Of a stretch of DNA of 64,000 bases, positions 1 to 64,000 are shown piece by piece; within the stretch, counting starts at the first letter, position 1, and every line of letters starts with the position of its first letter. The DNA comes from Shewanella loihica PV-4. GTDB taxonomy: Bacteria > Pseudomonadota > Gammaproteobacteria > Enterobacterales > Shewanellaceae. The stretch spans positions 1,860,001 to 1,924,000 of the forward strand of contig NC_009092.1 of NCBI RefSeq assembly GCF_000016065.1, written 5' to 3'. The notes under the pieces are model-generated. The model searched no databases, was not told the DNA's origin, and worked only from the letters and a program-made list of their open reading frames with translations. The position numbers were made by a program, and so were the translations under genes.

Positions 1-478
1 CAAGCCGGTGGATGAGCGTAGCGAAGCCGAGATCCGCGCCCTGGACATGGTGCCCTTTGCGCATCTTATGGGGGCGAAGCGATTACAAGGGGTGATGCCG
101 GCCCACGTGATCTATCCTAAGGTCGACCCCAATCCCGCGGGTTTCTCCTCCTATTGGCTTAAGCAGGTGCTGCGTGAAGAGCTTAAGTTCGATGGGGTGA
201 TCTTCTCCGACGATCTCGGCATGAAGGGGGCTGGCGTGGTGGGTGGCTACCCAGAGCGGGCCAGCGCCGCTATTAAGGCGGGCTGTGACATGATCTTGCT
301 GTGTAATGACAGTCAGGGCGTCAGCGAGCTGTTAACCTCGTTTGAGTGGCCTGAGCAAGGTCCACAGGTGCCGGCGCGTAAACTGCTGGCCAACAGACCT
401 CAGGTTGCCAAGGCGCTGGAGGATGAATCTCGTTATCTGGCGGCAAGAAGGATAGCAGAGCAGATCTGTATGGGCTAA
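1..478 (+). CDS. nagZ: Beta-N-acetylhexosaminidase NagZ, C-terminal part (start outside window)
   Basis: Partial gene: the reading frame is already open at base 2, so the true start lies left of the window. NagZ (glycoside hydrolase family 3) removes N-acetylglucosamine from anhydromuropeptides in the cytoplasm during peptidoglycan recycling. About the last 158 residues are present. The segment has the GH3 features VMPAHVIYP and the FSDDLGM motif that carries the catalytic aspartate nucleophile in this family. The upstream KH(F/S)PGHG loop is not in the window. ycfP follows on the same strand 75 bp later, the order also found in enterobacteria, which supports the call. Confidence 0.93.
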   Translation, partial: KPVDERSEAEIRALDMVPFAHLMGAKRLQGVMPAHVIYPKVDPNPAGFSSYWLKQVLREELKFDGVIFSDDLGMKGAGVVGGYPERASAAIKAGCDMILLCNDSQGVSELLTSFEWPEQGPQVPARKLLANRPQVAKALEDESRYLAARRIAEQICMG

Positions 479-553
479 ATTTGATGTAGCGCAACAACAG
501 CCTATGATGAGTTAGCTAAAGTTAATATTCACATACAGTTAGCAGGTAACAGG

Positions 554-1096
554 ATGATCCTCTATTTCCACGGTTTTGACGCCACCAGTCCAGGTAACCA
601 TGAAAAAATGCGCCAGCTGCAGTTTGTCGACCCCGACGTACGGCTGATCAGCTACAGCACGCTTCACCCTAAGTACGATATGCAGTATCTGCTCAACGAG
701 GTGAGTCGTCAGCTAACCCAGAGTGACGATCCCGCGCCCCTGGCGATAGGTGTCGGCCTCGGCGGCTATTGGGCCGAGCGGATAGGTTTTCTCAATGGCC
801 TTAAAACCGTGATGATCAATCCTAATCTGCATCCGGAAGACAATATGCTCGGCAAGATAGACAGACCGGAAGAGTATGCCGATATTGCCAGCAAGTGTGT
901 CAGCCAGTTTAGGGAGAAACATAAGGGGCGGGGCATGTGTATCCTATCTCGCCAGGACGAGGTGCATGACAATCAGGCGGTGGCCAGCATCTTAGCGCCT
1001 TTCTATCCCATCGTCTGGGACGAGGAGCAGCGCCATAAGTTTCCCTCGCTGGCCGCACATCTCGCCGAGATAAAGGCCTTTAAAGAGCAGCAGTAA
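554..1096 (+). CDS. ycfP: YcfP/YqiA-family alpha/beta-hydrolase-like protein
   Basis: A 180-residue protein beginning [16 protein letters not shown], typical of the small YcfP/YqiA esterase-like family. The HGF segment near the N-terminus corresponds to the oxyanion region. The usual nucleophile elbow reads [10 protein letters not shown], so the position where lipases have serine is leucine; this agrees with YcfP members being considered atypical hydrolases. No signal peptide is seen, so it is probably cytoplasmic. The in vivo substrate is unknown to me. It lies just downstream of nagZ, as in Escherichia coli, and a strong intrinsic terminator follows 17 bp after its stop. Confidence 0.85.
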
Positions 1097-1113
1097 CGTG
1101 ATTCGTACCTAAC

Positions 1114-1138
1114 AAGGAGCCAGCTGGCTCCTTTTTTT
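1114..1138 (+). terminator. Intrinsic terminator after ycfP
   Basis: Inverted repeat GGAGCCA/TGGCTCC with a two-base centre, followed by seven T residues. It closes the nagZ-ycfP unit. Confidence 0.85.
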
Positions 1139-1168
1139 ATGTGCAGATACTAGATGTGCAGATACTAG
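1139..1168. repeat. Perfect 15-nt tandem duplication
   Basis: ATGTGCAGATACTAG occurs twice head to tail directly after the ycfP terminator. It is one of several 12-16 nt tandem duplications in the window. No function is evident. Confidence 0.9.
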
Positions 1169-1545
1169 TGACGGCAATGTGGCCCGATACTGTGGTCTGA
1201 TAAAGCCGCTTGATTCCTATTTTTGTACTAAAAATGAGCGGCTTTGCCTCGGAAATGACGTGAACGAAAAGCCTTTGCAGGTTTGGATTGAATCCTCGCT
1301 GGTCGAGAGGAGGCGCTTAGGGCGTTTTCTGCAGCGTATTGATCGCCATTTTTCAGGGGCTTATGGTGACTAAGCGATAAAAAGTGGTCGAATATCCTGA
1401 TTTTAGCTCGAAGCTGAGCGTAAGTGGTTAACAATTTTTGTTATTCAAATCTAGCATAGCTTATCCCTTTTATGATACAAAGTGATACATATTGCTACAT
1501 GATGGTCTTACAGACCTTTTCCCAGTTTGCGTATGTCGCCCGATG
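1169..1545. other. Non-coding stretch before acyP
   Basis: No convincing gene. Short open frames on both strands (for example 1179-1373) lack ribosome binding sites and look random. It holds a distant inverted repeat AAAGCCGCT ... AGCGGCTTT (about 1202-1246) and a compact hairpin GGTCT-TAC-AGACC followed by TTTT (about 1504-1520). TATGAT at 1471-1476 could be a -10 element, but no good -35 element sits at the right distance. The 9-mer AAGTGGTTA at 1422-1430 is complementary to 1550-1558, inside the next terminator. Confidence 0.5.
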
Positions 1546-1579
1546 CAGCTAACCACTTTATTAGTTAGCTGTTTTTTTT
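1546..1579 (+). terminator. Intrinsic terminator in the acyP leader or of a small RNA
   Basis: CAGCTAAC and GTTAGCTG form a perfect 8-bp stem with a 10-nt loop, followed by eight T residues. No gene precedes it on this strand after the ycfP terminator, so it ends either a small non-coding transcript or an attenuated acyP leader. acyP starts 73 bp later. Confidence 0.75.
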
Positions 1580-1652
1580 GTCTATTTTTTGCCCATCCCG
1601 CAAGTTTAGGTTATCTTCAAAGGGTTAGATCGATAAGAAGAACGAGGCGCAG

Positions 1653-1922
1653 ATGAAGCGGGTATTATTGACAATATCGGGAAAGGTTCAGGGCGTGTGT
1701 TTCAGGCGATATAGTCAGCTGAAAGCCAATGAATTGGGGCTGACGGGGTATGCCAAAAACCTGGAAGACGGCAGGGTGCTGATTTTATTGCAGGGAGGCG
1801 GCTTAGCTGTCGATCGTTTCATCGCCTGGAGTGAGCAGGGTTCGCCTCAGTCTGTGGTCGATAACGTGCTGGTGGAGGAAGACGAGGCAGATGAGATCTA
1901 CCTCGATTTTTCTGTCTATTAG
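1653..1922 (+). CDS. acyP: Acylphosphatase
   Basis: A protein of 89 residues, the usual length for acylphosphatase, which hydrolyses carboxyl-phosphate bonds such as acetyl phosphate and carbamoyl phosphate. The signature GKVQGVCFRR near residue 10 contains the phosphate-binding arginine. GYAKNLEDG near residue 32 carries the catalytic asparagine. A GAGG ribosome binding site lies seven bases before the ATG. It stands alone between a terminator-containing leader and the convergent csiV gene. The family assignment is secure; the physiological substrate is not known from sequence. Confidence 0.95.
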   Translation: MKRVLLTISGKVQGVCFRRYSQLKANELGLTGYAKNLEDGRVLILLQGGGLAVDRFIAWSEQGSPQSVVDNVLVEEDEADEIYLDFSVY

Positions 1923-1961
1923 CTATCTGTTTTCTAACTAGCAATTAGCTAGCTATTTAGC

Positions 1962-2900
1962 TTAGTTCTGCGGGACCACGTTTGGCTGGCTCACCTCGAG
2001 GGTGCGCTCGCCGGGCTGTTCCATCTTTCTGATCTGTAAGATCATTCCCATGTTAGGGTGATCGAAATAATGGATTTCGTCACTCTTCACACGCTTATTC
2101 TGCGTCATATAGATGTTGTACAGATAAGGCACCTGGCTCATTACCGTCTCATCCTCAAGCTGTGGCTGCGCTTTACTGCCAGCCCTGTGCAGGGTTAACG
2201 CCGTTTCCACATAGAGGTAATGGTTCAGATAGATGTTGAGCGTGCCATCCAGTGCCCAAATAGGGGGCGCCTGCTTCTCCTCGAAATTCAGATCGAAGTT
2301 AAATTGTGGAATGCCGCTGGTATCACTTTGGGGCGCCGCATTTACCGCGTAGCCATCCTCATTGAAGCGATCTGAGAAATCTTCACCGCCGTAGAGACGC
2401 ACGGGTTTCGCCAGATGACGGGGCAGCATAGATTGTTGCCAGGTCATATGCAGCAGGCTCTTGTGTCCGGCTTCGCGCTTTAAGGTGGTAATCATCTCGC
2501 CAAACTGCGACTGGGAGTCGGCCAATAAGACAGTGCCGGCCCCTAAGGTGGCATATTGGGGGGTTGGCGCGCCTATGGTGCTTGGGATCTGGCTAGGTTG
2601 AGTCACCTGCGCCTGTTGCAGCTGCTTGTCGCAATCTTCAGGCGTTTCCAGCCACTGCTGGGCGCTGCAGCCCTCGAGGCCCAGGCTGGCACCGGTAATA
2701 TCCGTGGCAAACAGCGGCGAGATCATGTCTATCGGTTGACGCGTGTGGCGATTGCCTGGGCTTGCCAAGGTTTCTTCCAATTGACTTCCCTGACGCTCAA
2801 ACAGGTAAACTTCCACCTCAAACCAACGCTCGTTATCTGCCCAGGCGGCGCCGGATAGTGAGGCAAGGGTGGTCACCAATAAAAGACTCTTTTTAAACAC
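1962..2900 (-). CDS. csiV: CsiV-like (DUF2803) envelope protein
   Basis: Predicted exported protein of 312 residues with a Sec signal peptide (FKKSLLLVTTLASLSGAAWA). The body matches my recollection of the CsiV family, described in Vibrio as a peptidoglycan-binding protein needed for cell shape under D-amino-acid stress. I chose the GTG at 2898-2900, which has GGAG six bases upstream; a TTG at 2912 in the same frame has no better support. The gene overlaps the 3' end of mfd by 8 bp on the same strand, so translation is probably coupled. The mfd-csiV adjacency is also seen in Vibrio. Family confidence is fair, and the function is by homology only. Confidence 0.75.
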   Translation of the reverse strand: MFKKSLLLVTTLASLSGAAWADNERWFEVEVYLFERQGSQLEETLASPGNRHTRQPIDMISPLFATDITGASLGLEGCSAQQWLETPEDCDKQLQQAQVTQPSQIPSTIGAPTPQYATLGAGTVLLADSQSQFGEMITTLKREAGHKSLLHMTWQQSMLPRHLAKPVRLYGGEDFSDRFNEDGYAVNAAPQSDTSGIPQFNFDLNFEEKQAPPIWALDGTLNIYLNHYLYVETALTLHRAGSKAQPQLEDETVMSQVPYLYNIYMTQNKRVKSDEIHYFDHPNMGMILQIRKMEQPGERTLEVSQPNVVPQN

Positions 2901-5900
2901 GCGGTTCTCCAAGGCGATGTTGCATGAGTTGAGAGATGATCAGGGATAACAGGGCTAACCTATCCTTGTCTGTCTCTGTCGGCATCAAGAATTTTAACTT
3001 ACTTGGGCCGTCCATACGATAATTTTGTGGCTGACTCTGTAATAGTCCGATGATAAAGCCAGGATCTACACAGTGATCGTTATTAAATTCCAGGCTACCG
3101 CCCTTGGCGTGCATCTCTATCTTGGCGATGCCGAGCGCCGTTGCCTGGTGCTTGAACAGCGAGACCTCCATCAGGTTCTTGGTTGCCTGAGGCAAGAGGC
3201 CGAAGCGATCGATCAGCTCGACCTTTAATTCGTCCAGTGCCTGGGCGGTGGCGCAGTTGGCGATACGCTTATAGAGCGACAGGCGGATGTTAACGTCGCC
3301 CACATAATCTTCCGGCAGCAGGGCTGGGATCCGCAGGTCAATCTCACACTGTCCCCTGAGCATCTGATCCAGGGAAGGCTCCTTGCCCTCCTTGAGGGAT
3401 TTCACCGCATCTTCCAGCATCTCCATGTAGAGGGTAAAGCCTATTTTGGAGATATGACCGCTCTGCTCATCGCCCAGGAGTTCACCCGCGCCGCGGATCT
3501 CGAGATCTTGAGTCGCCAGCATGAAGCCTGCGCCGAGATCTTCCAGCGCGCCAATGGCCTCCAGACGCTTGATGGCATCCTTGGTCATGCGTTTTGGATG
3601 GGGCATCATCAGATAGGCGTAGGCCTGATGATGTGAGCGCCCCACACGGCCCCTGAGCTGATGCAGCTGCGCCAGGCCGAAGTTATCGGCCCGCTCTATG
3701 ATGATGGTGTTGGCGCTGGGTACGTCGATGCCCGTCTCTATGATGGTGGTACACACCAGCACATTGTATTTCTGGTGATAGAAGTCAGACATCACCTTTT
3801 CAAGGTCGCGTTCTCTCATTTGACCATGGGCGGTGACAACTCGCGCCTCGGGCAGTAGCGCCTCAATCTCCCGGGCGCGCTTCTCTATGGTCTCGACACT
3901 ATTGTGGAGAAAATAGACCTGGCCGCCCCTTAAGATCTCACGCAGCAGCGCCTCGCGCACCGTGGCATCATCATATTCGCGCACGAAGGTCTTAACCGCC
4001 AGGCGCTTGGCTGGCGGCGTGGCGATGATGGAGAGATCGCGCATGCCAGACATCGCCATGTTGAGGGTACGCGGAATAGGGGTTGCCGTCAGGGTCAAAA
4101 TATCAATATTGGCGCGCAGGGCCTTGATCTTCTCCTTCTGACGCACGCCGAACCTGTGCTCCTCGTCGATGATAAGCAGGCCTAAGTTTTCAAACTTGGC
4201 CTCAGACTGCAGCAGCTTATGGGTACCGATAACGATATCAACCTGGCCAAGCTCCAGCTGCTTGAGCACCGCCTGTTGCTCCTTGGCAGTCTTAAAGCGT
4301 GACATCACCTCTATCTTGATCGGCCAGTCGGCAAACCTGTCTTTAAAGTTTTCATAGTGCTGCTGAGCCAGTAGCGTGGTAGGTACCAAGATAGCCACCT
4401 GCTTGCCGTCGTTGACCGCTACGAAGGCGGCGCGCATCGCCACCTCAGTCTTACCGAAGCCTACGTCGCCACACACCAGGCGGTCCATCGAGATGGGGCT
4501 GCACATGTCGGTGAGCACGGCGTCGATGGCAGTTTCCTGATCCACGGTTTCTTCGAAGGGGAAGCTGCCGGCAAACTGAGCGTACTCTTCGCGATCCAAT
4601 CGGCAGGCCTCGCCGGGGCGGGCCTGACGGCGGGCGTAGACATCTAACAGTTCGGCGGCCACGTCGCGGATCTTCTCGATCGCCTTGCGTTTGGCCTTGG
4701 TCCAACTCTCATTGCCCAGCTTGTTGAGCTGCGGTGCATCATCGGCCCCGACACTGTACTGGCTGATGAGGTTGAGGGAGGCGACAGGCACATAGAGCTT
4801 GTCGCCACCGGCGTATTCCAGTTTCAGGTACTCGGCGACCAGGCCGCCCGTGTCCAGGGTTTCCAGTCCCTGGTAGAGGGCGACGCCGTGATCCAGATGC
4901 ACTATGGGTTGACCGACTTTGAGCTCGGCCAGATCCTTGATAAGCGCATCCTGGCTTACCTGACGCTGTTTATCTCGTCTGCGTTGCTGGGCGATGCGCT
5001 GACCAAACAGCTCGGTTTCACACACCAGTGCCCAGCTAGGACCCTTCTTGGGGTGATAGATGGCGCCTTGAGACAGCGGCGCAACAATTAAGCCAAAGGG
5101 CTGAGGCTTATGGCTGAAGCTGTCCAGATGGTCCAGCAGCGCAGGTTTAATCTCTATCTTGGCCAGCAGTTCCAGCAGCGCCTCGCGGCGGCCTTCCGAT
5201 TCGACGCAGAATAAAATTGGTGTGCCGCCATTGGCAAATTCTTTAAGGCTGATAAGTGGCTGTTTCAGCTTATGGTTGGCGGCGATGTTAGGCAGTGCCT
5301 CGAGTTGGGCCTCAACACAGGTGCCAGTGGCTTCATTACCCTTGATTAGGAAGCGCGGCAGCTGTTTGAAGGCCTCGAAGACCTGTTCGGTCAGCAGGTA
5401 GAGATCCTTTGGCGGCAGTAGTGGCCTCAGGGGATCGACCCGGCGGTTCTCATAGCGCTGGTTAATTTCCTGCAGGTGGTGTTTGGCAGCATTCTCTAGA
5501 TCGCCCACCTGCACCAATTGGCACTCGCCGGGCAGATAGTCAAACAGGCTCGCCGTCTCATCGAAGAACAGGGGCAGGTAGCTCTCGATCCCGGCGGGCA
5601 TCACCTTGCGGCTCACCATCTGATAGATGGACTCCGGCTCCTTGACCACTACCTCAAACTGGCGGCGGTAACGCTGGCGAAACCCTTCGATGGCGGCGTC
5701 ATTGGTCGGGAACTCCTTGGCCGGCAGCAGGCGAATCGATTCAATCTCGCCGCTGGAGCGTTGGGTTTCCGGGTCAAATTCGCGGATCGATTCGACCTCA
5801 TCATCGAACAGCTCGATGCGATAGGGGCTCTGGGCGCCCATGGGGAAGAGATCTATGATAGAGCCGCGCACGGCAAACTCGCCATGCTCATACACCTGCT

Positions 5901-6375
5901 CCACGTGATGATAGCCGGTATTGACCAGCTGGCTGCGCACCGCTTCCAGGGGATAGTTGTCACCCTTGCTGAGCAGCAAGACGTTGCCGGTTAAGAATGA
6001 TTGCGGCGGCAACTTCACCATCAGGGTGCTCATGGGCACGATCACCAGGCTATGGCCGGCGCTTGGGATCCGCGATAGGGTCTCAAGCCGTTGAGATACC
6101 AGATCCTGGTGGGGCGAGAAGCTGTCGTAAGGCAAGGTCTCCCGGTCGGGGAACAGCATCACGGGGATCGATTTTGGCGCTAACAGGTAGCCTAGCTCTG
6201 CCTCTAGCCTGAGCGCGCTGGGCGTGTCTGGCGTCACCACTAAGGTCATGCTGCTATACTGCTCGCACAGCTTAGCCAGGCTTATCGCCCGGGCGGCACC
6301 GGTTAACTGGCTCAGGGTTTGGGGCGACTTAACCCCTTTGACTTTAGGTGGTGTGAGGATGGAAAAAGCATTCAT
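2893..6375 (-). CDS. mfd: Transcription-repair coupling factor Mfd
   Basis: Full-length at 1160 residues. Mfd is a DNA translocase that removes RNA polymerase stalled at lesions and recruits UvrA. Domains in order: the N-terminal UvrB-homology region (LFPDRETLPYDSFSPH near residue 75), the RNA polymerase-interacting CarD/TRCF domain near 480-560 (VGQPIVHLDHGVALYQGLE), the RecG-like helicase core with Walker A GDVGFGKTE near 640 and DEEH in LLIIDEEHRFGV, helicase motif TATPIPRTL, QLRGRVGRS (motif VI), and the C-terminal TRCF domain. PilZ gene, mfd and csiV are all on the minus strand with short gaps and may share transcripts. Confidence 0.98.
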   Translation of the reverse strand: MNAFSILTPPKVKGVKSPQTLSQLTGAARAISLAKLCEQYSSMTLVVTPDTPSALRLEAELGYLLAPKSIPVMLFPDRETLPYDSFSPHQDLVSQRLETLSRIPSAGHSLVIVPMSTLMVKLPPQSFLTGNVLLLSKGDNYPLEAVRSQLVNTGYHHVEQVYEHGEFAVRGSIIDLFPMGAQSPYRIELFDDEVESIREFDPETQRSSGEIESIRLLPAKEFPTNDAAIEGFRQRYRRQFEVVVKEPESIYQMVSRKVMPAGIESYLPLFFDETASLFDYLPGECQLVQVGDLENAAKHHLQEINQRYENRRVDPLRPLLPPKDLYLLTEQVFEAFKQLPRFLIKGNEATGTCVEAQLEALPNIAANHKLKQPLISLKEFANGGTPILFCVESEGRREALLELLAKIEIKPALLDHLDSFSHKPQPFGLIVAPLSQGAIYHPKKGPSWALVCETELFGQRIAQQRRRDKQRQVSQDALIKDLAELKVGQPIVHLDHGVALYQGLETLDTGGLVAEYLKLEYAGGDKLYVPVASLNLISQYSVGADDAPQLNKLGNESWTKAKRKAIEKIRDVAAELLDVYARRQARPGEACRLDREEYAQFAGSFPFEETVDQETAIDAVLTDMCSPISMDRLVCGDVGFGKTEVAMRAAFVAVNDGKQVAILVPTTLLAQQHYENFKDRFADWPIKIEVMSRFKTAKEQQAVLKQLELGQVDIVIGTHKLLQSEAKFENLGLLIIDEEHRFGVRQKEKIKALRANIDILTLTATPIPRTLNMAMSGMRDLSIIATPPAKRLAVKTFVREYDDATVREALLREILRGGQVYFLHNSVETIEKRAREIEALLPEARVVTAHGQMRERDLEKVMSDFYHQKYNVLVCTTIIETGIDVPSANTIIIERADNFGLAQLHQLRGRVGRSHHQAYAYLMMPHPKRMTKDAIKRLEAIGALEDLGAGFMLATQDLEIRGAGELLGDEQSGHISKIGFTLYMEMLEDAVKSLKEGKEPSLDQMLRGQCEIDLRIPALLPEDYVGDVNIRLSLYKRIANCATAQALDELKVELIDRFGLLPQATKNLMEVSLFKHQATALGIAKIEMHAKGGSLEFNNDHCVDPGFIIGLLQSQPQNYRMDGPSKLKFLMPTETDKDRLALLSLIISQLMQHRLGEPRV

Positions 6376-6450
6376 GAAAACAGACTAAGGCCAACAATCG
6401 ACAATGATGCGGCCATTGTAGAGACTTAGCCCCGTCAGTGCCAGTGAAAA

Positions 6451-7032
6451 CTAACTCGGGTCTTGTTGCTGTTTTTTGCGTTGTTGTAATTGTTTTTGTT
6501 GAATATTCAGGCTGGCTTTGACCAGTTGCTCGACATCCTCATCGAGAATTTGAATAAAGCTGAGTTCGCAGTCGAAACCACCTTCAGAGGCCTCATCGTC
6601 ACAGCGGGTGCACTCACCGATGCAGAGGATGGCGATAAGCGCCTCCCTGATATGCAGTGTGATGCGGTAGCGCTCTCCGGGTATCAATTTTGTGGGGCTT
6701 AGAAGATGTAAGCCGCTACCGCCAAAATGCAGGCCACTGCAGTGCTCGCCCTCGTGCGGCTGCTGCTCGAGCACATGTTGCAGTACCAGGTCTATCTTGC
6801 GCGACTGTAGCTTGAGGTAATCCACCACGGTGCGCGCCTCATCATCCAGGTGCCTGAGCTGGAGTAGACAGTCGGCTTCCATCGCCTTGACTTGGCTGAT
6901 GAGCTGCATGCCGAGCGGCAGCATACCTCTTAGCTCATAGTCGTTGGGCAGCGGCTGCTCCTTAGGCCAGGGCGATAGGTAAGCGGCGAACCCATGCGCG
7001 ACGCTAAAATAGGAGTTTGATTGGCTGTTCAA
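6451..7032 (-). CDS. PilZ-like domain protein (PlzB-type position)
   Basis: A protein of 193 residues. The middle contains FGGSGLHLLS, which fits the second half of the PilZ cyclic-di-GMP motif ([D/N]xSxxG) imperfectly. I see no RxxxR motif before it, so c-di-GMP binding is uncertain. The C-terminus is a Gln/Lys-rich tail. The start is a TTG at 7030-7032 with GAGG seven bases upstream; no in-frame ATG lies near. It sits between mfd and the divergent lolC. As I recall, Vibrio cholerae has a PilZ gene (plzB) at the same place, so this may be its counterpart. Soluble and probably cytoplasmic. Confidence 0.65.
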   Translation of the reverse strand: MNSQSNSYFSVAHGFAAYLSPWPKEQPLPNDYELRGMLPLGMQLISQVKAMEADCLLQLRHLDDEARTVVDYLKLQSRKIDLVLQHVLEQQPHEGEHCSGLHFGGSGLHLLSPTKLIPGERYRITLHIREALIAILCIGECTRCDDEASEGGFDCELSFIQILDEDVEQLVKASLNIQQKQLQQRKKQQQDPS

Positions 7033-7127
7033 CGGATTGCCTCTTGTTTTTAAGGTGCTATTCCCCCTATTATCGTGCCCATCTTAATGATTTATCAAGA
7101 CTCTGACGCAAAGAGACCCTGCCAAAC

Positions 7128-8360
7128 ATGAATTTAGCGTTATCTTGGACCATAGGTTATCGGTACTGGCGAGCACGTAAGGCCAATCCATTTGCCTCAT
7201 TTATTACCCTGTTTGCCGTGTCGGGGATCTTGCTCGGGGTTGCGGCCCTGATCATAGTTAGTTCTGTGATGAATGGTCTCGAGGGACAGCTCAAGCAGCG
7301 CATTCTCGGCGCAGTGCCGCAGCTGACGGTGCACTGTGAGCAGCACCTTGGCCACTGGCAAGATGTCGCCAATACCTTAATCGATGGTAAGCAGATCCTG
7401 GCGATGAGCCCGAGCGTGGCCACCCAGGCCATGTTACAGTCGCCGAGCAACATCAGTGCGGTGCAGGTTTATGGTATCTATCCCGAGCTTGAAAAAGACA
7501 ATCTGTCCCGTCTGAACCGTCACTTCAATGGCTCCCTCGATAGTCTCGAGGCGGGCAAATACCGCATCATCATTGGCGCCGAGTTGGCGCGTCGTCTGGA
7601 TGTGAAACCCGGCGATAAGATACGTGTACTCAGTGGCGATGGGGTAGTCTATTCGCCGCTGGGGCCTGTGCCGAGTCAGCGTAAGTTTATCGTAGCCGGC
7701 GTGTTTGAGATGGGATCTCAGGTAGATGCGAGCCTGGCTTACGTGCATCACGAGGATGCACTGCGTCTGATGCGCAAGTCCCCCAATGAGATCAAGTCGC
7801 TGCGCCTCTATCTGGCCGATCCCTTCAAGGCGAGCAAGTTGGCTTCTAAGGTTAAAGCCGCGTTTGAGGCGGCCGGTGACAGTGTGACCACCAGTGATTG
7901 GCGCGAAAACTATGGTCATCTCTTCTCTGCGGTAAAGATGGAGAAGAACATGATGTCGTTGATGCTCAGCCTGATCATCGCCGTGGCGGCCTTTAACATC
8001 GTCTCGGCGCTGGTGATGATGGTGGTGGATAAGACCACAGACGTTGCCGTGCTCAAGACCCAAGGCCTGACCACGGGTAGCATCATGGGGATCTTCATGA
8101 TCCAGGGCTCGCTCAACGCCGTCTTAGGCCTGGTGGGCGGCCTGGCTATCGGCGTGCTGGCCACATTAAATATCAATACACTCTTCTCAATGCTCGGCAT
8201 TCATGTGCTCGGGGCGGGGCAACGTCTGCCGGTGCAGCTCGAGTGGGGCCAGTTGTCCCTGATCGTCGTTGGCACCCTGGCCATCACATTTTTAGCGACC
8301 GTTTATCCCGCACTACGGGCAGCAAGCGTGCAACCTGCCACAGCTTTAAGGTATGAATAA
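7128..8360 (+). CDS. lolC: Lipoprotein-releasing ABC transporter permease LolC
   Basis: Inner-membrane permease of 410 residues with the LolC/E architecture: a cytoplasmic N-terminus (IGYRYWRARKANPFASFI), TM1 (about 24-46), a large periplasmic domain, and three TM segments in the last 150 residues, the last region being the FtsX-like permease fold. With LolD and LolE it extracts outer-membrane lipoproteins from the inner membrane and passes them to LolA. lolD starts 3 bp after its stop. I assign LolC rather than LolE by position at the head of a C-D-E operon; the two paralogues are similar, so the C/E naming is less certain than the family. Confidence 0.9.
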   Translation: MNLALSWTIGYRYWRARKANPFASFITLFAVSGILLGVAALIIVSSVMNGLEGQLKQRILGAVPQLTVHCEQHLGHWQDVANTLIDGKQILAMSPSVATQAMLQSPSNISAVQVYGIYPELEKDNLSRLNRHFNGSLDSLEAGKYRIIIGAELARRLDVKPGDKIRVLSGDGVVYSPLGPVPSQRKFIVAGVFEMGSQVDASLAYVHHEDALRLMRKSPNEIKSLRLYLADPFKASKLASKVKAAFEAAGDSVTTSDWRENYGHLFSAVKMEKNMMSLMLSLIIAVAAFNIVSALVMMVVDKTTDVAVLKTQGLTTGSIMGIFMIQGSLNAVLGLVGGLAIGVLATLNINTLFSMLGIHVLGAGQRLPVQLEWGQLSLIVVGTLAITFLATVYPALRAASVQPATALRYE

Positions 8361-8363
8361 TCT

Positions 8364-9065
8364 ATGACCCAACAGGACAACTCTTTGTTACTTCAAGTCA
8401 GTAACGTCAGCAAACGCTACCACGAGGGGAGTATAGATACTCAGGTGCTGAGCGGCGTTAATCTCAGTATCGCCAAGGGCGAGCAGGTGGCTATCATCGG
8501 CAGTTCTGGCTCGGGTAAGAGTACCTTGCTGCACATCATGGGCACGCTGGACAAACCCAGCAGCGGTCAGGTGATGTTCGACGGAGAAGATCTTTACCAG
8601 CTTTCCCCCTCGCGTCAGGCGGCGATCCGCAACCAGGAGCTGGGATTTATCTATCAGTTCCATCATCTGTTGCCCGAGTTTACCGCCCTTGAGAATGTGG
8701 CTATGCCTGGGCTCATTCAAAAGCGCCCGCGTCAGGAAGTCGAGCAGGAGGCCAAAGAGCTGCTCAGCCGCGTGGGCCTTGGCCACCGACTACATCATAC
8801 CCCGGCGGAGATGTCAGGTGGCGAGCGCCAACGCACCGCGATAGCCAGGGCGCTGATCAATCGTCCTAAGTTGGTGTTGGCCGATGAGCCAACGGGCAAC
8901 CTGGACGCGGCCAGCGGCGATAGTGTCTATGAGCTTATTCGAGAGCTGGGTAGCCAGCTGGGTACGGCCTTTGTGGTGGTCACCCATGATCCTAAGCTTG
9001 CGGCGCGCATGGACAGACAGCTGAAGATGCAAGATGGTCAGTTAAGCGCCTGGGAGATGGCATGA
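8364..9065 (+). CDS. lolD: Lipoprotein-releasing ABC transporter ATPase LolD
   Basis: ATPase of 233 residues with Walker [10 protein letters not shown] (about 48-56), Q-loop [21 protein letters not shown], the LolD-typical region, signature [15 protein letters not shown], Walker [13 protein letters not shown] and the H-loop VVTHD. It energises LolCE. It lies between lolC (3-bp gap) and lolE (4-bp ATGA overlap), a tightly coupled operon. Confidence 0.97.
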
Positions 9066-10315
9066 GAGAGAGACTCGCCTTCTGGGTAGGCTGGCGCTTC
9101 TACATGGCGCGTCAGTCCAATCGTTTCATCAGCTTCATCTCCTTTGCCTCTACCGCGGGCATCGCCCTGGGGGTCGCCGTGTTGATCACTGTGCTGTCGG
9201 CCATGAACGGCTTCGAGAAGGAGCTTGAGCAGCGCCTGCTGGGCGTAGTGCCCCATGGTGAGCTGACCGGGGTGAATGAGCCGCTGCATGACTGGCCTAA
9301 AATTGCCGAGGATGCCAAGAAGATCCCCGGTATTAATGCCAGCGCACCATTTGTGCGTATTCAGGGCCTGATCCAGAAACCCGGTGGCTTTCAGGGGCTA
9401 ACGGTTATCGGTATCACGCCGGAATTAGAAGCAAAAGTTTCCAACATCCGTGATTTCATGCCGGATGCGGCCTGGCAGGCACTGGCCAGCAAAGAAAACA
9501 ATATCGTCCTGGGTAAGGGGCTGGCCGATGCGCTGGGGCTGTCGCTGGGTAACACCCTGAGCCTCTACACGCCAAACCTTGCCAGTCAGTCAACGGGACG
9601 CGGCCTTGGCTCGGCCAAGAGTCATCAGTTTAAGGTGGCGGGAATTTTTGCGCTTGGCGGTGAGCTAGATCTGACCACTGCCTACATCTCGCTGGATTAT
9701 GGCGCCGAGCTGTTGGGGCTGGGGGATGGCGTGAGCGGGATCCGCATCAAGGTTGACGATGTCTTTGCCGCGCCGCAGCTGATCCGCACCTTGGGCTATA
9801 GCCAGTCGCAATATATGTACCTTTCCGATTGGACCCGTACCCAAGGCCATCTCTATCAGGATATTCAGCTGGTGCGCGCCGTGATGTATCTGGTGCTGGC
9901 GCTGGTGATCGCCGTGGCCTGTTTCAATATCGTCTCGACCCTAGTGATGGCGGTACGTGACAAGCAGTCGGAGATCGCCATCTTGCTGACCATGGGGATG
10001 GCCAAGGCCACCATCATGGGGATCTTTGTGGTGCAGGGCGCGCTAAATGGGCTGTTGGGTTGCTTGATTGGTGCGGGGCTGGGGATCACCCTTGCGCTGA
10101 ACCTCAGTGCTATCGCCAGCGGTATCGAGCAGCTGTTTGGCGTGCAGCTCTTATCGGCCGATGTCTATTTCATCGACTTCTTACCTTCACAGCTACATCT
10201 TCTGGATGTGGCGCTGGTGGTGTCTCTGGCCTTGCTGATGAGCCTATTGGCCACCCTCTATCCCGCCTGGAAGGCGAGTCGTATTCATCCCGCCGAGGCA
10301 TTGGCTGGGCGATAA
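9062..10315 (+). CDS. lolE: Lipoprotein-releasing ABC transporter permease LolE
   Basis: Second permease, 417 residues, paralogous to LolC: N-terminal [19 protein letters not shown]1 with [22 protein letters not shown], a large periplasmic part, and three C-terminal TM segments ending in [20 protein letters not shown]. It starts in an ATGA overlap with the lolD stop. The LolCDE complex is essential in most gammaproteobacteria. The downstream neighbour is convergent, so the operon ends here. Confidence 0.92.
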
Positions 10316-10342
10316 GACTAGGTCGTAAATTAAGATGGGTCT

Positions 10343-11698
10343 TTAGCGACTTTCCCGGTAGGCGCGTTTTTGTTGATACATCCGCTTGTCGGCATCTGAG
10401 AGCAACTCTTTGATGTCGGCATTCTGACCATCATAGATTGCATAGCCTATGCTGAGTGAGGGCGTCAGTTGTTGTGACTGCCAGCTAAAGGGCTGGGATT
10501 CTATCGCCTGGGTGATATGCGCCATGATCTCCTCGATTTCCTGCATGTCGGTGAGCTCATAGAGCAAGATCAGAAACTCATCGCCGCCAAATCGGGCGAC
10601 CGAGCCCTTAATACCAACCTCTGTCACAAGACGATTGGCGATATATTTTAGCAGCTCATCGCCCGCTTCATGCCCCAGCTCGTCGTTAACCCCTTTAAAG
10701 TCGTTGAGATCTATGTTGAGCAGGGTAAAAGGGGGCTGATTTGGTTTGTTCATCAGACGGTCGAGTTCGTTGATGATGAAGCGCCGATTAGGTAGGTGGG
10801 TCAATTCATCGTGCAGCGCCGCCCTGTGGGTGTGCTGATAGTTGCGAAACAGGAGTAGCATCAGCATATACAAGGTAAAGGCCGCGATCGTACCTATACC
10901 GCCTATGCCAAGGCGCAGCTGGCCGATGCGTTCGAGATTCTCAATATGAAACCTTGCTGCCATATTCCAGGTGGCGCTGGGTAACTTGATGGGGTAGATC
11001 ACATCGGCATTGTCGAAGATGCTGGCATCACCGTAGAAAACCTGTTCGGGTTCGTTGGCGGTGATCTGTTTCTTGATGGCGATATCGCCCCCTTGAAACT
11101 GGGTGATCCCTGTGTCATGGAGTAATTGGTTATAGTTCATCACTACGCTCACCCCGCCCCAGTATTGGGTGTTTTTGGGGTAGTCGGCGAAGATAGGGTA
11201 GCGTGCGATGAGTCCCAATCCGCCTTGCACTAGATTTACCGGGCCGGCGATATACACCGACTGCTGCTCCTTGGCCAGTAATACAGTCTTTAGCTGGTTT
11301 GGCTGGGTGCGAAAGTCGAATCCAACTGCCGCTTCGTTGCCTTTGAGGGGATAGACTAAGGAGATAACATTGTTTGGCGCGATGGCGACGTTGCGCACGT
11401 ATTGCGCCTTGTCGAGCAATTTAGCGGCTATCACATGCCAGTTTTTCATGGCAAATTCGGGATCTATAGTCACCACAGTGGCCAGGCTATCGGCCAGATA
11501 GGTGTCTTTGTAGATGGTGGCCTCGAAGTTAAAGCGGATCAGCGCCAGGTTCTTGCGCAGGTTTTCCTCTTCTTGCTGGATCTCATTGTCGACAAAGTAT
11601 TTTGTTAGCGCACTGATGGTGATCACTGAGGCGAGCAGAAACAAGCAGGAGAGCAGTGCGAAGATCGCAACATGTTTTCTATTTGAATTTAAGTGCAT
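10343..11698 (-). CDS. Membrane-anchored diguanylate cyclase (GGDEF)
   Basis: Protein of 451 residues with TM1 at about 10-32, a periplasmic CHASE/Cache-like sensor region (about 33-255), TM2 (about 262-283, TLYMLMLLLF) and a C-terminal GGDEF domain. The active-site motif RFGGDEF is intact at 369-375, so cyclic-di-GMP synthesis is expected. The inhibitory RxxD I-site, normally five residues before GGDEF, reads GIKG and is absent, so product inhibition by the usual route is unlikely. It is transcribed alone and convergently with lolE. The ligand of the sensor is unknown. Confidence 0.9.
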   Translation of the reverse strand: MHLNSNRKHVAIFALLSCLFLLASVITISALTKYFVDNEIQQEEENLRKNLALIRFNFEATIYKDTYLADSLATVVTIDPEFAMKNWHVIAAKLLDKAQYVRNVAIAPNNVISLVYPLKGNEAAVGFDFRTQPNQLKTVLLAKEQQSVYIAGPVNLVQGGLGLIARYPIFADYPKNTQYWGGVSVVMNYNQLLHDTGITQFQGGDIAIKKQITANEPEQVFYGDASIFDNADVIYPIKLPSATWNMAARFHIENLERIGQLRLGIGGIGTIAAFTLYMLMLLLFRNYQHTHRAALHDELTHLPNRRFIINELDRLMNKPNQPPFTLLNIDLNDFKGVNDELGHEAGDELLKYIANRLVTEVGIKGSVARFGGDEFLILLYELTDMQEIEEIMAHITQAIESQPFSWQSQQLTPSLSIGYAIYDGQNADIKELLSDADKRMYQQKRAYRESR

Positions 11699-12030
11699 GG
11701 CCTTCCTGCATTTTTTGTGATTATTCTAACGAGCGACTTCATCCAAGGCATGTCATTCAGATAGATACAAAGCGTCAACTTTGTGATCAATTTGTTTATT
11801 CTATCTTAAGTTTCTCTTAGATGCGAAGTGGCAATTGCAGCAGCTCATGCTGCAGCTAGCCAAATGTGCAGTGTTATCGGCGAAAATAGCGCGATGATTT
11901 GGTTAACAAAAGCTTATTGGAACCACAGTCCGGTGAAGTTTCATTGCCAGGCATAGCTTAATGCTTGATAGCAAGATCCTGTGAGGGCTTGTGATCAGAG
12001 CAAAGGCGCCAGGCGGTGGGCAGGTGTTCG
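11699..12030. other. Intergenic region between diguanylate cyclase and DUF2062 gene
   Basis: No gene seen. It contains the 5' region of the diguanylate cyclase and a perfect 7-bp hairpin TGCAGCA-GCTCA-TGCTGCA (11836-11854) without a T-tract. Nothing else stands out. Confidence 0.6.
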
Positions 12031-12537
12031 CTACTTGGTGCGATTCTTCCACTTGAACAGGATAGAGTACTTCCACAGGTTGTGGACGACAAAGTAACCC
12101 ACGGCGGAAAATATGATCCCAAACACCAGACAGCCGAGCAAGAAAGGCGGGCCTATGGTGAAGAGTGAGGCCTCGATCCATTGCCAGCTGGCTTCGAAGG
12201 CAAATTCTTGGGGAGGGTGGTTGAGCAGTTTGGCGCCAAAGAGGTAGGCGGCGTAGAACATAAAGGGCATGGTGACTGGGTTGGTGACCCACACCAAGGC
12301 GACGGCGACAGGTAAGTTACAGTTGAACAGGATCGCTAGCGCCGCGGCTAACACCATTTGAAATGGCATGGGGATCCAGGCGACAAACAGGCCGACCGCA
12401 AAGGCGAGGGGAGCGGAGCGTCGATTCAGGGCCCAGAGGTTAGGCTTGTGAAGCAGCTTACCGAACATCTGCAGGTGCTTATGATTCTGCAGTGTCTCAG
12501 GCTTGGGCATATATCGTTGAATGAATTTTTTTGGCAT
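12031..12537 (-). CDS. DUF2062 membrane protein
   Basis: A 168-residue protein of the DUF2062 family with the typical motif WALNRRSAPLAFAVGLFVAWIPMPFQMVLA and the helix containing ALVWVTNPVTMPFMFYAAYLFG. Three hydrophobic segments (about 45-72, 75-102, 128-155) suggest an inner-membrane protein. Function unknown. Its start lies only 31 bp from the divergent comEC start, so each promoter must lie within or beyond the neighbouring coding sequence. Confidence 0.85.
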   Translation of the reverse strand: MPKKFIQRYMPKPETLQNHKHLQMFGKLLHKPNLWALNRRSAPLAFAVGLFVAWIPMPFQMVLAAALAILFNCNLPVAVALVWVTNPVTMPFMFYAAYLFGAKLLNHPPQEFAFEASWQWIEASLFTIGPPFLLGCLVFGIIFSAVGYFVVHNLWKYSILFKWKNRTK

Positions 12538-12568
12538 AGCTTAGTGTTGCAGTCTTAAATTATTCATT

Positions 12569-14854
12569 ATGAATCGATTCATGTTTGGCTATTGTGCCAC
12601 GCTCATCTCCGCGCTGCTCTGGCCTACTTTGCCAACCTTTCCCCTTGCATGTGCCGTCTTGGTAATTGCCGTCATCATGCTGAAATGGTCGAAATTATTG
12701 GCCGGTAGCCTTCTGGCTATAGCTTGGATGAGTCTATTTTGCCACCAACTTTTGGTTTTTACGTCCGATAAATCGAGCGAGCCGCCATCAGTAAGGGGCG
12801 AAATCATATCACTAGTTTATCGAAACGGCGACTGGATTAATGCCGATATTCGTATTTTAGCGGACCATCCCTTTCATTTTCCTGACAAATATTTACGCTT
12901 ACGTTGGCAAAGCGAACAAAAAGTCGCCATAGGTGAGGTGTGGCAATTCACCCTTGCCCCAAAGCCCATCACCAGTGTGCTCAACCAAGGGGAATTTAAT
13001 CAGCAGGCCTACCTGCTCTCGAAGCACATCATAGGCAAGGGCAGGGTCATTGCGGCCAAGCGCCTGTTACCACCACAGGGCATGCGGGCCAAACTACTGA
13101 CAAAGTTGCGCCAGGATCTGGCCTCACTGGCCAATGGCGATTTGATGCTGGCGCTCATGCTGGGCGATAAACAGCAGATAAGCGATGCACATTGGCAGGG
13201 CCTGAGGCAAAGCGGAACAGGGCATCTGGTGACCATCTCTGGGCTGCATCTGTCTGTGCTGGCAATCTGGGTGATGGGGCTGGGGGGCTATCTGTTAGGG
13301 CGACTCACTCCTCGTCTGGGACTCGGTAATCGTCAGGCCATCGCCCTGGTGGCGCTGATTTGCTGTGGTCTCTATGCCTTTCTCGCCGGACTTGGGCTGC
13401 CGACCCAGCGGGCGCTCATCATGCTGGTGATGGTGATCCTGCTTGGTCTAATCCGCCGTTACGCATCGCCCTTCGAGCGGCTGTTATGGGCACTTTTCAT
13501 TGTACTGCTGTTGGACCCTTTAAGTATTCTCGGCGCCGGGCTTTGGCTCTCTTTTGGTGCGCTCGCCATCATTCTCTGGTTTACGCAATCATGGCCTGCG
13601 CCTGATGAGCGTCTATCAAGCTGGCAACGGCTGAAATGGCGTCTTAAGCAGATGTGGCAGATCCAGTGGCGCCTGAGTCTATCGCTTGGCTTGCTGCAAG
13701 GGCTATTGTTTGGCGGCTTTGCGCCCTACGCGTTGATATTTAACCTTATCTTCGTGCCTTGGTTTAGTCTGGTGGTGATCCCCCTAAGTTTCATGGCGCT
13801 GATAACCTGGATAATCGGCATTTATCTTGGCGTGTCCGTTAGCCTGCCGCTTTATCTGTTGGATCTTGCCATTTCACCCATGACTCTTGCGTTCGATTGG
13901 CTAGGGGAGCTGCCGCTTCACTGGCTGCCAGCCTCGATGCAGCTGGTCTCAGCTTTGGTGTTTGGCCTGCTTGGGCTTATCCTTTGGCGACTCGCCTCCG
14001 GCGCCTGGCGTTGGATGATCCCTGTGTTGTTCATGCCCCTGTGTCTCTGGTTTTTACCACAGAGATTGACGGACCCTAAAAGCTGGCAGGTGCACCTGCT
14101 TGATGTCGGGCAGGGGCTCAGCCTGGTGGTTGAGAAACAGGGGCGGGCACTGATCTATGATACAGGCGCGGCGTTTGGTGAGCACTTTAGTTATGCAGAT
14201 AGGGTCATAGTGCCCTTCTTGCATTACCGTGGCATAGGTGAGCTGGACTATCTGGTGCTCAGCCATAGTGACAATGACCATGCCGGCGGCGCCGATTATC
14301 TGTTAGGTCGCTACCCTAAAGTGAAATTGGTGACAGATCTCAGCTATCCCGGCGCCATCGACTGTCGTCCTAAAAGCCTCAACTGGCAGGGGTTAAGACT
14401 TGAGATTTTGGGGCCGCGCGAGCCGCAGCCCGGCAATAATGGCTCCTGTGTCGTGCGGATAAGCGACGGCAGGCGAAGTGTGCTCATCCCTGGGGATATC
14501 GAGAGTGAGGGTGAGCAGTCACTCCTGACCCAGAGCGCCGAGGTTGGCAGCACTGTCCTAATCGCGGCCCATCACGGCAGTAACACCTCATCGAGCGGGG
14601 CCTTTATTCGGGCAAGCGCGCCCGGTATCGTGCTCTACGCCGCCGGTTTCAACAATCGCTATGGTTTTCCCAAGGCTGAGGTGGTGAGGCGTTTTCGCGA
14701 CCAAAAGGCGCTTCAGTACAGCACGGGCGATAACGGTCAGCTGAGTTTAAAACTGGACGAGCAGGGCATTACCGTACTGGGTTATCGCCGGGATCTGGCG
14801 CCATTTTGGTACAATCAACGCTTTGAATTTGGTGAGTTTGGCAATCCAGAGTAG
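12569..14854 (+). CDS. comEC: DNA internalization protein ComEC/Rec2
   Basis: Full-length (761 residues) ComEC/Rec2, the inner-membrane channel for incoming single-stranded DNA in natural transformation. It has several N-terminal TM segments, the competence domain (SGTGHLVTISGLHLSVLA around 220), a bundle of hydrophobic helices to about 500, and a C-terminal metallo-beta-lactamase-fold domain with LDVGQGLSLVVE, LSHSDNDHAGG (HxDxDH-like) and AAHHGSNTSSS. No Shine-Dalgarno sequence is obvious at the ATG; a second ATG lies at 12581. msbA follows 33 bp later. Presence of the gene does not show that the organism is naturally competent. Confidence 0.95.
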   Translation: MNRFMFGYCATLISALLWPTLPTFPLACAVLVIAVIMLKWSKLLAGSLLAIAWMSLFCHQLLVFTSDKSSEPPSVRGEIISLVYRNGDWINADIRILADHPFHFPDKYLRLRWQSEQKVAIGEVWQFTLAPKPITSVLNQGEFNQQAYLLSKHIIGKGRVIAAKRLLPPQGMRAKLLTKLRQDLASLANGDLMLALMLGDKQQISDAHWQGLRQSGTGHLVTISGLHLSVLAIWVMGLGGYLLGRLTPRLGLGNRQAIALVALICCGLYAFLAGLGLPTQRALIMLVMVILLGLIRRYASPFERLLWALFIVLLLDPLSILGAGLWLSFGALAIILWFTQSWPAPDERLSSWQRLKWRLKQMWQIQWRLSLSLGLLQGLLFGGFAPYALIFNLIFVPWFSLVVIPLSFMALITWIIGIYLGVSVSLPLYLLDLAISPMTLAFDWLGELPLHWLPASMQLVSALVFGLLGLILWRLASGAWRWMIPVLFMPLCLWFLPQRLTDPKSWQVHLLDVGQGLSLVVEKQGRALIYDTGAAFGEHFSYADRVIVPFLHYRGIGELDYLVLSHSDNDHAGGADYLLGRYPKVKLVTDLSYPGAIDCRPKSLNWQGLRLEILGPREPQPGNNGSCVVRISDGRRSVLIPGDIESEGEQSLLTQSAEVGSTVLIAAHHGSNTSSSGAFIRASAPGIVLYAAGFNNRYGFPKAEVVRRFRDQKALQYSTGDNGQLSLKLDEQGITVLGYRRDLAPFWYNQRFEFGEFGNPE

Positions 14855-14887
14855 AATACGCTTTTTGCACCTACGATAGAATCCTGA

Positions 14888-16702
14888 ATGACAAATTCTT
14901 CGAAAAGTGAAGTTGGCAGCGTTTTTCTCAGACTGCTCACTTATCTTGTCCCGCTCAAAGGGGTGTTATTTTTGTCTGTGTTTGGCCTAGTGCTTTACGG
15001 CTTGGTGGACGCAACCTTTATTTATTCAATTAAACCTTTTATTGATCAAGGTTTTGCCAGCAATGTGCCGACCACGCCTGGCTTGGTTGAAGGAGTCGAC
15101 CTTGGCATGGGCGGCGGCTTTAACTCCGACAGCGACGTGCTCAAAACTGCACCTTTCGTGGTGATTGGCCTGTTTACCCTGAGGGGCCTGGCTAACTTTC
15201 TCTCCACCTATGGGATCTCTTACATCAGTGCGCGCATGATCATGGATATGCGTCAGCAGGTGTTTGAGCATTACCTGAGATTGCCAGTGAGCTATATCGA
15301 CGCCGAAAGCAGCGGTAACTTGATCTCCCGGGTGACCTTCGATACCGAACAGATCGCCAGGGCATCGGGCAGTGCGCTGATCACCATAGTGCGTGACGGC
15401 ATCACAGTGATCGGCATGCTGGGGGTGATGTTCTACAACTCCTGGAAACTCTCGCTCTGTATCCTGATTGTCGGGCCCCTTATCGGCTTGGTGATTGCCG
15501 TGGTCAGCCGAAAGTTTCGCAAGGTCTCTAAACAGATCCAGACCGCCATGGGCGGTGTGACCTCAGTTACCGAGCAGATGATCAAGGGCCACAAGAATGT
15601 GTTGGTCTTCGGTGGTCAACAGGCTGAGTCGCAACGTTTTGCCAAGGTGAACGACGATAACCGCTCGCGCACCATGAAACTGGCTCTGGCCCAGGCAATC
15701 AGTCAGCCCTTGGTGATGGTCATCGGTTCTCTGGCGCTAGCCTTCGTGTTATACGCCTCGAGCCTTGAGAGCATGCGCGCCGACCTTACCGCGGGTACCT
15801 TCGCCACTATCTTGGCGGCCATGCTCGCCATGTTGCAGCCAATCAAGAGCCTAACCCGCGTCAACGCCGAGTTTCAGCGTGGTATCGCCGCCTGTAGTAC
15901 CATCTTTGCCGTGTTAGATACCCCGGCCGAGGTGGATAACGGCACCTTCGAGACGAAAAGAGTCGAGGGTCGCTTGAGCTTCGATAAGGTCAACTTCCGC
16001 TACAACAATCAGGAAGGCTTGGCGTTAAAAGAAGTGGATTTTCAGGTTAATCCGGGTGAAACCCTGGCCCTGGTGGGACGCAGTGGCTCGGGTAAGTCGA
16101 CCATTGCCAGCCTGATCACCCGCTTCTATTCGGATCTCGACAGCGGTGATATTCGCTTGGATGATGTCAGCCTGAGAGATTACAAGCTGGCGGCGCTGCG
16201 CCGTCAGGTGGCATTGGTGTCACAGCAGGTGACGCTGATCAACGATACCATAGCGGCGAACATCGCCTATGCCTATCCGGGCGAGGTCACCGAGGAGCAG
16301 ATCATCGATGCGGCTAAGCTCGCCAATGCCTGGGAGTTTATCTGCAACATGCCTGAGGGGATCTATACCCAGGTTGGCGAAAACGGCGTCATGCTCTCGG
16401 GTGGTCAGCGCCAGCGTATCGCCATTGCCAGGGCGATACTGCGCGATGCGCCGATCTTGATCCTCGATGAGGCAACCTCGGCGCTGGATACCGAGTCGGA
16501 GAAGGCTATTCAGACGGGTCTGGATAACCTCAGACAGAATCGCACTTCGATCGTGATCGCTCACCGTCTGTCGACCGTCGAAAATGCCAACCAGATCTTG
16601 GTGGTGGATCAGGGCAAGGTGGTCGAGCGCGGCACCCATAGCGAGCTACTGGCCAAGCAGGGGATCTATTACAACCTGTACCAGATGCAGTTTGGTAGCT
16701 AA
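14888..16702 (+). CDS. msbA: Lipid A export ATP-binding/permease protein MsbA
   Basis: A 604-residue half-transporter fusing an N-terminal six-TM ABC exporter domain (about 20-320) with an ATPase domain: Walker A GRSGSGKST, Q-loop VSQQVTLINDT, signature LSGGQRQRIAIARAIL, Walker B ILILDEATSALD and the H-loop IAHRLST. MsbA flips core-lipid A across the inner membrane. Directly followed by lpxK (5-bp gap), the conserved order for this gene, which separates it from drug exporters of the same fold. Confidence 0.97.
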   Translation: MTNSSKSEVGSVFLRLLTYLVPLKGVLFLSVFGLVLYGLVDATFIYSIKPFIDQGFASNVPTTPGLVEGVDLGMGGGFNSDSDVLKTAPFVVIGLFTLRGLANFLSTYGISYISARMIMDMRQQVFEHYLRLPVSYIDAESSGNLISRVTFDTEQIARASGSALITIVRDGITVIGMLGVMFYNSWKLSLCILIVGPLIGLVIAVVSRKFRKVSKQIQTAMGGVTSVTEQMIKGHKNVLVFGGQQAESQRFAKVNDDNRSRTMKLALAQAISQPLVMVIGSLALAFVLYASSLESMRADLTAGTFATILAAMLAMLQPIKSLTRVNAEFQRGIAACSTIFAVLDTPAEVDNGTFETKRVEGRLSFDKVNFRYNNQEGLALKEVDFQVNPGETLALVGRSGSGKSTIASLITRFYSDLDSGDIRLDDVSLRDYKLAALRRQVALVSQQVTLINDTIAANIAYAYPGEVTEEQIIDAAKLANAWEFICNMPEGIYTQVGENGVMLSGGQRQRIAIARAILRDAPILILDEATSALDTESEKAIQTGLDNLRQNRTSIVIAHRLSTVENANQILVVDQGKVVERGTHSELLAKQGIYYNLYQMQFGS

Positions 16703-16707
16703 GCAGT

Positions 16708-17724
16708 ATGCAGGCGTTGGTTAATCGTCTCTGGTATGACAGGCAGGCCGGTGTTCACTGGCTGCTTGTACTGTTGCTTCTGCCTCTAAGTGGCTTGTTT
16801 TATCTGCTGACGAGTCTCAGGCGACAGCTGTTTCGTTTGGGGCTTAAGGCAAGCGCGCGGCTCGATGTGCCTGTGATTGTGGTGGGCAACATCACGGTCG
16901 GTGGCAGCGGCAAGACCCCCACGGTTATCTATCTCATCGAACTGCTTCGCCGTAATGGCTATCGCCCTGGGGTGATCAGCCGCGGCTACGGCGTCGAGTT
17001 TTCCGGCTGTAAGCGGGTTATTGCTGGCATGCCAGCCAATGAAGTAGGTGATGAACCGGCCATGATAGTGGCGCGCACCCAGGTGCCTATGGTGATAGGT
17101 AGCGATCGCGTGGCGGCGGGTAAGGCCCTGATGGATTGGCAGGCGGTGGATGTGATCATCAGCGACGATGGCTTGCAGCACTATCGCCTTAAACGGGATA
17201 TCGAGATCTTAGTACTTGATGGCAAACGCCGCTTCGGCAATGGTCTGCTGTTGCCTGCCGGACCATTGAGAGAAGGGCGCTGGCGTCAAGGCCGCGTCGA
17301 CTTTACCTTGGTCAACGGCGAGGGTAGTGGACCCGAAGAGTTTGAGATGGCGCTGGCGCCTGGCAATTGGCGCAGCGTGGCAGATGGCCAGGTAGTTACA
17401 GCTAATGTGGACAAGAGTCATGAGAGTGTGGCTATCGCCGGCATAGGCAATCCACAGCGATTCTTCGATACCCTTAGTGAGATTGGGGTTCAACCAAGTG
17501 GTCAACATGCCTTTGACGATCATCAGGCTTACAGTCTCGAGGCTATAGAGACGGTTGCGGCGGGTCGGGGCGTGCTAATGACAGAGAAAGATGCGGTTAA
17601 ATGTCGCGAATTTGCAAAGTCTAACTGGTGGTATTTGCCTGTAGATGCCAAGATAGCACCAGAATTTGAACAGCAATTGTTAACGCTGCTAAAGCGGCGC
17701 GAAAACGTACAACAAGGAAATTAA
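16708..17724 (+). CDS. lpxK: Tetraacyldisaccharide 4'-kinase LpxK
   Basis: Protein of 338 residues with an N-terminal membrane anchor (about 18-36, [16 protein letters not shown]) and the LpxK P-loop [15 protein letters not shown]. It phosphorylates the 4' position of the lipid A disaccharide precursor. [13 protein letters not shown] and [13 protein letters not shown] are family signatures. It sits between msbA (5 bp) and ycaR (1 bp) in a compact operon. No kdsB follows, unlike enterobacteria. Confidence 0.97.
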
Positions 17725-17725
17725 C

Positions 17726-17905
17726 ATGGCGTTTGATAAGAAACTTTTAGAGATAGTTGCCTGCCCTGTATGTAAGGGTAAGCTTGAATATGACAAAGCT
17801 AATCAGCAGCTTATCTGTAAGGCCGATCGTTTGGCCTATGCCATTAACGAAGGGATCCCTGTACTGCTTGAAAACAAGGCAACCCCTTGGAACGAAGAAG
17901 CGTAA
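17726..17905 (+). CDS. ycaR: Trm112/YcaR-family small zinc-ribbon-like protein
   Basis: A protein of 59 residues, [19 protein letters not shown]..., of the UPF0434/Trm112 family. The N-terminal CPVC pair is present, but the second cysteine pair is reduced to a single C in QLICKADR, so full zinc coordination is doubtful. It begins one base after the lpxK stop with a ribosome binding site (AAGGA) in the lpxK end, so it is translationally linked. In many gammaproteobacteria this family lies between lpxK and kdsB; its exact role in bacteria is not established. Confidence 0.9.
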
Positions 17906-17970
17906 CTCGTTTTTTTTCTATTAAATGTCGCGCTTTGCTTTAAGTAGTAGCTTATCGCGCGGCAAGCTAG

Positions 17971-17992
17971 AGACGTGCCGATTGGCACGTCT
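17971..17992 (+). terminator. Hairpin terminator after the msbA-lpxK-ycaR operon
   Basis: AGACGTGCC and GGCACGTCT form a perfect 9-bp stem around GATT. The following T-rich stretch is interrupted (TCTGTTTCATC), so termination may be imperfect. Confidence 0.65.
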
Positions 17993-18000
17993 TCTGTTTC

Positions 18001-18036
18001 ATCTTCACTTTTTTATCTTCATTTTTTTATCTTCAA
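18001..18036. repeat. 14-nt tandem repeat, about 2.5 copies
   Basis: ATCTTCACTTTTTT, ATCTTCATTTTTTT and a partial ATCTTCA follow each other with an exact 14-nt period, between the ycaR terminator and the next gene. Confidence 0.8.
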
Positions 18037-18140
18037 GCCAAGTTGCTGTCGCTCATAGTTTCCCCGCTCAGGTCCTCGAAGATTGCATTTGTCTTAGCTT
18101 GCACACATAATCCCTTTTCACTTTTACCGGAGTACCTTGT

Positions 18141-18860
18141 GTGACTGTTTCTAGCCTTCAACATGTGATTGATAAACTACTTGTCGAAAATCAGGGCGAA
18201 CGAATAGTCAGTTTCGAGCATCAAGGCCGCAAGTATTGGCTTAAACAGTCAGAACGCCTTACCGGCGCCATGCGTTGGCTAAAGTCCCAGCCCCAAGCGG
18301 CGTTGCAGCTCGAGATTTCAACCCTCACTCAACTCGCCAAGCGAGGTGCCCCTGTGCCCGAACTGGTTGCCAGTGGCGAAGGTTTTCTGGTGGTTGCCGA
18401 TGTGGGCATGCCCGTCAATGGTTGGTTAAATGCCGACATCTCAGAGGCCGAGAAGCTAAAGATATTGCAAGATAGTGCGACTGGGTTAGCGCATCTGCAT
18501 CTTAAAGGCTTGGCTCATGGCAGACCTGCGCTTAGGGATATCTGCTGGGAAGAGGGAGATGTTGCCTTTATCGATTTTGAGGCGAATCAGCAAGACAGTG
18601 ACATGCATAGGCAGCAGATCAGGGATCTCCTCGTCTATATCCACAGCCTGTACCGTTACATAGGGCCCCATCCTGAGATCGCCGAGCCTGTCATTGCAGC
18701 CTATCGCGCCGCGGGCGGAGAGTCACTCTGGCAGGCGTCCAAGCAAGAGATGGCTAAATGGCAATGGCTAAACTATCTAATCGCACCACTTAGATCTATC
18801 GGCGGTAAAGATCTGCGCCCCGTCTATTGGTTACTGCGCCACTTTAAACAGACCCATTAA
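18141..18860 (+). CDS. Atypical small protein-kinase-like (Kdo/RIO-like) enzyme
   Basis: A 239-residue single-domain protein starting at GTG, with GGAG eight bases upstream. The fold signals are kinase-like: a lysine in KYWLKQ near residue 33 as candidate ATP-binding Lys, a catalytic-loop equivalent HGRPALRDI at 126-134, and VAFIDFE at the DFG position. In the loop the canonical HxD base is arginine and the usual Asn is Asp, so the chemistry is either rearranged or lost. Families of this kind (lipopolysaccharide Kdo kinases, RIO-like kinases) include envelope-modifying enzymes; the position after lipid A genes is suggestive but not proof. No TM segment is seen. Confidence 0.65.
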   Translation: MTVSSLQHVIDKLLVENQGERIVSFEHQGRKYWLKQSERLTGAMRWLKSQPQAALQLEISTLTQLAKRGAPVPELVASGEGFLVVADVGMPVNGWLNADISEAEKLKILQDSATGLAHLHLKGLAHGRPALRDICWEEGDVAFIDFEANQQDSDMHRQQIRDLLVYIHSLYRYIGPHPEIAEPVIAAYRAAGGESLWQASKQEMAKWQWLNYLIAPLRSIGGKDLRPVYWLLRHFKQTH

Positions 18861-19124
18861 TCCTCCATTCATCTCCTATTTGCCATATCTCATACAGTCA
18901 TTTCTGTGCTATTTCGACGCTATCGCTTTCACTTGATGGCTGCATATGTTGTATTGCGGCATTTTTACCTATTAGTTACTCGGATGGCAGTTGATTTGAC
19001 TATTTTGCGGATCTGATGTCGAGTTTTGCGCCAGTAACCGCTGTTTTGGTAAATTTTATCCACTCATTGTGTATTGATTTCCATAGAGTTTTAAAAATTG
19101 GTTAAAAAATGATCGATTTTTTGG
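18861..19124. other. Non-coding upstream region of the riboswitch promoter
   Basis: No gene seen. The stretch just before the promoter is A/T-rich (AAAAATTGGTTAAAAAATGATCG nearby, 19094-19116) and may act as an UP element. Confidence 0.5.
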
Positions 19125-19154
19125 TTGAGCTTCGCTTGAATTAATTGCTAGAAT
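19125..19154 (+). promoter_or_regulatory. Candidate sigma-70 promoter for the riboswitch-protease transcript
   Basis: TTGAGC (19125-19130), 18-bp spacer, TAGAAT (19149-19154). Transcription would start near 19161, about 50 nt before the conserved riboswitch core. Confidence 0.55.
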
Positions 19155-19199
19155 GCCCGTGTTCTCTGGGCTGTAGCAGCTTAGAGGTTTAGTTCGAAA

Positions 19200-19292
19200 G
19201 CACTCTCGAAACGGCAAGCATTAAGTAATTAATGTACGCAAAGCCACAGGCCCTAATTGCATAGCAAAAGGGTGGCTGGGTTACCGAATGAG
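19200..19292 (+). ncRNA. Cyclic-di-GMP-I (GEMM-I) riboswitch aptamer
   Basis: The core CGGCAAGC (19212-19219), then a 6-bp stem CATTAA/TTAATG closed by the GNRA tetraloop GTAA (19219-19234), the hallmark ACGCAAAGCCAC (19236-19247), a second arm with a CCTAA tetraloop-receptor-like element (19252-19256), and GTGGCTGGGTTACCGA (19272-19287) match the GEMM-I consensus closely in order and spacing. The guanine in CGGCAA equivalent to G20 of the Vibrio Vc2 aptamer is kept, pointing to c-di-GMP rather than cyclic GMP-AMP. It lies 68 nt upstream of the metalloprotease start on the same strand. Direction of control (on or off) cannot be read with certainty. Confidence 0.93.
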
Positions 19293-19316
19293 CGTTGATA
19301 GAGCCTAGTACTTGTA

Positions 19317-19359
19317 CTTGGAGCTTTCGAAGTGATGTTGACTTTGAGAGGTCCAAGCT
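19317..19359 (+). promoter_or_regulatory. Probable riboswitch expression platform (ribosome-binding-site hairpin)
   Basis: CTTGGA (19317-19322) can pair with TCCAAG (19352-19357), and AAGT with ACTT inside it. This encloses the ribosome binding site GAGAGG (19346-19351), eight bases before the ATG at 19360. No intrinsic terminator is seen between aptamer and gene, so translational control is the simpler model. Confidence 0.55.
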
Positions 19360-22300
19360 ATGAGTTCAGTTCATTGCGCAGCTGCGCGTACCGATTCTAC
19401 TTTCCTGAAAACCTTTGGTTTGGGCCTATTGGGCGCAGGCCTGTTGTCGGCGTCGGCTATCATGCCTGCAGATGCGGGCACTCATGGTGAACAAACCTCT
19501 GCGGCGGCCCAGGCTAAACGTGATGCCAAGCAACAGGCGCGTCTGACTCATAAGGCGGAACTTGAAACTCAGACGCTGCAACTTTCTGCAGTTGCAGCGC
19601 AATACCTGGATGCCACTAAGTCTAATGGTGCATCTCATGCCTCTGACGCCGCGCTTTACCAGCAACTTGAAGCGCTGGTGGCGGCTAGACAAGTAGAACA
19701 GCAATCACTCATCGCACTCGATCCTTTCAGTGTCGTTTCTTCTGTACTGCCAACGGCTAAGCGTCGTGGCATACCCGCCGAGATCCAAGCCAAACTAGCC
19801 CAGAAAAAGGCAATCAGCGGTGAGCTGGAAATGGTCTATGAAGATTTTGATGACGCAGGTGAAAATCGTCTGCAGTACATGGTGCGCACCGAAACTGGTC
19901 TGGTTAAATTTTTCTTGGCTTCAGGTAGTTCAAAAGCTCAGGCTAATCAATTACAACCCGGAGCAAAGGTTCGTGCAGAAGGTTGGCTATTTGGCGGCGA
20001 TGAGGCTGGCGATGCCTTAATTGGCGATCTCGAAGTGCTTGCCCTAACCGATGGCAACACAGTTTCCTCTTCGGGCACCGGCGCTGCGCTTTCTCTTACC
20101 GATACCACTGGTGAACAGCGCACCTTAGTACTGCTGGTTAATTTCCAAGACAATCCTCAACAGCCTTGGACTCTGGCCGAAGTACAACAGATGGTATTTG
20201 GCAAAGTCAATGATTTCTATCGCGAGGCCTCATACGGTCAAACTTGGTTAACTGGTGATGTTAAAGGTTATGTAACCCTGCCAATCAACAGTACTTGTGA
20301 CTATTTCGGCATGGACAGCTACGCGCAGCAGGCGGCCCGCGATAGCGGTATCGACGTCAGCCAGTATCAGCGCTTAGTCTATATGATGCCTCAAAACAGC
20401 AGCTGTGGCTGGCGTGGTCAGGGTACAGTGGGTGGTTCACCTTCGCGTGCTTGGATTAATGGTGAGCTAAATCTGATGACTATCGGTCACGAACTGGGTC
20501 ATAACCTGGGACTCAAGCACGCTAAAGAACTTAACTGCGGTAGCGGTTATCTCAGCGATGCTTGTGTCGAGATCACTTATGGCGACACCCTGGATATCAT
20601 GGGTAAGTCTGAGGGGCACTTTAACCTCTTCAATAAGGCGCGTTTAGGTTGGCTGAGTGAGTCTCGTGGTGAAATCGCAACAGCCGATGCCGATGGTACT
20701 TATCGTCTTGAGCCGTTAGTGGGTGATTCACAAGGTGGTGCTAAGGGATTAAAGGTACGTCGTGGTACCGATAGCCTGACTGGTGAGCCATTATGGTATT
20801 ACCTAGAGTATCGTCAAGCACAAGGTTTTGACAGCTTTATGGCTGGTAAAGCGGTTACTGAAGGCGTATTGGTACACCTAAATAGCAGTGCACAAGATAT
20901 CGAAAGCAGCCAGCTACTGGATATGACACCAAAGAGTTCACTCTATGACCTGGATGATGCGGCGCTTCAGGCAGGTTATAGCTATAGCGATGACACTGCT
21001 GGTGTAACTATTACCACAGAGTCGGTAGATAACGCTGGTGTTGACGTTACCGTGGCCTATTCAGGTGGCACATGTGTACAGGCTAATCCTACACTTGCGC
21101 TTTCTCAAAACAGTGATTGGGTTGCACCAGGTACAGCTGTTACTTATAGCGCAACTGTAACCAACAACGATAGCTTAGAGTGCGGTGATTCTCAGTTTAG
21201 TGTTAACGTTCAGGTACCCGCTAATTGGAGTGCCAGCAGTGCAAGCCTAAGCTTGGCACCCGGCGCCACAGCTAATGTGAGCTTTAGTGTCGTTTCGAGC
21301 GGCGATGCCAACGACGGTTTCTATGACCTAGATGTCACCGCGTACAATGCACAAGATAGCAATCTAGTGGCTACCGGACTGGTTAGCTATGTTGTTCAGG
21401 CTCCAGTTGCACAGTGTGTGTTAGCAGCGCCTCAGTTCGTACTGACCAACAACAGCAGCGGTGAGGTTGCACCCGGTACAGGCGTGGTTTACCAAGGCAC
21501 AGTGACTAATCTAGACAGTGATAGCTGCGATGCGAGCGACTTCAATTTGGCAGCCAATGTGCCAGCGGGTTGGTCGGCAACTGCGACTAAGGTGAATCTT
21601 GCTCCTGGCCAAAGCCAGAACGTCAGCCTAACGGTGACTTCTAGCCTAAGCGCAGCCGATGGACAATTTGATTTCAACCTGATTGCTAGCAATGGTCAAA
21701 ATGCGGGACTACAAAGCAGTGCGAATGCCAGCTATACGGTTCTTGATCCTGCAAAGCAATGCACTCTGGCTCAACCAAGTGTCAGCGTGAGCGGTGGAGC
21801 TGGCGAGTATGATGCGGGTAGCCTGGTACCCTATACAGTGACAGTGACAAACCAGAATGCTGACAGCTGTGCCGATGCCGTGTTTGTGATCAGCGCAACC
21901 GTACCTCAGGGCTGGAACGCCAACGGGGCGACCGTTAGCCTAGCAAGTGGTCAAAGTACGAGTGTCGTGGTGAGTGTTAGCTCTGCGCAGTCTGCGACAG
22001 CAGGTGCCTATGGTCTGGGCTTTAGCGCGGCAGATAAGAGCGACAATCAATATCAAGCAAGCGCACAGGCACAGTACAAGGTGGCTCAGCAAGCGAATAC
22101 AGCACCGGTTGCGGTAAACGACAGTGCATCGGTATCTAGCGGTTCATCAGTCATCATCGCGGTGCTGAGCAATGACAGTGACCCTGAAGGTGATACCTTA
22201 ACTGTGGTTAGCGTGACTCAAGGTAGCAAAGGTAGCGTAACCTTGCTGGCCGATGGTAGCGTGAAATATACACCGGGTAAGCGTTTCAAGGGTAGCGATA

Positions 22301-22428
22301 GCTTTAGTTATACCATTAGCGACGGTGAGCTAACTGCGACGGCGACAGTGACCATAGGTCAGAGCAGCGACAGCACTGGTGGCAATACCGGTGGCGGTAC
22401 TGGCGGCAAAGGTAACGGTAAGAAGTAA
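19360..22428 (+). CDS. Secreted zinc metalloprotease (gametolysin/M11-like) with three cysteine-bearing repeats
   Basis: A 1022-residue exported protein. Layout: N-terminal signal region (hydrophobic 19-37); a propeptide-like alanine/glutamine-rich part to about 240; a zincin domain with HELGHNLGLKH, giving H377, E378, H381 and H387 (HExxHxxGxxH), and a Met-turn candidate M414 in DIMGKS; three immunoglobulin-like repeats of about 114 residues starting at C572, C686 and C801, each with paired cysteines; a VCBS/cadherin-like domain (about 915-1000, APVAVNDSASV...NDSDPEGD); and a Gly-rich basic tail (GGNTGGGTGGKGNGKK) without a TM helix. It is probably a matrix- or surface-targeted protease. Assignment to M11 rather than M6 rests on the HExxHxxGxxH pattern. 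Control by the c-di-GMP aptamer upstream is predicted. Confidence 0.85.
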   Translation: MSSVHCAAARTDSTFLKTFGLGLLGAGLLSASAIMPADAGTHGEQTSAAAQAKRDAKQQARLTHKAELETQTLQLSAVAAQYLDATKSNGASHASDAALYQQLEALVAARQVEQQSLIALDPFSVVSSVLPTAKRRGIPAEIQAKLAQKKAISGELEMVYEDFDDAGENRLQYMVRTETGLVKFFLASGSSKAQANQLQPGAKVRAEGWLFGGDEAGDALIGDLEVLALTDGNTVSSSGTGAALSLTDTTGEQRTLVLLVNFQDNPQQPWTLAEVQQMVFGKVNDFYREASYGQTWLTGDVKGYVTLPINSTCDYFGMDSYAQQAARDSGIDVSQYQRLVYMMPQNSSCGWRGQGTVGGSPSRAWINGELNLMTIGHELGHNLGLKHAKELNCGSGYLSDACVEITYGDTLDIMGKSEGHFNLFNKARLGWLSESRGEIATADADGTYRLEPLVGDSQGGAKGLKVRRGTDSLTGEPLWYYLEYRQAQGFDSFMAGKAVTEGVLVHLNSSAQDIESSQLLDMTPKSSLYDLDDAALQAGYSYSDDTAGVTITTESVDNAGVDVTVAYSGGTCVQANPTLALSQNSDWVAPGTAVTYSATVTNNDSLECGDSQFSVNVQVPANWSASSASLSLAPGATANVSFSVVSSGDANDGFYDLDVTAYNAQDSNLVATGLVSYVVQAPVAQCVLAAPQFVLTNNSSGEVAPGTGVVYQGTVTNLDSDSCDASDFNLAANVPAGWSATATKVNLAPGQSQNVSLTVTSSLSAADGQFDFNLIASNGQNAGLQSSANASYTVLDPAKQCTLAQPSVSVSGGAGEYDAGSLVPYTVTVTNQNADSCADAVFVISATVPQGWNANGATVSLASGQSTSVVVSVSSAQSATAGAYGLGFSAADKSDNQYQASAQAQYKVAQQANTAPVAVNDSASVSSGSSVIIAVLSNDSDPEGDTLTVVSVTQGSKGSVTLLADGSVKYTPGKRFKGSDSFSYTISDGELTATATVTIGQSSDSTGGNTGGGTGGKGNGKK

Positions 22429-22445
22429 GCTATATCAATAATAAA

Positions 22446-22475
22446 AAGCCAAGGGCATCGCCCTTGGCTTTTTTT
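22446..22475. terminator. Bidirectional intrinsic terminator between convergent genes
   Basis: AAGCCAAGGGC and GCCCTTGGCTT form an 11-bp perfect stem with a 3-nt loop, flanked by A-runs on the left and seven T on the right. It can end both the protease transcript and the opposite gene. Confidence 0.92.
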
Positions 22476-22511
22476 GTGCGGAGGTATTACCGTTAAGTAT
22501 TTCTCACGCTA

Positions 22512-24800
22512 TTACTCAATTGCACCTACCTGGATGCTGACATCGGCGGTAGACTTGTCATTCTGGCTATTTGTCAGTTCAACCACTACGTCTTCTAAGA
22601 AGGCGATAGGATCTGTATTTTCAAGTCCTGGTTTGAGTTCTATTGTAAAGGCACATTCATAGTCCTCAGTGCCTGAACCTGTGTAGCCGAAGAGGTGATT
22701 AAAGCCACAAGCACCGTATGAGGTACCATTGTACATACCTCCTCCGTTGATAATCTTGAAGCCTGCTGTATCTGGTTCGGCGAAGACATCTAATATGCCT
22801 ATAGTAAGCTTAGTCAGATTGGCGTTGTTCACGTCAGCATTATGCATGCCTAGGACGACTAACATGGTTGCAGCAAAGTCCATATCCACAGCAGGAGCGG
22901 CCGGTGTAAAGGTCACTGTGGCATCATCGGAATCAGACACAGCTTGGCCATCTTCGTCGGTACCATCTATGGTGGCCACGTTGGTGTGGACATCGGTGCG
23001 GTAACCTTGAATTTGCAGCGTGATAGTACAGCTGGCGTTTTCACCAGGTAGAAGCACGAAGCCAGCTAATGGTGTATCTGCAATTGGGGCTCCATTCTTC
23101 ATATCGACCATACAGTCACCTGTCAGAACACCAAATATGTCATCTGTCAGTGTGGCAAAGGTTACTGAGTCAACGGTATTTTGACCGCCTACTTGATCGT
23201 CAACGCTGAACCAGAAGGTAAAGTCGACGTCGCGGTAGATATCTGGATTATCACCGGTTTCCAGCACAGAGGTTGGATTAGCAGTTTTCTCCAGAGTGAT
23301 CATAGATGGAATATCATTGATGATCACGGTGGCCGAATCGGCATTCATGGCTTCAGTATTTTCATCGTCGACCGCTTTGGCGGTTGCGGTGTTGGTATGA
23401 GAACCTGCGCCTGTGCCACTGATGAATTTATCGAAACTACATTCATAGTAGCCACCGAAGGCAATGGTTCCACCGGTCGCACAAGTACCTTGACCATTAA
23501 GATCGCCAAACTTGTCATCGTTCAGATAGGTCAGGGTTAGCGGTGAGTCATAGTCTGCAGCAGTATTGTCGACTCTAACTGTGTAGGTCACCCAAGCGCC
23601 TGATTCAGGAACTTGATCAGGAACTGCAGATTTATCGACTGTGATGCTAGGTGGTAGGTTCGTCACGTTCACCTGAAGCACGTTAGAACAGTGATCGCCA
23701 TCGACGCCGCCTATGGCTGCGCAGCTGCCACCATCCACAACGGGATCGTTGTTCTTATCTATCAACGCTAGCTTGATGATGTCGTTATACAGTTCAGGAC
23801 TCTGGTCGTCAGGCAGATCTCTGTCGACGATAGTGACAGTGAACTGACAGCTGTAGGAGCCGCTAGGTACTATCTCACCCCCGTTGGCAGGTTGACTACA
23901 GTTACTGGCGGTGAGGTATACACCATCAGCTGCACCTGCTGCACCGACACCATTCCAAAGATCCAGCATGGTTTCATAACTACCATCGGCGCCTTCGTCG
24001 ACTTTATCGTATAGATCGGTAATAAAGAGTGAAGTATAGGCGTTAGGGTTATCGAAGCTGAGTTTAAAGGTATAGGTGCCACCCGGTTCGGTGTGGGTGT
24101 CGGTTCCTATAAGCTCTTTAGTAATGGTTGGTGCATTAGGTTTAATAAATACATCTATGTCGAATGAGTCACAACGACACTTAGATGGGGTACCGGGCGC
24201 TGCAGGATCATCTTCGCTACAGTCTTCGCCAGTCTTGTTATGCCAGGCCATACAGTAGTTAAACTCTGCCTTGCCGGAATTATCATCGTCACGACAGAAG
24301 AGAGTGATCTCTTCATCGGCATATACGTGGGTTGGGTTGTAACCTGCTGCCTTACTGATATCGGCACAGGCATCTAGGCCTTCCTCCAGATCCACCCCTG
24401 GACCATCTGTTCGGCCGAGTAAGATTGAACATTCATTGTTAGGGTTAGCATCTTGAGCACTCCAGTTACCTTCGGGCAGGTAGACAGAGTAATCGTAACG
24501 TTCGTTTGCCGTGGTGGTAATGGTCACATCGGCGATGAAGGTGACTTCGTCACCCAGATTACATTCGACCTTGGCATTAGGATCGTTTGGATCTCGAATG
24601 TTGTCCACTTTACTGACGCGAACGTCATTAGCGGTACAGTTTAGGTTAAAGCCCGCTTGCTCAGCCATACAGGCCTGATCCATCTTTTGTGGGAAGAAGG
24701 AGGCGTTTGCGGTCGTGATGGTAGCGCCATAGAGGCTGGCGCCGCTTATGAGGACGATGCCCAACGCCCTGACAAGCCGGTTGCATTTAAATCGTTTCAT
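22512..24800 (-). CDS. Large secreted cysteine-rich protein with DUF11-like repeats
   Basis: A 762-residue protein with a signal peptide (RALGIVLISGASLYGATITTANA) and no TM segment after it. The body has repeated beta-sandwich units resembling DUF11/isopeptide-type adhesin domains, recognisable by PSITVDKSAVPDQVPESGAWVTYTV and PSMITLEKTANPTSVLETG, each ending in a T(A)T-V strand (DSATVIIND, DDATVTFT). About 20 cysteines, many near the N-terminus, suggest disulfides. I do not recognise a named family; a surface or matrix structural role is plausible. AAAGG lies eight bases before the ATG. Upstream are a sigma-54-type promoter and a palindrome. A DsbA-like gene is the next gene upstream on the same strand. 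It converges on the protease gene across a shared terminator. Confidence 0.7.
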   Translation of the reverse strand: MKRFKCNRLVRALGIVLISGASLYGATITTANASFFPQKMDQACMAEQAGFNLNCTANDVRVSKVDNIRDPNDPNAKVECNLGDEVTFIADVTITTTANERYDYSVYLPEGNWSAQDANPNNECSILLGRTDGPGVDLEEGLDACADISKAAGYNPTHVYADEEITLFCRDDDNSGKAEFNYCMAWHNKTGEDCSEDDPAAPGTPSKCRCDSFDIDVFIKPNAPTITKELIGTDTHTEPGGTYTFKLSFDNPNAYTSLFITDLYDKVDEGADGSYETMLDLWNGVGAAGAADGVYLTASNCSQPANGGEIVPSGSYSCQFTVTIVDRDLPDDQSPELYNDIIKLALIDKNNDPVVDGGSCAAIGGVDGDHCSNVLQVNVTNLPPSITVDKSAVPDQVPESGAWVTYTVRVDNTAADYDSPLTLTYLNDDKFGDLNGQGTCATGGTIAFGGYYECSFDKFISGTGAGSHTNTATAKAVDDENTEAMNADSATVIINDIPSMITLEKTANPTSVLETGDNPDIYRDVDFTFWFSVDDQVGGQNTVDSVTFATLTDDIFGVLTGDCMVDMKNGAPIADTPLAGFVLLPGENASCTITLQIQGYRTDVHTNVATIDGTDEDGQAVSDSDDATVTFTPAAPAVDMDFAATMLVVLGMHNADVNNANLTKLTIGILDVFAEPDTAGFKIINGGGMYNGTSYGACGFNHLFGYTGSGTEDYECAFTIELKPGLENTDPIAFLEDVVVELTNSQNDKSTADVSIQVGAIE

Positions 24801-24853
24801 AATATTGACCTTTATTAACCAGTTAATATGGATAAAACGTCTTGTTAGTTCAT

Positions 24854-24894
24854 CACTTTATGTCGGTGAAATTGGGCTCAATTTCGACAAAGTG
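24854..24894 (-). promoter_or_regulatory. Long leader hairpin before the secreted protein gene
   Basis: In the transcript of the minus strand, CACTTT-GTCG-AAATTG pairs with CAATTT-(CAC)-CGAC-(AT)-AAAGTG around the loop AGCC: sixteen base pairs with two small bulges. It sits 54 nt before the ATG, inside the leader expected from the sigma-54 promoter. It matches no riboswitch class I know. Confidence 0.5.
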
Positions 24895-25013
24895 CCTATT
24901 CGTTGTTGCTAGGTTATTACTACTATTTCGGCGTATGCCGCTTTTAGTGGCTGCATTGATGGCGAATAAAACAGTGCCTCATGGTGCAGCGTCCAAATCG
25001 ATGGCCTAATAAG

Positions 25014-25029
25014 AGCAAGCATTGGGCCA
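25014..25029 (-). promoter_or_regulatory. Sigma-54 (-24/-12) promoter for the secreted cysteine-rich protein
   Basis: On the minus strand the sequence reads TGGCCCAATGCTTGCT. It has GG and GC spaced by exactly ten bases and agrees with the RpoN consensus TGGCACG-N4-TTGCW at all positions except two in the -24 element. Transcription would start about 200 nt before the ATG at 24800. Confidence 0.75.
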
Positions 25030-25091
25030 GAAAGATAAGCTTTTGATAAATAGTGGATTACTTTGATTTTGGGGCGATTGGATTAGCTGGG

Positions 25092-25111
25092 GTGTTACAT
25101 ATGTGTAACAC
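25092..25111. promoter_or_regulatory. Perfect 20-bp palindrome, probable enhancer (UAS)
   Basis: GTGTTACATATGTGTAACAC is a perfect inverted repeat with 8-bp arms around TATG. Its centre lies about 75-85 bp upstream of the sigma-54 promoter, in the range where enhancer-binding proteins act. The Fis-type HTH activator encoded at 26174-27544 is the natural candidate to bind it. A weaker repeat GTCCA-N9-TGGAC follows at 25120-25138. Confidence 0.65.
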
Positions 25112-25288
25112 TGTGCGTTGTCCAAATGAAACCTGGACATGACGCTTGCTAAAGATGAGATTTTAATGATTGGCCAAGCTTATGGTGCTTTTGAAAAAAT
25201 GGTACTGGGTGAGGAAAGTAAAGCGCCGCCAAGTGATACTAGATAAATGCCTTTATAAAGGGCGTTGCGGCGCCAGATTTGAGATAGT

Positions 25289-25336
25289 TAAGTTAATTAA
25301 GAGTTAAGTTAATTAAGAGTTAAGTTAGTTGAGTTA
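25289..25336. repeat. 16-nt tandem repeat, about three copies
   Basis: TAAGTTAATTAAGAGT occurs twice exactly and once diverged, just downstream of the DsbA-like gene. No terminator hairpin is seen here. The remaining part of 24801-25351 holds the leader, promoter and palindrome listed separately and no gene. Confidence 0.8.
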
Positions 25337-25351
25337 GTCGAGTAAGTTCAG

Positions 25352-26140
25352 TTAATTCGTCTGGGTCGGTTTTTCTAAGGCGTCGATCACCGCTTTGAAA
25401 GTGTCATAGCTTTGTGCACCAACCACTAGCTTGGGCTCTATGAGTCGATTGTTTTCCAGTTTACCTATGAGGAAGCTTGGCGTACCACGAACGCCTATCG
25501 ATGAGCCATAGCCGATATCCTGCTCTATCTTGCTCATGATGGCTTGATCTTCCAGGCAGGCAGCGAATTTTGTCATGTCTAGCGAGAGCTGGGTGGCGGT
25601 ATCTTGGTAGAGTTTGTCCCCTAGTTGCCTCATGTTTTTAAACAGGGCGTCACGCATGGGCCAATAAGCGTCCTGTTGCAGGCTACAGTTGGCGGCTATG
25701 GCAGCGCCTTTAGCCTTAGGGTGAAAACCTAAGGGGAAGTCTCTGGCGATATATTTCACCTTGCCGGTGTCGATATAGTCGCTTTTGATCTTGGTGAAGG
25801 TGTTGTCCATGTATCGTTTGCAGTAGGGACATTGATAATCGGAAAACTCTATGATGGCGACCTGCGCCGTCGCCTCGCCTAAGGCCGGGAGCTTACCATC
25901 TTCGCCCGGATTTATTTGCGTTGGTAGGCTTCTATGCTGCGGTTCCTGACTCTTCATGGCAATGGTGTGTATCTCTTTCACCTGGCTGCCCATAATGGCC
26001 ACTTGCTGTTTTAATTGGCCCATCTCCTGTTTCAGGTAGGCGAGCTCCTTCTCTAACTTGTCGTCATTTTTTTGCTGACAGGCAGCAGTAAAAAACAGCA
26101 AAGATAGGCAGACTATCACTGTCGAATGAGTAGATGGCAT
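25352..26140 (-). CDS. DsbA-family thiol oxidoreductase, probable lipoprotein
   Basis: A 262-residue protein. I place the start at the ATG 26138-26140, which has GAGGA at good spacing; a GTG at 26164 in frame would add eight unlikely residues. The N-terminus is a lipoprotein-type signal (LSLLFFTAAC; Thr at -3 is slightly unusual), then a predicted coiled coil (about 20-60, LEKELAYLKQEMGQLKQQV), then a thioredoxin-fold DsbA domain with CPYC (FSDYQCPYCKRYM) and the cis-Pro loop GVRGTPSFLIG. It probably works in the periplasm as oxidase or isomerase. It lies 33 bp after the sigma-54 activator gene on the same strand, so the two probably form an operon. The cysteine-rich secreted protein next door is a possible client. 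Confidence 0.85.
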   Translation of the reverse strand: MPSTHSTVIVCLSLLFFTAACQQKNDDKLEKELAYLKQEMGQLKQQVAIMGSQVKEIHTIAMKSQEPQHRSLPTQINPGEDGKLPALGEATAQVAIIEFSDYQCPYCKRYMDNTFTKIKSDYIDTGKVKYIARDFPLGFHPKAKGAAIAANCSLQQDAYWPMRDALFKNMRQLGDKLYQDTATQLSLDMTKFAACLEDQAIMSKIEQDIGYGSSIGVRGTPSFLIGKLENNRLIEPKLVVGAQSYDTFKAVIDALEKPTQTN

Positions 26141-26173
26141 AAGTCGATCCTCGTTTGGTGCCACTGACCTTGT

Positions 26174-27544
26174 CTATAGCGTTATCTTGCACTTCTTGAT
26201 GAGGCGATAGAAAGTCGTTCGTGAGATGTTGAGTTCACGGGCCGCCGCCGAGATGTTGTGGTTATTGCGCTTAATGGCGGCCAATAGAAGTTCGGTATCA
26301 ATTTCGGTTCTGTGCTGCGCCAGATCGACCACATCGGGATCATCGTTTGCCGAACAAGCGAATTTAATGCCGAGGTCGGCTTCTGTAATGATGTCGCTTT
26401 CGGTCATGATGATGGCGCGTTGAATGCGGTTTTTAAGTTCGCGCACATTGCCTGGCCACTGGTAGTTGGTCATGGCATGTAACGCGTCCTGGTGAAACTG
26501 AAATTGACGATTGGGTGGAGCGAGTTTGGTTAAGTAATCTTGAGCCAAGAGAGGGATATCTTGCTTATGTTCTCTTAAGCTGGGTAGCTCTATTTGTATG
26601 ATATTGATTCGATAGAATAGATCTTCCCTGAATTTCCCCTCTTCGACGGCGTTTTCCAAATTGACATGGGTGGCGAAGATGATGCGACAATCCACCTCGG
26701 TGGACTTCTGGCCGCCGATACGTTCGATATAGTGCTCTTCAAGAAACTGCAGCAGATTGATCTGTAACTCGAGTGACAGATCGCCTATTTCATCTAAAAA
26801 CAGGGTGCCCTTGTTAGCTCGCTCTATTCGACCTATGTATTGCCTGTCGGCGCCGGTGAAGGCGCCTTTCTCATGGCCGAACAACTCTGAATGAATGAGG
26901 GTTGGGGGCAGGGCGCCGCAATTCACCGTGATAAAGGGGCCATTTTTGCGAGACGATAGAGAATGAATCAAGTTGGCGCACAGACCCTTACCCGTGCCGG
27001 TTTCGCCGCCTATCAGTACGGTTTCATCTGACTTAGCGATCTTATAGAGATTATCGCGCAGGGTCTGCATCACGCTTGATTCACCAAAGAAGAAGGACCT
27101 TGGTTGATGCGTGGTTTTCTCCTTACTCCATTGCTCATTTAATTGGGCCATGCCACAGAGGTGCCCTAAGGTGTGATCGAGGCGCTGCCAATCAATGGGA
27201 AGGTGATGAAAATCCAGGAAATAGTCGGTAAAGCAGAAGCAAAGGTTCCCCAGGTTTTTAGGGCTGTCTAAGGAGATAGCCAGCCAGAGTAAGCGGGGTT
27301 GACGCGCGGACAGTAGTTCTATGGCGCGCAGTACCACCTGCTGGTGAGGGAGATCTATGATGGCGATGGCGATCTGACAGGGAGCGCTCTCTAAGGCTTT
27401 ATATGCCGCACTAAGAGTACCTGCATGATTGAAATGCCATTGTGTAGTATCGGTATGTTCATCTGTAAGACACGCTTCATCCGTGAGGTTTAATACCAAT
27501 ATGTTACGTTCCTTGTGAGTTAAGTTCCTCTTACGGTTACTCAC
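26174..27544 (-). CDS. Sigma-54-dependent transcriptional activator with receiver-like N-terminal domain
   Basis: A 456-residue enhancer-binding protein starting at GTG with AAGGA upstream. Domains: residues 1-140, a degenerate receiver-like domain (an Asp is kept in AIIDLP near 64); 150-385, an AAA+ domain with Walker [10 protein letters not shown] (179-187), the sigma-54 contact loop GAFTGA (227-232), Walker B LFLDE and the arginine-finger region FREDLFYRI; 412-456, a Fis-type HTH ([23 protein letters not shown]). The N-terminal stretch [25 protein letters not shown] reminds me of VpsR-type regulators, but this is from memory. It probably drives the sigma-54 promoter at 25014-25029. DsbA-like gene follows. 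Confidence 0.88.
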
Positions 27545-27910
27545 ACTTGATCCTTAGCCGGGGCCCCAAGACAGCCAATGCATTTGCTAGACAGGATGCT
27601 TAAATTTTAGGAAAGCTTGCTATTAACGCAAGTTGATAGTGTATCTAATTGTGATTCTTTTTATGTGTGGTCATTAGCACTGCAATCGCCCGTTGTGCCT
27701 GGGTTTTACCTATATTGCTAAGCTGTGTTTTGGCCTGTTTAGTCATAGATCTTCTGTGTGCCTGTTTTAAGGTGCTTTTTTGGCAAAAACGTGTTTCCGC
27801 TTGGTTTGAGTTTGTCTCTGTTTTGATGGGGGATTTTGCTGAGCACTCGCCTTAGCGATAAGTGAAAGTAAGATTGAAAATGGTCAGTAGGTGAAGACGG
27901 CTTAGGAAGG
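27545..27910. other. Upstream region of the sigma-54 activator gene
   Basis: No supported gene. A hydrophobic 62-codon frame at 27667-27855 begins at GTG without a ribosome binding site. No -24/-12 element was found here, so autoregulation through sigma-54 is not supported. Confidence 0.5.
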
Positions 27911-27938
27911 AAAAGGCGCAGTACTTAAACCGCGCCTT
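27911..27938 (-). terminator. Terminator after the metallo-beta-lactamase-fold gene
   Basis: AAGGCGC (27913-27919) and GCGCCTT (27932-27938) pair over a 12-nt loop. On the minus strand the stem is followed by TTTT. It lies about 80 bp downstream of the stop at 28021. Confidence 0.6.
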
Positions 27939-28020
27939 ATTCTTCTATAGGTCAATATATTTTTAGATAGCCTTATCGCTGCTACTCGTTCTCTGTTAAT
28001 CGCATCTATATTTGGGATGA

Positions 28021-28899
28021 TTATCGACTCTTAAGGCCGTTATAGAGGGTTTCTATCCAGGTTTCCTGAGAGATAAATTTCCATCCCCAGCCCTGTAAGT
28101 CGTCCGGTAAGCCTTGCTGCTTGATGGCATCGAGCGACTTGCCCGATTTGAGCTGGGTGTTCATCCAGTCGATAGAGGTGTCTAACATCTGCTTGAACTT
28201 GACCAGATCTTGCTTGTTGGCAAGTTCGCCGTGTCCCGGAATGATTTTGGTGTTGTCATCGACCCTGGCCAAGATGGTGGCGACGCTGTCGCGATAGCCA
28301 AGCACCGAGCCACCTCCTTTAAGATCGATATAGGGAAATCTGTCTTTAAAGAAGAGATCCCCCATATGCACCACAGGAGCATCACGCCAGAAGATCACGC
28401 TATCACCATCTGTATGGCCTGCGCCCAGGTGCACGAGTGAGAGCGTGTCGCCATTGAAGTGGATATTGATCCCCTGATCATAGGTGATGCTGGGTAAGGC
28501 CTGTTTAGTGAAGTCTTGGTTACTGGCCAAGCGTTTGAGCACATTGTCATGGGCGAAGATGGTGCCGGTTTGGCCAAAGAAACCGTTGCCGCCGGTATGA
28601 TCGCCATGGTAGTGGGTGTTGACGATATATTTAGGTTTGCCCGCCTGGATGTCGGCCAGCGCCGCGCTAATCTTGTCCGCCAGTGGGGCAAACTGATCGT
28701 CGATGATCAGCAGACCATCTTCTCCCGCAGATACGCCTATGTTGCCGCCGGCGCCGGTCAGCATATAGACATGTTCTGAAAGTTTGGTGGCCGCTATTTC
28801 GACCTTGGCAAACTTATCTTCGTCGGCCAAGCTATTGATGCTGATGCCATAACTGCCGATGAGCAGGCTTGTCAGCGCAAAGCGTAAGATGTTGTTCAT
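28021..28899 (-). CDS. Secreted metallo-beta-lactamase-fold hydrolase
   Basis: A 292-residue protein with a signal peptide (MNNILRFALTSLLIGSYGISINSLA) and a complete MBL metal site: THYHGDHTGG (HxHxDH), the third-ligand histidine in LGAGHTDGDS, HMGDLFF (bridging Asp), and a final PGHG. This pattern is common to periplasmic MBL hydrolases and B3-like or quinoprotein-linked members; resistance to beta-lactams cannot be claimed. AAAGG lies seven bases before the ATG. It is a single gene with its own terminator. Confidence 0.85.
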   Translation of the reverse strand: MNNILRFALTSLLIGSYGISINSLADEDKFAKVEIAATKLSEHVYMLTGAGGNIGVSAGEDGLLIIDDQFAPLADKISAALADIQAGKPKYIVNTHYHGDHTGGNGFFGQTGTIFAHDNVLKRLASNQDFTKQALPSITYDQGINIHFNGDTLSLVHLGAGHTDGDSVIFWRDAPVVHMGDLFFKDRFPYIDLKGGGSVLGYRDSVATILARVDDNTKIIPGHGELANKQDLVKFKQMLDTSIDWMNTQLKSGKSLDAIKQQGLPDDLQGWGWKFISQETWIETLYNGLKSR

Positions 28900-28948
28900 T
28901 GGAAGACCTTTTTCTCTCTTATCGAATCAATTTATATAGTTGCATAAT

Positions 28949-28976
28949 AAAAAGGCTGCAAGAAGCAGCCTTTTTT
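28949..28976. terminator. Terminator of the RND efflux operon
   Basis: AAAAAGGCTGC and GCAGCCTTTTT pair around AAGAA, giving a symmetric A/T-flanked stem. The RND operon ends 35 bp away on the minus strand. No plus-strand gene ends here. Confidence 0.88.
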
Positions 28977-29010
28977 AGTTTGTCTGATTTGTGCGCCTTT
29001 CCTATCGGCC

Positions 29011-32000
29011 TTAGTGAGCCCAGGGCATGATACGGCGGGTGAACCTGTCGGCGTTACCCAGCTTGATAGCGGCCTGATGGCGCATGCGATACAGGGCTTG
29101 ATAGCAGAGCGGTACCAGATAGAGGCTGGTCAGCGTCGAGAAGCTCAAGCCGCCGATGATGGCGATAGCCATCGGTGAATAGGGCGGTCCGCCGCCACCA
29201 ATCTGGGTGTCGCCCATGGCCAGTGGTATCAGGCCTAGTACCGTGGTGCCCACAGTCATGAGTACCGGGCGCAGACGGGTGATACACACAGCCTTGATGG
29301 TGGCAGAGAGACGGTCGAGCTCCGGCGTTTTCTGGTTGATCTGATCAACCAAGACTATGCCGTTATTCACCACAATCCCCATCAAGATCAATATCCCTAT
29401 CATGGCCATGATGGACATGCTGGTGCCGGTCAGCAGCAGCGCCCAGAACACCCCTGTGATGGAGAAGAGGATCGAGGTGATGATAGCCGTTGGCAGCAGT
29501 AGCGATTCGAACAGAGCGGCCATGACGATATAGATCATGGCGATGGCCAAGATCATATTGGTCGCCATGATGGCCTGATCTTCATCCTGACGTTGGAAAC
29601 CGCCTCGCAGCGAATAGCCATAGCCCGCAGGAAATTGCACCGCATCCATCACCTGTTTGATGGCCTTCTGGGCCTCTTCCGTGGTCATTTCATCCAGGTT
29701 GGCACCGATTGAGAGCGCGGTTTGACGATCATAGTGGCGGATAGTATCGAATCGCGGACGAATCGAGATCTCGGCCAGGCTCTGTAAGGTGTAGACGCGG
29801 TTACCCTGACGCACGATAGGCAGCTCTTTTAGCCTTTCGAGCGACTCGCGCCACTGTTTGTCGTAAGCCAGCTCGATACGCAGCTCACCGCTTGGGTCGT
29901 GTCTGAATGAGCGCAGCGGCGAACCCCTAAGGGCCATGGATACGCTGCGGGCAAGCTCGCTCAGGCTTAGATCCAATCTCGCGGCCATGGTGCGGTCCAG
30001 CTCAATGATCACTTCTTGCTGTGTGCTGTTAAGCTCTGAGCGCACATCGATGAGCCCGTCTATCTTGGCCAGCATAGGCACCACCTGTTCACTGATGGTG
30101 ATCAGTTCGCTGGTGGAGCGTCCCGTGAGGGTGACGCGAATGCCGTTGTTGTCGTTACCCCAGCCAAATTGCGGCTTGGCGATGGAGAACTTAGGGAAGC
30201 CTTCACGTATCTTGCGCTTCAGTGCCTTGATATCTATGTCGGCATCTTCCTGTAGCAGCAGGGTCGACTGACCTCTGTCGGCCGAGAAGTAGCTGTAGAC
30301 AGAGTCGATATAGAAGGCTTCTTTATTAGCGTAGAGGTAATCTTCCATGCGGTTGATCATCGCTTCGGTGACATCCAGGCTGTGACGCCCCTCTACCTGG
30401 TAGTTGATGTAGAGGCGGTTATTGCCTTCACCGTCGTTTTGATCCTGCTGCACCATGCTCAGGGGCAGCGCCGTTGAAGCAAGGATCACCACGGCAATCA
30501 GCCCTGAACGCTTAGGTCTGTGTAAGATCCACGCCAGGCTACGCTCGTAGAAAGACTCGAGCTTGCTCTGCTTGGGATTGGTCTCAATCTCGAAATGCAG
30601 CTTAGTTAACATCAATGGGATCAAAGTCTTAGCGACCAAGAGCGAGGCCGCCAGCGAGATACAGATGGCGATGGCCACATGCTCCAGGAAGATGGTCAGC
30701 TCTACCTTGACGCCGAAGATGTTTGGCAAGAAAACAATGGCTGTGGTCAGGGTGCCGGCCAGCACCGCCAGGGCAACCTTGTTGACCCCAGTGAGCACCG
30801 CCTGGGAGGTGGTTGCCGTGCCCTGGTGCTGCTTCTCCTGCAACACGCTTTCACTGACCACCACGGCGTTGTCGATCAGCATGCCGACTGCCAGTAATAG
30901 TCCCATCATAGAGAGAATATTCAGGCTGTAACCCAAGAAATACATGCCTGCCAGCGTCATACACAGAGAGATGGGCACAGAAGAGACCACCACCAGTGTC
31001 ATCTTCAGGTTGCGCAGGAAGAGATAGAGCACGGCGAACGAAAGTAGGGCGCCTATCAGGCCGGCGGCAAGTAGATCAGACAGGGAAGATTTCACCCCGT
31101 AGGCCTGATCTTCCATGATAAATAGCTTGATACCGTTGAACTGCTGGTCCTGTTTAGCCGCCTCAATCACCTTGAGTACGCGCTCAGACACGTCCACCAG
31201 GTTGGCGCCGGATTCTTTGAACACGTCGAGACCGACCGCATATTTCTGATCCAGATGACGACCATCGAGGCGCTCGGGCAGGGCGTAGCGAATGGTCGCC
31301 ACATCGCCCAAGGTGACGCCCGGGATCAATACCAGGGCGGCGATATCGTCGAGATCGCGAAACTCTCCCTTTGGCGATACCTGATACACTCGGGTGTTGG
31401 CTCTGAGTGTCCCCGCGCTGACGATAAAGTTCTCCTGCCCCAGTCGTTGTTGCAGCATGGCACTGCTTATTCCTGTGGCACTGAGCTTATCGGCATCGAT
31501 TCTGATCTCTATCTGCTTCTGCTCGACGCCATACAGGGTCACCTGAGAGACTCCTTCGACTCGCTCTAACGGCTTCTTCAGCTGTTTATCCAGCAGATCG
31601 AAGGCGCCAGAGAGCTCTCGTTCACTTGAGATACGTATGGTCAGCACCGGCATGTCGGCGGTCGAGAACTGACGGATAAAGACGCGTTCGACATCTTTAG
31701 GCAGCAGGTGGCGCACCGCATCCACCTTTTCCCTGGCCTCCAGGCTCTTGGTGGAGACATTCTCGCCCCACTTCATTCTTAGCTCGATCTCGGCGCCGTT
31801 TTGCGACGAGCGGGATCTCAACTCCTCGATCCCCCCCATGGTGGCGAGGGACTCTTCTAGGACGTTGGTGATCTCACGTTCGACTTCCGCAGGGGTAGAG
31901 CCCTTGTAGGGGACTTCAATCAACACCTGGGGCATCTCGATGCCGGGAAACATCTCCAGCGGCAACAGGCGACTCGAGGCCAGACCAAAGAGCAGTATGG

Positions 32001-32058
32001 CCACGAAGAACATGCTGGTGGTCACGGGTCTGGCAAGGGCTAATCGGGTGATATTCAT
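29011..32058 (-). CDS. RND-family efflux permease (second of tandem pair)
   Basis: A 1015-residue HAE1-type RND inner-membrane permease: TM1 (about 10-28), a large periplasmic loop, TM2-6, a second periplasmic loop and TM7-12. The TM4 proton-relay segment reads GMLIDNAVVVSESV, with one Asp followed by Asn rather than the Asp-Asp pair of AcrB. GIVVNNGIVLVDQIN marks TM10. The start codon overlaps the stop of the upstream permease (ATGA, 32055-32058), which implies coupled translation and probably a heteromeric pump. Substrate unknown; no outer-membrane channel gene is nearby. Confidence 0.93.
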   Translation of the reverse strand: MNITRLALARPVTTSMFFVAILLFGLASSRLLPLEMFPGIEMPQVLIEVPYKGSTPAEVEREITNVLEESLATMGGIEELRSRSSQNGAEIELRMKWGENVSTKSLEAREKVDAVRHLLPKDVERVFIRQFSTADMPVLTIRISSERELSGAFDLLDKQLKKPLERVEGVSQVTLYGVEQKQIEIRIDADKLSATGISSAMLQQRLGQENFIVSAGTLRANTRVYQVSPKGEFRDLDDIAALVLIPGVTLGDVATIRYALPERLDGRHLDQKYAVGLDVFKESGANLVDVSERVLKVIEAAKQDQQFNGIKLFIMEDQAYGVKSSLSDLLAAGLIGALLSFAVLYLFLRNLKMTLVVVSSVPISLCMTLAGMYFLGYSLNILSMMGLLLAVGMLIDNAVVVSESVLQEKQHQGTATTSQAVLTGVNKVALAVLAGTLTTAIVFLPNIFGVKVELTIFLEHVAIAICISLAASLLVAKTLIPLMLTKLHFEIETNPKQSKLESFYERSLAWILHRPKRSGLIAVVILASTALPLSMVQQDQNDGEGNNRLYINYQVEGRHSLDVTEAMINRMEDYLYANKEAFYIDSVYSYFSADRGQSTLLLQEDADIDIKALKRKIREGFPKFSIAKPQFGWGNDNNGIRVTLTGRSTSELITISEQVVPMLAKIDGLIDVRSELNSTQQEVIIELDRTMAARLDLSLSELARSVSMALRGSPLRSFRHDPSGELRIELAYDKQWRESLERLKELPIVRQGNRVYTLQSLAEISIRPRFDTIRHYDRQTALSIGANLDEMTTEEAQKAIKQVMDAVQFPAGYGYSLRGGFQRQDEDQAIMATNMILAIAMIYIVMAALFESLLLPTAIITSILFSITGVFWALLLTGTSMSIMAMIGILILMGIVVNNGIVLVDQINQKTPELDRLSATIKAVCITRLRPVLMTVGTTVLGLIPLAMGDTQIGGGGPPYSPMAIAIIGGLSFSTLTSLYLVPLCYQALYRMRHQAAIKLGNADRFTRRIMPWAH

Positions 32059-35000
32059 GCTGATTCTCCCTCTTGAGCCACTTTGGCCGGCGCGTCAAAG
32101 GCCTTGCGATCGAACAGGGCATATAGCGCCGGGATCACCACGAGTGTCAGTAGGGTGGCCAGTGACAGACCGAAGATAACGGTGATCGCCATGGGCGCAC
32201 GTACCTCGCTGCCATCGCCTAAGCCCAGTGCCATTGGCGCCAGACCCAGAGCCGTCGTCATAGTGGTCATGACGATGGGACGCAGACGTGACTTGGCGGC
32301 CTCTTCGATGGCGCTGAGTTTTTCGATGCCTTGCTGACGCAGCTGATTGATGCGATCGACTAGGACGATGGCGTTGTTAACGACGATACCCGCCAGCATG
32401 ATAAGCCCGATGAAGACTACCACACTCAGGTGGGTCTGAGTAATGAACAGGCCAAAGATGCTGCCGCCTACCGCCATAGGTACGGCGATAAGAATAAGCA
32501 GCGGATGCACCAGGGACTCGAACTGACTCGCCATAACCAGGTACACCAGGAAGACGGCCAAGATCAGGGCGATCTGCAGCGACTGGAACGAGTGCTCCAT
32601 CTCTTCATTCTGGCCGCCGAAGCGCACCTGAATCGAGCTAGGCAGATTCTGCTGGTCTATGATGCTTCTCGCCTCCAGCACGGCGTCGTTAAGATCGCCA
32701 TAGGCGAGGTTAGCTGACACGATAGCCACGCGTTGCTGGCTGATACGGTTGATGGCAGAGGGGCCCAGATTCAAGGAGACATCGGCAACGGCGCTCAGTG
32801 GAATAGGCTGATTGCTGTTGGGGTTGATGATCATCGAATCGATATCGCTTATCTGGTCGCGCTCCTCGAGTTCGCTGCGCACCAGGATGTCGATCTTTCT
32901 GTCGCGTACCGTGTATTGGCTGGCCACAGTGCCACCGATGCGCTGGGCGATGCGGTTAGCGACGGTTGGCGCGTCCATACCCAAAGCGGCGAGACGAGCA
33001 TGATCGAAGCGGATGCTCAGCTCTGGCTGACCATCACGCAGACTGGTGTTGAGGTCGGCAAAGCGATCTGAGTCAGACAGCGCGCTGATGAGGTTATCGG
33101 CGGTCTGCTTGAGCTGAGTTAAGTCATAGCCTATCACTTCTATCTCAAGCGGGGTCTTGAAGCTAAACAGCTCTGGATGTTGGATCTTGGCCTCTAGCTC
33201 AGGGATACGCATGGCTGTGGTGCGCAGCACATGGGTGACTGCATCGAAGGCCTGATGATCGGCCAGCACCACCTGCAGACGGCCCCAGTTTTCGCCGCCG
33301 CGCGAGGTGTCTGAGGTCATCAGACCGCCGCTACCGGCTTGGCTGTAGGCATGTTTTACATCTTCCCTGTCTTTGATAGACAAGGCCAGCTTTTGTAACA
33401 CTCTGTCTGTCTCACTGACTTCTGTGCCCGGCGGCAGCAGGACTTCTACATAGAACTCGCCCTGATTCATCGGCGGGATCAGCTCCATGCCGAGTCTTGG
33501 TATAAGGCTCATGGTGCCTAAGGTGAGGGTAAGGGCGATAGCCAGTGTCACCCAGGTAAACTTAAGCGCCTGACGCAGCAGCTTGTGATAGACACCTTCG
33601 AGCAGGTGATAGAACCAGTTAAATGCCAGACTGATGGGGCGCATGATAAGGCCCGCAAGCCATGAAAACGCACGGCTCAGCATCAAGGCTAGGGTCAGTA
33701 GCAGTGACGGCAGATAGCTAAACAGTAGCACGAAGGGGAAGGAGCAGACGGTGGCACCGTAATGCTTCACCTTGGCCAGTTTAGTGTCGAGCACAGGCTT
33801 CTCACGTTTCTGCACCAGGTGCGGCAGGGCCTTGAAGCCTTCGCGCGATGCCAGCATAGGGATGGTGGTCAGCGCGACCAACAGCGAGGCCAACAGGGCG
33901 AAGGTGACTGTCAGCGCCTGATCCGAGAACAGGGCACCGGCGACGCCATCGACAAACACCAGCGGCACGAATACCGCCAGGGTGGTCATGGTAGAGGCGA
34001 AGATAGCGCCGGCCACCTCTTTGGTGCCAGTCACGGCGGCGTCGAGCTTATTCATCCCCAGCTTGCGACAGCGGTCGATGTTTTCCAATACCACGATGGC
34101 ATTGTCCACCAGGAGCCCCACCGCCAGGGCGATACCGCCAAGCGACATGATGTTGAGGCTGATGTCGGCAAAATACATCATGTTAAAGGTGGCGATCACC
34201 GAAAACGGAATCGAGATGGAGATGATCAGGGTAGGCACTATGTCCCTGAGGAACAGGTAGATCACCAGCATGGAGAGTAAGCTACCGATCAGCGCCGCCG
34301 AGGTGACCTCGCTGACTGCGCTCTCGATAAACTCGGATTGATCGTAGATAACCTTAAGCTCAGCCTTCTCGTTTAGCTTCTTGAGGTCGTTAAGTTTAGC
34401 GGTGACTTTACGGGCCACGGCAACCGTGTTGGCATCGCCTTCCTTATAAATGGCCAGCTCGATAGACTCGGCCGAGCCGATGCGGGTGATGTCGTTGCGT
34501 TCCTTATGGCTGTCGATGATGTCGGCCACCTCGAACAGACGCACCAGGGTCTGGTTGTCGCGATAGACGATGATCTGACCCAGCTCATCCAAGGAGTTGA
34601 ACTGATTGAGGGTTCGCACCAGATATTCTTTCTCGCCCTGTACCACCTTACCGGCAGAGAGGTTGATGTTTTCGGCGGCGATACGCTCGCGGATCTTATC
34701 GGCGTTCAGATTTAACTGAGTCAGCTTCTCCTGATTGAGCTGAATATGCACCTCTTGCTCGAGGCCGCCGGAGAGTCTGACGGCCGCGACGCCGCTGAGG
34801 GATTCCAGCTGACGCTTGAGCTCCTCCTCGGCAAAGGTGCGCATCTGCTTAAGCGATTGCGCATCGGCGTCGGGCAGTGAGAGGGCCAGACGCACGATAG
34901 GATCTAGATTGGGGTTAAAGCGCAGCAACAGCGGTTTCTTCACATCCAGGGGCAGCTCTATGGTGTCTAGCTTTTCCCTCACCTCCAGGCTCGCCATATC

Positions 35001-35303
35001 CATATCTGTGCCCCATTCGAATTCGAGCACCACATCTGACATGCCAGAGCGGGAGATGGAGCTTATCTTACGCAGCCCCTTAACGATACCGGCGGCCTCT
35101 TCGATAGGCTTAGAGACAAGCTGCTCCACCTCGACCGGCGCGGCGCCTTCATATTGGGTGCGTATGGTGATGGTCGGGTAGCTGAGATCCGGCAGGAGTT
35201 TCACCGCCAGGCGAGAGAAACCCACCATGCCAAAGAGGATCACCGCCAGCATAAACATCCACACGGATACCGGCCGTTTAACGGAAGTATTTATTATCGA
35301 CAT
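32055..35303 (-). CDS. RND-family efflux permease (first of tandem pair)
   Basis: A 1082-residue RND permease of the same HAE1-type group, longer than its partner because of an insertion between TM6 and TM7 (about 510-590, with extra hydrophobic segments such as GATVCSFPFVLLFSYLPSLLLTLALML). TM4 reads VGLLVDNAIVVLENI, again Asp-Asn. IVVNNAIVLVDRIN is the TM10 motif. It follows the adaptor gene by 14 bp and overlaps the second permease by 4 bp. Two different permeases behind one adaptor recall MdtBC-type heteromultimers. Confidence 0.93.
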   Translation of the reverse strand: MSIINTSVKRPVSVWMFMLAVILFGMVGFSRLAVKLLPDLSYPTITIRTQYEGAAPVEVEQLVSKPIEEAAGIVKGLRKISSISRSGMSDVVLEFEWGTDMDMASLEVREKLDTIELPLDVKKPLLLRFNPNLDPIVRLALSLPDADAQSLKQMRTFAEEELKRQLESLSGVAAVRLSGGLEQEVHIQLNQEKLTQLNLNADKIRERIAAENINLSAGKVVQGEKEYLVRTLNQFNSLDELGQIIVYRDNQTLVRLFEVADIIDSHKERNDITRIGSAESIELAIYKEGDANTVAVARKVTAKLNDLKKLNEKAELKVIYDQSEFIESAVSEVTSAALIGSLLSMLVIYLFLRDIVPTLIISISIPFSVIATFNMMYFADISLNIMSLGGIALAVGLLVDNAIVVLENIDRCRKLGMNKLDAAVTGTKEVAGAIFASTMTTLAVFVPLVFVDGVAGALFSDQALTVTFALLASLLVALTTIPMLASREGFKALPHLVQKREKPVLDTKLAKVKHYGATVCSFPFVLLFSYLPSLLLTLALMLSRAFSWLAGLIMRPISLAFNWFYHLLEGVYHKLLRQALKFTWVTLAIALTLTLGTMSLIPRLGMELIPPMNQGEFYVEVLLPPGTEVSETDRVLQKLALSIKDREDVKHAYSQAGSGGLMTSDTSRGGENWGRLQVVLADHQAFDAVTHVLRTTAMRIPELEAKIQHPELFSFKTPLEIEVIGYDLTQLKQTADNLISALSDSDRFADLNTSLRDGQPELSIRFDHARLAALGMDAPTVANRIAQRIGGTVASQYTVRDRKIDILVRSELEERDQISDIDSMIINPNSNQPIPLSAVADVSLNLGPSAINRISQQRVAIVSANLAYGDLNDAVLEARSIIDQQNLPSSIQVRFGGQNEEMEHSFQSLQIALILAVFLVYLVMASQFESLVHPLLILIAVPMAVGGSIFGLFITQTHLSVVVFIGLIMLAGIVVNNAIVLVDRINQLRQQGIEKLSAIEEAAKSRLRPIVMTTMTTALGLAPMALGLGDGSEVRAPMAITVIFGLSLATLLTLVVIPALYALFDRKAFDAPAKVAQEGESA

Positions 35304-35317
35304 AAGCTAAGTTCCCG

Positions 35318-36382
35318 TTATTGTTGTGCGCGAGCAACGTCTAGTTGGCTGATCACTTCAACTAAGGATTGATCTTTCAGGTTTTGTTGTCCGCGGATCA
35401 CTATTTGCTCACCGGGTTCTAGCCCTGAGACCACCTCTACGGTATCGGCCTCGCGATAACCCAGGGCAACTTCGCGGCGCAGGGCATTGTCACCTTGAAC
35501 GACATACAGGGCGTATTGATTGTCCTGATTGACCACGGCGTTATAGGGAACGGTTATTACATTGCTGTGGGTGTCGTATCTCAGCTCAACTCGGGTAAAC
35601 ATCCCCGCCTTAAGCTGGGCATTTTGGTTAGGCACCGAAAGGGTGACCTTAAAGGTACCGCTTTGGGGATCGACGATGGGGCTTATACGCAGCACCTTGG
35701 CATGAATGGTATCCTTGGTGTGCTTGTTGGCGTACAGCTCGGCCTCCTGGCCTAGACGCAGGCTCTGTAGCTGAGCCTCTGGCAAGTGCACTATGCCGTA
35801 CAGCTCGTCTTGATTAACCACATAGAAAAGCTGCTCAAACTCTTTGGCCATGTTACCAGCTTTCACATAACGCTTGGCCACCACGCCATCGATAGGGGAG
35901 CGAACCATGCTTTCTTGTACCTGTAGGGCGGCTAAATCGCGCTTGGCGATGGCGGCCTGTAGGTTGTATTCGAGTTTGGCCATGGAATCGGCGCTGATGA
36001 ACTCTTTATTGCTCATCTTCTTCAAACGGTTGAGCTCCTGCTCGATGATTTCCACTTCGGCCTGTGAGCGGGCCAGATCGTAGCGCTGGCGCTTAGCATC
36101 GATTACTGCTAGCAATTGCCCCTTGGAGACGCGATCCCCTTCTTCGACTTTAATGGATTCGATAAGACCAGCGATGCGGCTAACAACGTCGGCTTCCTGA
36201 GGGGCTTCCAGGGTTGCGGTAGTGCTATAAAAAGAGGAGACATCACCTTGTATGACAGTCGTCGTTTCAACGGGAACGGCGTACTTTTCTTCTTCTTTCT
36301 TTGTTTCCTCATTACCACATGCACTGAGTACGGCAACAAATAGTAGGGGAAGTGCCAACTTAAACTTTGAAAAAGATTCCAT
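35318..36382 (-). CDS. RND efflux periplasmic adaptor (membrane fusion) lipoprotein
   Basis: A 354-residue adaptor with a lipoprotein signal (LALPLLFVAVLSAC, lipobox LSAC, Cys at 22). Then a beta-barrel/lipoyl half (VVSRIAGLIESIKVEEGDRVSKGQLLAVID), an alpha-hairpin (about 95-150), the second lipoyl half (VRSPIDGVVAKRYVKAGNMA) and a barrel/membrane-proximal domain. It links the inner-membrane permeases to a TolC-like channel encoded elsewhere. First gene of the efflux operon; its promoter must lie in the 36383-36660 region, which has palindromes but no obvious regulator gene beside it. Confidence 0.92.
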   Translation of the reverse strand: MESFSKFKLALPLLFVAVLSACGNEETKKEEEKYAVPVETTTVIQGDVSSFYSTTATLEAPQEADVVSRIAGLIESIKVEEGDRVSKGQLLAVIDAKRQRYDLARSQAEVEIIEQELNRLKKMSNKEFISADSMAKLEYNLQAAIAKRDLAALQVQESMVRSPIDGVVAKRYVKAGNMAKEFEQLFYVVNQDELYGIVHLPEAQLQSLRLGQEAELYANKHTKDTIHAKVLRISPIVDPQSGTFKVTLSVPNQNAQLKAGMFTRVELRYDTHSNVITVPYNAVVNQDNQYALYVVQGDNALRREVALGYREADTVEVVSGLEPGEQIVIRGQQNLKDQSLVEVISQLDVARAQQ

Positions 36383-36661
36383 GTGAAGATACCTATGTTA
36401 TTTATCCAATTAGCCTTAGTAAGCACAAGGTGTGCCAAAATGTTAAACGATTATTTATCAGTTGCTTACGCTAAAATCAGTTGGGGCACGGTGAGTTTGT
36501 TAACTGGTTTGTAGCGAAAATGTTTAACATGTGATGCTTTTGACTAATTAACAGTTAAGACCCATTGCCAAGGTCAGTGCAAATTGGATTTGATACAAAA
36601 TGTATCTCTGCTGCATGGGGGAGCTTAAGCTGGCTAGATGTCAGGTTGATTACTTAATGGC
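36383..36661. other. Promoter-side region of the efflux operon
   Basis: No gene seen. A/T-rich and containing two small palindromes: ATGTT-T-AACAT (36520-36530) and GATACA-AAA-TGTATC (36592-36606), the latter listed separately. A related AAATGTTAAACG occurs near 36437. Confidence 0.5.
36592..36606. promoter_or_regulatory. Perfect 15-bp palindrome upstream of the efflux operon
   Basis: GATACA-AAA-TGTATC lies 210 bp before the adaptor start. The size and symmetry fit an operator for a TetR- or MarR-like repressor; no such gene is adjacent, so the assignment is speculative. Confidence 0.35.
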
Positions 36662-36778
36662 AAAGGGCTCAGATGTGAAGGGCTAAGAGAAAAAGGACTG
36701 AGCGGGAAGGGCAAAAAGGAAAGGGCAGAAAGAAAAGGGCAGAAAGAAAAGGGCAGAAAGAAAAGGGCTTAAAGAGGA
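36662..36778. repeat. Tandem array A, period 14-15 nt, about eight units
   Basis: Units centred on AAAGGGC; the GGGC element recurs at 36665, 36680, 36695 (as GGAC), 36709, 36723, 36737, 36751 and 36765. The last four copies are close to AAAAGGGCAGAAAG. Strongly purine-rich on the plus strand. Confidence 0.85.
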
Positions 36779-36839
36779 AAAGTGTACAAGGTAAAGGGAG
36801 TCAATCGCTTTAAATCTTAAACCCATTGCGGTGAAGCCT

Positions 36840-36946
36840 CAGATATAAACATCCAGATATAAAAGTTCGTCTATAACTACTCATGTAAAAGGTGCATATA
36901 AAAGGCGCATGTAAAAGGCTCATATAAAAGCTCAGGCATAAAGCCT
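36840..36946. repeat. Tandem array B, period 13 nt
   Basis: Units of the form CATRTAAAAGGYG. The best copies start at 36882, 36895, 36908 and 36921; more degraded ones lie on both sides (AGATATAAAC, AGATATAAAAG, GGCATAAAG). Confidence 0.75.
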
Positions 36947-36969
36947 TGCCTAAGACTGAGGCGTTAAAA

Positions 36970-37094
36970 GAGTGCGACCATAAGAGCTATTAAAGAAGAG
37001 CTATTAGAAAAGAGCGATTAAAGAAGAGCGATTAAAGAAGAGAGATAAAAAAGAGTGATTAAAGCAAAGCTATTAGAAGAGAGGCATAAAAAAA
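36970..37094. repeat. Tandem array C, period 14 nt, about eight units
   Basis: Units close to GAGCGATTAAAGAA. The GAGC-type element recurs at 36984, 36998, 37012, 37026, 37040, 37053, 37067 and 37081. The array ends at the gltA terminator. Confidence 0.85.
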
Positions 37095-37115
37095 GCACCC
37101 CATAGGGTGCTTTTT
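37088..37115 (-). terminator. Terminator of gltA
   Basis: AAAAAGCACCC and GGGTGCTTTTT pair around CATA. gltA stops 16 bp away on the minus strand, and the T-tract works in that direction. Confidence 0.9.
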
Positions 37116-37130
37116 AAGACTAGGCTGCGA

Positions 37131-38417
37131 TTAACGCTTGTCCAGTTTGACGAAGTCGCGTTCTGGTGAGCCTGTGTAGAGCTGGCGTGGACGGCTGATC
37201 TTGTGACCAGGCTGGTCCAACATCTCTTTCCAGTGTGCAATCCAACCCACGGTACGCGCCAGGGCGAACAGTACGGTGAACATGCTTGTTGGAATGCCGA
37301 TAGCCTTCATGATGATGCCTGAGTAGAAATCGACGTTTGGATAGAGTTTCTTCGATACGAAGTACTCATCTTCCAATGCGATACGCTCAAGTTCCATCGC
37401 CACGTCGAGCAGCGGATCATCGACCTTAAGCTCAGCAAGGACTTCGTGACAGGTTTCGCGCATAACCTTGGCGCGAGGGTCGAAGTTCTTGTAAACGCGG
37501 TGACCGAAGCCCATCAGACGGAATGGATCTTCTTTGTCCTTCGCACGAGCGATGAACTCAGGAATGCGATCGACTGTGCCGATCTCTTCTAGCATGTTCA
37601 GACACGCTTCGTTCGCGCCGCCATGTGCAGGGCCCCATAGTGAGGCGATACCCGCTGCAATACACGCAAATGGGTTAGCACCCGATGAACCGGCTAGACG
37701 CACGGTAGAGGTAGAGGCGTTTTGCTCATGGTCTGCGTGCAGGATAAAGATACGGTCCATAGCGCGTTCGATGATTGGGTTAACCTTGTACTCTTCACAA
37801 GGAACGGCAAACATCATGCTTAGGAAGTTGCCCGCATAGCTTAGGTCGTTACGTGGGTAAACAAATGGCTGACCAATTGAATACTTGTAACACATAGCGG
37901 CGATAGTCGGCATCTTAGAGACTAAACGGAACGCCGCAATTTCGCGGTGGTGTTCGTCGTTGACATCGAGAGAGTCTTGGTAGAATGCAGACAATGCACC
38001 GGTTACGCCACATAGCATGGCCATCGGGTGTGCGTCACGGCGGAAACCACGGAAGAACGAAGCCAGTTGCTCGTTAACCATAGTGTGGGTCTTAACCGTG
38101 TAAACGAATTTGTCGTATTGAGCCTTGTTAGGTAACTCACCGTAAAGCAGTAGATAACAAAGATCTAAATAGTCTGAGTCGACGGCAAGTTCGTCGATCG
38201 CGTAACCACGGTGTAAAAGTATACCTTGGGCGCCATCAATGTAAGTGATAGCTGATTCGCAGGATGCTGTCGCTAGGAATCCTGGGTCAAATGTAAAATG
38301 ACCTTTGCTACCGAGTTTGCTGATGTCGATAACATCAAATCCCGCCGTTCCTTTCTTAATAGGCAGGTCAATCGAATCGTTCCCTGGTAGTTCCAATTTG
38401 GCTATATTATCAGCCAT
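37131..38417 (-). CDS. gltA: Citrate synthase (type II)
   Basis: A 428-residue hexameric-type citrate synthase, condensing acetyl-CoA and oxaloacetate. The three catalytic residues are visible: His in [12 protein letters not shown], His in [15 protein letters not shown] and Asp in [16 protein letters not shown] precedes the ATG. It is transcribed divergently from sdhCDAB across a 412-bp region, an arrangement common in gammaproteobacteria and consistent with shared respiratory or carbon control. Confidence 0.98.
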
Positions 38418-38829
38418 ACCCCGTTCTCCTTACTTCATTCTTATGTGAGTGCGGCTTTGTCAAACGCCAATACTTTACAGTGAATCTAGATCACATTTCA
38501 ATTTAAATAAGTGTTTAAATTCGTTAGACCATGGTCTTAATTTGACGTAAGTGCCCGTCAATACAGCAACTTGGCAGATTTTTTTACCAAAAAAACAAAA
38601 TTTGCATAATGTGATGTTTGTATTTGACATTTGTGGGGCGTATACTTGCTTCGGCTCGAAAGAGCTACAAACAAACCAATTCGTAGACCATTATTTACAT
38701 ACTTATTTAGTGATTTTTGAATTAGTTAACTGTTTGTTTCAACTTTCCTTTTGAGGCGAGAGGAGGTGGTAAGTTTGCTTGCTGGTCAAATTTCGTTCGA
38801 AAGAGGTTCAATAACAAAAATAATGCTCA
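38418..38829. promoter_or_regulatory. Divergent gltA / sdhCDAB control region
   Basis: No gene supported. It contains a perfect 12-bp palindrome AGACCATGGTCT (38526-38537), a CRP-like but one-base-too-long element AGTGA-N7-TCACA (38479-38495), an isolated TTGACA (38624-38629) and a TATACT (38641-38646) whose spacing to that TTGACA is only 11 bp. Promoters for both operons must lie here, but I cannot place the start sites. Confidence 0.5.
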
Positions 38830-39225
38830 ATGGAGCAGAGTGAGCAGAACGTGAAAAAGCAAAGACCTGTCCATCTAGATCTGCAGACCATTCGCTTTCC
38901 TGCAACAGCGATTGCGTCAATCCTACACCGTGTCTCCGGTGTCATCATGCTGTTTGCCGTCGGCATTCTTATCTGGTTGTTGAGTGAGTCACTCGCATCT
39001 GCTGAGAGTTTCGCAGGCATTCAATCTCTATTTGATACCTTTATCGTTAAGTTTGTTGTCTGGGGAATTCTGACCGCGCTTGGTTATCACCTGATTGTTG
39101 GCCTACGCCACCTGATCATGGATACCGGTCGTTGGGAAGAGTTGGAATCGGGTAACGCTTCAGCGAAAGCCGCCTTCGTTATTGCAGCGGCATGGTCAAT
39201 CATTGCGGGGATTTGGGTATGGTAA
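38830..39225 (+). CDS. sdhC: Succinate dehydrogenase cytochrome b556 subunit SdhC
   Basis: A 131-residue three-TM protein closely matching enterobacterial SdhC ([31 protein letters not shown]). The haem-ligand region [12 protein letters not shown] is present. Two starts are possible: the ATG at 38830, with weak Shine-Dalgarno support, and a GTG at 38851 that would give MKKQRP. I keep the ATG because E. coli SdhC has residues before the same VKKQRP block. First gene of sdhCDAB. Confidence 0.93.
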
Positions 39226-39566
39226 CAAATGCAGCGAGTCTTGGACGCAGTGGCGTTCATGATTTTATTCTTCTTCGTGCTAGTGCCGTGATCCTTACTT
39301 GTTACACCATTTTCTTAGTAGGATTCATCGCCGCTAGTGCGCCTCTCACTTATGACGTATGGCACGGTTTGTTCAGTGCTTTGCCGATGAAAGTGTTTAC
39401 GCTTCTTGCCCTGGTCGCCATCCTGGTTCACGCCTGGATCGGTATCTGGCAGGTGCTCACCGACTATGTTAAGCCGGTAGCCGTCCGTGGCGTACTCCAA
39501 TTCGTCTTCGTCGTAGCAGCGCTTTCTTACCTGGCTGCTGGCATTGTTATTGTGTGGGGTGTTTAA
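39219..39566 (+). CDS. sdhD: Succinate dehydrogenase membrane anchor SdhD
   Basis: A 115-residue three-TM anchor, the same length as E. coli SdhD. I start at the ATG 39219-39221, which overlaps the end of sdhC and has GGGG eight bases before it; [21 protein letters not shown] aligns with the E. coli start. The haem-ligand histidine lies in [18 protein letters not shown]. The frame is open further upstream (39192), but that lies within sdhC without signals. Confidence 0.95.
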
Positions 39567-41333
39567 GTGAGTATTCCAGTACGTGAGTTTGATGCAGTCG
39601 TAATTGGCGCCGGTGGCGCGGGTATGCGAGCTGCACTACAGATTTCTAAAGAAGGTAAGAGCTGCGCGCTGTTATCTAAAGTATTCCCAACGCGTTCTCA
39701 TACCGTTTCTGCCCAGGGTGGTATTACCGTTGCCCTAGGTAACGCCCATGAAGACCATTGGGAACAGCACATGTACGATACCGTTAAGGGTTCCGACTTC
39801 ATCGGTGATCAAGACGCGATCGAATTTATGTGTCAAACCGGTCCAGAAGCCATTATCGAACTTGAGCACATGGGTTTGCCATTCTCTCGTTTCGATAACG
39901 GTAAGATCTATCAGCGTCCTTTCGGCGGCCAATCGAAGAACTTCGGTGGCGAGCAGGCGGCACGTACCGCTGCGGCGGCAGACCGTACCGGTCACGCCCT
40001 GTTGCACTGTCTATACCAACAGAACGTTAAGCATAAGACTGAAGTCTTCTCTGAGTGGTATGCACTGGATCTGGTGAAGAACGAAGACGGTGCCATCGTA
40101 GGTTGTACTGCAATCGAAATCGAAACCGGCGAAATCGTTTACTTCAAGTCTAAGGCCACCATTCTGGCTACCGGTGGTGCGGGTCGTATCTACGCCTCTA
40201 CTACTAACGCTCACATCAACACCGGTGACGGTGTCGGCATGGCAATGCGCGCTGGCGTGCAGATGCAAGACATGGAGATGTGGCAGTTCCACCCAACCGG
40301 TATCGCCGGCGCGGGTGTACTGGTAACCGAAGGTTGTCGTGGTGAAGGCGGATACCTGCTGAACAAAGACGGCGAGCGCTTCATGGAGCGTTATGCGCCA
40401 AACGCGAAAGACCTGGCCTCTCGTGACGTGGTAGCACGTTCTATGATGACTGAGATCCGTGAAGGTCGTGGCCTCGACGGTCCACTAGGTCCTCACTGTC
40501 TACTGAAACTCGATCACTTAGGTAAAGAGACGCTTGAAGCACGCCTACCAGGCGTTTGTGAACTGTCTCGTACCTTCGCGCATATCGATCCAGCCGATGG
40601 CCCAATCCCTGTACTGCCAACCTGTCACTACATGATGGGTGGTCTGCCTGCTAAGGTGAGCGGTCAGGTGATCCGTAAGAATGAAGATGGCAGCGAAAGC
40701 GATGTCGTTGGTCTGTTTGCCGTGGGTGAGATTGCCTGTGTATCGGTACACGGTGCGAACCGCCTGGGTGGTAACTCACTACTCGACCTCGTGGTCTTTG
40801 GCCGCGCAGCGGGTCAGCACCTGGGTAAGGCGCTGGATGAGACTGCCGATCCTAAAGAAGCGAGCGCCGATGAGATTGCTAAGTCGCTTGAGCGTCTAAA
40901 TCGTTGGGAAAGCAACAAAGACGGTGAAGATCCTGCGCAGATCCGTAAAGATCTTCAGCTTTGTATGCAGCTTAACTTCTCGGTATTCCGTACCGGCGAG
41001 GCAATGGCAGAAGGTCTTGAAGAGCTTAAGGCGATTCGTGAGCGTCTGGCTAATGCCAAGCTGTCTGACAACTCAAGAGAGTTCAACACTCAGCGTATCG
41101 AGTGTCTAGAGCTAGATAACCTGATGGCGACAGCAATTGCGACTGCTTATGCGGCGAACTTCCGTCAAGAGAGTCGTGGTGCGCATTCACGTGAAGACTT
41201 CCTCGAGCGTGATGATGAGAACTGGTTGTGTCACAGCTTGTTCGATCCTCAGACCGAACAGATGACCAAGCGTGCGGTAAACATGGAGCCTAAGCTTCGT
41301 GAAGCCTTCCCGCCGATTAAGCGTACCTACTAA
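39567..41333 (+). CDS. sdhA: Succinate dehydrogenase flavoprotein subunit SdhA
   Basis: A 588-residue subunit, the usual length. It starts with GTG immediately after the sdhD stop, so translation is coupled. [12 protein letters not shown] is the FAD-binding Rossmann motif. SHTVSAQGG carries the histidine for covalent FAD attachment. [15 protein letters not shown] and a catalytic arginine region (REGRGL) are present. It oxidises succinate to fumarate on the cytoplasmic side of complex II. Confidence 0.98.
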
Positions 41334-41343
41334 GGAAGATAAG

Positions 41344-42051
41344 ATGAATTTGAAGATTGCTATTTATCGCTATAATCCTGAAGTAGACACTAAGCCTTAC
41401 ATGAAGGATTACACGCTAGAAGTGGCTGACGGTACCGATATGATGGTGCTGGATGTCCTGATGCAGCTGAAGGTACAAGACCCAACGCTGGCGTTCCGTC
41501 GCTCATGCCGTGAAGGTGTTTGTGGTAGTGATGGGGTAAACATGAACGGTAAGAACGGTCTGGCCTGTATCACACCAATTTCTACCTTCAAGGGTAAGAA
41601 GCTGGAGATACGTCCACTACCGGGTATGCCTGTGGTTCGTGACCTGATTGTTGACCTGACTCAGTTCTACAAGCAGTACGAGAAGATCAAGCCTTACCTG
41701 ATCAACGACGACAAGACACCGGCCCGTGAACATCTGCAATCGCCAGAAGAGCGTGCGCACCTGGACGGTCTGTATGAGTGTATCATGTGTGCGTGTTGTT
41801 CAACGGCTTGTCCATCATTCTGGTGGAACCCAGACAAGTTCATCGGTCCAAGCGGCCTGTTGCATGCCTATCGTTTCCTTATCGATAGCCGCGATACCGC
41901 CACCGAAGAGCGTCTGTCTGAGCTCGACGATGCTTACAGCGTATTCCGTTGCCATGGCATCATGAACTGTGTTGACGTTTGTCCTAAAGGACTCAACCCG
42001 ACTAAAGCAATTGGACACATCAAGTCTATGCTGCTTAAGCGAGCTGTCTAA
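41344..42051 (+). CDS. sdhB: Succinate dehydrogenase iron-sulfur subunit SdhB
   Basis: A 235-residue subunit. I start at the ATG 41344, with AAGGA upstream, rather than at in-frame codons inside sdhA. The [2Fe-2S] ligands are in SCREGVCGSDG...NGLAC; the [4Fe-4S] and [3Fe-4S] ligands are in CIMCACCSTACP and CHGIMNCVDVCPKGLNP. It passes electrons from SdhA FAD to quinone at SdhCD. Confidence 0.98.
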   Translation: MNLKIAIYRYNPEVDTKPYMKDYTLEVADGTDMMVLDVLMQLKVQDPTLAFRRSCREGVCGSDGVNMNGKNGLACITPISTFKGKKLEIRPLPGMPVVRDLIVDLTQFYKQYEKIKPYLINDDKTPAREHLQSPEERAHLDGLYECIMCACCSTACPSFWWNPDKFIGPSGLLHAYRFLIDSRDTATEERLSELDDAYSVFRCHGIMNCVDVCPKGLNPTKAIGHIKSMLLKRAV

Positions 42052-42095
42052 ATGCAACACACTGAGCTGATTTTAATAATTATATAGCTCTTATG

Positions 42096-42130
42096 AGAGT
42101 CACTTCTTCTATGTGAGAAGTGGCTCTTTT
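42096..42130 (+). terminator. Hairpin after sdhB, probable terminator/attenuator
   Basis: AGAGTCACTTCT pairs with AGAAGTGGCTCT (one G-T pair) over an 8-nt loop, followed by TTTT only. It may allow partial readthrough from sdhCDAB into sucABCD. Confidence 0.65.
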
Positions 42131-42266
42131 ATGTAATGGAACTACACATGCCGTGAAATCTGGACTCTAGGGGCGGCAGATATTTTGCAATTGCAGTACA
42201 TTTGACTGGATTGCATTTTCAATACTTTGGCTAAAAACACGTGTATAAAGTTTGAAAGGAATAGAA

Positions 42267-45089
42267 ATGCACCAAGGCATCATGAAAGCCTGGCTCGAAT
42301 CGTCTCATTTAAACGGGGCTAATTCGACCTATGTAGAAGAGATGTATGAAGCCTATCAAGAGGACCCTCAGTCAGTATCAGAAGACTGGCGAGCGGTGTT
42401 TGATAACCTCCCATATGCCAACGGTGCAACAGCAGATGTGCCCGAAGCTGCCCACTCTAAAGTACGTGAATATTTCCGTAGTTTGGCGCTAGACGGTCGT
42501 CACAAGAGCGCTGCTCGTGTGACAGATCCAGAAGTCGATGCCAAACAGGTTAAAGTTCTTCAGTTGATCAACGCCTACCGTTTCCGCGGCCACCAGAATG
42601 CGAATCTGGATCCCCTCGGGCTATGGAAGCGCGATACCGTCTCTGAATTGGACCCGGCCTTCCACGGCTTAACCGGCGAAGATATGGAGCGTGAATTCAA
42701 CACTGGTTCATTTGCTCACGGTGGCGACACCATGAAGCTGGGTGATCTGGTTAAAGCACTGAAAGCAACCTATTGTGCTGCTATCGGCGCGGAATACATG
42801 CACATCACAGATACCGATGAGAAGCGTTGGATCCAACAACGCTTGGAGCCGTCATTAGGTAGAGCGAATTACGATAAAAACACCAAGACACGTATCCTCG
42901 AGGGCCTGAACGCCGCCGAAGGTATGGAGAAATATCTCGGCGCCAAGTTCCCCGGCGCAAAACGTTTCTCACTGGAAGGTGGTGACGCGCTCGTCCCTAT
43001 GATGCGTGAAATCATCTACCGTGGCGGTGAAGCGGGTACTAAAGAGATCGTCGTGGGCATGGCTCACCGTGGTCGTCTAAACCTGCTGGTTAACATCTTA
43101 GGTAAGAAGCCATCAGAACTCTTCGACGAGTTCGCCGGTAAGCACAGCGATGAGCTCAACGGTTCGGGTGACGTTAAGTATCACCAAGGTTTCTCATCAG
43201 ATTTCGAAACACCGGGCGGCAACGTGCACCTGGCACTGGCGTTTAACCCGTCGCACCTTGAGATCGTTAACCCTGTGGTCATGGGCTCGGTAAGAGCACG
43301 TCTGGACCGCCGCGGTTGTAAGACGGGTCTTCAGGTGATGCCTATTACTGTTCATGGTGACAGCGCCATCGCAGGTCAGGGCATAGTACAAGAGACATTC
43401 AACATGTCTCAGACCCGAGCCTTCAAGGTGGGCGGCAGTATCCGTATTGTGGTCAACAACCAGGTGGGCTTTACTACCAACCTGACTGAAGATACCCGTT
43501 CAACCGAGTACTGTACCGATATCGCCAAGATGGTACAGGCGCCTATCTTCCACGTGAACGCAGACGACCCAGAATCGGTTGCCTTCGTTGCTCAGCTGGC
43601 GGTTGATTATCGTAACGAGTTTAAGCGTGACGTAGTGATCGATCTGGTCTGTTACCGTCGTCACGGCCACAATGAGGCCGACGAGCCGAGTGCAACTCAG
43701 CCGCTGATGTATGCCAAGATCAAGAAACATCCAACGCCACGTAAGATCTATGCCGACCGTCTGATCGAAGAGCAGACCCTAGGTGCAGATGATGTGACCG
43801 CGATGATCAACGACTACCGCGACGCGCTAGATAAAGGCGATTGCGTAGTTAAAGAGTGGCGTCCAATGACGCTGCACACGGTTGACTGGACACCTTATCT
43901 TAACCGCGAGTGGGACGAGGCTTATCCTGCCGAGTTGCCGCTAGATCGCGTTAAGGCGTTGGCTGATAAGATCAGCTACGTGCCAGAGAGCCACAAGCTA
44001 CAGTCGCGTGTTGCTAAGATCTACAAAGACCGTGTGGCCATGGCCGCCGGTGACAAGCTGCTGGACTGGGGCTTTGCCGAGACACTAGCCTACGCCTCGA
44101 TTTTGGATGACAACAAGCGCGTGCGTATCACAGGTCAAGACTCTGGCCGTGGTACCTTCTTCCACCGTCACGCCGTGCTGCACAACCAAAATGATGCGAC
44201 AGCTTATCTGCCGCTGCGTCACCTGTCTGACATGCAAGGCCCTATCGATATCTCTGACTCGGTATTGTCTGAAGCCTCAGTATTGGCGTTCGAATATGGT
44301 TATGCCACGGCTGAGCCGGGCGGCCTGACCATTTGGGAAGCCCAGTTCGGTGACTTCGCTAACTGTGCCCAGGTAGTGATCGATCAGTTCCTCTCTTCTG
44401 GCGAGCAGAAGTGGGGCCGTCTGTGTGGTTTGACCATGCTGTTGCCACATGGCTACGAAGGTCAGGGCCCAGAGCACTCGAGTGCACGTCTGGAGCGTTT
44501 CCTGCAGCTGTGTGCTAACCACAACATGCAGGTGTGTGTCCCATCGACACCGGCACAGGTTTACCACATGCTACGCCGTCAGGTAGTGCGTCCTATGCGT
44601 CGTCCTCTGGTGGTGATGTCACCTAAGTCACTGCTGCGTCATCCGCTGGCGGTGTCTAGCCTGGAAGAGCTGGCCGAAGGCACCTTCCAGAATGTGATAG
44701 CCGAGATTGACGAGCTCGATAGCAGCAAGGTCGATCGCGTGGTCTTCTGTAGCGGTAAGGTTTACTTCGAACTGCTCGAGAAGCGTCGTAAAGAGAACCT
44801 GGACAACGTTGCTCTGATCCGTGTAGAACAACTGTACCCGTTCCCACACGAAGATATGGCACAGATCCTCGCCCAGTATCAGCACGTTAAAGATTTCGTT
44901 TGGTGTCAGGAAGAACCTCAGAACCAGGGCGCTTGGTATTGCAGCCAGCACCACTTCTGGGCCGCCATTCCTGCCGGAGCTCAATTAACCTATGCGGGTC
45001 GTGAAGCCTCGGCCGCGCCAGCATGTGGTTATCCGGCCCTGCACACCCAGCAGCAAGAATCTTTAATCAATAGCGCATTAAAACTGTAG
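42267..45089 (+). CDS. sucA: 2-Oxoglutarate dehydrogenase E1 component
   Basis: A 940-residue thiamine-diphosphate enzyme (E. coli 933). I start at the ATG 42267, which follows AAAGGA at good spacing; the frame extends to a TTG at 42252. Visible: the N-terminal E2-binding segment (NSTYVEEMYEAYQEDP), KRFSLEGGDALVPMM, MAHRGRLNLLVN, and the diphosphate-binding region VHGDSAIAGQG...VNNQVGFTT. It decarboxylates 2-oxoglutarate and succinylates the lipoyl group of SucB. Head of sucABCD. Confidence 0.98.
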   Translation: MHQGIMKAWLESSHLNGANSTYVEEMYEAYQEDPQSVSEDWRAVFDNLPYANGATADVPEAAHSKVREYFRSLALDGRHKSAARVTDPEVDAKQVKVLQLINAYRFRGHQNANLDPLGLWKRDTVSELDPAFHGLTGEDMEREFNTGSFAHGGDTMKLGDLVKALKATYCAAIGAEYMHITDTDEKRWIQQRLEPSLGRANYDKNTKTRILEGLNAAEGMEKYLGAKFPGAKRFSLEGGDALVPMMREIIYRGGEAGTKEIVVGMAHRGRLNLLVNILGKKPSELFDEFAGKHSDELNGSGDVKYHQGFSSDFETPGGNVHLALAFNPSHLEIVNPVVMGSVRARLDRRGCKTGLQVMPITVHGDSAIAGQGIVQETFNMSQTRAFKVGGSIRIVVNNQVGFTTNLTEDTRSTEYCTDIAKMVQAPIFHVNADDPESVAFVAQLAVDYRNEFKRDVVIDLVCYRRHGHNEADEPSATQPLMYAKIKKHPTPRKIYADRLIEEQTLGADDVTAMINDYRDALDKGDCVVKEWRPMTLHTVDWTPYLNREWDEAYPAELPLDRVKALADKISYVPESHKLQSRVAKIYKDRVAMAAGDKLLDWGFAETLAYASILDDNKRVRITGQDSGRGTFFHRHAVLHNQNDATAYLPLRHLSDMQGPIDISDSVLSEASVLAFEYGYATAEPGGLTIWEAQFGDFANCAQVVIDQFLSSGEQKWGRLCGLTMLLPHGYEGQGPEHSSARLERFLQLCANHNMQVCVPSTPAQVYHMLRRQVVRPMRRPLVVMSPKSLLRHPLAVSSLEELAEGTFQNVIAEIDELDSSKVDRVVFCSGKVYFELLEKRRKENLDNVALIRVEQLYPFPHEDMAQILAQYQHVKDFVWCQEEPQNQGAWYCSQHHFWAAIPAGAQLTYAGREASAAPACGYPALHTQQQESLINSALKL

Positions 45090-45121
45090 TAATAGACAAT
45101 TTATAAAAAGGATAGCTTTCC

Positions 45122-46312
45122 ATGAGTATCGAAATTAAGGTACCCGTACTGCCAGAATCAGTTGCTGATGCAACCATCGCCACATGGCATGTTAAAGCTG
45201 GCGAGCAAGTGTCTCGTGATCAAAACCTGGTCGATATCGAAACCGACAAGGTGGTTCTAGAAGTGGTTGCGCCGGAAGATGGTTCAATCGTTGAGTTCCT
45301 GGCGGAAGAGGGCGACACAGTGTTGGCCGAAGCCGTCATCGCTAAGTTTGTTGCTGGTGCGGTTGCCGGTCAGGAAGTCTCTAAAGAGCAAGCCGAAGCG
45401 GCAGCACCGCAAGCGGAAGCTACTAGCGAAGAGTCTAACGATGCCCTGAGCCCATCTGTACGTCGTCTGATTGCCGAGCACAACCTGGATGCCGCTAAGA
45501 TCAAGGGCACTGGCGTTGGCGGTCGTATCACTAAAGAAGATGTGGAAGCCTTCATCAAGTCAGCGCCTGCTGCTAAAGCAGCGGCGCCAGCCGTTGTTGC
45601 GCCGCTAGGTGAGCGTAGCCAGAAGCGCGTACCTATGACGCGTCTACGTAAGACTATCGCTAACCGTCTGCTGGAAGCAAAGAACTCAACCGCTATGCTG
45701 ACCACTTTCAACGAAGTGAACATGAAGCCTATCATGAACATTCGTAAGCAGTATCAAGAGCTGTTCGAGAAGAAGCACGGCATCCGTCTTGGTTTCATGT
45801 CTTTCTACGTGAAAGCCGTGACCGAAGCCCTGAAGCGTTTCCCAGAAGTGAACGCCTCTATCGACGGTGATGATATCGTTTACCACAACTACTTCGACGT
45901 GAGCATCGCGGTTTCTACGCCTCGTGGCCTGGTAACACCAGTACTGCGTGACACAGACACCATGAGCCTGGCCGACATCGAGCGTAACGTTCGTGACCTG
46001 GCTATTAAGGGCCGCGACGGTAAGCTGACTGTTGACGACATGACCGGCGGTAACTTCACCGTGACTAACGGCGGCGTATTTGGCTCGCTAATGTCTACCC
46101 CAATCCTTAACCTGCCACAAAGCGCTATCTTGGGCATGCATGCCATCAAAGATCGTCCAATGGCGGTTAATGGTCAGGTAGAAATTCTACCTATGATGTA
46201 CCTAGCACTCTCTTATGACCACCGTATCATCGATGGTCGTGAGTCTGTTGGCTTCCTGGTTGCCATTAAGGACTTCCTGGAAGACCCAACTCGTCTACTA
46301 TTAGACCTGTAA
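45122..46312 (+). CDS. sucB: Dihydrolipoyl succinyltransferase (E2) SucB
   Basis: A 396-residue E2 with one lipoyl domain (1-76, lipoyl lysine in ETDKVVLEV), an Ala/Glu-rich linker, a peripheral-subunit-binding domain (about 108-145, [23 protein letters not shown]) and the catalytic domain ending with [11 protein letters not shown] (His and Asp of the active site). It transfers succinyl groups to CoA in the 2-oxoglutarate dehydrogenase complex. It starts 32 bp after sucA. Confidence 0.98.
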
Positions 46313-46326
46313 GACGATGTTGTTTC

Positions 46327-46382
46327 GATGCCTGTCGGCAACGGTAGGCATCACCCCTCGCTACCGGCTCTATTGAGCCGGT
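46327..46382 (+). other. Two hairpins in the sucB-sucC gap
   Basis: GATGCCT/AGGCATC (46327-46352) and ACCGGCTC-TATT-GAGCCGGT (46363-46382). Neither is followed by a T-run, so they look more like RNA-stability or processing elements than terminators. Confidence 0.55.
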
Positions 46383-46415
46383 TGGATTAGATTAGAAGTA
46401 TACGGATAGATCATC

Positions 46416-47582
46416 ATGAATTTGCATGAGTATCAGGCAAAAGCCCTATTTGCCGAATATGGTTTACCAGTGTCAGAAGGTTATGCTTGTGATACCCCTC
46501 AAGAGGCGGTAGAAGCGGCTGGCCATATTGGCGGAGATATGTGGGTTGTTAAGTGTCAAGTACACGCAGGCGGCCGTGGTAAAGCAGGTGGCGTTAAAGT
46601 TACCGGCGATAAAGAAGAGATCAGAGCATTTGCTGAGCATTGGTTAGGTAAGAACCTAGTAACTTATCAGACTGACGAAAAAGGTCAGCCAGTTGCTAAG
46701 ATCCTAGTCGAAAGCTGCACTGATATCGCAAACGAGCTGTACCTAGGTGCCGTTGTTGACCGTGCGACCCGTCGCGTTGTCTTCATGGCGTCTACCGAAG
46801 GTGGCGTTGAGATTGAAACAGTTGCCGAAGAGACACCTGAGCTGATCCACAAGGCGATTATCGATCCTTTGACAGGTCCTCAGCCTTACCAGGCACGCGA
46901 TCTTGGCTTCAAGTTGGGTCTGAACCCAACTCAGATGAAGCAGTTCACTAAAGTCTTCATGGGTCTGGCGACTATGTTCACCGATCACGACTTCGCACTG
47001 CTTGAGATCAACCCTCTGGTTATCACCACCGAAGGCAACATCCACTGTCTAGACGGTAAGATTGGTATCGATGGCAACGCACTGTTCCGTCAACCAAAGA
47101 TCCGTGACATGCACGATCCATCACAGGATGACGCTCGTGAAGCTCACGCGGCGAAATTCGAGCTGAACTATGTTGCCCTAGACGGTAACGTAGGCTGCAT
47201 GGTAAACGGTGCCGGCCTAGCAATGGGTACTATGGACATCGTTAACCTGCACGGTGGCAAGCCAGCTAACTTCCTGGACGTTGGTGGCGGCGCGACTAAA
47301 GAGCGTGTTGCTGAAGCATTCAAGATCATCTTGTCTGACGCTAACGTGAAAGCGGTTCTGGTTAACATCTTCGGTGGTATCGTACGTTGTGACATGATCG
47401 CAGAAGGTATCATTGGTGCCGTTAAAGAAGTGGGTGTTGAAGTGCCAGTGGTTGTTCGTCTAGAAGGTACTAACGCAGATCTAGGTCGCGAAGTATTGGC
47501 TAACTCTGGTCTTGACATTATTGCAGCCGAGTCGCTAACCGACGCTGCTGTTAAAGTTGTTGCTGCTGCGGAGGGCAAATAA
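46416..47582 (+). CDS. sucC: Succinyl-CoA synthetase beta subunit
   Basis: A 388-residue ATP-grasp subunit starting [19 protein letters not shown], which is diagnostic. [16 protein letters not shown] and [15 protein letters not shown] are family blocks, and [14 protein letters not shown] is the CoA/subunit interface region. It makes ATP (or GTP) with SucD while converting succinyl-CoA to succinate. Its stop overlaps the sucD start (TAATG). Confidence 0.98.
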
Positions 47583-48454
47583 TGTCTGTATTAATTAACA
47601 AAGATACCAAGGTTATCTGTCAGGGTTTCACTGGCGGTCAAGGTACTTTCCACTCTGAGCAAGCGATCGCTTACGGTACGCAAATGGTTGGCGGTGTTTC
47701 GCCAGGCAAGGGCGGTCAGGTTCACTTGGGTCTGCCAGTATTCAACACAGTAAAAGATGCTGTGGCTGAAACCGGTGCGACTGCTACCGTTATCTATGTA
47801 CCAGCGCCTTTCTGTAAAGACGCTATCCTGGAAGCTATCGACGGCGGCATCGAGCTAATCGTTTGTATTACTGAAGGTATTCCTACTCTGGATATGCTGG
47901 AAGTTAAGGTTAAGCTGGAAGAGACTGGCGTTCGCATGATCGGTCCAAACTGCCCAGGTGTTATCACTCCGGGCGAATGTAAGATCGGTATCATGCCAGG
48001 TCACATCCACAAGCCAGGTAAAGTGGGCATCGTGTCTCGCTCTGGTACCCTGACCTATGAAGCGGTTAAGCAAACGACTGACGAAGGTTTCGGCCAATCA
48101 ACTTGTGTTGGTATCGGTGGTGACCCAATCCCAGGTACTAACTTCATCGACGTATTGGAAATGTTCCAAAACGATCCACAGACCGAAGCTATCGTTATGA
48201 TCGGCGAGATCGGTGGTACTGCTGAAGAAGAAGCTGCTGCTTACATCAAGGCTAACGTGACTAAGCCTGTTGTCTCTTACATTGCCGGTGTTACTGCACC
48301 TGCTGGTAAGCGTATGGGCCACGCTGGCGCGATCATCGCTGGCGGTAAAGGTACGGCTGAAGACAAGTTTGCTGCACTAGAAGCGGCAGGCGTGACTACC
48401 GTACGTTCACTTGCCGACATCGGCAGTGCACTGCGTGCTAAGACTGGCTGGTAA
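47582..48454 (+). CDS. sucD: Succinyl-CoA synthetase alpha subunit
   Basis: A 290-residue CoA-binding subunit. The active-site histidine that is phosphorylated lies in [38 protein letters not shown] is the CoA-ligase block. It overlaps sucC by one base; a strong terminator follows, ending sucABCD. Confidence 0.98.
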
Positions 48455-48481
48455 TATCCACCTAAGTCTGTAGCATGAAAC

Positions 48482-48508
48482 AAAAAAGGCGCCTTGGGCG
48501 CCTTTTTT
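48482..48508. terminator. Bidirectional terminator after sucD
   Basis: AAAAAAGGCGCC and GGCGCCTTTTTT pair perfectly over 12 bp around TTG. It serves sucD on the plus strand and the convergent glutamate-synthase-family gene on the minus strand. Confidence 0.95.
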
Positions 48509-48539
48509 ATTACCTATCAAATTTGTTAGCTTCTACAGC

Positions 48540-50213
48540 TTAAGCATTTTTCCTGTGGCCATTTTCCCTATGACGGGAGAGACCAAACTCGGCGGGGGTC
48601 AGGATATAGGTATCTTCGCAGTAGAAGTCTTCGGCGGTGCATTGCTGCCACCAGGATGCCCAGGCGGTGCCTTGCAGCTTCTCTTCTATGATGGCGTTGT
48701 GGGTGAGAGGGGCCACCAGGCTGCCGGTGGAGATCAGCAGGCCATAGGGGGAGCGGCGCTTGATCATTCGCGGCTTTAACTTGTTGGGGTTATCCAGTCC
48801 CATGCTGCCCACCAGTTCATAGAAGGCTTTTAGGGTGTTGTGATGGAAGTTCTTCACCCGTTCGCTCTTCACCTGTACATCCAGCGCCTTGGAGCGGGCG
48901 GGGTCTTGGGTGGCGATGCCTGTGGGACACATGTTGGTGTTACAGCTTCTGGACTGAATGCAGCCTAGTGACAGCATCATGGTGCGGGCGGCGTTGACTA
49001 AGTCGGCGCCCATGGCGATTTTGGTCAGCAGGTCGAAGCTGGAGGCCGTCTTGCCCGAGGCGATCAGGGTGATCTTGTGCCTCAGGCCCACGCCAACCAG
49101 GGCGTTGTTGGCAAAGTAAACCCCTTCGAGACACATCATCCCCAGACGGTTACTGAACTCGACCGGCGCCGCCCCCGTGCCGCCTTCGGCGCCATCTATG
49201 GTGATAAAGTCGGGTGTGATGCCTGTCTTGAGCATCGCCTTGCAGATGGCAAGAAACTCCGCCGGATTACCTATACAGAGCTTAAAGCCCACCGGTTTGC
49301 CACCACTCAACTCCCGCAAGCGTTTGACGAAGTTGAGCAGGGCGATAGGCGTGGTGCACTCAGGGTTGACCGCGGGAGAGACACAATCTTTATCCATAGG
49401 GATATGGCGGATGAGGGCGATCTCTGGGGTGATCTTGGCCTTGGGCAGCACGCCGCCGTGCCCCGGCTTAGCTCCCTGGCTGAGTTTTATCTCTATCATC
49501 TTGATCTGCGGGCGTTTGGCCATCTTCTCGAAGCTGTCGGGGTTAAAGTTACCCTCATCGTCGCGGCAGCCAAACAGGCCGGAGCCTATCTGCCATACCA
49601 GATCGCCGCCATGCTTGAGGTGATAGGGACTGGCGCCGCCTTCCCCCGTGTTGTGATAGCAACCCGCCTTCTTGGCGCCCAGATTGAGTGCCTCGATGGC
49701 ATTGGCGCTGAGGGAGCCGAAACTCATGGCCGAGATATTAAAGTAGGATGCATCATAGGGCTGAGTGCAATCTGGTCCGCCGATGCGCACCCGCTTGGCC
49801 TGCTCGTCGATATGTTTCGGCGACAGCGAGTGCCACAGGCTCAGATAGTTCTCCTCCAACAGATCGCGCTGGGTGCCGAAGGCTATGGTATCGCGCACGT
49901 TCTTGGCCCTTTGATAGACCAAGGAGCGCTGCTCGCGGTTAAAGGGGGCTTCCTCTGTGTCGCTGGCGATAAAGTACTGCTGTATCTCTACCCGGTAAGA
50001 CTCGAGGAAGTAGCGCAGGTAGGCGACCACAGGGTAGAGGCGGTTAAGAGTGTGGGAGCTAAAGAGCAGATCGTAGGCGCCGACCAAGGTGTAGAGCAGT
50101 GTAAAGCCGAGGACCAAGGCGGCGCCAGTGCCGCCAAAGGTGAGATATAAATAGAGTCCGGCCCCGTTACCTAGGGTGGCGATAAGCCAAAAGACCTTTT
50201 GCATGATTGTCAT
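48540..50213 (-). CDS. FMN-binding glutamate synthase family protein (membrane-anchored)
   Basis: A 557-residue protein with two N-terminal hydrophobic helices (about 5-45) and a GltB central/FMN-domain-like body: FNISAMSFGSLS, NTGEGGASPYHL, IKLSQGAKPGHGGVLP, TIDGAEGGTGAAP and SCNTNMCPTGIATQDP with the 3Fe-4S-type cysteines. No glutaminase domain is present, so it is not a complete glutamate synthase; the substrate is unknown. I start at ATG 50211-50213, which has AGGA seven bases before it, rather than an upstream GTG (50237). It is a single gene, convergent with sucD. Confidence 0.88.
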   Translation of the reverse strand: MTIMQKVFWLIATLGNGAGLYLYLTFGGTGAALVLGFTLLYTLVGAYDLLFSSHTLNRLYPVVAYLRYFLESYRVEIQQYFIASDTEEAPFNREQRSLVYQRAKNVRDTIAFGTQRDLLEENYLSLWHSLSPKHIDEQAKRVRIGGPDCTQPYDASYFNISAMSFGSLSANAIEALNLGAKKAGCYHNTGEGGASPYHLKHGGDLVWQIGSGLFGCRDDEGNFNPDSFEKMAKRPQIKMIEIKLSQGAKPGHGGVLPKAKITPEIALIRHIPMDKDCVSPAVNPECTTPIALLNFVKRLRELSGGKPVGFKLCIGNPAEFLAICKAMLKTGITPDFITIDGAEGGTGAAPVEFSNRLGMMCLEGVYFANNALVGVGLRHKITLIASGKTASSFDLLTKIAMGADLVNAARTMMLSLGCIQSRSCNTNMCPTGIATQDPARSKALDVQVKSERVKNFHHNTLKAFYELVGSMGLDNPNKLKPRMIKRRSPYGLLISTGSLVAPLTHNAIIEEKLQGTAWASWWQQCTAEDFYCEDTYILTPAEFGLSRHRENGHRKNA

Positions 50214-50433
50214 AACGCATTCCTGTATTGCAGACACTTATCATAATTTGTCTATTGAACGTCATTGCGGCGGCTTTGGCAATCGGCCATCTCTGTGGCG
50301 AGCGATGAATTTTGCTTATTTTAAGCGGGGTTAGTGTAAAGCTGAGTCGACAAATCCCTAGATTAATACTTTCTAATCTACTCTGTAGTGGGTATATTGA
50401 TGGGCTGGATGGGGGAAAAGAAAGGAGTGACAG

Positions 50434-50934
50434 ATGTTCATCGCAGAAACAGAGAGGCTGATTTTACGTCGATTCGAGGCCAAGGATGTGGAGAGCCTAT
50501 TTCTGCTCAATAGCATTCCCGAGGTGCTGACCTATATTCCCGGCGCGCCCATGACCTGTCGCTCGCAGGCAGAGGATATTTTGGAAAATGTGCTGCTGAA
50601 AAACTATCGCGAGCGTGGCTTTGGCCGCTGGGCGGTAGAGCATAAGGCTGACAATAAGGTGATAGGCTTCTGCGGCCCGACTTACATCAAGGAGTTTGAT
50701 GAGGTGGAGCTGGGCTATCGTTATCTGCCCGAATATTGGGGCAAGGGGATTGGCAGCGAGGCAGGTCATGCGGCGCTGTCACGCTTTAAAGATCACGGCA
50801 TAGATGAGGCGATAGCGCTCATACTGCTGGGCAACAAGGGCTCCGAAGGGGTGGCGCGTAAGCTGGGCATGGCTGAGCGTGAACGCAGCAAGTTTATGGG
50901 CCACAAGGTGAACGTATTTCACAAGGTGTTGTGA
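50434..50934 (+). CDS. GNAT-family N-acetyltransferase (RimJ/RimL type)
   Basis: A 166-residue protein with the GNAT start ETERLILRRFEAKDVESLFLLNS and the acetyl-CoA pyrophosphate loop ELGYRYLPEYWGKGIGSEAG. AAGGAG precedes the ATG. Similar proteins acetylate ribosomal proteins, amines or antibiotics; no substrate can be named. Single gene, ended by a shared terminator with fur. Confidence 0.9.
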   Translation: MFIAETERLILRRFEAKDVESLFLLNSIPEVLTYIPGAPMTCRSQAEDILENVLLKNYRERGFGRWAVEHKADNKVIGFCGPTYIKEFDEVELGYRYLPEYWGKGIGSEAGHAALSRFKDHGIDEAIALILLGNKGSEGVARKLGMAERERSKFMGHKVNVFHKVL

Positions 50935-50968
50935 TGAAGGCATTAACTCTCTTGAGGAATAAACCTTA

Positions 50969-51007
50969 GATAAAGAAAAACCAGCATGATGCTGGTTTTT
51001 CTTTATC
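50969..51007. terminator. Bidirectional terminator between the GNAT gene and fur
   Basis: A 39-base perfect dyad (19-bp arms) centred on AACCAGCATGATGCTGGTT with long A/T flanks. It closes both convergent genes. Confidence 0.95.
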
Positions 51008-51024
51008 GGCTGTTTGCCTGCGAA

Positions 51025-51456
51025 TTATTCGTCGCCGTGGTCGCACTCGTCGTTGGTGCAGACACCGTAGAGATATAGGCTGTGGTTGGTCAGCTTGATG
51101 TTGTGCTTCATGGCGATCTCGTCCTGGCGTCTCTCGATCACTTCGTCGGAGAACTCGATCACCTTGCCACACGAGAGACACACCAGATGATCATGATGGT
51201 GGGTCGAGGCCAGCTCAAATACCGCTTTGCCGCTTTCGAAATGATGACGGGTGACGATACCCGCGTCATCGAACTGGTTCAGTACACGGTATACCGTGGC
51301 CAGTCCAATCTCTTCGCCAATATCGAGCAATTTCTTATATAGTTCTTCTGCACTGATATGCTGGTTGTCGGGCTCCTGCATCAGCTCGAGGATCTTGACT
51401 CGTGGTAAGGTGACCTTTAATCCCGCTTTCTTTAGCGCTTGATTTCCATCTGTCAT
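51025..51456 (-). CDS. fur: Ferric uptake regulator Fur
   Basis: A 143-residue Fur protein: N-terminal winged helix (LKVTLPRVKILELMQ, DIGEEIGLATVYRVLNQFDDAGIV) and C-terminal dimerisation domain with metal-site residues (STHHHDHLVCLSCGKVIEF; later CTNDEC). It represses iron-uptake genes with Fe(II). No clear 19-bp Fur box is seen in its 5' region, though partial A/T-rich matches exist. Confidence 0.98.
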   Translation of the reverse strand: MTDGNQALKKAGLKVTLPRVKILELMQEPDNQHISAEELYKKLLDIGEEIGLATVYRVLNQFDDAGIVTRHHFESGKAVFELASTHHHDHLVCLSCGKVIEFSDEVIERRQDEIAMKHNIKLTNHSLYLYGVCTNDECDHGDE

Positions 51457-51766
51457 TATTAATCTCTGGATTGAAGAACCATTAGCAATGCCAATAGTGG
51501 TTCAGTAGTTGATGTTGAGAACCATTATAGGGGTTGAATTTGAAAACTTAAACCTTTGATCTTGCATATTGTTCGCATCGGCAGAAATTTGTTCTAAATT
51601 GGCCCTACCTGTGTGATTTAGGCTGAATTTAACGCGTACTTTTTGTAATGTTATTGAGACTAATGCCTAATAGCCTAACGGCGGCAATTCTGACAGGATG
51701 AAATCTGGTCAACCTGTATCCTGTGGGCGATAGCGACCCGCAAAAGCATAAAAATAAGGAAGAGGG
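51457..51766. other. Divergent fur / cobB region
   Basis: No gene seen. GAACCATTA occurs at 51476 and 51519 and its near-complement GTGGTTC at 51497, close to the fur start. They may form an operator, but I do not recognise the protein. Confidence 0.4.
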
Positions 51767-52513
51767 ATGTATCGGCAGATCGTAGTGTTAACTGGGGCGG
51801 GGATCTCAGCGGAATCTGGCTTGAGAACCTTTAGGGATCAAGATGGGCTTTGGGAAGAGCATAAAATCGAGGACGTGGCGACGCCCGAAGGTTATGCCCG
51901 CGACCCGGAAATGGTGGAGCGCTTCTACAACGAGCGTTGGCAGCAGCTTCACAATGGCAAGATAGAACCCAATGCCGCCCACAAGGCGCTGGCGAGGCTC
52001 GAGCAGGAGTTCGATGGCCAGCTATTGGTGGTAACGCAAAATATTGACGATCTGCATGAGCGTGCAGGTTCTCGTCGCCTGCTGCATATGCATGGTGAGT
52101 TGACCAAGGGACGTTGCCCGCGCTCTCATCAGACCTTTCTGCTGACCGATCACTTTGGAGTCAACCATACCTGTACCTGCTGTATTCCCGCCCAGCGCCT
52201 GCGCCCCCATGTGGTCTGGTTCGGCGAGATGCCCATAGGCTTAGATCGCATACAGCATGCGCTGGATACCTGCGATCTCTTTATCGCCATCGGCACCTCG
52301 GGCACCGTCTATCCGGCGGCGGGTTTCGTCGACACCGCCAATCATCATGGCGCCCAGACGGTAGAGGTCAACCTGGTGCCGGCGGATCGCCACAGCCAGT
52401 TCCAGTATCACCTGCAAGGCAAGGCCAGCGAGATAGTGCCGCAACTGGTGGAGCAGATCCTCGCAGGCGAGGTGATTGGCGAGAAGCCCTTATCTGGCGC
52501 CGCTAATGTGTGA
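51767..52513 (+). CDS. cobB: NAD-dependent protein deacylase CobB (sirtuin)
   Basis: A 248-residue class III sirtuin. GAGISAESGLRTFRDQDGLWE is the NAD-binding start. FYNERW keeps the Tyr-x-x-Arg pair that lets CobB remove succinyl as well as acetyl groups. TQNIDDLHERAG and MHGE (catalytic His) follow. The zinc site is reduced (RCPRS ... CTCC). It regulates metabolic enzymes such as acetyl-CoA synthetase by deacylation. AAGGAAGAGGG precedes the ATG. Confidence 0.95.
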   Translation: MYRQIVVLTGAGISAESGLRTFRDQDGLWEEHKIEDVATPEGYARDPEMVERFYNERWQQLHNGKIEPNAAHKALARLEQEFDGQLLVVTQNIDDLHERAGSRRLLHMHGELTKGRCPRSHQTFLLTDHFGVNHTCTCCIPAQRLRPHVVWFGEMPIGLDRIQHALDTCDLFIAIGTSGTVYPAAGFVDTANHHGAQTVEVNLVPADRHSQFQYHLQGKASEIVPQLVEQILAGEVIGEKPLSGAANV

Positions 52514-52516
52514 TTT

Positions 52517-52577
52517 AAGGTATGAGTCAAGGCATGAGTTAAGGCATGAGTTAAGGTTTGAGGTCAAGGCGTGAGCC
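52517..52577 (+). repeat. 12-13 nt tandem repeat spanning a translation start
   Basis: AAGGTATGAGTC, AAGGCATGAGTT, AAGGCATGAGTT, AAGGTTTGAGGTC and AAGGCGTGAGCC run head to tail between cobB and the next gene. The GTG start of that gene is inside the last unit, so the start region seems to have been multiplied. Confidence 0.88.
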
Positions 52578-53092
52578 ATTTTGAGTGTGACCTCGGTGAC
52601 CTCGGGGCAGAAGTGCTGACACAAGACGCTGCAACTGCGGCGGACAGTCTCAACAGCCAGCTAGCGATCATCATGCGCGGCCTGCCAGGCAGTGGTAAGA
52701 GTCACTGGGTCGATAGCTTCATTGCCGCTCGCCCCGACGGTGAGGCGATTCGCCGCCGCGGCTACTTCTCTACCGACGATCGTTTCATCATTGCAGGTGA
52801 GTACCGCTTCGATGCCAGTAAGCTGTCTGAATATCATCAGCTTAACCTTACCGGTTTCATTCAGGCCTTGTCGCGCCGGGAGCCCGTAGTGATCTGCGAT
52901 AACACCAACATGGCCCACTGGGAGTTTATGGCCTACGAGGCCGCCGCCAAGGCGATGGGCTATCAGGTGCGCATTTTGCTGATTGGCGATCCCGAGGATG
53001 AGGCGCATCAGGCGCTGTGCGCCGAGCGTAATCAGCACGGCCTGGGGCTCAGGCAGATCCAGGCGATGGCGCGTCAATTCCAGCAGCTGTGA
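52571..53092 (+). CDS. P-loop ATP-binding kinase-like protein (AAA_33 / NEDD4BP2-like)
   Basis: A 173-residue protein with Walker A GLPGSGKSHW (37-46), YFSTDDRF (STDD substrate loop) and VVICDNTNMAHWEF, a pattern typical of polynucleotide-kinase-like AAA_33 domains. It lacks a phosphatase or ligase partner domain. The GTG start has GAGG seven bases upstream and lies in the last tandem-repeat unit. The substrate is unknown. The next gene begins 40 bp after its stop on the same strand. Confidence 0.8.
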   Translation: MSHFECDLGDLGAEVLTQDAATAADSLNSQLAIIMRGLPGSGKSHWVDSFIAARPDGEAIRRRGYFSTDDRFIIAGEYRFDASKLSEYHQLNLTGFIQALSRREPVVICDNTNMAHWEFMAYEAAAKAMGYQVRILLIGDPEDEAHQALCAERNQHGLGLRQIQAMARQFQQL

Positions 53093-53132
53093 AGACCATA
53101 ATCTTTCCGATTTAGTCTCTTGAGGAGGCAAG

Positions 53133-53420
53133 ATGTTTGCCGTGATTTTTCGGGCCAAGGTGGCCACTTTAGATGCCAGATATGCCGAGATGGCCGCTAA
53201 GATGCGGCAGTTGGCGATGGATAAGTATCACTGCCAGGACTTCGTTGCCGTCACCGAAGGCGATCAGGAGATCGCCATCTCCTATTGGCGCAGCGAGGCC
53301 GATATTCTGGCCTGGAAACAAGACAGCGAACATAGAATCGCCCAGCAACTTGGCCGCGAGGCCTGGTATGAGCGTTATAAGGTCGAGGTGGTGGAGATCA
53401 AGCGCCAGTATCAAGGCTAA
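53133..53420 (+). CDS. Antibiotic-biosynthesis-monooxygenase-fold (ABM) protein
   Basis: A 95-residue dimeric ferredoxin-like fold protein (MFAVIFRAKVATLDARYAEMAAKMRQLA...GDQEIAISYWRSEADILAWK). This belongs to the YqjZ-like ABM group; these are often orphan enzymes and do not by themselves indicate antibiotic synthesis. A very strong ribosome binding site (GAGGAGG) precedes the ATG. Confidence 0.85.
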   Translation: MFAVIFRAKVATLDARYAEMAAKMRQLAMDKYHCQDFVAVTEGDQEIAISYWRSEADILAWKQDSEHRIAQQLGREAWYERYKVEVVEIKRQYQG

Positions 53421-53466
53421 GACTATTACTTAACTAGGCCTTTATTGAGAATTAAGCAGAACATTT

Positions 53467-53494
53467 GCCTCGGAAAGAAAGCCTCGGAAGGAAA
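53467..53494. repeat. 14-nt tandem duplication
   Basis: GCCTCGGAAAGAAA is followed directly by GCCTCGGAAGGAAA (one difference), just before the S51 peptidase gene. Confidence 0.85.
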
Positions 53495-53515
53495 TCCACA
53501 CAAGGAGACGAAACA

Positions 53516-54202
53516 GTGACTATGGTGCTGATCAGCGATCTTAACAACGCTGCAAGTCAGGCGGCGATAACCTCTGTGCTTAGTCCCTCTGTTCTCAACC
53601 AAGGTGCTAATAAGAGCACTAGCCTGGGTTATCTGGCCTCGGGCCATGAGCCGGAGCAAAACTACTACCTAGGGACTCAGCAGCAGTATGCCCGCTTAGG
53701 CATGGCGCTTAGCCATTATCTGGATCTCGAGCAGGGCTATACCCAAGCAGGGCTGGATAGATTACTCAATTGCCAGGCGATTCACCTTGCCGGCGGCGAT
53801 ACCTTTCAATTTCTGGCTCAGGTGCAGAAACGCGGCCTGATGGCGGAGTTTGCCGATTATCTCAATCGCGGCGGGATCTTAATTGGGCTCAGTGCCGGCG
53901 CCATGCTGATGACGCCAAGCATCGCCTGTGCGCCCCTGTGCGGCGATGAGAATCATCTGGGGCTGAGCGATTTGAATGGTATGGGGCTGCTTCCCTATCA
54001 GTTTCTGCCCCATAGCGATCTGAGCGATGGCGGCGTAGCACTCAGCGTCAGGGCCGCTTGCCTGCTTGAGGCCGCTTCTCTGGCAGAGTATCCGCTGATC
54101 CTCTGTGGTGATGAGGATGCCGTTGTCGCCACCAAGGCAGGGCTGCGCGGTTTCGGTCAGCCACTGCTGTTCGATGGTGTGAGCCTTATGTCCTTAGTTT
54201 AA
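53516..54202 (+). CDS. Peptidase S51 (dipeptidase E / cyanophycinase-like)
   Basis: A 228-residue protein. I start at the GTG 53516, eight bases after AAGGAG; ATG 53522 would be too far from it. The S51 signature is clear: AIHLAGGDTFQFLAQ, then LIGLSAGAMLMTPSI with the nucleophile Ser in GxSAGA, and FLPHSD with the candidate catalytic His. Family members cleave Asp-X dipeptides or cyanophycin; no cyanophycin synthetase gene lies here. Cytoplasmic, no signal peptide. Confidence 0.85.
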   Translation: MTMVLISDLNNAASQAAITSVLSPSVLNQGANKSTSLGYLASGHEPEQNYYLGTQQQYARLGMALSHYLDLEQGYTQAGLDRLLNCQAIHLAGGDTFQFLAQVQKRGLMAEFADYLNRGGILIGLSAGAMLMTPSIACAPLCGDENHLGLSDLNGMGLLPYQFLPHSDLSDGGVALSVRAACLLEAASLAEYPLILCGDEDAVVATKAGLRGFGQPLLFDGVSLMSLV

Positions 54203-54213
54203 AGGCAACGCCA

Positions 54214-55551
54214 CTATTGCAGCTCCCATAGTTCCCAGGTGTTGAGGCGATACTGCGTAGCCAGTGCCAAGGCTTTTTGTTGGTGTCGCTGCGCGTTTGC
54301 TTCATCGCCTTGAGATTGATAGTAGAGACTCATCTCCCTGTGCCAGTAGGGTGAGGCTTCGCCCTCTTTAGCAACGCTGTCCAGCAGGGCCTTGGCCCGC
54401 GCACCGTCGCCCTTAACGTTAAAGCCCTTGGCCACCTGCACTGTCACTATGGTGAGCGAGTCGGGAAACTCCTGCTTTACCGCCGCTAAGATCCCATCGA
54501 GTTTATCGAGTTGCTTTGACCAGAACAGATACTTGCCAAACTGATAGGCCTGCAGCCACTCGATGTGAAAGCCGGCCCAGTTTGCCTTGCGCTTGGCAAA
54601 ATAATCCAGCACGGCGCGGTAGTCGCCAAGGGCCAGCATATCGCTGCCATCGAGGCCGTAATCGGGTGATAAAAACAGCAGACCGTCATTGAGTGCGGGC
54701 AGGGCGGTGGTGAAGTGATTTTCGCTTGGGTACTGCTTAAACTGCCAGTGGATCTTTTGTGCGTCATAGCCTTTGAGTGCAGTTACCAGTTCATCCACGC
54801 CCATCTCCTGCTCATTAGCCAGGGTCAAGAATAGCGGCGCCTCGATGGGCGATTTCTGCAAACGCTGCTTGAGTAATTCGATATAGTGCATCTTGTCATA
54901 CCAAACGCTGGGGCTCATGGCCAGATAGGCATCGAAGGGGCTGTTTGCTTGCGTCATGGCATAGAGGGTGAAGAGGCCGCCCAGCGAGTAGCCGGCCAGC
55001 GCCTTGTGGGGATTGGTGCGGAACTGCTTGTCAATAGTGGGTATTAGCTCCTTGGCCAGATAGCGATAGAAGGTGTCTGCGCCGCCAAAGGCCTCGCCCT
55101 CGTCGCTCTTCCAGGTGGTGGTGTAGAGATAATCGCTCTGGCCTTGATTAGCGATGCCCACCACTATCATGGGTGCTATCTTACCCATGCGCGCAAGATG
55201 CAGTGCCAGGGCCGATACATGTTGAAATTGAAAGTCGGCGTCCACCACATAGAGCACGGGGTAGTGTCGCGTATTGCCATGGTAGCCTTCGGGCAGGGAG
55301 ACCATGTAGCGCCTTGGCGTCTTAAACTCGCTCGAGTCATGGCTGAACTCATGTCCCGCGATGATGGCATTGTCACTTGCTGTGACGTCTGCGTTAGCTG
55401 GCGTCTCGGCCCATGCCTGGGTGAGGGGCAACAGCAGGCAAAGGCAGAGGGAAAGGCATTTTCCCAGGGCTGTAGGGATATTTGTTCTTATTGGTTCTGG
55501 TGTTGTAGGTACTGATGTCTTAGGTACTGATGTCTTAGGTATTGGAGTCAT
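54214..55551 (-). CDS. Exported esterase-like alpha/beta hydrolase with C-terminal TPR region
   Basis: A 445-residue protein. Residues 1-20 are a repeated MTPIP-KTSVP-KTSVP-TTPEP stretch; a hydrophobic signal segment follows (LGKCLSLCLCLLLPLTQAWA). The enzyme domain is of the Fes/IroE/esterase D type: VLYVVDADFQFQHVS, nucleophile elbow AGYSLGGLF, and a His in SENHFTTALP. The last 90 residues look like TPR helices. Ferric-siderophore esterase is one possibility, but no siderophore genes are nearby. The N-terminal extension is coded by a 15-bp tandem repeat. Only the ATG at 55551 fits this frame. Confidence 0.82.
   Translation of the reverse strand: MTPIPKTSVPKTSVPTTPEPIRTNIPTALGKCLSLCLCLLLPLTQAWAETPANADVTASDNAIIAGHEFSHDSSEFKTPRRYMVSLPEGYHGNTRHYPVLYVVDADFQFQHVSALALHLARMGKIAPMIVVGIANQGQSDYLYTTTWKSDEGEAFGGADTFYRYLAKELIPTIDKQFRTNPHKALAGYSLGGLFTLYAMTQANSPFDAYLAMSPSVWYDKMHYIELLKQRLQKSPIEAPLFLTLANEQEMGVDELVTALKGYDAQKIHWQFKQYPSENHFTTALPALNDGLLFLSPDYGLDGSDMLALGDYRAVLDYFAKRKANWAGFHIEWLQAYQFGKYLFWSKQLDKLDGILAAVKQEFPDSLTIVTVQVAKGFNVKGDGARAKALLDSVAKEGEASPYWHREMSLYYQSQGDEANAQRHQQKALALATQYRLNTWELWELQ
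55507..55551 (-). repeat. 15-nt tandem repeat at the esterase N-terminus
   Basis: On the plus strand AGGTACTGATGTCTT occurs twice exactly, and a third diverged copy ends in the start codon. In the protein it yields a run of five-residue units ending in Pro. Confidence 0.9.
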
Positions 55552-55939
55552 AAGTCGTCCCGTCCATGTGAAACGAGTAGGCCGATAGCCTTATATTTTT
55601 AACCTTATTTTTACCAGTAAATAGTCACTTATGTCTTGCTAAAAAGTGCTTCATCTTGCCTTTTTCATCCATTACTTATTGTTTTTAATCGCTTTACTCA
55701 TGTTTTACAGCAGCAGGCTAGCCTATTCCCCTTGTTGCGCACACCACCAAAAACAGCATCTTGTCGCCAAGCTGTAAATTCAGCCTGACAAGACATTAGA
55801 CTAAAGTTAGTGAAATTCGACCAGTTAATGCTTGCTTTACGTTCGCGTAAACGTCACAGTGATATTATTTGAACATGATCACGCTTCCTAAGGGGAAACG
55901 TGTGATGTAAGCGCATAAGTACCTTGAATGGAGCGGAAG
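55552..55939. promoter_or_regulatory. Upstream region of the valine-degradation operon
   Basis: No gene seen. It holds TTTACG-TTCG-CGTAAA (55836-55851), a perfect palindrome about 90 bp before the thiolase start, followed by CGTCAC. This resembles, from memory, MerR-type (LiuR-like) operators of branched-chain amino acid degradation genes. I cannot confirm which regulator binds. Confidence 0.5.
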
Positions 55940-57130
55940 ATGAGTACAGAGCAAACTAACCAAGAAATCGTGATTGTCGCGGCTAAACGCACCCCAATGG
56001 GCGGATTCCAGGGATCCCTTTCCAGCGTGCCGTCACCGACACTCGCCGCCACGGCGATCAAGGGACTCATGGACGCTGCCGGCGTTCAGGGCGGCGATGT
56101 CAACGAAGTCTTGATGGGCTGCGTATTACCGGCGGGCCTGGGTCAGGCGCCGGCGCGTCAGGCAACCTTAGGTGCGGATCTTCCCCTGTCTGTGGGCGCG
56201 ACTACAGTCAACAAGGTGTGTGGTTCGGGCATGAAGACAGTCATGCTGGCTCACGACCTGATCAAGGCTGGTAGCGCCGATGTCGTGATCGCCGGTGGCA
56301 TGGAGAGCATGAGCCAGGCGCCTTACCTGCTGGATAAGGCTCGTGGCGGCATGCGCATGGGTCATGGCAAGGTGCTGGATCACATGTTCCTCGATGGTCT
56401 GGAAGATGCTTACACAGGCGGCGCCATGGGCACCTTTGCCCAGAAGACGGCCGATGATTTTGGTATTACCCGTGAGGCGATGGATAACTTCGCCCTGAGC
56501 TCGCTGCAAAAAGCTAACGCTGCGATCGAATCTGGTGCCTTCAAGGCAGAGATAGTGCCGGTTACCGTGGCGAGCCGTAAAGGCGATCTTGTTGTCGATA
56601 CCGACGAGCAGCCAGGTAACGCAAGACCCGAGAAGATCCCAACTCTGCGTCCCGCTTTTGCCAAAGATGGCACCATCACAGCTGCCAACTCAAGCTCTAT
56701 CTCAGATGGCGCTGCCGTGTTGATGATGATGAGTGCCGATGAGGCGAGCAAGCGCGGTCTAGAAGTTCTGGCCACTATCAAGGGCCATACTACTCATTCA
56801 CAAGAGCCTTCTATGTTCACCACGGCGCCAGTGGGTGCCATGAACAAGCTGCTGGATAAGGTGAACTGGTCGAAAGACGAGGTGGATCTGTTTGAGATCA
56901 ACGAAGCCTTCGCCATGGTCACCATGCTTGCCATCTCTGAACTTGGCCTGGATGAGGCTAAGGTTAACGTCAATGGCGGCGCCTGTGCACTTGGCCATCC
57001 TATCGGCTGCTCGGGTGCCCGCGTGCTGGTCACCCTGATCCACGCTCTGAAGGCCAGAGGCCTTAAGCGTGGCGTGGCATCACTTTGTATCGGTGGTGGT
57101 GAAGCCACGGCCATGGCTATCGAAGTGTAA
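55940..57130 (+). CDS. Acetyl-CoA C-acetyltransferase (thiolase)
   Basis: A 396-residue thiolase. I start at the ATG 55940, which has GGAG six bases upstream, rather than at ATG 55928. The acylating Cys is in NKVCGSGMKTV (near 90); the second catalytic Cys and the His are in GGACALGHPIGCSGAR and CIGGGEATAM. In this operon it probably cleaves (2-methyl)acetoacetyl-CoA from branched-chain amino acid breakdown. First gene of the valine/isoleucine degradation run. Confidence 0.95.
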   Translation: MSTEQTNQEIVIVAAKRTPMGGFQGSLSSVPSPTLAATAIKGLMDAAGVQGGDVNEVLMGCVLPAGLGQAPARQATLGADLPLSVGATTVNKVCGSGMKTVMLAHDLIKAGSADVVIAGGMESMSQAPYLLDKARGGMRMGHGKVLDHMFLDGLEDAYTGGAMGTFAQKTADDFGITREAMDNFALSSLQKANAAIESGAFKAEIVPVTVASRKGDLVVDTDEQPGNARPEKIPTLRPAFAKDGTITAANSSSISDGAAVLMMMSADEASKRGLEVLATIKGHTTHSQEPSMFTTAPVGAMNKLLDKVNWSKDEVDLFEINEAFAMVTMLAISELGLDEAKVNVNGGACALGHPIGCSGARVLVTLIHALKARGLKRGVASLCIGGGEATAMAIEV

Positions 57131-57140
57131 TTCCCTTATT

Positions 57141-57162
57141 TAGGCTCGCGAAAGCGAGCCTA
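57141..57162 (+). other. GAAA-loop hairpin after the thiolase gene
   Basis: TAGGCTCGC-GAAA-GCGAGCCTA is a perfect 9-bp hairpin with a GNRA tetraloop and no T-tract. It may stabilise mRNA ends or partly separate thiolase from mmsA expression. Confidence 0.6.
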
Positions 57163-57265
57163 TGCATTTACCCATGATTATGTGAGTTTTTTGCTGTCAC
57201 TTACATAGCAGATCATCAGGCAGCGGCATTCGCCCAGGCCTGTTAGACGTATTTAGGAAAGCGAT

Positions 57266-58771
57266 ATGACAACTCAAGTAAAACATTACATCGACGGTCA
57301 GTTTATTTTAGGTAGCGGCCAGCAACAGATCTCTGTCACCAACCCGGCAAACAACGAGGTGATTGCCACCATCAACGCCGCTACGGTAGAAGAAGTTGAA
57401 ACCGCCATCGCCAGCGCCAAGCAAGCCTTTGCTACCTGGAAAGAGGTGCCTGTGTCTGAGCGTGCGCGCGTCATGTTCCGTTACCAGCACCTGCTAAAGC
57501 TGCATCACGATGAGATCGCCACCATCCTGGCCCAGGAAACCGGTAAGACCTTCGAAGATGCCAAGGGCGATGTATGGCGCGGTATAGAGGTGGCAGAGCA
57601 TGCCTGTAATATCGCCAGCCTGATCATGGGCGAAACCGTTGAAAACGTGGCCCGCAGCATAGACACCTATAGCTACACTCAGCCCCTGGGGGTGTGCGCC
57701 GGTATTACGCCGTTTAACTTCCCGGCGATGATCCCACTGTGGATGTTCCCTCTGGCGATCGCCTGTGGTAACACCTTCGTACTGAAGCCATCAGAGCAAG
57801 ATCCGCTGACGCCACAGCGTCTGGTTGAGCTGTTCGAAGAAGCCGGCGCGCCTAAAGGCGTACTGCAGCTGGTACATGGCGACAAGACGGCGGTAGACGT
57901 GCTGCTCAGCCATCAGGATATCAAGGCGATCTCTTTCGTCGGCTCTGTGGGCGTGGGTCAGTACATCTATAAGACAGGTACCGATAACCTCAAGCGCGTT
58001 CAGGCCTTTGCCGGTGCCAAGAACCACTGTGTCATCATGCCAGATGCCAACAAGCAGCAGGTGATCAACAACCTGGTGGGCGCCTCTGTGGGCGCGGCCG
58101 GTCAGCGCTGTATGGCCCTGTCGGTAGCGGTGTTTGTCGGCGAAGCCAAAAAGTGGATCCCTGAGCTGCGTGACGCCATCGCCAAGGTTAGACCCGGCGT
58201 ATGGGACGATAAAGATGCGGCCTATGGCCCAGTTATCAGCCCGGCCGCCAAGGCGCGTGTGCTTAAGTTGATTGCCCAGGGTAAGGAAGAGGGCGCCGAG
58301 TGTCTGCTGGACGGTAGCGATTTCACCGTAGAAGGCTATGAAAATGGCAACTGGGTTGGCCCAACCATGTTTACCAATGTGACCACAGACATGAGCATCT
58401 ACAAGGAAGAGATCTTCGGCCCTGTACTTTGCTGCATGGAAGTAGAGTCGCTGGAAGAGGCGATCGAGCTGGTGAACAACAGCCCATATGGTAACGGCAC
58501 CTCTATCTTCACCGCTTGCGGCGCCGCAGCTCGTAAGTATCAGCACAATATCGAAGTGGGTCAGGTCGGGATCAACGTGCCAATTCCTGTGCCACTGCCA
58601 TTCTTCTCGTTTACCGGTTGGAAGGGCAGCTTCTACGGCGATCAACACGCCTATGGTAAGCAGGCGGTGCGTTTCTACACAGAGACCAAGACTATTACCG
58701 CTCGCTGGTTCGAGACAGATATTGTCGAGGCGGAGCACCATGCGCCTAACATGACCATTGCCCTGAAATAA
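57266..58771 (+). CDS. mmsA: CoA-acylating methylmalonate-semialdehyde dehydrogenase
   Basis: A 501-residue aldehyde dehydrogenase. The catalytic Cys is in [13 protein letters not shown]. The usual general-base Glu position is Asn ([14 protein letters not shown]), which marks the MmsA subfamily using CoA instead of water. It turns methylmalonate semialdehyde (from valine) into propionyl-CoA. The neighbours HIBCH and MmsB make and feed the same pathway. Confidence 0.96.
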
Positions 58772-58796
58772 GGGATAGCAAGAGACCTTGCAAGGT

Positions 58797-58830
58797 AAAA
58801 GCGATAAGGCCGGGGCCGAATCGCTTTTAT
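58797..58830 (+). terminator. Hairpin/partial terminator after mmsA
   Basis: AAAAGCGAT and ATCGCTTTT pair over a GC-rich inner stem (GGCC/GGCC). The last stem bases are themselves T4. It may attenuate readthrough into the acyl-CoA dehydrogenase gene 104 bp later. Confidence 0.6.
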
Positions 58831-58933
58831 CATTACTAGCCTTCAATAAGTTAAGCGCCGCCATAAATAAGCCGGAGACTGGAGCCAAATAAAAGGCCCA
58901 AGGCAAATACAAAGGCGCGAAAGGAGAGATCAG

Positions 58934-60091
58934 ATGGATTTTAATCTGAATGAAGACCAACGTCAGTTTGCCGAACTGGCTACCCAATTCGCCCAGGAAG
59001 AGCTGGCACCCTTTGCCGCCAAGTGGGACGAAGAACATCATTTTCCTAAAGACGTAATTCAAAAAGCCGGTGAGCTGGGCTTCTGCTCACTCTACTCGCC
59101 CGAGTCGGAAGGCGGTATGGGCCTGTCGCGTCTGGATTCATCCATTATTTTCGAGCAGCTCGCCATGGGCTGTACCGCCACCACCGCCATGCTGACCATT
59201 CACAACATGGCCACCTGGATGGTGACCAGCTTTGGCTCTCAGACCCTGCGCGACGAATGGTCTGAGGCGCTGACCACAGGTAACAAGCTGGCCTCATACT
59301 GTCTGACCGAGGCGGGGGCGGGTAGTGACGCGGCGTCACTCAAGACCAAGGCGGTGCGTGAAGGCGACGAGTATGTGATCTCAGGTGCCAAGATGTTTAT
59401 CTCGGGCGCGGGTTCTACCGAGCTGTTAGTGGTGATGTGCCGCACCGGCGACGCAGGTCCTAAGGGGATCTCGGCCATCGCCATCCCGGCCGATGCCGCA
59501 GGGATCAGCTACGGTAAGGCGGAAGATAAGATGGGCTGGAACGCCCAGCCGACTCGCGAGATCACCTTTGACAAGGTGCGTGTGCCTGTGACCAACCTAC
59601 TGGGTGAAGAGGGCCAGGGCTTTACCTTCGCCATGAAGGGCCTAGACGGCGGTCGTATCAACATCGCCACCTGCTCAGTGGGTACCGCCCAGGCGGCGCT
59701 GGAGCGCGCCCAGCAATATATGAACGAGCGTCAGCAGTTTGGTAAGCCGATTGCCGCCTTCCAGGCGCTGCAATTCAAGCTGGCCGACATGGCCACCGAG
59801 CTGGTGGCTGCCCGTCAGATGGTGCGTCTGGCTGCCTTTAAACTTGACTCTGGCGATCCAGAGGCGACCGCCTACTGCGCCATGGCGAAACGCTTTGCCA
59901 CCGATGTGGGCTTTAACGTGTGTGACAGCGCGCTGCAGCTACATGGCGGCTATGGTTATATCCGTGAATATCCGCTGGAGCGTCATTTCCGCGACGTACG
60001 CGTGCACCAGATCCTAGAGGGCACTAACGAGATCATGCGTCTCATCATTGCCCGTCGTTTACTCGACGAAAATGCCAGCCAAATCTTATAG
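58934..60091 (+). CDS. Acyl-CoA dehydrogenase (isobutyryl/short-branched-chain type)
   Basis: A 385-residue FAD enzyme with the family blocks YCLTEAGAGSDAASL, MFISGAGSTELLVVM, QQFGKPIAAFQALQF and LHGGYGYIREYPLERHFRDVRVHQILEGTNEIMR, the last holding the catalytic-base Glu. In the valine pathway it would oxidise isobutyryl-CoA to methacrylyl-CoA; chain preference is inferred from the operon. GAAAGGAGAG precedes the ATG; the hydratase gene follows after 15 bp. Confidence 0.94.
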   Translation: MDFNLNEDQRQFAELATQFAQEELAPFAAKWDEEHHFPKDVIQKAGELGFCSLYSPESEGGMGLSRLDSSIIFEQLAMGCTATTAMLTIHNMATWMVTSFGSQTLRDEWSEALTTGNKLASYCLTEAGAGSDAASLKTKAVREGDEYVISGAKMFISGAGSTELLVVMCRTGDAGPKGISAIAIPADAAGISYGKAEDKMGWNAQPTREITFDKVRVPVTNLLGEEGQGFTFAMKGLDGGRINIATCSVGTAQAALERAQQYMNERQQFGKPIAAFQALQFKLADMATELVAARQMVRLAAFKLDSGDPEATAYCAMAKRFATDVGFNVCDSALQLHGGYGYIREYPLERHFRDVRVHQILEGTNEIMRLIIARRLLDENASQIL

Positions 60092-60106
60092 TCAGGGAGA
60101 AGAGAG

Positions 60107-60880
60107 ATGACAGCGATAGTTGAACAGATCATCGGCCATACCGCCGTACTGACCATGAACAACCCACCGGCCAATACCTGGACGGCCGATAGCCTGGCAC
60201 TGCTGAAGCAGAAGGTGACAGAGCTGAACGCGAACAAGGAGATCTACGCCCTGGTACTGACCGGCGAAGGTGAGAAATTTTTCAGCGCCGGCGCCGACCT
60301 CAAGCTATTTGCCGACGGTGATAAGGGTAATGCCGCCACCATGGCAAAGCACTTTGGCGAGGCCTTCGAGGCCCTGAGCGGTTTCCGAGGCGTCTCTATC
60401 GCCGCCATTAACGGCTACGCTATGGGCGGTGGCCTAGAGGTTGCACTGGCTTGTGATATCCGTATCGCCGAGGCCCAGGCCGTGATGGCACTGCCAGAAG
60501 CCACAGTCGGCCTGCTGCCATGTGCCGGCGGTACCCAGAACCTCACCGCCATGGTGGGCGAAGGCTGGGCCAAGCGTATGATCCTCTGCGGTGAGCGTGT
60601 AGGCGCCGACAAGGCGCTGAGTATTGGTCTTATCGAAGAGGTGGTCGACAAGGGAGCAGCCCTTGATACCGCCATGGCGCTGGCCGAGAAGGTGGCGAAC
60701 CAGAGCCCAAGCAGCGTGACCGTGTGTAAGCAGCTGATCCAATCGGGCCGCGCCATGCCGCGCACTCAGGCGCTGCCACTAGAGCGTGAGCTGTTTGTGG
60801 GCCTGTTCGATACCGAAGATCAGGCCGAAGGGGTTAATGCCTTCCTGGAGAAGCGCAAAGCAAACTGGAAGAACCGCTAA
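60107..60880 (+). CDS. Enoyl-CoA hydratase
   Basis: A 257-residue crotonase. The oxyanion-hole segments are FFSAGADLKLF and NGYAMGGGLEVALACD; ALPEATVGLLPCAGGTQNL contains the catalytic-Glu region. It would hydrate methacrylyl-CoA to 3-hydroxyisobutyryl-CoA here. The stop overlaps the next start (TAATG). Confidence 0.93.
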   Translation: MTAIVEQIIGHTAVLTMNNPPANTWTADSLALLKQKVTELNANKEIYALVLTGEGEKFFSAGADLKLFADGDKGNAATMAKHFGEAFEALSGFRGVSIAAINGYAMGGGLEVALACDIRIAEAQAVMALPEATVGLLPCAGGTQNLTAMVGEGWAKRMILCGERVGADKALSIGLIEEVVDKGAALDTAMALAEKVANQSPSSVTVCKQLIQSGRAMPRTQALPLERELFVGLFDTEDQAEGVNAFLEKRKANWKNR

Positions 60881-62010
60881 TGACTGAGCAGACTAATTGT
60901 GTGGTCTTTCAGACCCTAGGCACCCTATCGGGTAAGCTGGTGGGCGTTGCCACCCTCAACATGGAGAAGGCACTAAACGCCCTTAACATGGAGATGGTGC
61001 GCGCGCTGACTACTCAGCTCACGGCCTGGGCCGACGATGACGCCATCGCCATGGTGGTACTGGACGGCGCTGGCGAGAAGGCCTTCTGCGCCGGCGGCGA
61101 TGTGCGCGCCCTCTATCAGGCGGCCCGTGAGCTGCCGGGCGAGATCCCAGAGGTGACTCAGGACTTCTTTACCCGAGAATATTTCCTCGACCATCTGCTG
61201 CATACCTTCGACAAGCCTGTCTTGGTGTGGGGTGATGGCATCGTCATGGGCGGCGGTCTCGGCCTGATGGCCGGTGCCAGTCACCGCGTGGTGACCGAGC
61301 GTTCACGTATCGCCATGCCAGAGGTGACCATCGGCCTCTATCCCGATGTGGGCGGCAGCTACTTCCTCAACCGCATGCCGGGCCATATGGGCCGTTTCCT
61401 GGGGATGACCGCCTATAACATGGATGGCGCCGACGCCTTCTATGTTGGCCTGGGTAATCACTACCTGAATTCAAGTGACAAGCAGCCGCTGTTCGATGCG
61501 CTTTCAAGCATCGACTGGGAGAACGATGTCTGTGCTAACCACGGCAAGCTTAATGCGCTGCTTGAGGCGATGTCGAGCCGCTGCGCCCAGCCAATGGGCG
61601 AGAGCATCCTCGAGCAGCATCAGGCGCAGATCGATGCCCTGATGGACGGTGAACTCAATGAGATAATGACCAGAGTGAAGGCGGTTGAAGACGCCGAGCC
61701 TTGGCTTTCGCGCGCTCTAAGCACCATGCTGGCCGGCAGTCCGCTGAGCCTGCATCTGGTCTATCAGCAGTCGCTGCTAGGCACTGAGCTGAGCCTGAGT
61801 CAGGTCTTCCAGCTGGAGTTGGGACTGAGCTGTAACTGCTGCTCAATCGGTGATTTTGCCGAAGGGGTGAGGGCACTGCTTATCGATAAGGACCGTCAGC
61901 CCCAGTGGCTGTATGAGACCGTCGAAGCCGTTCCACAAGAGATGGTCAAGTCACTGATGACCTCGCCATGGGATCCGCAAAACGATCCACTGCGCACCTT
62001 AGGCCAATAA
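60880..62010 (+). CDS. 3-Hydroxyisobutyryl-CoA hydrolase (HIBCH type)
   Basis: A 376-residue crotonase-superfamily hydrolase, longer than hydratases because of a C-terminal extension typical of HIBCH. KAFCAGGDVRALYQA and GDGIVMGGGLGLMAGASHRVV form the oxyanion region; AMPEVTIGLYPDVGGSYFLNRMPG carries the active-site Glu and Asp. It releases free 3-hydroxyisobutyrate from the CoA ester and is coupled to the upstream hydratase by a one-base overlap. Confidence 0.94.
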   Translation: MTEQTNCVVFQTLGTLSGKLVGVATLNMEKALNALNMEMVRALTTQLTAWADDDAIAMVVLDGAGEKAFCAGGDVRALYQAARELPGEIPEVTQDFFTREYFLDHLLHTFDKPVLVWGDGIVMGGGLGLMAGASHRVVTERSRIAMPEVTIGLYPDVGGSYFLNRMPGHMGRFLGMTAYNMDGADAFYVGLGNHYLNSSDKQPLFDALSSIDWENDVCANHGKLNALLEAMSSRCAQPMGESILEQHQAQIDALMDGELNEIMTRVKAVEDAEPWLSRALSTMLAGSPLSLHLVYQQSLLGTELSLSQVFQLELGLSCNCCSIGDFAEGVRALLIDKDRQPQWLYETVEAVPQEMVKSLMTSPWDPQNDPLRTLGQ

Positions 62011-62045
62011 TTTTTCAGGCAAAGCCTGAGGAAAAGGAGCAAAAC

Positions 62046-62945
62046 ATGAATACAGTTGCATTTATCGGATTAGGTAACATGGGTGGCCCGATGGCGGTCA
62101 ACCTGGTGAAGGCTGGCTACACGGTTAAGGCCTTCGATCTCTCTCAGACGGCCCTGAGCCATGTGGTCGAGGAGGGTGCCATGCAGGCACCGAGTGCCTG
62201 TGCGGCAGCGGCGGCGGCCGATGTGGTGATCACAATGTTGCCTGCGGGCAAGCATGTGCGCAGTCTCTATCTGGGAGACGAGCAGAACAAAGGCATCATA
62301 GATGTGGTGGCCGACGGCACCCTGCTCATCGACTGTTCTACCATAGACGCCGAGAGCGCACGTTTCGTCGCCGAGCAGGCCAAGACCAAGGGGCTGGAGT
62401 TTATCGACGCGCCGGTATCGGGCGGCACGGCCGGTGCAGCGGCCGGAACCCTGACCTTCATCTGTGGCGGCAGCGATACCGCTTTCGAGCAGGCCCAGGG
62501 CGTGCTGAATGTTATGGGTGCCAATATCTTCCACGCCGGCGGCCCGGGTGCCGGTCAGGTGGCCAAGATCTGTAACAACATGCTGCTGTCTGTTTTGATG
62601 GTTGGCACCAGCGAGTCGATTCAGATGGGGATCGACCACGGACTGGATCCTAAGGTGCTCTCAGAGATCATGAAGGTCAGTAGTGGTGGTAATTGGACGC
62701 TAGATAAATATAATCCTTGTCCAGATGTGATGGAAAACGTGCCATCATCAAATGGTTACCAGGGTGGATTCATGGTTGATCTCATGGTGAAAGACTTAGG
62801 TCTGTCCCAGGAGGCGGCCTTGCTCTCTAACTCGAGCACCCCAATGGGCGCCTTGGCCCGTAGCCTGTACGTGAATCATGCCCGTCAGGGCAATGGTAAG
62901 CGTGATTTCTCCAGTATTTTTGAGCAGTTTAATAAAAAAGGGTAA
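62046..62945 (+). CDS. mmsB: 3-Hydroxyisobutyrate dehydrogenase
   Basis: A 299-residue NAD(P)-dependent enzyme. I start at ATG 62046 (MNTVAFIGLGNMGGPMAVNLVKAGY), with AAGGAGC upstream; frames open further upstream lie inside the hydrolase gene. FIDAPVSGGTAGAAAGTLTF is the substrate loop and AKICNNMLL holds the catalytic Lys. It oxidises 3-hydroxyisobutyrate to the semialdehyde used by MmsA. Confidence 0.96.
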   Translation: MNTVAFIGLGNMGGPMAVNLVKAGYTVKAFDLSQTALSHVVEEGAMQAPSACAAAAAADVVITMLPAGKHVRSLYLGDEQNKGIIDVVADGTLLIDCSTIDAESARFVAEQAKTKGLEFIDAPVSGGTAGAAAGTLTFICGGSDTAFEQAQGVLNVMGANIFHAGGPGAGQVAKICNNMLLSVLMVGTSESIQMGIDHGLDPKVLSEIMKVSSGGNWTLDKYNPCPDVMENVPSSNGYQGGFMVDLMVKDLGLSQEAALLSNSSTPMGALARSLYVNHARQGNGKRDFSSIFEQFNKKG

Positions 62946-62949
62946 GTTG

Positions 62950-63708
62950 ATGGATTTAAAAGATAAGGTTGTTGTCATCACAGGTGGTGCCGGTGGTTTA
63001 GGTTTTGCGATGGCCCAAGAACTTGCCGCTGCGGGTGCCAAGTTGGCACTTATCGATGTGGATCAGGAGAAGCTAGAGCGCGCCTGTGCCGATATCGGCG
63101 ATACCACTGAGGTGCAAGGTTACGCCTTCGACATTACCGATGAAGAAGATGTGGTGGCTGGTTTCGGTTATATCCTCGAAGATTTCGGCCAGGTCAACGT
63201 GCTGGTTAACAACGCGGGTATTTTGCTCGATGGCATGCTGGTGAAGGCCAAAGAGGGTGAGGTGACTGATCGCATGTCGCTGGCGCAGTTCCAGGCGGTG
63301 ATCAATGTAAACCTGACAGGATCATTCCTCTGCGGACGCGAAGCGGCGGCGGCGATGATCACCTCTAAGCAGCAGGGTGTTATCGTTAACATCTCTAGCC
63401 TGGCGAAGGCGGGCAACATTGGCCAGACCAACTACGCGGCCTCTAAGGCGGGCGTTGCGGCCATGTCTGTGGGCTGGGCGAAAGAGCTGGCACGCTACAA
63501 TATCCGTAGCGCCGCTGTGGCGCCGGGTGTTATCGAGACTGAGATGACGGCGGCCATGAAGCCTGAGGCGCTGGAGCGTCTGGAGAAGATGGTGCCGGTT
63601 GGACGCTTAGGCCAGGCAAGCGAAATCGCCTCTACCGTTAAGTTCATCATCGAAAACGACTATGTAAACGGTCGCGTGTTCGAAATAGACGGCGGTATCC
63701 GTATCTAA
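62950..63708 (+). CDS. Short-chain dehydrogenase/reductase
   Basis: A 252-residue SDR. I start at ATG 62950, four bases after the mmsB stop; AAGGG precedes it. The cofactor motif is TGGAGGLG, and the NNAG motif is VNNAGILLDGM. The active site is Ser in NISSLAKAG with Tyr-Lys in NYAASKAG. At the end of a branched-chain acyl-CoA operon it may act on 2-methyl-3-hydroxybutyryl-CoA, but FabG-like reduction is equally possible. Confidence 0.9.
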   Translation: MDLKDKVVVITGGAGGLGFAMAQELAAAGAKLALIDVDQEKLERACADIGDTTEVQGYAFDITDEEDVVAGFGYILEDFGQVNVLVNNAGILLDGMLVKAKEGEVTDRMSLAQFQAVINVNLTGSFLCGREAAAAMITSKQQGVIVNISSLAKAGNIGQTNYAASKAGVAAMSVGWAKELARYNIRSAAVAPGVIETEMTAAMKPEALERLEKMVPVGRLGQASEIASTVKFIIENDYVNGRVFEIDGGIRI

Positions 63709-63729
63709 GTCCTTCATTATAGTTGTGCG

Positions 63730-63754
63730 AAACGGGCCCTGTGCCCGTTTTTTT
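63730..63754 (+). terminator. Terminator of the valine-degradation operon
   Basis: AAACGGGC and GCCCGTTT pair around CCTGT, followed by TTTT; ends transcription after the SDR gene. Confidence 0.9.
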
Positions 63755-63821
63755 ATGGCGACGCCTATTCTTGGTAAAGGCGCTATGTGCTAAGGCGTGC
63801 CACTTGATGTAATCTAACCTT

Positions 63822-64000
63822 ATGAGTAAGAAAAGAAAGATGATATGGTTTGAACAAGCAACCAAGACGCTGATGCTAATCGTGGGTGTCATTGGGGTGG
63901 TGGTGATCTATGCTGGTTTCTTCTTTCTGCTGATAACCCAGTCTACGGCCAGCTTCTTGCCCTGGTATATTCTGATCTCCCCCTGGCTCTGCATCTACTT
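63822..64000 (+). CDS. Small membrane protein, cut by the window end
   Basis: The frame opens at ATG 63822 and is still open at 64000 (59 codons visible). It starts with a basic segment (MSKKRKMIWFEQATK), then two hydrophobic stretches (LMLIVGVIGVVVIYAGFFFLL and FLPWYILISPWLCIY), so at least two TM helices. ATG 63840, behind a purine-rich AAAAGAAAG, is an alternative start. I do not recognise the family. Confidence 0.5.
   Translation, partial: MSKKRKMIWFEQATKTLMLIVGVIGVVVIYAGFFFLLITQSTASFLPWYILISPWLCIY

Follow-up and report, generated by a model that had tools for sequence, protein, structure and literature searches.

A VpsR-type activator and sigma-54 promoter predicted to control a secreted cysteine-rich protein that appears to be exchanged together with a neighbouring metallopeptidase in Shewanella

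What controls the gene for a large secreted cysteine-rich protein in the marine bacterium Shewanella loihica PV-4, and do the genes on either side belong to the same system? We examined this locus within a stretch of 64,000 nucleotides (the window; contig NC_009092.1, positions 1,860,001 to 1,924,000). A preliminary description had proposed that an adjacent activator, bound to a palindromic enhancer, drives the gene from an RpoN promoter, and that a DsbA-like lipoprotein encoded alongside helps to fold the product. The genes were as described. The 762-residue protein (cargo A) has a Sec-type leader, read from sequence, and 21 cysteines; the DsbA-like gene lies next to the activator gene; and the activator carries Sigma54_activat (226.5 bits), AAA lid and HTH_8 domains with GAFTGA, as well as Walker A and B strings. 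Table 1 lists the features discussed here.

Table 1. Features of the locus, in window coordinates
Feature	Position	Strand	Basis or remark
c-di-GMP-I riboswitch aptamer (RF01051)	19203..19288	+	65.8 bits
Hairpin over peptidase Shine-Dalgarno GAGAGG (19346-19351)	19323..19351	+	RNA folding
Secreted M6/M11-type metallopeptidase, convergent partner of the cargo	19360..22428	+	Domain search; HELGHNLGLKH read in sequence
Exchanged block: cargo together with the peptidase beyond its leader	19469..24921		DNA comparison with G033 and G092
Secreted Cys-rich protein (cargo A), 762 aa, 21 Cys, tandem Ig-like domains, DUF7507/DUF11-type	22512..24800	-	Translation, domain and structure comparison
Sigma-54 -24/-12 promoter TGGCCCAATGCTTGCT	25014..25029	-	GG-N10-GC, conserved in relatives
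IHF-like element TATCAAAAGCTTA	25036..25048	-	Between UAS and promoter
Predicted enhancer (UAS) palindrome, VpsR-type box, arms GTGTTACA-N4-TGTAACAC	25092..25111	-	Conserved in relatives; resembles published VpsR/BrpR sites
DsbA-like thioredoxin lipoprotein (Thioredoxin_4; CPYC)	25352..26164	-	Translation, domain search
VpsR-domain sigma-54 activator, intact GAFTGA, Fis-type HTH	26174..27544	-	Domain and structure matches

The promoter was re-read as TGGCCCAATGCTTGCT, near-consensus and with the exact GG-N10-GC spacing claimed for it, and counting from its -12 element predicts a transcription start at about 25003. This string occurs once in the whole genome, which encodes a single RpoN. Taken alone the match is unremarkable: the window holds 36 -24/-12 matches at up to two mismatches against a mean of 43 in shuffles, and two of the 36, TGGCCCAATGCTTGCT among them, have one mismatch. 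The palindrome (GTGTTACATATGTGTAACAC) had been called perfect over 20 bp. Pairing is complete in its 8-bp arms and fails at position 9/12 (T/G), which gives 9 of 10 pairs. The palindrome's far edge lies 82 bp from the TGG of the promoter, and about 98 bp separate its centre from the predicted start. The 16 defined palindrome bases are unique in the genome at up to two mismatches, with 8 further places at three mismatches (a reversed control pattern has 10 at up to three), and an exact copy of them is present in 3 of 129 genus genomes, in each case a single one and at this locus (control pattern, 1 of 129). A looser search of the genome returned seven matches in all, against two for the reversed control. 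Only the palindrome studied here lies beside a -24/-12 element scoring 9, at 82 bp, and one other lies beside an element scoring 7, also at 82 bp. After these genome-wide searches we rejected a wide regulon in the host. We likewise rejected the idea that this UAS also governs the activator or the peptidase, as no UAS-promoter pair, only stray single matches, lies within 400 bp upstream of 15 activator and 14 peptidase genes.

All 24 Shewanella genomes with the 762-residue protein have a like palindrome and a -24/-12 element, set 81-83 or 91-93 bp apart, retention in relatives that keep the secreted gene having been set in advance as a test of the proposal. In shuffles of these 24 genus loci that preserved dinucleotides, with palindrome and promoter scored as a pair at 75-100 bp spacing, none of 200 reached the observed value for 22 loci and 0.5% did so for the remaining two, which rejects single-site chance. 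Loci with a different secreted protein in the slot (cargo B) have the UAS and -24/-12 element in five of eight cases by the first consensus, and in all eight once its fourth base is relaxed to C or T. Across 39 sites the UAS-promoter spacings fall at 70-71 (4), 81-83 (30) and 91-93 bp (5), clusters about one helical turn apart, and columns C7 and G14 are kept in 39 and 38 of 39, a consensus that is partly circular because the finder rewarded those positions and restricted the spacing to 60-109 bp. Among 30 distinct sites the inner arm positions are paired in just 19 and 12, and covariation there was rejected as proof. Pairing, spacing and columns are kept in upstream DNA with a mean identity of 38% (26 aligned loci, 24 after an 85% filter). 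This alignment also revealed unexpected conserved columns, then matched locus by locus as an IHF-like element; TATCAAAAGCTTA agrees at 9 of 9 defined bases with WATCAANNNNTTR, which we take to be the IHF consensus.

Beyond the genus the layout is less regular, and here the original proposal stands only in part. We examined 24 of 68 candidate loci; of ten with a VpsR-type activator match, five show the site at the standard 81-83 bp (Salinimonas, an Alteromonadaceae MAG, two Pseudoalteromonas and Colwellia). Moritella has a poor site, Aeromonas media has one at 171 bp, and in A. taiwanensis, Thalassotalea mangrovi and an uncultured Thalassotalea no site was found in the standard position despite a VpsR-type activator match. 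A Psychromonas contig has the same layout with no activator seen on it. Five Vibrio loci whose fetched DNA has no activator match retain the -24/-12 element and have no good palindrome, the best being in L123, where 8 of 10 bases match at 69 bp; these are five of eight, as L121, L125 and L130 were left out (no DsbA or peptidase match, start uncertain). Overall, it is well supported by these sequence comparisons that the activator would bind the palindrome, that DNA bending at the IHF-like element would help it to drive RNA polymerase-sigma-54, and that transcription from this promoter would yield the secreted Ig-domain protein.

The activator's N-terminal domain bears on what it might sense. 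This region is a VpsR domain (PF20161; 49.4 bits, cut-off 23.7), the only one encoded in the genome, and the protein matches VpsR structures 7y19 and 7v2b; the preliminary description had missed this identity. We aligned 33 of the 53 genomes with a match above E 1e-80, comprising 22 of the 24 cargo A genomes and 11 of 14 others at no less than 46% identity (genomic context was seen for 9 of the 14); the remaining 15 genomes, at 38-44%, probably hold other activators. GAFTGA is present in 29 of the 33 genus activators and GAFTDA in four, with GAFTDA also in both Aeromonas activators. The candidate phospho-acceptor D64 is aspartate in 24% of the 33, and its phosphorylation was rejected as a general signal. 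By analogy with Vibrio VpsR, we infer that the activator may respond to the biofilm signal c-di-GMP rather than phosphorylation, and somewhat favour the consequence that the protein would therefore be made at high c-di-GMP.

An NCBIfam search with the 762-residue protein returned no family, and structure comparison found common Ig folds; its alignment, A1, covers 19 of 24 homologues, and the cargo B model has a mean pLDDT of 57. The activator is encoded nearby in all 24 genomes with cargo A and the DsbA-like gene in 22 of 24, bearing out the co-occurrence of the three genes. The DsbA-like translation has a lipobox TAAC and CPYC, with an ATG at 26140 as the likelier start. Its proposed role in forming cargo disulfides draws circumstantial support from this co-encoding; against it, two genomes whose homologues have 22 and 23 cysteines lack DsbA, as do four related loci in which the secreted protein has 14-18. 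We are evenly divided on whether it assists.

At the other end of the locus, the convergent peptidase gene is preceded by an aptamer that matches RF01051 well above the gathering score of 35, over model positions 1-87 of 87, and is conserved in eight relatives. That this c-di-GMP-I riboswitch is real we regard as practically certain. Of 29 loci with this peptidase that were scanned, 9 have the riboswitch, and the hairpin is kept in the eight that were folded; among the 20 in which no riboswitch was found, one, L119, is cut by a contig end. The riboswitch would control the peptidase through the linked ribosome-binding-site hairpin, most simply switching it off at high c-di-GMP, a direction we prefer by a little; against this, the closed form of the Shine-Dalgarno hairpin exceeds the tested alternative in stability by 14 kcal/mol. 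As c-di-GMP falls, the peptidase would cut or release its partner protein, and we think an action on that partner reasonably likely.

Comparison between species suggests that protein and peptidase are exchanged as one block. The block in Table 1 has no DNA similarity to G033 and G092, both of which keep the two regulatory ends, so that protein and peptidase change together between retained ends. Peptidase type also tracks cargo type: a long type accompanies cargo A in 22 of 24 cases, and a short type scores better beside seven of eight cargo B genes (in L079 by the narrow margin of 301 to 295 bits; L089 is the exception). If such cassettes are swapped between conserved regulatory ends, the outer surface can change and the control stays. 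This block exchange, like the IHF-like element, the peptidase and the riboswitch, had gone unnoticed earlier.

Our best reading, by analogy, is a surface or matrix protein with its own protease, both tied to c-di-GMP as in CD2831/PPEP-1 of Clostridioides difficile. On balance we lean towards a surface or matrix module that comprises four genes and has two regulatory ends, its core being the activator-promoter control and the c-di-GMP link of the module. The fullest form, a Gram-negative reciprocal switch in which a sigma-54-dependent VpsR-family activator is on at high c-di-GMP for a disulfide-rich matrix protein, a riboswitch holds the peptidase until c-di-GMP falls, and the pairs are swapped as cassettes, is tentative and has less than an even chance of being right in full.

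A narrower account would confine the link to regulation: the activator controls the protein through the UAS and sigma-54 promoter in answer to some signal other than c-di-GMP, and the riboswitch-bearing peptidase is an independent neighbour. The minority of peptidase loci with a riboswitch favours it, as does a VpsR domain only 39% conserved among the 33 activators, but an independent neighbour fits poorly with a peptidase that changes with the protein and follows its type, and we consider this account unlikely without being far-fetched. The palindrome might instead be bound by a different dimeric regulator, the adjacent activator acting elsewhere. The assignment of activator to palindrome is made from sequence, the genome has more loose palindrome matches than the reversed control, and some non-Shewanella loci have an activator without the site; on the other hand, the five Vibrio loci without an activator match have no good site, the architecture resembles VpsR/BrpR sites, and of the seven loose matches only this palindrome pairs with a score-9 promoter at 82 bp. 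We judge this improbable. Least credible, to the point of being nearly negligible, is that promoter and palindrome are both non-functional: the window contains many such single -24/-12 matches, but chance would hardly have kept their pairing, spacing and columns in such diverged upstream DNA.

Returning to the module that we favour, VpsR, a biofilm regulator of Vibrio cholerae, and BrpR of V. vulnificus share its activator's order of VpsR domain, AAA+ and Fis HTH and appear similar in binding-site architecture. The published VpsR site at craA, TTTCACAATTGAGA (PMC6890996), is of the TTTCA-N4-TGARA form of many sites found here, this being the one published site compared, and the fifth C and twelfth G described as important in the BrpR palindrome (PMC8268162) are as far apart as C7 and G14. 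VpsR is described as lacking GAFTGA (PMC3162934) and acting independently of RpoN (PMC5552954); unlike it, the Shewanella activator keeps GAFTGA and its presumed target carries a -24/-12 promoter. If confirmed, this would be a VpsR-family activator retaining sigma-54 features lost in V. cholerae VpsR. BerB of Burkholderia cenocepacia differs in having no N-terminal sensory domain, and in that its target is an exopolysaccharide regulator, where the Shewanella activator would control a secreted protein paired with a peptidase.

In C. difficile, the adhesin CD2831 is described as encoded beside a secreted metallopeptidase, PPEP-1, which has a type I c-di-GMP riboswitch and cleaves the adhesin, the two being inversely regulated (PMC6447587, PMC6366702). 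Shewanella shares the gene layout and the c-di-GMP-I riboswitch on the peptidase, as predicted from its DNA; the CD2831 arm uses a class II riboswitch, whereas the Shewanella protein arm has an activator and sigma-54 promoter, and the protein families differ. In V. cholerae the proteases HapA, PrtV and IvaP cut the matrix protein RbmA, and PrtV belongs to family M6. RbmA is described as an FnIII-domain matrix protein that is secreted and cleaved by proteases which are themselves secreted (PMC5605196); the likeness of cargo A to it is structural, at single Ig-like domains, with integrin rows scoring as high or higher. Literature searches listed nothing on this locus or make-up. If correct, our reading would add a second, independently built pair of c-di-GMP-tied surface protein and protease, outside clostridia, and a clear case of both changing as one cassette under kept control elements. 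Additionally, one related activator sits between two GGDEF genes, which speaks for this reading; one genome, G012, keeps the activator without a cargo, which speaks against it.

We conclude that the regulatory unit suspected in the preliminary description is real and conserved, and that it is set in a larger module. A relative of the 762-residue protein (cargo A) is present in 24 of 129 Shewanella genomes. The three-gene co-occurrence proposed for testing there holds widely among these genomes: an activator, called above the E 1e-80 limit, lies on the same contig in all 24, at most about 6 kb away, and a DsbA-like gene is present in 22. The exceptions, G122 and G134, have the two copies that diverge most. 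Unseen in that description was a convergent secreted M6/M11-type metallopeptidase gene (Peptidase_M11 above cut-off, M6 domain model below its own) preceded by a riboswitch. A relative of this peptidase adjoins 22 of the 24 cargo A genes, and is missing from the same two genomes.

Coordinates of the features discussed, in the window and in other loci
Feature	Locus	Position (strand)	Remark
CHASE-GGDEF diguanylate cyclase gene	window	10343-11698	about 7.5 kb from riboswitch
c-di-GMP-I riboswitch	window	19203-19288 (+)	65.8 bits, E 1.2e-10; 71 bases before peptidase start codon
Metallopeptidase gene	window	19360-22428 (+)	
Secreted protein gene (cargo A)	window	22512-24800 (-)	
-24/-12 element	window	25014-25029 (-)	predicted start about 25003
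Palindrome (UAS)	window	25092-25111	
DsbA-like lipoprotein gene	window	25352-26164 (-)	
Activator gene	window	26174-27544 (-)	
Tandem cargo locus	L079 (G007)	1934-14861	
Activator and cyclase genes	L088 (G060)	7543-12997	
Two palindromes, secreted gene	L082 (G134)	3944-4017, 4123-6438	
Activator gene	L075 (G012)	9365-10747	
Aeromonas locus	L118	4033-11349	
Aeromonas locus	L128	3885-11280	

Across the genus, a similar palindrome is conserved wherever the secreted gene is kept: at 24/24 loci the gene is preceded by a match to TGTTNCA-N4-TGNAACA (0-2 mismatches) and by a GG-N10-GC element (score at least 7 of 10), start to start 81-83 bp apart in 20 and 91-93 in four. Joint scoring of site and promoter, compared with 200 dinucleotide-preserving shuffles per upstream region, gave values that no shuffle reached at 22 loci and that 0.5% of shuffles reached at two. 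Over 39 sites (30 distinct), spacings of 70-71 (4), 81-83 (30) and 91-93 bp (5) form classes differing by about one helical turn. In the window, the sequences and coordinates first described for both elements stand, but the 20-bp palindrome is not perfect, pairing at 9 of 10 positions as two perfect 8-bp arms around TATG. Its 16 defined bases occur once, at up to 2 mismatches, in the single 4,602,594-base genome (window, positions 1860001-1924000), whose near relatives and named homologues belong to Shewanella. Taken alone the -24/-12 element would mean little (36 matches in the window with no more than 2 mismatches, 43 expected); its weight comes from conservation, not from the single match.

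A promoter-anchored ungapped alignment of 24 loci (26 before redundancy filtering; mean identity 38%) peaks at the palindrome, the -24/-12 element and a third place not sought beforehand, 19 to 7 bases before TGG. There the window reads TATCAAAAGCTTA, a full match to the IHF consensus, WATCAANNNNTTR; in most other loci 6-8 of the 9 positions agree, in that place or right beside it. As many single-locus matches are no better than chance, we call the element only IHF-like.

The same slot can hold a different protein. G033, G092 and G135, with activators 95%, 93% and 66% identical to the window's, encode there a Cys-rich protein (cargo B) of about 570 residues and 18 Cys, behind a similar site and promoter, 81-82 bp apart. 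BLASTP of the 762-residue protein against G033 found no match (best E 0.8), and a family-against-family profile comparison gave no more than a weak match, in a DUF11-like part (probability 69, E 4e-5). Homology of about 86% between the window and G033 and G092 ends just past the leader of the peptidase, at window 19485 and 19469, and returns at 24921, in the secreted gene's 5' leader, 82 bases past the predicted start; identity is 69-71% in the promoter stretch and 83-86% in the DsbA-activator stretch beyond. The riboswitch and peptidase leader are kept on one side and the UAS and promoter on the other. Between them the secreted protein has been exchanged along with the mature peptidase (about 30% identical), which ties these two together better than adjacency does. 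G135 has the same kept ends, with one extra 62-base match within the peptidase gene; no riboswitch was detected at its locus.

Four further genomes (G015, G078, G100, G152) carry cargo B without DsbA, with activators 47-50% identical and a site starting TGC at 70-71 bp from the promoter. It took a relaxation of the consensus, made on sight of the sequences, to recognise three of the four sites. In G007, one activator stands before a tandem of the two cargo types, both paired with a convergent peptidase of their own; the site of type A is weak there. At the G134 locus, a pair of UAS-like palindromes, 54 bp from each other, lies before a gene for another secreted protein, which adjoins the activator; the product is weakly SdrD_B-like, below cut-off, and the 300 bp upstream hold no GG-N10-GC element with a score of at least 6. 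The G012 activator directly adjoins a relative of window gene 18141-18860, and cargo, DsbA and peptidase are all missing from 20 kb around it.

The aptamer was found in 9 of 29 scanned peptidase loci (the window, four Shewanella relatives, Salinimonas, an Alteromonadaceae MAG and two Pseudoalteromonas), and a search model made from eight of these found no more in 55 loci, save a second record apparently of the same genome as locus L073. All eight sequences folded place a same-stem hairpin over GAGAGG before the start codon. Its GCUUUCG is complementary to a CGAAAGC flank before the aptamer, invariant in 9/9; this pairing offers a possible switching path, but the alternative fold tested is predicted to be 14 kcal/mol less stable than the hairpin.

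The activator's N-terminus is a VpsR domain, matched by VpsR structures. GAFTGA is intact in the window's protein and 29 of 33 genus relatives (GAFTDA in four), whereas VpsR lacks GAFTGA (PMC3162934) and, by published description, acts independently of RpoN (PMC5552954). The relatives share on average 82% identity with the window's activator at the DNA-binding end and 39% in the VpsR domain. D64, the candidate phospho-acceptor, varies among them, and its phosphorylation was rejected as the general signal. A V. cholerae VpsR site published in PMC6890996, TTTCACAATTGAGA, has the TTTCA-N4-TGARA form of many sites here. The 5th C and 12th G important in the BrpR palindrome (PMC8268162) are spaced as C7 and G14 are here, found in 39/39 and 38/39 sites, counts partly circular since the finder rewarded both positions. 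V. cholerae-type sites were not found in the data of a V. fischeri study (PMC10804989), so binding-site form may vary within the family.

In the best-supported step of the proposed mechanism, the activator would bind the UAS and drive sigma-54 transcription of the secreted protein. Two separate lines suggest that c-di-GMP is involved, namely the family of the activator and the riboswitch of its partner. The G060 activator, flanked by two GGDEF diguanylate cyclase genes, is a further suggestion; no cargo or peptidase relative lies near it. In the literature searched we found no paper on this locus. The closest analogue of the proposed module is in C. difficile, where adhesin CD2831 and metallopeptidase PPEP-1, which cleaves it, are under inverse c-di-GMP control, exerted on PPEP-1 by a type I riboswitch (PMC6447587, PMC6366702). 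Secreted proteases also cut RbmA (PMC5605196). In V. cholerae, gbpA inhibition by c-di-GMP was independent of the gbpA riboswitch Vc1 (PMC4545359), so the outcome cannot be told from an aptamer alone. We read the module as a variation on known kinds, in which the VpsR-family activator has sigma-54 features and the surface protein and its peptidase are linked to c-di-GMP.

Beyond Shewanella, 24 of 68 loci from named genomes were examined and ten gave a VpsR-type activator hit: the domain was confirmed in six (L100, L104, L105, L118, L128, L135), the L133 fragment fell just below cut-off, and L101, L102 and L110 are counted on the activator hit. Five of the ten (Salinimonas, an Alteromonadaceae MAG, two Pseudoalteromonas and Colwellia) have the layout with a spacing of 81-83 bp. 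The other five count against it: in Moritella, where activator, DsbA and peptidase are all present, the site is poor; in Aeromonas media a full-match site lies 171 bp away from the promoter; and no site in position was seen in A. taiwanensis, Thalassotalea mangrovi and an uncultured Thalassotalea, the first and last of which have uncertain start codons. Five Vibrio loci (L120, L123, L129, L132, L160) keep the secreted gene, DsbA and a -24/-12 element, four of them with the peptidase shown; their fetched DNA gave no activator hit and lacks a good site, the best being that of L123 (8 of 10 at 69 bp), as expected if the site belongs to a linked activator. A Psychromonas contig has the layout and no activator on its 11.4 kb. 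In two Aeromonas loci (L118, L128), the VpsR-domain activator has GAFTDA and is accompanied by both a type A cargo and a relative of the type B cargo; UAS-like sites there lie outside the usual spacings, in L118 at 171 bp from a -24/-12 element.
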